Source of the DNA: a virus
Reading direction: 5' to 3' (one strand)
Length of the DNA stretch: 25,852 nt
IMG/VR virus record: IMGVR_UViG_3300030118_005287
Location: 14,774 to 40,625 of that record
Shown here: piece by piece, positions 1-25,852 of the stretch
Position numbering within the stretch: position 1 is the stretch's first letter
Layout of the letters: each line of letters starts with the position of its first letter
Notes under the pieces: generated by a model
The model's database searches: none
The model's input: only the letters and a program-made list of their open reading frames with translations
Told to the model about the DNA's origin: nothing
Program-made: the position numbers and the translations under genes

Positions 1-387
1 CTAATGGATAAGGATATTGCCTCTGGTTGGTACTGTACTGAAGACGGACGTACAACTTCTGTTGCTCACTGGTTAGAAGAAGAGGATTTCTCAAAGAATG
101 GTGGAGTCATGAATCATGAGAATTTAGACAGTATTTCAAAAAGAAGAAAACCTTTTACTGTTGATTATGCTGGTTTTGGTTGGTTATTAATAAAGCACGG
201 TGTATTCGAACATCCAGAAATAAAATATCCTTGGTTCGCACCTAAAATGCAGGTTTTTGAGTCTGGAGCAGTACAGGACATGTGTGGTGAAGATGTTTCT
301 TTCTGTCTCGATGCGATTAATGCTGGTTTTCAAATATGGTGCGATCCTCGAATTCGAGTCGGACACGAAAAAACAAGGGTTATTTAA
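1..387 (+). CDS. Glycosyltransferase-like protein (GT-A type), C-terminal part, 5' truncated by window edge
   Basis: The reading frame is open from the first base, so the Met at base 4 is probably internal and the true start lies upstream. The visible 128 codons have the C-terminal half of a GT-A-like glycosyltransferase: a 'GEDVSFC' segment (Glu-Asp near bases 289-294), the usual site of the catalytic/acceptor Glu-Asp in GT2-like enzymes, then 'GFQIWCDPRIRVGH', a typical end of the fold in which the His often helps bind the metal. The DxD nucleotide-sugar motif is expected upstream and cannot be seen. Related proteins in T4-like marine phages sit near the baseplate genes; the substrate is unknown, and DNA, virion or host glycan are all possible. 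The stop overlaps the next start as TAATG, so it is translationally coupled. Family fairly sure; role inferred. Confidence 0.7.
   Translation, partial: LMDKDIASGWYCTEDGRTTSVAHWLEEEDFSKNGGVMNHENLDSISKRRKPFTVDYAGFGWLLIKHGVFEHPEIKYPWFAPKMQVFESGAVQDMCGEDVSFCLDAINAGFQIWCDPRIRVGHEKTRVI
375..379 (+). promoter_or_regulatory. Shine-Dalgarno-like AAGGG choosing the start at 387
   Basis: AAGGG lies 7 nt before the ATG at 387, and that ATG overlaps the upstream stop (TAATG). This favours 387 over the in-frame ATG at 336, which would add 17 Arg/Ser-rich residues lying wholly inside the glycosyltransferase frame. Confidence 0.5.
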
Positions 388-548
388 TGGCTGACATATA
401 CACAATCTTAGTTAAAGGTAAGGAACTCTATAGCAATCTGACTCAATTTGAGTATATGGAGCGAATGGAAGACCTTTCTATCGAATATTATAAGACAGGA
501 TCACCAGATCCGACTGATATCACTACAAAAGTGACTAAAGACACTTAA
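387..548 (+). CDS. Small hypothetical protein, 53 aa
   Basis: The protein begins MADIYTILVKGKELYSNLTQ and then has a segment with 'EYMERMEDLSIEYYKTG' that looks helical, ending in a polar Thr/Lys tail. The start at 387 is chosen because it overlaps the preceding stop as TAATG and has AAGGG 7 nt upstream; an extension to 336 is less likely. I do not recognise a domain. Proteins of this size and style are common between structural genes of T4-like marine phages, where they are named hypothetical. No signal peptide or membrane segment is visible. Coupling to the glycosyltransferase gene suggests co-expression, not a shared function. Confidence 0.65.
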   Translation: MADIYTILVKGKELYSNLTQFEYMERMEDLSIEYYKTGSPDPTDITTKVTKDT

Positions 549-570
549 ATTTACTTAAAATACTAAAAAA

Positions 571-720
571 ATGGCAAAATCATCAACAGGTTCATGGTCA
601 ACTAGTGGAGCAATTCAAGCAAAACCGAAAAAAACTCGTCAAGGAACTGGAAAACACAGTAAATTCTCGGCAACCTCTCGTAACTCGGCTCGTAAAAGGT
701 ATCGAGGGCAAGGAAAATAA
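571..720 (+). CDS. Small highly basic protein, 49 aa
   Basis: An ATG at 571 opens a 49-residue frame ending with TAA at 718-720. It contains 8 Lys, 5 Arg and 1 His and no Asp or Glu. The C-terminal half has 'KKTRQGTGKHSK', 'TSRNSARKRYRGQGK' and no hydrophobic core, so it should be disordered unless bound to nucleic acid or an acidic partner. From memory, short proteins with the same TRQG...GKHSK...SRN...YRGQGK layout recur in T4-like cyanophages beside the baseplate genes, which is the main reason to accept it as a real gene despite its size and the lack of a clear Shine-Dalgarno site (the upstream bases are A-rich). Function unknown; nucleic-acid or virion binding is a guess from charge only. 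Confidence 0.75.
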   Translation: MAKSSTGSWSTSGAIQAKPKKTRQGTGKHSKFSATSRNSARKRYRGQGK

Positions 721-778
721 ACAAAATGATATTTTTTTAGTCTAAATAACATTATTAAAACCAAAATTCAGTAAAATT

Positions 779-940
779 ATGGTAATTCATGTAGACAGTG
801 TTACAAAAATCATGAAAGAAACCTGTAATACAACTAAATTAATCACTGATTACCCAATTGGGGATGATAAAAAGGTTATTCGTGAGGTCATGCATGATGA
901 TGATAACTTTGAAGAGAAAGATATTAATCTAAATGAATAA
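779..940 (+). CDS. Small hypothetical protein with acidic C-terminus, 53 aa
   Basis: The frame opens at ATG 779 (MVIHVDSVTKIMKETCNTTK...) and ends with TAA at 938-940. It has 13 acidic and 7 basic residues, and the negative charge is concentrated near the end (DDDNFEEKD, residues 40-48). The N-terminal half could form one helix; no domain is recognised. No good Shine-Dalgarno site precedes it. The gene fills the gap exactly between the basic 49-aa gene and the late promoter of gp25, and a minus-strand frame over the same bases has no protein-like character. Real gene likely; function unknown. Confidence 0.6.
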   Translation: MVIHVDSVTKIMKETCNTTKLITDYPIGDDKKVIREVMHDDDNFEEKDINLNE

Positions 941-957
941 TTTTCTCTAGAATTAGG

Positions 958-965
958 TATAAATA
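958..965 (+). promoter_or_regulatory. T4-type late promoter TATAAATA before gp25
   Basis: An exact TATAAATA, the -10-like late promoter octamer read in T4 by gp55 with the sliding clamp, ends 20 nt before the gp25 ATG in the short gap after the 53-aa gene. The following bases are AAGA, matching the downstream context of the other two copies in this window (TATAAATAWAGA). Confidence 0.8.
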
Positions 966-985
966 AAGAAGAAAACTCATGACCA

Positions 986-1387
986 ATGGCAATTAAGGGA
1001 ATATCAAGAGCATTCAAGGACATTAACCTGTCTTTTAATCGCCATCCGATAACAAATGACGTTACAGTACTAAAAAATGAGAATGCGATCAAGAGATCTG
1101 TAAGAAATATCGTGAATACAATACCTAGAGAAAGGTTTTTTAACCCAGAATTAGGTTCAGATGTTCGTTCAAGTCTTTTTAACTTCGTTGATTTTGGATC
1201 AGCGTCTGTAATTCAGAAACAAATTCAAATTTCGATTGAAAATTTTGAACCTAGAGTTGATAATTTACAAGTAAACGTATTTCCAAGACCAGATTCGAAC
1301 GAATTTGAGATTAATGTGTTATTTGACATTATTGGTCAACAGTTTCCCACCCAAGAGTTCACATTTTTACTAGAGGCAACTAGATAA
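986..1387 (+). CDS. 25: Baseplate wedge subunit gp25
   Basis: The 133-aa product matches the GPW/gp25 family in length (T4 gp25 is 132 aa) and pattern: an N-terminal 'FKDINLSFNRHPITNDV' segment, the central 'IVNTIPRERFFNPELGSDVRSSLF' type block (residues about 41-64) and a C-terminal beta half ending 'FTFLLEATR'. In T4, gp25 joins the inner wedge to the tube-sheath end and acts with gp6 and gp53 in starting sheath assembly. The family was once called lysozyme-like but is structural. The start at 986 is preceded by AAGAAGAAAA; an ATG at 979 in another frame gives only a 5-codon mini-frame. It is the first gene after a late promoter, and gp6 starts 2 nt after its stop codon. Confidence 0.93.
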   Translation: MAIKGISRAFKDINLSFNRHPITNDVTVLKNENAIKRSVRNIVNTIPRERFFNPELGSDVRSSLFNFVDFGSASVIQKQIQISIENFEPRVDNLQVNVFPRPDSNEFEINVLFDIIGQQFPTQEFTFLLEATR

Positions 1388-1388
1388 C

Positions 1389-3278
1389 ATGCCTTTTACA
1401 CAATTTTCTAACCTTGATTTCGATCAAATAAAGACCCAGATCAAAAATTATCTTCGTGCAAACAGCACATTTACAGATTTTGACTTTGAAGGGTCAAATT
1501 TTTCTGTGTTAATTGACACTCTCGCATATAATACATACATATCCTCATTTAACGCAAATATGGTGGTTAATGAGTCATTTTTAGACTCGGCAACACTGCG
1601 TGAAAACGTTGTATCACTGGCAAGAAACATTGGTTATGTACCACGTTCCAGAACGGCAGCAACAGCGGGAATAACCTTTGAAGTTACAAGTGCCACACCA
1701 ACACCTACAATGACTTTAAAGGCAGGTCTGGTGTGCGTTGGTAATTTTGATGAGACATCATTTGTGTTTTCAATACCTGAAGATATTACAACAACCACTA
1801 CATCTAGTGGTAGTGGAAGTAAAGCAGTATTTGGTACAACTGATGCTCCAATTAAAATTTTTGAAGGTTCATTCTTAACAAAACGATTTACATTTGATGG
1901 TTCATTAGATGAAAAGTTTATTTTAAATAATTCATTTATTGATACTTCAACAATAGTTGTATTTGTCGGAGATCGAGAATATAAAAAAGTAGATAATATA
2001 CTAAGAGTTGATAAAGATTCGGAAATTTTCCTAATTCAAGAAGTTCAGGACGAAAAATACGAAATTTTGTTTGGTGATGGAATAATTGGTAAAAAACTTG
2101 AAAATGACGTAAATATTACCGTAAGTTATATTACAACTAATGGAAAATCTGGCAATGGACCTGCATTTTTCTCATTTGCTGGAAATATTGTTAATTCAAC
2201 TGGAGTAAGTGTAACTCCTGTTAATACACCAAACATAGTAACAATAACTTCTGCTTCAAATGGTGGAGAAATTGAAACAATTGACTCAATTAAGTATTTT
2301 GCTCCTCGTTTGTACTCATCTCAGTATCGAGCAGTGACTTCAAGGGACTATGAAGCGATAGTTCCTCTAATTTATCCAAATACTGAATCAATATCTGTAA
2401 TAGGTGGTGAAGATTTGGATCCACCTCAGTTTGGAACGGTTTTCATATCAATAAAACCCAGAAACGGTGAATTTATATCAGATTTTGATAAAGTTCAAAT
2501 ACTCAATAACCTTAAAAACTATTCTTTAACAGGAATTAATCAAAAAATAGTAGATCTTCAGATATTATTTGTTGAAATCGATTCATTTGTATATTATAAC
2601 TCAGCTCAAGTTACAAATGTAGATGATTTAAAAACCCGTATCACAAGTGCTCTAACAACTTACTCACAATCAAGAGAAGTTAACAAGTTTGGTGGTAGAT
2701 TTAAGTATAGTAAAGTTTTAAACGTAATTGATACTGTTGATAAGGCAATTACATCAAATATTACACGAGTTACGATTCGAAGAAATTTACAAGTTCTTCC
2801 AAATCAGTTTGCTCAATATGAATTATGTTTTGGTAATCAATTTAATGTAAAACCAGGTGGATTTAATATTAAGAGCTCAAAATTCTCAATCGCAGGAGAA
2901 ACTGGTGAATGTTTCTTAACAGATACACCAAATCCAGATTTAAAAACAGGAATTATTTCTATTGCTAAAACAGATCCAAGAAATAATGAAGATACTGTCG
3001 TAGCACAATCAGCGGGAACAGTTGATTATATAAAAGGAGATATAAATTTAACAACAGTTAATATTACTTCTACAGCAAGACCAAATAATGTAATCGAAGT
3101 TCAAGCGTTTCCAGAATCAAACGATGTTATTGGTTTGAAAGACATATATCTAGATTTTAGTATCAGTAATAGTACAATAAATATGATAAAAGATACCATT
3201 ACTTCTGGTGAGAAGATTTCTGGTGTAGGATTCAAAGTAACATCTAGTTATAACAATGGAGAAAAATTTAGAGGATAA
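1389..3278 (+). CDS. 6: Baseplate wedge subunit gp6
   Basis: The 629-aa protein is close to T4 gp6 (660 aa). The N-terminal block (residues about 31-92) has 'FEGSNFSVLIDTLAYNT', 'NESFLDSATLRENVVSLAR' and 'GYVPRSRTAA', the hallmark of gp6/baseplate J-like proteins. A second conserved block (about 307-360) has 'LYSSQYRAVTSRDYEA' and 'GTVFISIKPRNG'. In T4, gp6 dimers form the continuous ring that holds the six wedges together around the hub. It lies directly after gp25, with AGAGG upstream of the start, and 3 nt before the giant gene, so the three are surely co-transcribed. The C-terminal 100 residues are Ser/Thr/Asn-rich and less conserved in character. Confidence 0.93.
   Translation: MPFTQFSNLDFDQIKTQIKNYLRANSTFTDFDFEGSNFSVLIDTLAYNTYISSFNANMVVNESFLDSATLRENVVSLARNIGYVPRSRTAATAGITFEVTSATPTPTMTLKAGLVCVGNFDETSFVFSIPEDITTTTTSSGSGSKAVFGTTDAPIKIFEGSFLTKRFTFDGSLDEKFILNNSFIDTSTIVVFVGDREYKKVDNILRVDKDSEIFLIQEVQDEKYEILFGDGIIGKKLENDVNITVSYITTNGKSGNGPAFFSFAGNIVNSTGVSVTPVNTPNIVTITSASNGGEIETIDSIKYFAPRLYSSQYRAVTSRDYEAIVPLIYPNTESISVIGGEDLDPPQFGTVFISIKPRNGEFISDFDKVQILNNLKNYSLTGINQKIVDLQILFVEIDSFVYYNSAQVTNVDDLKTRITSALTTYSQSREVNKFGGRFKYSKVLNVIDTVDKAITSNITRVTIRRNLQVLPNQFAQYELCFGNQFNVKPGGFNIKSSKFSIAGETGECFLTDTPNPDLKTGIISIAKTDPRNNEDTVVAQSAGTVDYIKGDINLTTVNITSTARPNNVIEVQAFPESNDVIGLKDIYLDFSISNSTINMIKDTITSGEKISGVGFKVTSSYNNGEKFRG
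3271..3274 (+). promoter_or_regulatory. Shine-Dalgarno site (GAGG) for the giant protein
   Basis: GAGG lies 7 nt before the ATG at 3282, inside the last codons of gp6. It supports 3282 as the true start of the 4,248-aa frame, and no late promoter is seen in the 3-nt gap, so expression depends on the gp25 promoter. Confidence 0.6.
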
Positions 3279-3281
3279 AAT

Positions 3282-6200
3282 ATGATTTCAACCACTGGAG
3301 GATTAGATACTAGAGTTAATATTCAACAAATAATTGAAAATCAATTACCAGAATTTTTATTATCTGAGAGTCCTAATGCTGTAGAGTTTTTTAAAGCATA
3401 TTACCTCTCTCAAGAACATCAGGGTGGTACAATTGATATTATTGATAATTTAGATCAATATTTAAAATTAGATAATTTAACACCAGAAGTAGTAGGGTCT
3501 GGAACCACACTTTCAATTGGAATTGGAACAGATGATAAGACTATATTTGTTGATTCTACAAAAGGATTTCCTAAACAATTTGGTCTTTTTAAGATTAATG
3601 ATGAAATAATAACTTATTCTGGCATTGGTTCAACTTCATTCACTGGATGTATACGTGGTTTTTGTGGAATAACAACATATAATTCTACCGATAATCCAGG
3701 TCAACTAGTATTTTCAACTTCATCTGCGAGTGTTGGAGTAGCAAATACAACCGTTACTAATTTAAGTTCTTTATTCTTAAAAGAATTTTATAAAAAACAA
3801 AAATTTACATTAACACCTGAATTAGAAAATTCTACTTTTGTACCTTCACTTAATGCTGGTAATTTTATCAAAGAAGCAAGCACTCTTTATCAATCAAAAG
3901 GAACTGAAGAATCTTTTAGAATATTATTCAATGTTTTATATGGAGTAAATCCAAAAATTATTGATTTAGAATCCCTTTTATTAAAACCATCAGCAGCTGA
4001 ATTTATTCGACGTGAAATTCTAGTGTGTCAGTCAATTAGTGGCGATCCTCTTAAACTTAAAGGACAATCTGTTACAAAATCAACGGATTTTTCAACTAGA
4101 GGTGCTGTTTCAGATGTTGAACCATTAACTTCTAAAGAGGGTAATCTATACTATAAAGTAAGTTTATTCGTTGGTTTTAATGATGTTGATTTAATACAAG
4201 GAACATTTACAATACCAGGTAAAACAAAGGTAATTGGAAATATTGGTGTTGGTGCAAGTGTTGTAACCGTAGATTCAACTGTTGGATTTAGTACAGTTGG
4301 AAACTTTATATCTGGTATTAATACTGTCACATACACAGATAAGACTGTAAACCAATTTTTAAATTGTTCTGGAATTACATCTTCAATTTCAACATCATCT
4401 GATATTAGAGCTGATGAGACTATTTTTGGATATGAGGATGGAGATTTGACTAAAAAGGTCGAATTAAGAATTACTGGAGTAATATCTGACTTTAAACCAG
4501 TATCAGATATAGTATTGATAAATGAAGGAGAAGAAATTGGTATTAGAAATTTAGGAGAACAAATATTAAATCCCGAAGTAGATAAAACTAAAAAAGAAAT
4601 TAATAGTAATTCATGGATTTATAATACTGCCTCTCGTTTTCAGATACAGGCACCATATAATGCATCTAATAAATCAACTCCAGTATTACTATCAGATGTT
4701 GACAGATCACAGTTAAAGAAAGGTGATAATATTGAAATATTAATAAGAGGAGAACAAATAACACAGGCAACAGCTATTGTAGATAATATTAGTGATAGAC
4801 AAATTAACTTAGATGAACTAACAGCAGGTTTTGTTCCAAACTCTAATCAACTATACGACATAAGAAGAAAGTTAAAGACTACATCTAGCAGTGAAATTGA
4901 TTTACAATTTGGAAATGATATCTTAACATCAGATATAACAAACATATATGTTGAATCAAATAAAAATATATATGCAGCATCAAATTCATTGCCATCTTAT
5001 GAAATAAATGTTGGAGTTGCTAGAACAAATGCATCAGATGTACAAAATTTTAACAATATCACAAATAAATTTTCTGAAATTTCTTTTAGATTAGATGTAC
5101 CATTTATTACAGGTGATGAAATAATATACAAACCAAGTGGAGATCCAATTCCAGGATTAGAATCAGGATCAAGATATTTTGTAAGAGTTAGACCACCAGT
5201 AGGTAAAGTTAGTAATAAAATTAATCTTTATGTGTCTGCTTCCTTTATTGCTAAAGATTTAGAAGAAGGAACTAATACATTTGTTGAATTTGGTGATCTT
5301 CCAACAGGATCTGGTGCTGGTGATCATAAGTTTATATTATCAAGACATAGTTCCGAAATAATAAAACCTCAAAAATTATTTAAACAGTTTCCAATTAAAC
5401 CAAATATTGAAAATGGTAATGCGATTGAAACATTACCAGGAAAAACTGGCATGTTAATAAATGGTGTTGAAGTAACTAATTACAAATCTTCTGATAGAAT
5501 TTATTTTGGACCATTAACAGAAGTATCAGTTTTTAAAAAAGGTAAGAATTATGATGTAATTAATCCTCCTACAGTTAAAATATCAGATTCTCCCACTGGA
5601 TCAGGAACAACAGCTCTCGCACAACCAGTTATAATTGGAAAAATAGAAGATGTACAAGTAGATCAACAAAATTATGACATAGACAGTGTTGGTTCAATAA
5701 CTGTTAAGGGAGGTAATGGAATTGGAGCTGTTTTACAACCAATTGTTACTCAAAGATTTAGAGAACTAAGTTTTGATGGAAGACAAAAAGTAAACGCTAT
5801 TGTAGGTGGAGTTGATATTGATAATGAAACTATAACTTTTAATACAACTCATAATCTAAATGATGGGCAAGCTTTGGTTTATGATAGTAATGGTAATCCT
5901 CCGATTGGAATTAATACTGGTGGATCAAATCTTGCTAAAGTGGGAATTGATACTAGTCTTCATCATGGGGCGGTATATTTTCCAAAAATTATAGGTATAG
6001 GTAATTCTGTAAAATTATTTTCATCTAAAGCAGACTTCATATCTGGTATTAATACTGTAGGATTTACAACAATTAATACGAGTGGTGTTCATAAATTTAG
6101 ATTAAAAGATGGTAAAAATCATTTACGTTCAGTTAAAGTTTTAAATTCTGGTGAAGGATATGCAAATCGAAAATTACTAGTAAAACCTGTAGGAATATCA

Positions 6201-9200
6201 ACCATTAAAGATACTGTTCATTTTAAAGATCATGGATTTAAAGATAATGAATTAGTTCAATATTCTGTAGAATCTGGAGGAACAGTAATAACAGGTTTAT
6301 CAACTACAAATCAATATCGAATTATTAAAGTTAATGATGATAAATTTAGAATTGCTAACGCTGGTATTGGTGGAACAATAACATCAAATTACGATAGAAA
6401 TAATTATGTAAAATTTGATAGTATTGGTGATGGACATCAAATTTTTGAATACCCACCAGTTCAATTAGTGGTTGATGTCAAATATTCTAAAGTTGCGGTA
6501 GCTCTAACTGAATCTCTTACATTAACACCAATTATAAGAGGAAATATTGAACAAACTTATTTGTATCATGCTGGAACTGGATATGGATCAACGGTTTTAA
6601 ATTTTGAGAAAAAACCTACTATTACTATCAAAACTGGTCAATTAGGAGTATTTAAACCTCTTATTAAAGAAGGAAAATTAATCGCTGTAGATATTGAAAA
6701 TCAAGGTGAAGATTATAATGCTGCTCCAGACCTTCTTATCGAAGGAGATGGATTTGGAGCTTCTGTAAGAGCTATTGTTGAAAGTGGAAAGATTACTGAT
6801 GTTAAGATTCTTAATTCGGGAACAGGATATACACAGGATAAAACTTCAATTTTAGTAACTTCACCTGGTTCTGAAGCATTATTAGAATCAAAAGTTAGAA
6901 TATTAAATGTAAACAATTATAGATTTGCTGAAGAATTAGATTCATCAGATAAATCAGCTATATTATCAGAGGTGGGGTCTAATGGTTTAAGTTATTCATT
7001 TGTTGGTTATTCAGTTGGTATTGGAAAATCATCATTCGGAGATGATGATAGTAGTACACATTCACCTATTATTGGATGGGCATATGATGGAAATCCAATC
7101 TATGGACCTTATGGACACTCTGATCCAATGGATGATAACTCTAGCATTATTCTATTAACACCAGGATATGTTAAAAACGTAGGTATTGTAAGTGATAGAC
7201 CTACAGGATTTAGTGAAGGTTTCTTTATTGAAGATCATTCTTTTAATGGAAGTGGAGATTTGGATGAAAGTAATGGTAGATATTGTAGAACTCCAGATTA
7301 TCCTAATGGTGTATATGCTTATTTTGTAGGAGTTTCTACAAACCTAACAACTGGTAAACTTGAACCAAAATTCCCATACTTTATAGGTGATACTTATCGT
7401 TCAGATCCACCAGAAGAAAATTTCTTAATTAATCAATCCACTTATGATTTTAATAAAAAAACGATAGCAAGAAATACATTCCCATATAAAGTTGCCGATA
7501 AATTTGCTGATAATGATTTTATCGTAGAATCAAATGAGTTAGTGGATCAAATTTCTTTTGTGGATTCTATTTCAAAAGGTGTAGTTGATTCTTTTGATAT
7601 TATTGAATCTGGTTCTGGTTATAAAATTGGTGAGAATGCAAGTTTTGACAATACAGGAACAAATGGTGGTGGATTAACAGCATCTATAAAATCTTTGACG
7701 GGAAAAAATCTTTTAGATATAAACACTAATGTAGAAAATTGGCAGAATGTAGTTTTTACATGGAATAGTCCAAATCAAGTTTCGGGTTATATATCAACCT
7801 CACATTCATTAAAAGAAAAAGATAATATTATCGTTTCTGGGTTATCGACAACGATATCAGGTTTAACTAGAAATCATCAAATTGGTATTACAACATCAGT
7901 TGCTTTTCTTTACAAAGATCTTGGTAATAGTGAGGGAGCAACTGTGGGTGTTGTCACTGACATTTATGTTTCAACAATACCTAGTTTTGTATCTGTAGGA
8001 AGTAGTATAGGAATCGGAACTGAAAAATTAAAGATATTGAATATATTTGATGATCGAAATATTTTAAGAGTTACCAGAGGGGAAAGTGGAGTCGCACATA
8101 CTTTATCAACTCAAGTTAATTATCTTTCTAATTATTTTTCAATTCCAGTAAAAACATCATATTTTGAATCAAGAGTTAATGATATAGTATATTTTAATCC
8201 AAATGAATCTATTGGAGTGGGAACTATTGTTGGTTCTGCCACAACAGTTAATGTTAGTCGAGGCATTTTAACAGTTCCAATATCAGTTGATGCTCAAAGT
8301 ATATTCATTCCAAATCATCCATTTACACAAAATCAACAAGTTTCACTTAATATTCCAACTGGTGGAAATGTACTTTCTATATCAACAATTTCAAATTTAT
8401 CACCACAAGATTTAGGAGTTAGCGGTGGTAGTGTTAATGTTTTCGTTATCAATAAATCTAAAGATTATATTGGATTAACAACTCAAATTGGAATATGTAC
8501 CAACGGTGTTTTCTTTCATGATAATTCATCAAATAAATTTGATTATTTCTTTGAATCTAATTATACTCAAGTAACTGGTAAAATTGAAAAAGTTGTTTCT
8601 ACATTATCAATATCAACTTCAATATCAACTTCTCATGGAATGTTGAATAATGATGTTATATCTTTATCATTAAATCCAAATGAAACTGTTGGTATTGGAA
8701 CTTCAACTGCTGTTAGAGTTAAATTTAATTCAAAAGAACAGAAATTATTGGTCAATCCTGTTACATTTGGAGCATCTAGTGTAAATACAACAACAAATAC
8801 TATTACTATAAGTGACCATAACTTAATTACTGGTCAAAAAATATTTTATGATGGTGGAAATAATCAAATAACAGGACTCTCAACAGGAGTATATTACACT
8901 TATCGTGTTGATGATAATAATTTTAGATTAGGTGAGACTAGAAAGGATGTATTAGAGGATTATCCAATAATAATTAATTTAACAGGCACAGGAGGTACTG
9001 GTCAAGAATTTTCTTTAATTAATCCACCAATATCTGTTATTAGAGATAATAATTTAAAATTTGATCTAAGTGATAGTTCACTTACAGGATATAATTTTAA
9101 ACTATTTTATGATAGTAAATTCAACAATGAATTTGTTTCAACAGGAACTACCACCACTAATTTAATCACTCGAACAGGTACGATTGGTTCTGGAACTGCC

Positions 9201-12200
9201 TCACTTACATTAAATCATAATATTGATACTCCTAATCTCATATATTACACACTAGAAAAATCTGGATTTATTAGTACTTCTGATATTGATGTTAATAATT
9301 TCTCTCAAATTAATTATGAAGAAAGTCCATATAATGGTGAATATAGTATTTCTGGTGTTGGTGTAACAACTTTTGATATTTCACTTAAATCTGTTCCAAA
9401 TTCCTTAAATTATACAACTTCAAATACAAATACACTTAAATATACAACCTTATCCAAAACAGCTACAGGTGGAATTGATAAGATGTTAATATCTTTTGGT
9501 GGAATTGAATATAAAAAATTACCTATATTCACTGGAATTACTTCTACAAATGGAATTAATGCAAACATATCACCAAAATCAAAAACAGCAAATAGAATTA
9601 ATAGTGTCAATATTATTAATCAGGGTTTTGAATATGCTTCTGATCCAACACTTAGACCAGAGGTTCTTATATCTCCAATTATAACAATTAGAGACTCTGG
9701 AACTCTTTCAACTGTTTCAATCATTTCTAGTGGAAAGAATTATATTATACCACCAAAATTAATAGTTGTAGATCCTACTACTAATGAAAGAGTTAATAAT
9801 GGAATGTTGGAGGCTGTATTATCATCAGGTGGTATTGTTGATGTTAAGATCATAGATCCACCAAAAGGTCTTTCTTCTTTAGAGCAAAGAATTGTATCTG
9901 TAGATAATACAAATGGAATAACCATTGATAGTGTGACATATGATTCTGTAAACAATAGAGTTTTATGTACATTAGCAACACCAACGTTAGGGTTTAATCA
10001 AGCACCATTTTTGGCAGGAGATAAAATATTTGTTGAAAATATTTTAAAATCAGGAACTAGTGGAGATGGTTTTAATTCTAATGATCATGGATTTAAATTT
10101 TTTAATGTATTACCAAATACTGAAGGATCACAATTAGATTCTAATCCTGTTGTTGTTGCTTTTAGTTTAGATAATTTCACAAATGATCCTGGAACACCTA
10201 TCACAACTCAAGATGGATATGCGATAATGATTAGGGAATCAGATGTGCCATCTTTTACATCAACTCAAAAGTTAGGGTTTTTCAGAATTGGAGAAAAAAT
10301 TTCAGTTTTAAAAAATAATTCTTTTATTCCAACTGATTTAAAAATAACTAGTAGTTTAGCTAATTCAATTAAAATTTTTGGAAAATTTAGATTGAATGTA
10401 AATGATAGAATTAAAGGTGAAACAACAGGAACAAGAGCTACGATTAATACCTTAATTGAAAATTTAGCAACATTTGATGTTGATTATGCTTTAAGAAAAG
10501 ATACTGGATGGAATGATGATATTGGTAAATTAAGTTCTGATAGTCAAGTACTAGCTGATAATGACTACTATCAAAATCTATCATATGCCGTTCAAAGTCC
10601 ACTTGAATATGAAACTTTAGTTAATTCTGTAAATCGTCTATTACACCCAAGTGGATTAAAGAATTTTGCAAATGTTGGTATAGGATCAACAACTAAAGCA
10701 GGAATTTCAACTGATACTAATGTAACAATGATTAATCAAGATTTGATTACTCATAATAGGGTAGATGAAATTAATATATTCGATAATGCTAAAGATGTAG
10801 ATGTATCATTAAATAGATCAAGATTTTTAGAAATACAAAACAAAAAATTAACTAGTTATATTGAGTGTAAAACTAACAGAGTATTAAAAATTGATGATAT
10901 TAGTTCTGAATTCGCAAGTTCATCAGTTCTTGGTCAAAAAAGTCCTAACATTATTTTAGATGACGAATATAATAATCTTTTAGTTCAAATCATAGACACC
11001 GCCACTAATAATATTCAATCCACTGAGTTAACAATTTTTAGAGATTCTACAGATATATTCACATTAGAAAAAGCTAATGTATCAAATACAAATGATTCAC
11101 TTATAGATGTACGAAGTAAAATTGAAGATAATATATCTATTCTTTCATTATTACCTAAAGTTGTTAACTCTAATTTTGCTATTAAAATTTATGATAGTTC
11201 ATTTAATACATCTTCAATAGGAATATCTACACAATCAGTTGGATTTATTGATTTAGTTGGTGTGACAACTACTGTGGGCATTGGAACTTCTACTAATATT
11301 ATTTCAGTTGATAAAGATAAGTTAGATGCTTACAAAGCAAACTTTGAAATAACTGATAATGTTACTGATGAAAAAAGTATTGTCGATTTATATTTAACAC
11401 ACGATGATACTGATGCTTATAAAGCAGAAGTATTTACAGATACTGGATCACTAGCGTCATTCTCATCTAACTTTATAGGAACATTTCATTCAAATATTAG
11501 TGGTGGAATTTTATCTTTAAATTATGAAAATACAAGCACTAATCAAGTTTCAGTAAGAACTAAAATTGTAGGATTTGGAACAACTGCCTCTGGAATTTCA
11601 ACTTTTAGATTTAAAGATTCTGGTCAAGCTGATGGAACAGAAAGATCTATGAAATTTGAATCTTCATTCCTTAATATTGGAGTTTCAACTGGAGGAACCG
11701 CTTTTGATGCTACTTCACCTGGAGTTTATGTTGGAGATTCTCCATCTGGAATTAGTTCAACAGTTGTTTCAACAATAAAAAGTAATATAAGAGTTTCTAT
11801 TGGTGAAACAAGTGCTATTCACCAATTATTAACTGTTTGGGATGGAAATGATGCGTATACAACTCAATATCCATTTGTTTCCATTGGAACAACCACTGGT
11901 ATTGGTACATTTACATCAAATGTAACAGACGCAATAAGAATACAATTTATTCCAGATGCCCAATGGAATGGACAATCAATTAATATACAAAGATTTGATG
12001 AAATAATTTATACTGATAGTGACAAATTAAATATAGCTCCAGATTTAACTTATGGAGCAATTACTGAATCTTTATCAACATTTGAATTTATATCAGCTGG
12101 TAATCAATTAGATAAAACAGATTTTGATCTAAAACATAATGATATTCCTATTTTTGAAAAAACATTCAATCCTTCTGGGACTGGTATTAACACTACTACT

Positions 12201-15200
12201 GGTTTATTTACAATTACAGATCATTTCTTTAATACTGGTGAAAAATTAATTTACACTCCAACTTCAACATTTACTGGAATTGCTGGAACTGCGATGCAGA
12301 TGTCAAATGGTTCTCCATTACCAACAGAAGTTTTTGCTGTTAGAGAAACTAAAGATACCTTTAAACTAGCGACATCAAGAGCAAATGCATTAGCAACCAC
12401 ACCAACAACAATTACCTTTACAGGACAAAGTGGTGGAAATCTTCATAAACTAGAGATGTTTAAAAAACTTGAAAAGAGTGTAATTCTTATTGATGGTGTA
12501 ATACAATCACCACTATCATTTACACCAACAACTACTACACTACAAAGTAACAATGGAACTGTTGGAATTGGAACAACTATTTTTAATGTTGTTGGATTAT
12601 CTTCTATTGTACCAAATTCAATTTTAAAAATCAATGATGAATACTTAAAAGTTAATTTAGTTGGTATTGGTACAAGTAATTCTGGTCCAATAAGTGGAAT
12701 CGGAACTTATAATCTAGTAACTGCTGAACGTGGATATGTAGGAACATCAACTGCTTCACATAGTGATGGAGATACTGTTAGAGTTTATTCTGGATCATTT
12801 AATATTGTAGGTAGTAAAGTTCATTTTACAGATCCTCCAAAGGGTGCTGCCACAACGTTAAAGAATTCATCTAATCTTGATTTTATAAGATCTTCTTTTG
12901 ATGGAAGGGTTTATTTAAGACAAGATTACACAAATAATAGAATTTTTGATGATATTTCTCAAAGTTTTAATGGCATATCATCATCATTTACAATGAAAGT
13001 TGGTGGAGCAAATACTACTGGTATTGCCACTGGAAGCACTCTTGTTCTTCTAAATGGAATATTTCAACAACCATCAACCTCAAATAATTCAGATCAAGAT
13101 TATAGTTTTATTCAAACTGGTGCTGGACATACTGGAATTACAACTGCTGTCTTTACTGGTATAACAACTGTTAAGTCTGATGGATCTACTGGAACTATAG
13201 TTCAAAATACTTCAGATTCAAACGCAAACAAACTTCCTAGAGGTGGAATAATTGTATCAGTAGCGTCCACGGGTGGAATGGGTGTTGCTCCACTTCAAGG
13301 TGCGATTATAAGACCTTTAATCGGAGCTGGTAAGTCAATTAGTGGATTCATTGGAATTCCAACTACTGGAGCGTCATTAGCAATTAGTACGGCTACGTAT
13401 GACAATGTATCTGGAGAACTACAGATTACAACAGAGACAGATCATAATTTTAGATATCCAAATGAATTTGTACAATTACGTAATTTAGAATTTGCTGGTA
13501 ATATTTCTGGAACTGGCACTAGTACAATATTCCCAGATACAGCTAGTGATAAACCATTTTCTATAATTTCAATAGAATCTAGACATCAATTTACTGCGAG
13601 TGTGGGAGTAGGAACTACTACACACGCATTCTTAGGATCCTTTGGACCTCTTAATAGAACTGGTATTGCCTCAGCTTATTATGCTGATTTAAATGTAGGA
13701 TCTGGATATTTTGCTTCTGGAATTGGTGTCACAGTTTCTGTAGAAGATTTGGAGTTTGAGCATAGATTTGTAAGTTCAGGTATTAATTCAATCACATCTA
13801 ATGTTGGAGGAGCATTCACAGCAACCAATGCTGAGTATGTTTCTTCAACAGGAGTTTTAACATTAACAATTCCTAATCATGGATTAACAACAAGTAATAC
13901 TATTGGAATTGCCACAGGAGGATTGGTCTTTACTTGTTCTAGAGATAATTTTACAACTGTCCATCCATATCCAAGAACCACTGATCCAGCACATAACGCT
14001 AATTTAGCGATAGGTTCTACTTCAATTAATACTATTACAGTTAACGTAGGTCCTGGTGGTGGAGCTGGAACAGGAGCAAATGTGACAGCAGTTGTTGGTG
14101 CTGGTGGAACTTTAACTTTTGATATTACAAGTGGTGGAAGTGGTTATGTAAATCCAGTGATATCAGTATCTCCACCTTCATATGAAAATTTACCAGTGGT
14201 TGGAGTTTCTAGATTAGGAGTTGGTGCTACCACAGAACTTGGAAATGGAACTTTGATTAGTGTTGAAGTTGGATCAGGAACCTCAGTTGGAATTGGAACA
14301 ACTTTAGTTTCAGTAAAATCATTTAAAATTGTTAATCCAGGTTTTGGGTATCAAGTTGGGGACGTATTTAAACCTGTAGGGTTAGTTACATCATCACAAC
14401 TTTCACAATTAGTGAGTGATTTAGAATTTACAGTTACTGAAACATTTACAGATAAATTCTCTTCATGGGATTTTGGAGAATTTGATTATATTGATTCGAT
14501 ATACTCATTACAGGATGGTAAAAGAACAAGATTCCCATTAATATACGAAGGAGAAATTGTAAGTTTTGAAGTAGATAAAAATGATCCACTGTCATCATTA
14601 ATAGAATTAGAACCATTACTTTTAATCTTTGTTAATGGAATTCTTCAAAATCCTGGTGAGTCTTATATATTTGAGGGTGGTACATCTATCGTATTTGCTG
14701 TTCCTCCAACAGTAGATGATAATATTGATATATTTTTCTATAGAGGAACAGTTGGTGTAGATAGTCTTTTAGTATCTGTAAGACAATCTTTAAAGAAGGG
14801 AGATAATGTAAAACTCTTAAAAGGTAATTTTACCAATTCTAAACCATCACAAGATTCAAGAACAATTACAAATTTAGTTCAATCTGATACAATTAAAACA
14901 AACTTATACTTTGGTCAAGGTATTGAACCAAATGTAGGTGGTAAATCCAGACCATTAAAATGGGCAAAACAAAAAGTAAATAAAGTAATTGATGGAGATA
15001 TCGTTTATAAAAATAGAAATCTTTATGAACCTCTCGTCTATCCAACTTCTAAAATCATTGCGGATGTTTCATCTACTGATACTAACATATTTGTTGACAA
15101 TGCTCAATTCTTTGATGAGGATGGACTAATAAGTAATAACAAAACAGATGGTTTAATTATTCCATCTGGTAGTGTGGTAGCAGCTGCGATTACTGCTATT

Positions 15201-16028
15201 GTTTCTGCTGCTGGAACTATAAGTTCACTATCAATTGTAAATGGGGGTCAGGGATATGTTGGATCCTCAACTTCATTGGTTATTGGTATTCCAACAACTG
15301 GAATTGGAGTTGGAGTTGGAACAACAGCAACAGCAACAGCAACAATAACCAATGGTGGTATTACTACAACAACAATTGTAAATCCAGGTTTTGGTTATAC
15401 TTCCGATATTACACCACAGGTTATCGCACCTACACCATTCCTACAAACTGAATTAATTCAAAATATTACAACTGTTGAAGGATTCTCAGGTATTATTACA
15501 GGAATAAGTACAACGAGACCAACATCTACTAAATTAGCGTTAGAATTTTATCTAAGTAAAGATAGTGGAAATTATTCTGATTTATTAGTTGGATATCCTA
15601 TTTACATTTACGATACTACTGTTGGATCGGGTGTAACATCTCTATGGAATAATAACAATAATAATGTTGTAGGTATTGGAACAACTTTCTTAGATAATGT
15701 TTATCGTATCAAAGAAATTAGTTCTGTTGGAACTAGAGGTCTTGTTACTTGCTTTGTACATACAGGTCTTACTACATCAACAATTGGAAATTATAATGCT
15801 GCTGGCATAGCAACTGCAACTCCTGTTGGACTCAATAGTGAAAGTCCAACATCACTTGGTAAATTCAGTTGGGGTCGATTAACTGGAATCACAAGAAGCA
15901 CATTACCAATAGCTATTGGTGTTACTGGATCAACAATTGGGTTGTCCACAGCACTTGGAATAACCACCTTCCCAACCATTCAAAGAAGGGGTGAGGGTTT
16001 AAATGACAGTGGTGCTTTAGACATATAA
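3282..16028 (+). CDS. Giant modular baseplate protein at the gp7 position, with YHYH domain (4,248 aa)
   Basis: This gene fills nearly half of the window and stands where T4 has gp7 (1,032 aa). The N-terminus (1-240) has 'LPEFLLSESPNAVEFFKAYY' and, at 207 on, 'GTEESFRILFNVLYG', a tail-protein motif consistent with a wedge role. Other segments that look conserved in marine T4-like phages, from memory, are about 690-860 (KLFKQFPIKP, NGVEVTNYKS), 2408-2465 (DNDYYQNLSY, LLHPSGLKNFA), 3781-3820 (FVNGILQNPGESYIFEGG then FYRGT) and the C-terminus 'IQRRGEGLNDSGALDI'. Between these lie beta-rich repeats: GxGY motifs, 'HGF..G..V.Y' modules, an RG...H module and a YHYH domain at 1261-1349. There are few cysteines, no signal peptide and no clear coiled coil. 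Intact frame with a Shine-Dalgarno start. Role as gp7 counterpart and peripheral baseplate or host-contact protein is inferred from position and modules. Confidence 0.88.
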   Translation: MISTTGGLDTRVNIQQIIENQLPEFLLSESPNAVEFFKAYYLSQEHQGGTIDIIDNLDQYLKLDNLTPEVVGSGTTLSIGIGTDDKTIFVDSTKGFPKQFGLFKINDEIITYSGIGSTSFTGCIRGFCGITTYNSTDNPGQLVFSTSSASVGVANTTVTNLSSLFLKEFYKKQKFTLTPELENSTFVPSLNAGNFIKEASTLYQSKGTEESFRILFNVLYGVNPKIIDLESLLLKPSAAEFIRREILVCQSISGDPLKLKGQSVTKSTDFSTRGAVSDVEPLTSKEGNLYYKVSLFVGFNDVDLIQGTFTIPGKTKVIGNIGVGASVVTVDSTVGFSTVGNFISGINTVTYTDKTVNQFLNCSGITSSISTSSDIRADETIFGYEDGDLTKKVELRITGVISDFKPVSDIVLINEGEEIGIRNLGEQILNPEVDKTKKEINSNSWIYNTASRFQIQAPYNASNKSTPVLLSDVDRSQLKKGDNIEILIRGEQITQATAIVDNISDRQINLDELTAGFVPNSNQLYDIRRKLKTTSSSEIDLQFGNDILTSDITNIYVESNKNIYAASNSLPSYEINVGVARTNASDVQNFNNITNKFSEISFRLDVPFITGDEIIYKPSGDPIPGLESGSRYFVRVRPPVGKVSNKINLYVSASFIAKDLEEGTNTFVEFGDLPTGSGAGDHKFILSRHSSEIIKPQKLFKQFPIKPNIENGNAIETLPGKTGMLINGVEVTNYKSSDRIYFGPLTEVSVFKKGKNYDVINPPTVKISDSPTGSGTTALAQPVIIGKIEDVQVDQQNYDIDSVGSITVKGGNGIGAVLQPIVTQRFRELSFDGRQKVNAIVGGVDIDNETITFNTTHNLNDGQALVYDSNGNPPIGINTGGSNLAKVGIDTSLHHGAVYFPKIIGIGNSVKLFSSKADFISGINTVGFTTINTSGVHKFRLKDGKNHLRSVKVLNSGEGYANRKLLVKPVGISTIKDTVHFKDHGFKDNELVQYSVESGGTVITGLSTTNQYRIIKVNDDKFRIANAGIGGTITSNYDRNNYVKFDSIGDGHQIFEYPPVQLVVDVKYSKVAVALTESLTLTPIIRGNIEQTYLYHAGTGYGSTVLNFEKKPTITIKTGQLGVFKPLIKEGKLIAVDIENQGEDYNAAPDLLIEGDGFGASVRAIVESGKITDVKILNSGTGYTQDKTSILVTSPGSEALLESKVRILNVNNYRFAEELDSSDKSAILSEVGSNGLSYSFVGYSVGIGKSSFGDDDSSTHSPIIGWAYDGNPIYGPYGHSDPMDDNSSIILLTPGYVKNVGIVSDRPTGFSEGFFIEDHSFNGSGDLDESNGRYCRTPDYPNGVYAYFVGVSTNLTTGKLEPKFPYFIGDTYRSDPPEENFLINQSTYDFNKKTIARNTFPYKVADKFADNDFIVESNELVDQISFVDSISKGVVDSFDIIESGSGYKIGENASFDNTGTNGGGLTASIKSLTGKNLLDINTNVENWQNVVFTWNSPNQVSGYISTSHSLKEKDNIIVSGLSTTISGLTRNHQIGITTSVAFLYKDLGNSEGATVGVVTDIYVSTIPSFVSVGSSIGIGTEKLKILNIFDDRNILRVTRGESGVAHTLSTQVNYLSNYFSIPVKTSYFESRVNDIVYFNPNESIGVGTIVGSATTVNVSRGILTVPISVDAQSIFIPNHPFTQNQQVSLNIPTGGNVLSISTISNLSPQDLGVSGGSVNVFVINKSKDYIGLTTQIGICTNGVFFHDNSSNKFDYFFESNYTQVTGKIEKVVSTLSISTSISTSHGMLNNDVISLSLNPNETVGIGTSTAVRVKFNSKEQKLLVNPVTFGASSVNTTTNTITISDHNLITGQKIFYDGGNNQITGLSTGVYYTYRVDDNNFRLGETRKDVLEDYPIIINLTGTGGTGQEFSLINPPISVIRDNNLKFDLSDSSLTGYNFKLFYDSKFNNEFVSTGTTTTNLITRTGTIGSGTASLTLNHNIDTPNLIYYTLEKSGFISTSDIDVNNFSQINYEESPYNGEYSISGVGVTTFDISLKSVPNSLNYTTSNTNTLKYTTLSKTATGGIDKMLISFGGIEYKKLPIFTGITSTNGINANISPKSKTANRINSVNIINQGFEYASDPTLRPEVLISPIITIRDSGTLSTVSIISSGKNYIIPPKLIVVDPTTNERVNNGMLEAVLSSGGIVDVKIIDPPKGLSSLEQRIVSVDNTNGITIDSVTYDSVNNRVLCTLATPTLGFNQAPFLAGDKIFVENILKSGTSGDGFNSNDHGFKFFNVLPNTEGSQLDSNPVVVAFSLDNFTNDPGTPITTQDGYAIMIRESDVPSFTSTQKLGFFRIGEKISVLKNNSFIPTDLKITSSLANSIKIFGKFRLNVNDRIKGETTGTRATINTLIENLATFDVDYALRKDTGWNDDIGKLSSDSQVLADNDYYQNLSYAVQSPLEYETLVNSVNRLLHPSGLKNFANVGIGSTTKAGISTDTNVTMINQDLITHNRVDEINIFDNAKDVDVSLNRSRFLEIQNKKLTSYIECKTNRVLKIDDISSEFASSSVLGQKSPNIILDDEYNNLLVQIIDTATNNIQSTELTIFRDSTDIFTLEKANVSNTNDSLIDVRSKIEDNISILSLLPKVVNSNFAIKIYDSSFNTSSIGISTQSVGFIDLVGVTTTVGIGTSTNIISVDKDKLDAYKANFEITDNVTDEKSIVDLYLTHDDTDAYKAEVFTDTGSLASFSSNFIGTFHSNISGGILSLNYENTSTNQVSVRTKIVGFGTTASGISTFRFKDSGQADGTERSMKFESSFLNIGVSTGGTAFDATSPGVYVGDSPSGISSTVVSTIKSNIRVSIGETSAIHQLLTVWDGNDAYTTQYPFVSIGTTTGIGTFTSNVTDAIRIQFIPDAQWNGQSINIQRFDEIIYTDSDKLNIAPDLTYGAITESLSTFEFISAGNQLDKTDFDLKHNDIPIFEKTFNPSGTGINTTTGLFTITDHFFNTGEKLIYTPTSTFTGIAGTAMQMSNGSPLPTEVFAVRETKDTFKLATSRANALATTPTTITFTGQSGGNLHKLEMFKKLEKSVILIDGVIQSPLSFTPTTTTLQSNNGTVGIGTTIFNVVGLSSIVPNSILKINDEYLKVNLVGIGTSNSGPISGIGTYNLVTAERGYVGTSTASHSDGDTVRVYSGSFNIVGSKVHFTDPPKGAATTLKNSSNLDFIRSSFDGRVYLRQDYTNNRIFDDISQSFNGISSSFTMKVGGANTTGIATGSTLVLLNGIFQQPSTSNNSDQDYSFIQTGAGHTGITTAVFTGITTVKSDGSTGTIVQNTSDSNANKLPRGGIIVSVASTGGMGVAPLQGAIIRPLIGAGKSISGFIGIPTTGASLAISTATYDNVSGELQITTETDHNFRYPNEFVQLRNLEFAGNISGTGTSTIFPDTASDKPFSIISIESRHQFTASVGVGTTTHAFLGSFGPLNRTGIASAYYADLNVGSGYFASGIGVTVSVEDLEFEHRFVSSGINSITSNVGGAFTATNAEYVSSTGVLTLTIPNHGLTTSNTIGIATGGLVFTCSRDNFTTVHPYPRTTDPAHNANLAIGSTSINTITVNVGPGGGAGTGANVTAVVGAGGTLTFDITSGGSGYVNPVISVSPPSYENLPVVGVSRLGVGATTELGNGTLISVEVGSGTSVGIGTTLVSVKSFKIVNPGFGYQVGDVFKPVGLVTSSQLSQLVSDLEFTVTETFTDKFSSWDFGEFDYIDSIYSLQDGKRTRFPLIYEGEIVSFEVDKNDPLSSLIELEPLLLIFVNGILQNPGESYIFEGGTSIVFAVPPTVDDNIDIFFYRGTVGVDSLLVSVRQSLKKGDNVKLLKGNFTNSKPSQDSRTITNLVQSDTIKTNLYFGQGIEPNVGGKSRPLKWAKQKVNKVIDGDIVYKNRNLYEPLVYPTSKIIADVSSTDTNIFVDNAQFFDEDGLISNNKTDGLIIPSGSVVAAAITAIVSAAGTISSLSIVNGGQGYVGSSTSLVIGIPTTGIGVGVGTTATATATITNGGITTTTIVNPGFGYTSDITPQVIAPTPFLQTELIQNITTVEGFSGIITGISTTRPTSTKLALEFYLSKDSGNYSDLLVGYPIYIYDTTVGSGVTSLWNNNNNNVVGIGTTFLDNVYRIKEISSVGTRGLVTCFVHTGLTTSTIGNYNAAGIATATPVGLNSESPTSLGKFSWGRLTGITRSTLPIAIGVTGSTIGLSTALGITTFPTIQRRGEGLNDSGALDI
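7062..7328 (+). other. YHYH domain within the giant baseplate protein
   Basis: Residues 1261-1349 read 'GWAYDGNPIYGPYGHSDP', then 'FIEDHSFNGSGDLDESNGRY' and 'YPNGVYAYFVG'. The AYDG(N/F)PIYGPYG core and the final NGxYAYF strand are the signature of the YHYH family, which is known from secreted bacterial proteins and phage structural proteins and has no established biochemical activity. The domain sits between GxGY-type beta repeats, and its nucleotide composition does not differ from its surroundings, so any acquisition is old or from a similar genome. Confidence 0.85.
8607..8630 (+). repeat. Tandem 12-nt repeat (2 copies) in the giant gene
   Basis: TCAATATCAACT occurs twice head to tail, giving the peptide SISTSIST just before a 'SHGMLNNDVISLSLNPNE' module. 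It is in frame, so length change by slippage here would keep the gene open. Confidence 0.7.
15325..15342 (+). repeat. CAGCAA hexamer, three tandem copies, in the giant gene
   Basis: Three perfect CAGCAA units encode alternating Thr/Ala (TATATAT) between the GIGVGVGT and ITNGGITTTTIVNPGFGY segments. It is a short in-frame microsatellite in the C-terminal beta region. Confidence 0.65.
15648..15665 (+). repeat. Six-Asn run in the giant gene
   Basis: Five AAT codons and one AAC encode six Asn residues (4123-4128) between 'VTSLW' and 'VVGIGTTF'. It is a likely surface loop; a low-complexity tract rather than a functional motif. Confidence 0.6.
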
Positions 16029-16038
16029 CAATTAATGG

Positions 16039-16046
16039 TATAAATA
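16039..16046 (+). promoter_or_regulatory. T4-type late promoter TATAAATA before gp8
   Basis: An exact TATAAATA followed by TAGAA lies in the 36-nt gap between the giant gene and gp8 and ends 18 nt before the gp8 ATG. It would let gp8 and the DUF4815 gene be made independently of the 15-kb upstream unit. Confidence 0.82.
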
Positions 16047-16064
16047 TAGAAAAAAGCTAATAAT

Positions 16065-17660
16065 ATGGCTGCAATTGTAACAGATCAATTTAGAATTCTA
16101 AATGCTAACAACTTTATAGAAACTGTAGAGAATTCTGCGAATTCTTATTATATCTTTTTAGGTTTAACAGATCCAGGAAGTGGTAAGTATGGAAGAAAAG
16201 CAGATGAAAATACATGGAACACTGACACTCCTGTCCCAGAGGATAGTATTAATGATGTAAATCACATTTCAGATACTATGATCTTTGGTAAAAGAGTCAC
16301 AAGTGATAATATTCGAAGATTAGTTAAAAGAAGGGATTGGGCTGCTGGCACTAGGTATAACATGTATCGTCATGATTATAACTCAGAGAATCCAGCACCA
16401 ATATCAGATGCTCAAAGATTATATGATGCTGATTATTTTGTAATGAATAAAGACTTTAATGTTTATATTTGTATTGATAATGGTTCTTCAGGAATTAATA
16501 CTACTGGAAACGCTTCTCAAGATGAACCAACATTCACTGGATTAGAACCATCTAGAGCTGGTGAAAGTGGAGATGGATATATCTGGAAATTTCTTTTTAG
16601 TGTTTCTCCAAGTGATATTATAAAATTTGACTCAACAGATTTTATTTCTGTTCCTAGTAATTGGTCCACATCAGACAATGCTCAAATTAAAGCAGTTAGA
16701 GAGAATGGCGATTCTACGATTAATGGTAACCAAATTAAAAAAGTATATATTGACAATCAAGGAAATGGATATAAGGATGGTTTAGGACAAGAGGTGAGCA
16801 TTTTAGGTGATGGAACAGGAGCTAGGGTTGTTTTAGATATTGTTGGTAGTAAAATTACAGATGCTGTAGTTTCTTCTGGTGGTAAAGGATATACTTTTGG
16901 AATAGTTGATTTGGGAACATTAAATGGTAGTGTAAATCCTGCTGCAACTGGTGTATTTTCAAAATTAATTCCAATCATACCTCCAGCAAAAGGTCATGGA
17001 TCAGATATATACAAAGAGTTAGGAACTGATAAGGTTTTACTTTATGCGAGATTTGATGACAAAGATAAAGATTTTCCTATCGACACTAAATTTGCTCAAG
17101 TGGGAATTATTAAAAATCCAACATCAATTGGGTCAACTAATGTATACACTGGAAGTTCATTTTCATCTTTAGGAGCAATTAAATTTGTTGATAGTACAAC
17201 ACTTGCTCCAGTAGTAGGTGAGGTTATAAATCAAAAACTTCCTAACGGAAACACTGCATTTGGAATTGTTGCATCATATGATGATGATACAAAAGTTTTG
17301 AAATTCTATCAAGATCGTTCTTTGTATTTTAATCCAACAACAAATGATCAAACAGATCGTGTTGGTGTTTCAACTGCATCAATAGTTTTTGATTTTGATA
17401 ATGATACAACAGGTGGTGCTGTTCCAGCAAACGTAGAGTCTGTAAGTGGATTTACTGGTCAAATTCAAACAACATTTAGTGGAATTACCACAAATCCAAC
17501 TGGAACAAAATTAATTAGTCTAGGGACTGAATTTACTGATGGTCTTTCTGAACCAGAGATAAATAAAGGGTCTGGCGAAATAATTTACTTAGATAATAGG
17601 TCGTTGATATCTCGAAATGCTCGACAAAAAGAAGACGTTAAAATCATCTTGGAATTTTAA
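16065..17660 (+). CDS. 8: Baseplate wedge subunit gp8
   Basis: The 531-aa product opens 'MAAIVTDQFRILNANNFIET', then 'SYYIFLGLTDP', 'YNMYRHDYNSENPAP' and 'NVYICIDNGSSG...QDEPTFTGLEPSRAGESGDGYIWKF', which is the gp8 pattern of T4-like marine phages. The end, 'SGEIIYLDNRSLISR' with 'KIILEF', is also typical. T4 gp8 is 334 aa and binds gp7 and gp10 in the wedge. The extra length here includes two GxGY beta motifs (DNQGNGYKDG near 228 and SSGGKGYTFG near 269) of the type found in the giant upstream protein. It follows its own late promoter and lies 3 nt before the DUF4815 gene. Identity secure; the role of the insertion is unknown. Confidence 0.93.
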   Translation: MAAIVTDQFRILNANNFIETVENSANSYYIFLGLTDPGSGKYGRKADENTWNTDTPVPEDSINDVNHISDTMIFGKRVTSDNIRRLVKRRDWAAGTRYNMYRHDYNSENPAPISDAQRLYDADYFVMNKDFNVYICIDNGSSGINTTGNASQDEPTFTGLEPSRAGESGDGYIWKFLFSVSPSDIIKFDSTDFISVPSNWSTSDNAQIKAVRENGDSTINGNQIKKVYIDNQGNGYKDGLGQEVSILGDGTGARVVLDIVGSKITDAVVSSGGKGYTFGIVDLGTLNGSVNPAATGVFSKLIPIIPPAKGHGSDIYKELGTDKVLLYARFDDKDKDFPIDTKFAQVGIIKNPTSIGSTNVYTGSSFSSLGAIKFVDSTTLAPVVGEVINQKLPNGNTAFGIVASYDDDTKVLKFYQDRSLYFNPTTNDQTDRVGVSTASIVFDFDNDTTGGAVPANVESVSGFTGQIQTTFSGITTNPTGTKLISLGTEFTDGLSEPEINKGSGEIIYLDNRSLISRNARQKEDVKIILEF

Positions 17661-17663
17661 AAA

Positions 17664-20600
17664 ATGCCACAGAAAACCAATTTAAATATAAGTCCTTATT
17701 ATGATGACTTCAGTAAGGATAAACAATTTTATAAAGTCTTATTCAGACCAGGATATCCAGTTCAAGCTAGAGAATTAACGACTTTACAATCTACTTTACA
17801 GAATCAAGTAGAATCTTTTGGTAATCATATGTTTAAAGAGGGATCAATGGTGATTCCTGGAAACATAGCTTTTGATAATCAATATTATTCAATTAAATTA
17901 CTATCAGATCATTTAGGACTCCCGATAACATTATATCTTGATAATTTAAAAGGAAAAAGATTAAAAGGTCAAAATTCTGGAGTTGTTGTATTCGTTGAAG
18001 ATTGTAGAGTGCCTTCAGATTCAAGTGATATTACTGATATAACTCTTTTTATCAAATATGTAACATCTGGAACTAATAATGAAGCTGGTTCTCTTGAGGA
18101 TGGAGAAAATCTTTTAACAGAGGAATCTTTTGTATATGGAAATACTCCAGTAAATGTTGGAGATAGTGTTGCAACACTTATTCCTTTAGACTCATCATAT
18201 GTTGGGAGTGCTGTTGGTATATCAAGTGGGGTATATTTTATTCGTGGTTCTTTTGTAGATGTATCAAGTGATAAAATTATTTTAGATCCATATTCAAATA
18301 CACCATCATATAGAGTTGGTTTAACAATTCAGGAGGAAATAATTGGTGCCAAAGATGATGAATCTTTGTTTGATAACGCAAGAGGTTTTTCTAACTTTGC
18401 AGCACCAGGTGCTGATAGATTAAAAATATCCACAGTTTTGAGTAAGAAAAATTTAGATGACTATAATGATAAAAGTTTTGTTGAAATTATAAAATTAGAT
18501 TTAGGAGAAGTTAAAAAAATTAAAACTCCGACTGAATATAATATAATTAAAGATTATTTCGCAAAAAGAACTTTTGAAGAATCTGGTAATTATTCAATTA
18601 ATAATTTTAAAGTTGAAGTATCAAATTCATTAAATGATGGTGTTTCTGAAGAGGGTGTATTTTTATCAACACAAGTAACAGATGATGGTAATACACCATC
18701 AGATGATTTAATGTGTGTTAAAACTTCTGCAGGAAAAGCTTATGTTAAGGGGTATGATATTAGTAAATCAGGAACAACAGTTCTTGATGTAGAAAAACCA
18801 AGAGATAAGCAAACAAATAATGGATCTCTAATTCCCTTTGAAATGGGAACTCGTTTAAAAATTAATAATGTTTTTGGAGCACCAAAAATTTCAATCAATG
18901 AACAGTCTATAGTAAAGTTACATAGACACAGAAGAAATGTTGGAGCTGGAATTACAAATGCTGGTTCTGGAGAGTTAATAGGAGAGGCAAGAGTATATGC
19001 GTTTAACTTAGCAGATCAACCATATTTAAATAATGCCTCATCATGGGATTTATATCTTTATGATGTCCAAACATATACTAAATTAACATTAAATACCTCT
19101 ATAAGTTCAAATATATTACCAAATACTTCTTTTATAAAAGGATTAAACAGTGGTGCTACTGGATTTGTAACGACTCATGATTCAACAGCTGTAGTTGTTC
19201 TTACTCAGACTTCAGGAACTTTCTTAAAAGGTGAGCAAATAAGTATTAATGGAAATACATTACATTCTAGATCTATTAAAGAAATTGAAGTTTTTGGTGT
19301 AAAAGATATTAAATCAGTATATCAAGATAGTTCAAGTTTTGCTGGATTTACAGCAGATTTTATTGGTGATGTTGTTTTACAAAGAGAAACATTACCTGGA
19401 TTTAACTTAACAGATGTATTTCAATTTTCAGCACCAGTACCAGCAACATCTTTAACAACTGTTACATGTCCTGGTAAAAAATTTACAGGAATAGCAACGG
19501 GTAGTATTATTGGATATACTCAAACTGGTAGCTCTTTCACCGACGAATCTCTCAATAGAGTTGTAGAGATAGCTTCTGACGGTGATAGTATGACAATTAC
19601 TGGTATTAGCACCGTATCTGGAATATGTACTGGTGGATTACCTACCAGTGCATTAGAGACAACTTTATCACTGAAAGTTCCAACAATTAGTGATTCTGAA
19701 AAATCTGGATTGTTCGCTCCATTACCAGACACAAATATTTCAGATGTTAATTTATCTGGTTCAAATTTATTAGTATCAAAACAACTTACAGGTGAATCTA
19801 CTGATGGTAGTGGCGATATGACTTTTTCATTATCCGATGCTACAGGTATAAGCACAGGATTTTATGAAACATATGATCCAGCAAGATACTCTGTTCATAA
19901 AAGTAATGGAATTATTGAAACTTTATCATCAGATCAGTTTTCAATTACAAGTAATGTTGTAACATTGAAAGGAATGGAAGCAAGTTTAACTAATGCTGTC
20001 GTTTCGTCAACTATTAAAAAAATAGGGATTAAAAATAAACAAAAAGAGTTTGTTAGAAGTAATAAAGTAACCGTAAATAAAGTCGTTGGATCGGCAGCAA
20101 CAACAATATCTGGATTATCTACAAGTGCTTTCTATGGTCTTAGGATTGAAGATGAAGAAATATCTTTAAATGTTCCAGATGTAGTGGAAGTTATAGCAGT
20201 ATATGAATCCTTAGATACATCTGCACCAATTTTAGATAAATTAACTTTTGTTTCTGGTTTAAGTCTTAACACTACGACAATTTTAGGTGAAAGGATAAGG
20301 GGAGCAGAAAGTGGAGCAGTTGCACAGTTAGTGACACAATCTTCAGCAACTGAAATTGAAATTGTATATCTAACACAAAATAAATTTCAAATTGGGGAAT
20401 CAGTTACCTTTGAAGAATCAAATATTGTGACAAATCTTCAAGATATAACTACAGGAAGTTTCTTGAATATATCAAATAAGTATGAATTAGATAAAGGACA
20501 AAAACTTCAATATTATGATTATTCTAAAATTGTTAGAAAAACTGGATTACCCGCACCAGCAAGACAACTATTAATTATACACAATTCTTATCAAGTTCCA

Positions 20601-23600
20601 GCAAATGATGATGGGGATGTTTATACAGTAGACTCTTATCCACAGGAAAGATTTACGAAAGATATTCCAATTTTACCAAATGGTAAAAGATCTTCTGATG
20701 TTCTTGATTTTAGACCTAGAGTTGCTACTTTTGATGCATCTTCTGCGACAAAATCTCCATTTGGATATGAAAGTAGAAACTTTGAATCTACTCAAAACCC
20801 ACCATTAGTTGTTTCTCCAAATGAAAGTTCATTCGTAGGATACAAATTCTATCTTCCTCGAATTGATAAATTAGTTCTTACAAGTAGAGGTGATTTCTCT
20901 TTAATTAAAGGAATATCTTCTATTGATCCTAAAGAACCAACTGGATCAGATGACTCAATGACAATAGGAACTATAAAATTACCAGCATACCTTTATGATC
21001 CTAAAGATGCTGTGGTGACAACAGTAGATAATAGAAGATATACGATGAGAGATATTGGAAAAATTGAAGATCGTGTAGAAAATTTAGAAACTTTAACTTC
21101 CTTAAGTATTTTAGAGTTAAGTACAAAAACTTTACAGGTTCAAGATTCTAATGGATTTGATAGATTTAAAACTGGATTTTTTGTAGATGATTTTGCTGAT
21201 AATACATTTTTAGATATTTCTGATCCAGATTGTAAGGTTGATGTAGATAGAAATTTACAAGAATTAAACACACCAATTAACTTATATACACTTAAACCAG
21301 AATTAGGGTTAGAACCATCAATTAATACTGATACCGCAGATTTTGCTTCAAATTTAACATTATTAGATTCAAATCTTAAAAAAACTGGTGATTTAATTAC
21401 TCTTGATTATGAAGAAGTTGAATTATTAAATCAACCATTAGCATCTAGAGTAGAAAATGTTAACCCATTTAATATAGTTGTATTTTCAGGTAGAATTACA
21501 TTAAATCCACAATCTGATAACTGGGTAAGAAATATTGTTATTCAAGGAGAAGAAAGAACCGTTTTAGGTGATGCAGAGGGGACAATTGTTAATGAAGTTA
21601 AGATAAGTAGTGTACCAGATACTCATATTCGTTCTCGAAATGTTGCTTTTGACGCACATGGTTTAAAACCATTTACTAGATTTTATTCATTCTTTGATAG
21701 TACAGGTGGAATTGATATTATTCCAAAACTATTAGAAATTAATATGACAAGTGGTGTATTTACTAAAGGAGAAACAGTTGATGTTTTTGCTGGAAGTTTA
21801 CAGTTAGCATCTTTTAGAATTTGTCAACCAAATCATAAATCTGGAGATACAAACACACCAACTACAATATACACTGCTAACCCATATGATAGAGATGTAA
21901 CAATACAAACAGCATATTCTGCTTCTTCAACTATTTTAAATATTGATATTGATTCTTTAGCAGAAGAAGCACAAGGAAGATTTTCTGGATTTGTGAGAAC
22001 TGGTAATGATGTTGTTATTGTTGGAAAAACAAGTAACGCTCAAGCATCTGTATCCTCTGGAAGTGGAATAAGATTAGTTTCTGATGTATTTGGAGATGTT
22101 AAAGGATCATTCTTCTTTAGAAATCCATTAGAAGATCCAGTTCCTCCTTTAAGATTTACAAATGGAAGTAAAACATTTAGACTTACTTCAAGTTCAAATA
22201 ATTCAATATCTGGATTAGGTGAAGTGTCAATTACCTCTGCCGAAGCTGTATATACGACCAGTGGAGTAGTTGACACATTTGAGCAATCAACAACTGTTGT
22301 TCGCACACCACCACCCCCTCCAATACCAGTAATAATTAATAATACTTTTGTTACACAAGAAATAACTGAAATTACAAATGTAACTAATAATATTACAAAT
22401 ATAACCAATAATATTACAAATGTAACTCATGTAGAAAATGACGACCCATTAGCACAAACTTTTATAATTGATGAAACTGGTGCTTTCCTTACATCGATGG
22501 ATTTATATTTTAAGAAAAAAGATCCTCAAGAAAAATTAGATATTCAGATTAGAACAACTGAATTGGGAACACCAACAAGCCTCTTAGTTCAAGATTATGC
22601 TGAGATAACTTTAGAACCATCACAAATTAAAGTTTCTGATGATGCTTCAATACCAACTAGAGTAAATTTCCCATCTCCAATTTATTTACAGGAAGGGGAA
22701 ACATTCGCTGTAGTTCTTCTAGCTCCAACAACAAATAATTATGAAGCTTGGATATCTAGAATGGGAGAAATTAACATTTCTGCTAACGCTTTACCAGATA
22801 CTGAAAACGTTGTAATTTCAAAACAGTATCTTGGAGGAAGTTTATTTAAATCTCAAAACGGTAGTATTTGGACAGCAAATCAATTTGAAGATTTAAAATT
22901 TACTTTATATAAAGCTAAATTTGTAGAATCTGGAACATTAACTTTATTCAATCCAAAATTAGGTACAAACAGCAATCTTTTACCAAGATTACTTCCAAAT
23001 TCAATTAAGACACTACCAAGAAAATTAAAAGTTGGTATTACAACTATCACAGATAATCCTATAAAATCTAATTTCACTCCTGGTGTCAAAGTCAGTGATT
23101 CAGCAACTGCTGGTGCTGTCAATGGTATTATAGAGCAAATTGGTGGACCAATTACTGTTAGTGCTAGTGGTATTACACTAACCTCATCAGGAACAGGATA
23201 TGCGAATGGAACTTATCTTGTTGACTTATTCCCAATTACAGGAAATGGTAGTAGAGCTAGATGTCAAATAACAGTTAGTGCTGCTGGAGCTGTCACTGCT
23301 GCGACAATGAATGTTTCTAATACAATCGCTGGAGAAGGATATGTAGAGGGTGATTTGCTAGGAATTACCACAAGCAGCACAAGTAGCGGGAAGGGATCTG
23401 AAGCAACTATTACAGTAAATTCTGTTAGTGGACTCGATACTCTTTATCTAACAAATTCTCAAGGAAGACAATTTACAGATGGAGAAGATCTTCATTTTTA
23501 TATTGGAGAAACTGCAGTTGGATTAGCTAATACTGATATTAGAGGAGACTCTACAGTTATAAGTGAATTATTCTCAGGTAATGTAATTGAAATTGAGCAT

Positions 23601-24941
23601 TACAATCATGGTATGGGGGCAGATAATAATATTGTACAATTAGATAATATTGAACCCGATACCGTACCAATAAAATTAACTAGTGATATTAGTTCAACAT
23701 CAGTCACTACAATATCAGTAGCAAATACCTCTCCATTTACAACTTATGAGGGGATAACAACATCTATTGGATATGTTAAGATTAATAATGAAATTATTAA
23801 ATATGATGGTATTGGATCTGGAACATTAGCAATTGATACTAGAGGAGTAACTTCAACAAGTAGAACTCATAGTAAAGGTGATATTGTTCAAAAATATGAA
23901 TTAAATGGCATATCTTTAGTTGGTATCAATACAACACATCAAATGGCAACTCAGTCATCTGTGGTTAACAATGCCAAAGATATTAATAGATACTATATTG
24001 AAGTTTTAAGAAAAGGTAGGATAGGATTGGATTCTGATCGAGATGAGACTGGATCTCCAAACAATGACGATAATTTATTATGTTTCACAGATCAAAAATC
24101 AGTTGGTGGTAATCGTATTTTTGCCTCACAAAATATTCAATATAATTCAATATTACCAAGATTTAATTTCATAACACCTGGTAATAATACCTCATTAACA
24201 AGTAGAATTAGAACAGTATCTGGAACAAGTGCGAGTGGATCTGAAACATCATTTATTGATCAAGGATACGAACCAATTGAATTAAATCAAATTAATAAAT
24301 TATCATCTACTAGAATGGTATGTTCTGAAGTTAATGAAAATGAACATTTAACATCTTTACCTAAAAATAGATCATTTACAACACAATTAGACTTTAAGTC
24401 ATCTGATTTTAATTTATCACCAATTGTTGATACTCAGAATGCTGTGATGATATACATTAGGAATATGTTAAATTCTCCTATAAATGATTATAGTATTGAT
24501 TCATCTTCTAATGAAGTAAGTGGTGATCCACATGCTGCTGTGTATATTTCAAATCGAGTTGATCTTCAACAACCAGCAACTTCACTAAAAGTTATCGTAA
24601 GTGCCTTTAGACACTCAAGTGCTGATTTTAGAGTTCTTTATCAATTATTCAAAACAGATTCAAAAGAAGTTGAACCAAAATATGAATTATTTCCTGGATT
24701 TGAAAACTTAATAGATTCTGATGGTGATGGTTTTGGTGATACTGTAATTGATCCAGTTAAAAATAATGGAAAACCAGATGCGATAGTTCCAGCAAGCACA
24801 GATGATGAATTTTTAGATTATCAATTTAGTATTGATAATTTAAATAAATTTAATGGATTTAAAATTAAAATTGTGATTAGTGGAAAAGACGAAGCACACG
24901 CACCTAAATTCCAAGATATAAGAGCAATCGCACTCGCATAA
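17664..24941 (+). CDS. DUF4815-containing giant virion protein at the gp9/gp10 position (2,425 aa)
   Basis: The N-terminus has 'YYDDFSKDKQFYKVLFRPGY', 'VQARELTTLQSTLQNQVESF' and 'KEGSMVIPGN', the DUF4815 signature. The family pattern continues through 'PILPNGKRSSDVLDFRPRV' (about 1000) and 'YTMRDIGKIEDRVENLETLT' (about 1120). Next come a Pro run (1549-1554), Ile/Thr/Asn heptads (about 1570-1592) and a beta module from 'DPLAQTFIID' (1594). A GxGY repeat lies near 1840 and an 'INNEIIKYDGIG...RG...H' module near 2040-2070. The C-terminus (2292-2425) has a DSDGDGFGD loop at 2351-2359. Position after gp8 suggests the counterpart of T4 gp9/gp10, at the wedge edge where fibres attach; this is inference. 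It starts 3 nt after gp8 with only a weak ribosome site (GGAA). Its stop overlaps the next start. Confidence 0.88.
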   Translation: MPQKTNLNISPYYDDFSKDKQFYKVLFRPGYPVQARELTTLQSTLQNQVESFGNHMFKEGSMVIPGNIAFDNQYYSIKLLSDHLGLPITLYLDNLKGKRLKGQNSGVVVFVEDCRVPSDSSDITDITLFIKYVTSGTNNEAGSLEDGENLLTEESFVYGNTPVNVGDSVATLIPLDSSYVGSAVGISSGVYFIRGSFVDVSSDKIILDPYSNTPSYRVGLTIQEEIIGAKDDESLFDNARGFSNFAAPGADRLKISTVLSKKNLDDYNDKSFVEIIKLDLGEVKKIKTPTEYNIIKDYFAKRTFEESGNYSINNFKVEVSNSLNDGVSEEGVFLSTQVTDDGNTPSDDLMCVKTSAGKAYVKGYDISKSGTTVLDVEKPRDKQTNNGSLIPFEMGTRLKINNVFGAPKISINEQSIVKLHRHRRNVGAGITNAGSGELIGEARVYAFNLADQPYLNNASSWDLYLYDVQTYTKLTLNTSISSNILPNTSFIKGLNSGATGFVTTHDSTAVVVLTQTSGTFLKGEQISINGNTLHSRSIKEIEVFGVKDIKSVYQDSSSFAGFTADFIGDVVLQRETLPGFNLTDVFQFSAPVPATSLTTVTCPGKKFTGIATGSIIGYTQTGSSFTDESLNRVVEIASDGDSMTITGISTVSGICTGGLPTSALETTLSLKVPTISDSEKSGLFAPLPDTNISDVNLSGSNLLVSKQLTGESTDGSGDMTFSLSDATGISTGFYETYDPARYSVHKSNGIIETLSSDQFSITSNVVTLKGMEASLTNAVVSSTIKKIGIKNKQKEFVRSNKVTVNKVVGSAATTISGLSTSAFYGLRIEDEEISLNVPDVVEVIAVYESLDTSAPILDKLTFVSGLSLNTTTILGERIRGAESGAVAQLVTQSSATEIEIVYLTQNKFQIGESVTFEESNIVTNLQDITTGSFLNISNKYELDKGQKLQYYDYSKIVRKTGLPAPARQLLIIHNSYQVPANDDGDVYTVDSYPQERFTKDIPILPNGKRSSDVLDFRPRVATFDASSATKSPFGYESRNFESTQNPPLVVSPNESSFVGYKFYLPRIDKLVLTSRGDFSLIKGISSIDPKEPTGSDDSMTIGTIKLPAYLYDPKDAVVTTVDNRRYTMRDIGKIEDRVENLETLTSLSILELSTKTLQVQDSNGFDRFKTGFFVDDFADNTFLDISDPDCKVDVDRNLQELNTPINLYTLKPELGLEPSINTDTADFASNLTLLDSNLKKTGDLITLDYEEVELLNQPLASRVENVNPFNIVVFSGRITLNPQSDNWVRNIVIQGEERTVLGDAEGTIVNEVKISSVPDTHIRSRNVAFDAHGLKPFTRFYSFFDSTGGIDIIPKLLEINMTSGVFTKGETVDVFAGSLQLASFRICQPNHKSGDTNTPTTIYTANPYDRDVTIQTAYSASSTILNIDIDSLAEEAQGRFSGFVRTGNDVVIVGKTSNAQASVSSGSGIRLVSDVFGDVKGSFFFRNPLEDPVPPLRFTNGSKTFRLTSSSNNSISGLGEVSITSAEAVYTTSGVVDTFEQSTTVVRTPPPPPIPVIINNTFVTQEITEITNVTNNITNITNNITNVTHVENDDPLAQTFIIDETGAFLTSMDLYFKKKDPQEKLDIQIRTTELGTPTSLLVQDYAEITLEPSQIKVSDDASIPTRVNFPSPIYLQEGETFAVVLLAPTTNNYEAWISRMGEINISANALPDTENVVISKQYLGGSLFKSQNGSIWTANQFEDLKFTLYKAKFVESGTLTLFNPKLGTNSNLLPRLLPNSIKTLPRKLKVGITTITDNPIKSNFTPGVKVSDSATAGAVNGIIEQIGGPITVSASGITLTSSGTGYANGTYLVDLFPITGNGSRARCQITVSAAGAVTAATMNVSNTIAGEGYVEGDLLGITTSSTSSGKGSEATITVNSVSGLDTLYLTNSQGRQFTDGEDLHFYIGETAVGLANTDIRGDSTVISELFSGNVIEIEHYNHGMGADNNIVQLDNIEPDTVPIKLTSDISSTSVTTISVANTSPFTTYEGITTSIGYVKINNEIIKYDGIGSGTLAIDTRGVTSTSRTHSKGDIVQKYELNGISLVGINTTHQMATQSSVVNNAKDINRYYIEVLRKGRIGLDSDRDETGSPNNDDNLLCFTDQKSVGGNRIFASQNIQYNSILPRFNFITPGNNTSLTSRIRTVSGTSASGSETSFIDQGYEPIELNQINKLSSTRMVCSEVNENEHLTSLPKNRSFTTQLDFKSSDFNLSPIVDTQNAVMIYIRNMLNSPINDYSIDSSSNEVSGDPHAAVYISNRVDLQQPATSLKVIVSAFRHSSADFRVLYQLFKTDSKEVEPKYELFPGFENLIDSDGDGFGDTVIDPVKNNGKPDAIVPASTDDEFLDYQFSIDNLNKFNGFKIKIVISGKDEAHAPKFQDIRAIALA
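22371..22433 (+). repeat. Three 21-nt tandem repeats encoding Ile/Thr/Asn heptads
   Basis: Three degenerate 21-nt units (22371-22391, 22392-22412, 22413-22433), each starting ATTACAAAT, encode ITNVTNN, ITNITNN and ITNVTHV. Ile/Val fall at 3-4 spacing over several turns, as in a coiled coil with beta-branched core residues, which favours trimers. The segment follows a Pro run and precedes the DPLAQTF beta module, so it looks like a trimeric neck in the DUF4815 protein. Confidence 0.75.
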
Positions 24942-25132
24942 TGTTAAAAGTTAAAGGTCATTCAAATTTATATCGAGATGAAAATACTGGAGCAATTTTA
25001 AATTGTGACCAGAATGGTTATTCAAATTATATTAAATCTAGAGAGAGAATGAATGCTCAAAAAAATGAAATTGATAATATTAAAGCAGAATTAGAGGAAA
25101 TAAAATCTCTTTTAAAGCAAATAATCAATTAA
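24941..25132 (+). CDS. Small coiled-coil protein, 63 aa
   Basis: The ATG shares a base with the preceding stop (TAATG), so translation is coupled to the DUF4815 gene. The N-terminal half reads 'LKVKGHSNLYRDENTGAILN', a short beta-like head, and the C-terminal half (EIDNIKAELEEIKSLLKQII) keeps Ile/Leu at 3-4 spacing over three heptads, a clear coiled coil. From memory, a small protein with the same 'GH..LYRD..TGAI.N' head and coiled tail is common at this place in T4-like marine phages, where it is unnamed. A role as a small oligomeric connector or assembly factor for the large neighbour is plausible but unproven. Confidence 0.8.
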   Translation: MLKVKGHSNLYRDENTGAILNCDQNGYSNYIKSRERMNAQKNEIDNIKAELEEIKSLLKQIIN

Positions 25133-25133
25133 T

Positions 25134-25141
25134 TATAAATA
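25134..25141 (+). promoter_or_regulatory. T4-type late promoter TATAAATA before the fibre-proximal genes
   Basis: An exact TATAAATA followed by TAGACAG begins 2 nt after the stop of the 63-aa gene and ends 25 nt before the next ATG. It shares the TATAAATAWAGA context with the other two copies. Confidence 0.8.
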
Positions 25142-25166
25142 TAGACAGATCATGAATTTTTAATAA

Positions 25167-25511
25167 ATGTCAGCTGTATATGTAAGCAACTTAGTCATAA
25201 ACTCTGGGGCAACATTTCAACAACAATTCGAACTCGAAAGTAGTTCATCAAATTCAGCCACTAATTTAGCTGGATTTCATGTAGCTGCTCAGATGAGAAA
25301 ACATGCTGGCAGCACAAGCGTTGCTGCAACCTTTACTTCATCAATTGTCGATGCTGATGCTGGAACAATTAGAGTAGGTTTAAGCAGTGTGACTACAGCT
25401 GGATTAAAGTCTGGTCGTTATGTATATGATGTTATTTTAACTGATGCTTCGAACGAAGTTACAAGAGTTGTTGAAGGGTCAGTATTAGTTAGAGCAGGAG
25501 TAACTCGCTAA
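25167..25511 (+). CDS. Virion-associated beta-sandwich protein, 114 aa
   Basis: The protein starts 'VYVSNLVINSGATFQQQFEL' and continues with 'LAGFHVAAQMRKHAGST', 'DADAGTIRVGLSSVTTAGLK', 'GRYVYDVILTDAS' and 'RVVEGSVLVRAGVTR'. This is the layout of small phage tail-associated proteins in which a 'G.T....F' strand is followed by 'G.IR..LS...T..L..G.YVYD' and an 'R...G...V...VTR' end, similar in style to the N-terminal domain of baseplate BppU-like proteins. That likeness is by pattern only. It is first after a late promoter, and its stop overlaps the next start (TAATG), placing it in a fibre/tail unit. Likely a structural connector; function not established. Confidence 0.75.
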   Translation: MSAVYVSNLVINSGATFQQQFELESSSSNSATNLAGFHVAAQMRKHAGSTSVAATFTSSIVDADAGTIRVGLSSVTTAGLKSGRYVYDVILTDASNEVTRVVEGSVLVRAGVTR

Positions 25512-25738
25512 TGGGAAACATTAGAGTTAAAGTAGGTCAGGCAGATGCGACACGAGTCGTATCATCTTTGGCTGGTAATGTAAGTGGATCGATTACTGGT
25601 TTGAGTGATGTTCAAGCTGGTAATTTACAGAATGGTATGGTATTAGTTTACAATTCTTCTATTGGAAAATTTGAAGCAACTTTAGAACTAACACCTGGCT
25701 CAGCACAAAATTTGGATGTTAATGGAGGACAATTTTAA
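25511..25738 (+). CDS. Small tail-fibre-associated protein, 75 aa
   Basis: The start overlaps the previous stop and has AGGAG 10 nt upstream (25496-25500). The N-terminus 'GNIRVKVGQADATRVVSSLA' is followed by 'ITGLSDVQAGNLQNGMVLVYNSSIGKFEAT', a motif (L.DV...L..G.VLVYN...GKFEA) that is very common in the shafts of marine phage tail-fibre proteins, and ends with 'DVNGGQF'. The motif suggests a short beta element that associates with, or was split from, a fibre protein. No catalytic feature. It is followed immediately by the fibre-like gene with its own Shine-Dalgarno. Confidence 0.75.
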   Translation: MGNIRVKVGQADATRVVSSLAGNVSGSITGLSDVQAGNLQNGMVLVYNSSIGKFEATLELTPGSAQNLDVNGGQF

Positions 25739-25852
25739 ATGGCCAGTATTATTAGAGTAAAAAGATCTACTGGTATAACCCCACCAAGTAGTTTAAACTT
25801 CGGTGAACTAGGACTTACGATAGGTGTAGGAACCGCCAATAATTCGGGTGGT
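25739..25852 (+). CDS. Tail-fibre-like virion protein, N-terminal 38 aa only (3' truncated by window edge)
   Basis: The ATG at 25739 overlaps no stop but lies directly after TAA at 25738 and has GGAGG 10 nt upstream (25724-25728). The visible part, 'MASIIRVKRSTGITPPSSLN' then 'FGELGLTIGVGT', is the standard opening of marine phage fibre/collar-type proteins (I.VKRS.....P.SL..GEL), a small N-terminal element that repeats in such proteins. The frame is open to the last base, so the gene continues beyond the window. Identification as a fibre-like structural protein is good; host specificity and length cannot be judged. Confidence 0.72.
   Translation, partial: MASIIRVKRSTGITPPSSLNFGELGLTIGVGTANNSGG

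Follow-up and report, generated by a model that had tools for sequence, protein, structure and literature searches.

The 4,248-residue protein (P0001) encoded at 3282–16028 is almost certainly the orthologue of the T4 baseplate wedge protein gp7. Its core, which by sequence and structure comparison corresponds to T4 gp7 ∼640–900, is split into residues 11–66, 160–298 and 2407–2469, covering the SKG helix, the start of domain V, the HP segment and, more tentatively, the helical domain. The window, by which we mean the whole stretch of 25,852 nucleotides analysed, comes from a virus record of 40,625 bases, and all of its genes and features described below lie on the plus strand. Neighbouring genes were identified by Pfam and PHROG: gp25 (986–1387; PF04965, E 7e-13) and gp6 (1389–3278; PF21379, E 8e-18; phrog_219) precede the frame, and gp8 (16065–17660; PF09215, E 2e-15; phrog_438) follows it, ahead of a 2,425-residue VrlC-type protein (DUF4815), which is not gp7 (17664–24941; PF16075, E 4e-57). 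In the further phages compared, too, this gene of the wedge operon follows gp6 immediately, and in T4-like phages gp8 comes next. The first-pass annotation had described an intact frame with a Shine–Dalgarno start between gp6 and gp8, and we agree: the 4,248 codons form a single unbroken frame with a proper stop, the start lies 3 bases beyond the gp6 stop, and AGAGG is found 7 bases upstream of the ATG.

An open frame of 4,248 codons would arise by chance with a probability of ∼1e-160 at this base composition, and GC at its three codon positions is 41/41/10%. Comparison with an independent IMG/VR contig (L006) over 3,697 codons gave a dN/dS of 0.22, and the frame is therefore under purifying selection. 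An assembly artefact was ruled out by this selection, by the complete lack of N in the window and by independent contigs that are 85–93% identical. In the source record, a 10-N scaffold gap (G000:C1 14764–14773) ends immediately upstream of the window start, and the joining upstream is therefore less certain than the window itself. Separately, a 301-residue ORF at L001 12953–13858 contains a KIDGSPAVV..G stretch that resembles a motif of nucleic acid ligases or nucleotidyltransferases.

T4 gp7 has been reported to be absent from cyano- and pelagimyophages, apparently substituted by VrlC (PMC7029224). Annotation of the gene at this locus is inconsistent: it is called gp7 in the P-SSM2 GenBank entry, ‘putative fiber’ in Syn9, ‘VrlC’ in S-MbCM7, ‘virion structural protein’ in S-MbCM100 and ‘head closure Hc2’ in HTVC008M (I899_gp055), while the labels ‘gp7’ or ‘wedge initiator’ have been placed on unrelated genes in S-MbCM100 (076), S-MbCM7 (079) and S-SZBM1 (205). 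The identity of gp7 in these phages is therefore a real question. The main groups named in a tblastn search of phages with T4 gp7 include no cyanophage, and profiles were therefore needed. As a single sequence, the 4,248-residue protein drew no report of a Gp7 domain model in a Pfam search, which reported only YHYH, and nothing relevant in a search of the PDB.

A profile of residues 1–600, built from 96 sequences and run with hmmsearch against PDB sequences, placed T4 gp7 on top (E 6.5e-5), through the helix FY-SKGT-S-ILF-LY. For profile–profile comparison by hhalign, the T4 side consisted of 16 T4-type gp7 sequences, with column shuffles as controls. Residues 185–296 aligned with T4 gp7 703–814 at E ∼1e-10, and T4 gp7 ∼727–813 was matched by residues 160–298 at E 1e-9 to 1e-10. 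When this region was split, residues 160–240 (core segment 2, which carries the SKGT helix motif and corresponds to T4 gp7 727–758; 3759–4001) matched T4 gp7 733–758 at E 1.3e-9, with none of 100 shuffles as good; residues 240–300 matched T4 gp7 779–813, the first part of domain V, with a score above those of all 100 shuffles, and the corresponding feature was delimited as residues 241–298 (4002–4175). The second of the two collinear places is core segment 3 (residues 2407–2469, ‘YYQ-SY-S-HP-G’; 10500–10688), which matched T4 gp7 866–897 at E 1.5e-4, equalled by none of 200 shuffles; in the split test, with another sequence set, residues 2405–2469 matched T4 gp7 866–888, and none of 100 shuffles was as good. 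Core segment 1 (residues 11–66; 3312–3479), comparable to the T4 gp7 helical domain 643–689, aligned with T4 gp7 644–671 in the right order but weakly when taken alone (4 of 100 shuffles were as good); helices are predicted here at residues 14–61. A global hhalign alignment with T4 gp7 was meaningless and was discarded.

An AlphaFold model of residues 1–600 reached a pLDDT of 79. We judged its matches to gp7 structures by Foldseek probability, which was 0.91 for gp7 of a Klebsiella phage and 0.77 for T4 gp7, and by a second aligner, VIA, which placed model residues 5–399 on T4 gp7 636–840 with Z 8.3 and 8.0 (5iv5_BJ 636–840 and 9f4a_A0 638–840). In this alignment residue 5 of the model falls at T4 residue 636, where the range begins, ahead of the N-terminal helix pair. 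The rmsd of the gp7 rows, at 18–23 Å, is high, probably reflecting several domains in different relative placement in the model, and only the residue correspondence was therefore used. The top Foldseek rows were ribosome-biogenesis chains whose superposition was very poor; we took these as noise.

The correspondence has clear limits. Scanned segment by segment, the protein shows nothing above noise against T4 gp7 1–640, and the alignments begin at T4 ∼636–645. The T4-type N-terminal arm of 640 residues is thus absent, and the protein is therefore a gp7, though not one of the T4 type (Straboviridae). Domain VI of T4 gp7 was not found in it, and a window scan and hhalign with the remainder of the protein gave nothing above noise against T4 gp7; regions for which hhalign found no match include the C-terminal 482 residues, 690–860, 3250–3400, 3600–3720, 3770–3850 and the YHYH region. 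These results modify the first-pass annotation in several respects. It had the protein replacing gp7, but by profile and fold this is gp7 itself and not a foreign replacement; the gp7-like wedge core that it proposed is present, in pieces that a very long insertion sets far apart. Among the segments it listed as recognizable, 1–240 and 2408–2465 do hold T4 gp7 homology. The other three do not: 690–860 and 3781–3820 are conserved or repeated, but only among cyanophage relatives, and the ‘conserved-looking end’ at 4232–4248 is common to the nearest relatives only. Profile comparison with T4 gp7, the kind of check that it suggested, gave a match for the N-terminal part and none for the C-terminal 482 residues. 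Finally, the approximately fourfold growth of a gp7-like core that it envisaged is correct as to growth, but this consists of one ∼2,100-residue insertion, a ∼1,780-residue C-terminal extension and an N-terminal barrel, upon a core that lacks the first ∼640 residues of T4 gp7.

The N-terminal core is interrupted by a small beta-barrel (residues 72–163; 3495–3770), delimited by VIA and gap lengths, which aligns at VIA Z ∼10 with barrels in phage VP1, the JBD30 baseplate and GP4; its place holds ∼600 residues in Syn9, S-MbCM100 and S-SZBM1. Residues 298 and 2407 are separated by ∼2,100 residues, compared with ∼110 for the same interval in T4 gp7. This insertion (∼2,108 residues, 299–2406; 4176–10499), which the window scan, the repeat modules and the second gap all mark out, consists of beta-rich modules absent from T4. 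It includes a second beta-barrel of the same repeat type (residues 311–378; 4212–4415), found by VIA and a repeat HMM, with VIA Z ∼9 to Mystique tail tube and Chi tail tip domains. A YHYH-like domain also lies within it (residues 1256–1356; 7047–7349); this matches the second half only of Pfam PF14240 (88–187 of 193), and its core is strongly conserved (alignment A2). A profile of the YHYH region found no match in the PDB, and its AlphaFold model (pLDDT 36) was not used. Beyond core segment 3, a C-terminal extension of 1,779 residues (10689–16025) carries further repeat modules, and the searches against T4 gp7 yielded no T4 counterpart for it. The inserts contain several types of repeated beta module, and some of these also occur in gp8 or VrlC; the VrlC/DUF4815 protein carries one RG barrel and one GY-P repeat of the kinds found in gp7. 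Across the family, the first gap ranges from 88 to 605 residues, the second from 15 to 2,719 and the C-terminal tail from 5 to 3,037. What varies between phages is the length of these putative arms, not the core.

We then ran the core profiles on 16 genome regions with 1,670 ORFs in total. With the SKGT profile, one ORF per genome was picked, and this always followed gp6; among these ORFs are T4 gene 7 (E 2e-6) and orf00215 of Shigella phage Ag3 (E 3e-5). The HP profile likewise picked one ORF per genome, the gene at the gp7 position. In the pelagiphage HTVC008M, gp055 (NC_020484 33435–36485, L401), a 1,016-residue protein encoded between gp6 and gp8, is identified as the gp7 orthologue both by its position and by matches to each of the three core profiles (E 1e-9, 1e-23 and 3e-18). 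Ag3 orf00215 (L364 12093–12947), a 284-residue hypothetical protein encoded after gp6, has the three segments, the first weakly, with segments 2 and 3 just 15 residues apart; it found no match among PDB sequences, and it looks like a minimal gp7. The core profiles did not match VrlC, S-MbCM100 076, S-MbCM7 079 or S-SZBM1_205; VrlC and S-SZBM1_205 share with gp7 only the barrel repeat. Three short core profiles are therefore enough to decide, genome by genome, which of the genes is gp7.

These comparisons bear directly on the possibility that such phages have no gp7, its role being taken by VrlC, and that the 4,248-residue protein is an unrelated structural protein. That account has in its favour the published statement for cyano- and pelagimyophages (PMC7029224) and the fact that the cyanophage proteins are not readily found by tblastn with T4 gp7. 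We nevertheless find it scarcely credible. The protein matches T4 gp7 by both profile and fold, a phage covered by the published statement, HTVC008M, has a gene with the three core segments between gp6 and gp8, and VrlC is a DUF4815 protein that the core profiles do not match; by Pfam, DUF4815 is present in the gene after gp8 and not in the 4,248-residue protein. We conclude that the published claim of gp7 absence is contradicted by these comparisons. It is also very improbable that the protein is a tail fibre merely sitting between gp6 and gp8. Its beta-rich character over much of its length, its fibre-like repeat modules and the Syn9 annotation would suit a fibre, but the N-terminal segments and 2407–2469 are gp7 core, and the same position and core are found in the 284-residue Ag3 protein, which has no fibre part.

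Orthologues of the protein have been found in virions. The virion proteome of S-SZBM1 includes S-SZBM1_208 (6,619 residues, 724 kDa), with 71 peptides and a coverage of 13.5% (PMC9146016), and that of S-CREM2 includes ORF122 (1,937 residues), with 91 unique peptides (PMC10665884). The gene for S-SZBM1_208 adjoins gp6 and gp25, and its product is homologous to and collinear with the 4,248-residue protein (E 2e-51, 2e-20 and 2e-12); S-CREM2 ORF122 has the gp7 core segments. At this published peptide coverage there is room for the translated chain to be cut into several virion proteins, leaving gp7 itself small and the inserts to act separately. We think this quite improbable. S-SZBM1_208 appears as a single 724-kDa entry, although this is a database assignment and not a measured size, and because segment 3 lies 2,100 residues from segment 2, cleavage inside the insertion would leave the core in two pieces.

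The protein belongs to an already known family, and what we add is the core map, the series of lengths and a corrected annotation. Residues 7–4236 match positions 5–4178 of 4179 in PHROG 2885, ‘baseplate wedge subunit’, with 3,439 bits, and tblastn with the N-terminal 373 residues matched 462 records, all at < 60% identity, named Synechococcus, Prochlorococcus, ‘Cyanophage’ or ‘Marine’. By these matches the source phage is a cyanophage relative. Given the 462 records and the full-length PHROG match, cyanophages as a rule have a giant gp7, with 4,248 residues in the middle of the range: gp7 measures 3,274–6,619 residues in the cyanophages compared, with the exception of S-CREM2 (1,937). S-SKS1 (L093, NC_020851) was left out because its gp7 frame is broken in its record; there, the gp7 and VrlC genes are both unannotated and both broken. 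With the Ackermannvirus Ag3 and HTVC008M included, one wedge protein spans 284 to 6,619 residues, growing at fixed points. With the core map, constructs can be given defined boundaries, as can models to be docked into future tail maps of these very abundant ocean phages.

We know of no structure of a giant gp7. It is very likely that the protein is a gp7 orthologue with a split core; this core would sit in the wedge and the inserts would form arms at the rim. By analogy with T4 and XM1, the core would join two gp6 chains in a (gp6)2–gp7 wedge heterotrimer, six per baseplate, from which the ∼2,100-residue insert, the ∼1,780-residue tail and the N-terminal barrel would hang at the baseplate rim as six arms, each beta-rich and ∼0.4 MDa in mass. 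Their probable function, like that of the two spike-binding regions of XM1 gp17 and of the N-terminal arm of T4 gp7, is to hold fibres or set their position and to make contact with the cell. On balance we favour a role of the inserts as arms of the baseplate, holding fibres or touching the host. We regard as possible, but rather unlikely, the further idea that in cyanophages the apparatus for host contact is part of the wedge protein, with the gp7 inserts, YHYH-like domain included, being six built-in, covalent arms that do the work of separate peripheral proteins in T4. If this were true, evolution would be tuning insert length upon a single core. T4 gp10 matched 239 Synechococcus phage records in tblastn, and we therefore make no claim as to which T4 rim proteins are missing.

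The closest known systems are the cyanophage gp7 or ‘baseplate wedge initiator’ proteins, P-SSM2 gp7 (5,195 residues), S-SRM01 gp7 (3,895 residues) and PHROG 2885, which differ from the 4,248-residue protein in length details only. The first two share its locus order and core positions and are 40–45% identical to it over most of their length, and P-SSM2 gp7 has ∼1,000 extra residues with repeated modules near query 3415–3541. HTVC008M gp055 is shorter at both points of growth, with an insertion of 469 residues compared with ∼2,109 here, and a C-terminal tail of 204 compared with 1,779. T4 gp7 (1,032 residues) has the same order of core segments, the same gene order and a similar core fold; it differs in possessing ∼640 additional N-terminal residues and domain VI, missing or not found here, whereas the 4,248-residue protein has ∼3,900 residues within or after the core. 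T4 gp7 is monomeric, occurs six times and makes contact with gp6, gp8, gp9 and gp10 (PMC3004832). At the minimal end, the gene of Ag3 orf00215 adjoins gp6, as here, while fibres or spikes are separate proteins. Fibres or spikes are separate proteins also in the case of the 242-residue gp17 of Vibrio phage XM1, compared by published description only, which is the third chain of the wedge, is described as a T4 gp7 orthologue, and binds spikes via a loop inside domain I and via its C-terminus (PMC10457771). The extra sequence of the protein described here lies within and after the N-terminal core, resembling the two spike-binding places of XM1 gp17.

What the first reader, a model, noticed from the sequence alone, without database searches (positions are those of the whole stretch)
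6149..16900. The same GxGY beta motif recurs within and between neighbouring baseplate genes
Seen in the giant: NSGEGYANRK, HAGTGYGS, NQGEDYNAAP, NSGTGYTQDK, ESGSGYKIGE, NQGFEYASDP, SSGKNYIIPP, SGGSGYVNPV, NPGFGYQVGD, NGGQGYVGSS, NPGFGYTSDI. Seen in gp8: DNQGNGYKDG and SSGGKGYTFG. The DUF4815 protein has SSGTGYANGTY near base 23184. The usual setting is a (I/V)xI-x-(N/S)-x-G-x-G-Y turn, then a strand and often 'GxGA/GxGS', giving a 'strand - GxGY turn - strand' unit. Three adjacent wedge proteins sharing one unit suggests module spread inside the gene cluster and perhaps co-folding or stacking.
Basis: partly seen in the sequence, partly recalled or inferred. Interest (0 to 1): 0.7.

Follow-up and report, generated by a model that had tools for sequence, protein, structure and literature searches.

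The report
Recurring plug-in domain in phage tails
A short two-part protein building block, marked by the letters G-x-G-Y, is plugged into many different parts of the tails of ocean cyanophages and of some unrelated phages, where it most likely sticks out as a small all-beta docking surface.

Summary
All 14 motifs exist, and a profile of the unit separates real proteins from shuffled and reversed ones. The flanks carry signal with the motif left out.

The interpretation needs changing. The unit is not special to three neighbouring wedge genes. In cyanophages it also lies in gp14 (neck), gp5 (hub lysozyme) and a fibre-like protein; elsewhere in tail sheaths of small myophages and of Menderavirus and in a lambda-like tail tube. 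Most window units match best the same slot in another phage (11 of 14), so copies are old and inherited, not spreading now.

The commonest form is a pair of units (35 of 49 runs), about 80 residues, inserted into unrelated folds. No Pfam or NCBIfam model matched it. The best PDB match is the protruding Ig-like D3* domain of the marine tailspike Dpo31 (E 1.2e-4). T4 sheath gp18 domain I, a protruding six-stranded barrel, is a likely but unproven relative; a published mutation of its motif glycine inhibits fibre retraction. Most likely: a reusable beta decoration domain used as a docking surface. Fold in gp7 and function are inferred.

The parts
3282..16028 (+). giant baseplate wedge protein, annotated gp7 in Kyanoviridae (4248 aa)
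   Evidence: phrog_2885 over residues 7-4236, E 0; synteny gp25-gp6-gp7-gp8 with P-SSM2
5508..5750 (+). GxGY pair in gp7 (residues 743-823), not in the finding
   Evidence: pair profile E 3.6e-11
6120..6209 (+). GxGY unit in gp7 (residues 947-976)
   Evidence: unit profile 19.3 bits
6543..6659 (+). GxGY unit, first of a tandem trio in gp7 (residues 1088-1126)
   Evidence: 23.7 bits
6675..6785 (+). GxGY unit, second of the trio (residues 1132-1168)
   Evidence: 24.7 bits; pair profile over 6672-6905, E 1.2e-25, but this pair was in the profile
6789..6896 (+). GxGY unit, third of the trio (residues 1170-1205)
   Evidence: 31.9 bits
7581..7694 (+). GxGY unit in gp7 after the YHYH domain (residues 1434-1471)
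   Evidence: 27.4 bits
9594..9662 (+). GxGY unit, first of a pair (residues 2105-2127)
   Evidence: 17.9 bits
9702..9815 (+). GxGY unit, second of the pair (residues 2141-2178)
   Evidence: 30.7 bits
14106..14183 (+). GxGY unit in gp7 (residues 3609-3634)
   Evidence: 13.6 bits
14313..14411 (+). GxGY unit in gp7 (residues 3678-3710)
   Evidence: 23.6 bits
15216..15329 (+). GxGY unit, first of a pair (residues 3979-4016)
   Evidence: 16.4 bits
15357..15473 (+). GxGY unit, second of the pair (residues 4026-4064)
   Evidence: 31.6 bits
16065..17660 (+). gp8, baseplate wedge (531 aa)
   Evidence: Pfam Phage-Gp8 E 1.6e-15; phrog_438
16728..16841 (+). GxGY unit 1 of the gp8 pair (residues 222-259)
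   Evidence: 34.8 bits; in the alignment the pair lies where T4 gp8 has only about residues 214-234
16851..16958 (+). GxGY unit 2 of the gp8 pair (residues 263-298)
   Evidence: 22.2 bits
17664..24941 (+). DUF4815 / VrlC protein (2425 aa)
   Evidence: Pfam DUF4815 E 3.6e-57
23169..23273 (+). GxGY unit in DUF4815 (residues 1836-1870)
   Evidence: 25.6 bits; segment matches the gp8 profile phrog_438 at E 0.0011; the pair profile did not find it at E 0.01
23328..23399 (+). weak second GxGY unit in DUF4815
   Evidence: 4.4 bits with a profile trained on gp7 units only

Best explanation
The GxGY units are halves of a small all-beta accessory domain that phages insert into otherwise unrelated tail and neck proteins. 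One unit is strand A, GxGY turn, strand B, GxG(A) turn, strand C (about 38 residues). Two units in tandem make the commonest form, about 80 residues and six strands. In the window it sits in gp7 as singles, pairs and a trio, in gp8 as an insert where T4 gp8 has only a short link, and as one or two degenerate units in DUF4815/VrlC. Its best solved relative is the D3* domain of the tailspike Dpo31; T4 gp18 domain I is probably another. It most likely protrudes from the tail and offers loops (the GxGY turn among them) as a docking surface for other virion parts or for host surface sugars. SHOWN: the shared unit, its wide distribution, its insertion in different parents, the match to Dpo31. LIKELY: relation to gp18 domain I. 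INFERRED: same fold in gp7 and DUF4815, protrusion, docking function.
For: Unit real. Wide distribution: P-SSM2 gp7, gp8, gp14, gp5 and a fibre-like protein; tail sheath of PT1, Arya, FoX2 and Persinger (4 of 4 examined); lambda-like tube; Menderavirus sheath and two wedge proteins; 10 of 14 phage records searched whole have it at E <= 0.001. Insertion: the PT1 sheath carries the pair (residues 150-224) between Gp18_domIII_N (31-92) and Phage_sheath_1 (227-363); its residue 228 aligns with residue 136 of the 386-aa pyocin sheath, which is 89 residues shorter overall. The gp8 pair faces a gap in T4 gp8. Pair as unit: 35 of 49 runs of two or more are exactly two. Fold: PDB-wide profile search has Dpo31 first of 177,635 sequences, E 1.2e-4, residues 446-505, inside D3* (434-536), which protrudes and is Ig-like (PMC13317679, passages). 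gp18 domain I: profile-profile P 3.4e-5, probability 72. Strand pattern A-B-C in the confident parts of two models. Function: T4 gp18 domain I protrudes, binds the baseplate and retracted fibres, and G106S, S175F, A178V inhibit fibre retraction (PMC3004832, passages); G106 is the first Gly of GSNY once the initiator Met is discounted.
Against: The gp7 model is poor overall (mean pLDDT 42.6) and the gp8 model middling (58.6); only the unit regions are fair, and no coordinates could be compared. Runs of three and five occur (7 of 49), including the window trio, and 52 units stand alone, which a strict pair domain does not explain. gp18 evidence is mixed: rank 3 at E 0.49 with profile A4, absent at E <= 10 with the larger A6; T4 has no match at E <= 0.001; the second motif Tyr of T4 is lost in most gp18 relatives examined. 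Dpo31's paper calls D3* Ig-like, the T4 review calls domain I a six-stranded barrel; whether these are one fold is untested. No binding assay for any GxGY domain was seen; sugar binding of D3* is only suggested by weak DALI matches.
Confidence: 0.68

Rival explanations
1. The units stack into one open-ended beta-solenoid or beta-prism inside gp7, each GxGY turn being one coil.
For: Regular spacing near 38-44 residues and runs of up to 8 in S-RIM50 gp7 and 6 in P-HM2 gp7b; odd runs exist.
Against: Two units suffice in gp8, sheath, tube and Dpo31 D3*; 35 of 49 runs are exactly two; D3*, the best solved relative, is described as Ig-like.
Confidence: 0.2
2. The module has been spreading recently between neighbouring wedge genes of this phage by duplication or recombination.
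For: The same unit is in three adjacent genes.
Against: 14 of 14 window units have their best match in another phage and 11 of 14 at the same slot; identities to other window units among the best five matches are at most about 40% (other phages also supply more candidates). Units also lie in distant genes and unrelated phages.
Confidence: 0.07
3. No common ancestry: short Gly-rich beta turns arising repeatedly in fast-evolving tail proteins.
For: With the motif masked, a gp7-trained profile finds nothing in whole proteins; identity between units is often near 30%.
Against: Anchored flanks without the motif separate sites with p = 1.6e-9, 160 test against 271 control sites, the top ones nearly all known units; two-unit order, the second GxGA turn and PHROG cross-matches are shared.
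Confidence: 0.12

Closest known systems
D3* domain of Dpo31, tailspike of marine podovirus Carin-1 (PDB 28lx, 28mg, 8ck1)
   Same: Two GxGY units at residues 446-505 and on, E 1.2e-4 in a PDB-wide profile search; inserted (434-536) into another fold; protrudes (PMC13317679, passages).
   Different: Sits in a beta-helix depolymerase of a podovirus, not in a baseplate wedge. The passages seen do not mention a GxGY repeat or relatives in other phages.
T4 gp18 sheath protein domain I (Pfam PF22639)
   Same: Insert of about 90 residues with a conserved GSNY, following strands and a GKI-type second start; six-stranded barrel, protruding (PMC3004832, passages).
   Different: Second motif degenerate, an extra helix; statistical link moderate; window proteins do not match PF22639.
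Ig-like decoration domains of phage structural proteins
   Same: Optional, exchangeable, beta-rich additional domains on sheath proteins (PMC9230969, passages); that they also decorate tube and head proteins is recalled.
   Different: No Ig family model of Pfam or NCBIfam matches the window proteins or the pair-bearing proteins tested.

Membership tests
Dpo31 D3*-type insert domain | sequence similarity over two tandem units | tested here: met
   E 1.2e-4, best of 177,635 PDB sequences; next best match E 0.75
Dpo31 D3*-type insert domain | inserted in a host fold | tested here: met
   gp8 pair faces a gap of T4 gp8; sheath pair between sheath domains
Dpo31 D3*-type insert domain | Ig-like three-dimensional fold | not testable with these tools
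   no coordinates; models of low overall confidence
Dpo31 D3*-type insert domain | protrudes from the particle | not testable with these tools
   no solved structure matches gp7 beyond chance; for gp8 only T4-type gp8 chains matched, over residues 3-197, before the insert
T4 gp18 domain I (PF22639) | profile similarity to gp18 domain I | tested here: inconclusive
   profile-profile probability 37-72, P 3.6e-4 to 3.4e-5, 0 of 200 column shuffles reach the score; rank 3 at E 0.49 but absent at E <= 10 with the larger profile
T4 gp18 domain I (PF22639) | Pfam PF22639 cut-off reached by window proteins | tested here: not met
   no PF22639 match up to E 1 for gp7, gp8, DUF4815
T4 gp18 domain I (PF22639) | six strands | tested here: inconclusive
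   predicted A-B-C repeated in the confident parts of gp8 and gp7 models
Known Ig families (Pfam, NCBIfam) | match to any such model | tested here: not met
Beta-solenoid or beta-prism repeat | open-ended coil of identical units | tested here: inconclusive
   runs of 2 dominate, runs of 3 to 8 exist

The most novel reading that the evidence does not exclude
GxGY pairs, T4 gp18 domain I and Dpo31 D3* are one unnamed domain superfamily that tailed phages plug into nearly every exterior tail part (sheath, tube, wedge, hub, neck, spike), and the GxGY turn is a common docking site for fibres and other tail parts, as the T4 G106S phenotype hints. Giant cyanophage gp7 proteins would then be long chains of such docking domains.
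Probability: 0.33. Interest if true: 0.65.

Novelty: new variant of a known kind. Interest (0 to 1): 0.5.

Why it matters
Giant structural proteins of marine cyanophages are mostly unannotated. A named domain with a solved relative would annotate parts of gp7, gp8, gp14, gp5, VrlC and fibre proteins at once, and would link them to T4 gp18 domain I, for which mutants in fibre retraction already exist. It also gives a second family, beside Ig-like domains, of exchangeable beta decorations on phage tails.

Tried and rejected
Single-unit profile against the PDB: nothing significant (FlgG and an antibody at E 0.3-0.5). A hybrid two-unit probe against the PDB: only E >= 0.11, Dscam first. A two-unit peptide from the PT1 sheath: no match up to E 10.

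Foldseek of the gp8 model: T4-type gp8 only. I first read its weak matches to V/F-ATPase beta-barrels as the GxGY part; the residue ranges showed that such barrels match gp8 residues 364-497, so this was dropped. For the gp7 model the unit region has only Z about 3 to T-cell-receptor and ATPase chains, which means nothing. gp18 is not among the rows shown; this is no evidence against it.

BFVD search of the gp7 model returned cyanophage wedge proteins and other phage proteins; one match (a YHYH-domain protein, 75 columns, rmsd 1.1) may cover the unit region, but no residue range is given and the model is weak.

I took the short matches (28-31 residues) of 16 of 28 records for sheaths that lack the pair. 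Reading three of them showed that all three carry it, so that reading was wrong and was dropped.

Masking the motif and scanning whole proteins lost all signal; only the anchored flank test shows the flanks. The even/odd test of run lengths is equivocal above two: 7 even and 7 odd of 14.

Paper search for the unit's letters or 'GxGY motif' gave one unrelated paper. Other paper searches. No paper naming this repeat was seen, but these searches cover only the open library.
Full report
WHAT IS THERE. The window is a tail-gene cluster of a T4-like cyanophage (Kyanoviridae by its relatives): gp25, gp6, a 4248-aa gp7, gp8, DUF4815/VrlC. The nearest annotated relative by gp8 in the phage collection is Prochlorococcus phage P-SSM2, 60%, with the same gene order. 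The window lies in a 40.6-kb IMG/VR record.

THE OBSERVATION. All 14 peptides are present. The strict motif occurs 11 times in gp7 against a mean of 0.21 in 500 shuffles (maximum 3), twice in gp8 against 0.03, once in DUF4815 against 0.10. An iterated 38-column profile gave 31 hits of at least 6 bits in real ORFs, none in shuffled or reversed ones. Of these, 15 are in P-SSM2 proteins, 15 in the window (one of them spurious, on a minus-strand frame), and 1 in T4 gp18.

IS IT MORE THAN THE MOTIF? A profile trained only on the 11 gp7 units of the window was run on 49 non-gp7 proteins of nine phages: 16 hits of at least 8 bits against 0.05 per shuffled set. With GxGY masked it found none. I then scored only the flanks (11 positions before, 9 after) at motif-like sites: 160 sites in non-gp7 tail and neck proteins score above 271 sites in other P-SSM2 and T4 ORFs (Mann-Whitney p = 1.6e-9), and the top of the list is made almost wholly of known units. 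Most of the 160 sites are ordinary (28.75% exceed the 95th percentile of the controls), as expected for so loose a pattern.

WHERE ELSE. In P-SSM2, read over its whole record, the unit is in gp7 (6), gp14 (3), gp8 (2), gp5 (2) and a tail-fibre-like protein, PSSM2_293 (2). In 60 chosen proteins of nine phages: 108 units. The gp7 trio region matches 421 phage records, mostly of cyanophages; the 60 rows shown are annotated gp7, baseplate wedge, structural or hypothetical proteins, where they are annotated. Outside cyanophages: sheath of Salmonella phage PT1 and of Arya, FoX2 and Persinger, 4 of 4 read; lambda-like tail tube of Pseudomonas phage PseuP_224; sheath and two wedge proteins of Stenotrophomonas phage Marzo. 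A pair profile (A6, 57 rows) matched 10 of 14 phage records searched whole at E <= 0.001; the four without are T4, Det7, Campylobacter F360 and Vibrio K566. All ten positives had contributed rows to A6, so the tally shows extent, not independent discovery. PHROG profiles of gp8, gp14, gp5, gp7 and fibres are cross-matched by the pair. No Pfam or NCBIfam model matches it.

INHERITANCE. For each of the 14 window units the best match among the 107 other units was in another phage, and for 11 of 14 at the position to which BLAST maps the same slot. The exceptions are 2115, 3619 and the DUF4815 unit. There are more candidates in other phages than in the window, so the 14 of 14 alone means little; the slot agreement is the stronger point. 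This argues for old slots inherited vertically.

DOMAIN. Of 49 runs of two or more units, 35 are pairs, 6 triplets, 5 of four, and one each of five, six and eight; 52 units stand alone. Sheath, tube and most gp8 proteins carry pairs; gp14 carries four in 3 of the 5 cyanophage gp14 proteins in this set (P-SSM2, S-T4, S-SRM01), three in ACG-2014f and a pair plus singles in P-HM2. The gp8 pair faces a gap in T4 gp8 around residues 214-234. In the PT1 sheath the pair lies between sheath domains, and PT1 residue 228 aligns with residue 136 of the 386-aa pyocin sheath. The gp8 model (mean pLDDT 58.6) has pLDDT 73-88 over most of the first unit and a half, with strands 226-231, 239-248, 254-260, 263-271, 279-281, 300-304. 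The gp7 model is poor (42.6) except in two patches, one being the trio, with strands 199-207, 217-221, 228-234, 237-245, 256-260 in model numbering (add 933). Both read A, GxGY, B, GxG, C, then A, GxGY, B.

SOLVED RELATIVES. With 23 pairs the PDB search gave Dpo31 first (E 0.018) and T4 gp18 third (E 0.49, residues 102-169). With 57 pairs Dpo31 rose to E 1.2e-4 and gp18 fell out of the list up to E 10. Dpo31's D3* is an insert at 434-536, protruding, Ig-like, with weak DALI similarity to sugar-binding domains (PMC13317679, passages). gp18 relatives share a GSNYAVGD core (one has GANY). Profile comparison of gp18 domain I with the pair gives probability 37-72, P 3.6e-4 to 3.4e-5, and none of 200 column shuffles reaches the real score. 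I chose gp18 after seeing a borderline hit, so these P values are optimistic. T4 domain I is a six-stranded barrel plus helix, protrudes, takes no part in subunit contacts, binds the baseplate and retracted fibres; G106S, S175F and A178V inhibit fibre retraction (PMC3004832, passages). In the translated gene, residue 107 is G, 176 S and 179 A, whereas 106 is P and 178 L, so the published numbers appear to drop the first Met, and G106 is then the first glycine of GSNY.

HOW IT MOST LIKELY WORKS. Shown: a shared unit, mostly paired, in many tail and neck proteins, with a match to one solved protruding domain. Inferred: in gp7, gp8 and DUF4815 the pairs also protrude and act as docking surface for fibres or other tail parts, or for host sugars. 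S-PM2 evolving with Synechococcus acquired early mutations in gp8 and fibre genes (PMC9910659, passages); whether any lies in the GxGY pair was not examined.

VERDICT. It is not a private feature of this gene cluster but part of a wider family of tail inserts that has no name in the libraries searched. The kind (exchangeable beta decoration) is known; this sequence family and its links were not found described in the searches made.

Noticed in passing
window 6195-6461 (gp7 residues 972-1060) and similar stretches elsewhere in gp7: A second module, 'HGF..GE...Y...GL....Y.V..VDD..F', aligns in the model with the FCCH half-domain of ubiquitin E1 (Z 5.1, 61 residues, 21% identity) and with a domain of phage endosialidases (Z 3.9); a profile of it gave endosialidase first in the PDB but only at E 0.37.
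   Followed up: partly
window 3580-3631 and 23767-23818: A third module ('KIN.EII.Y.GIGS') is shared by gp7 and DUF4815; the DNA is 75% identical over 52 bases.
   Followed up: no
window 7047-7349 (gp7 residues 1256-1356): YHYH domain (Pfam E 4.9e-23) lies between GxGY units; PMC7824862 (passages) predicts a metal-dependent tail hydrolase.
   Followed up: no
L118, L114, L115, window, L116, L082, L081, L117: gp7 length varies from 3032 aa (S-CAM1) to 6405 aa (S-RIM50); P-HM2 and S-RIM50 have a second gp7-like gene.
   Followed up: no
L082:15001-16563: gp8 of Synechococcus phage S-T4 is annotated 330 bases short at its start; the frame is open from 15001 and aligns to residue 1 of gp8.
   Followed up: partly
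L147:2380-3891: The protein between gp6-like and gp8-like wedge proteins in Stenotrophomonas phage Marzo has only 503 aa, yet carries GxGY units.
   Followed up: partly
window 3282-24941: Naming conflict: records call the giant gp7, whereas PMC7029224 (passages) says T4 gp7 is absent from these phages and replaced by VrlC.
   Followed up: no
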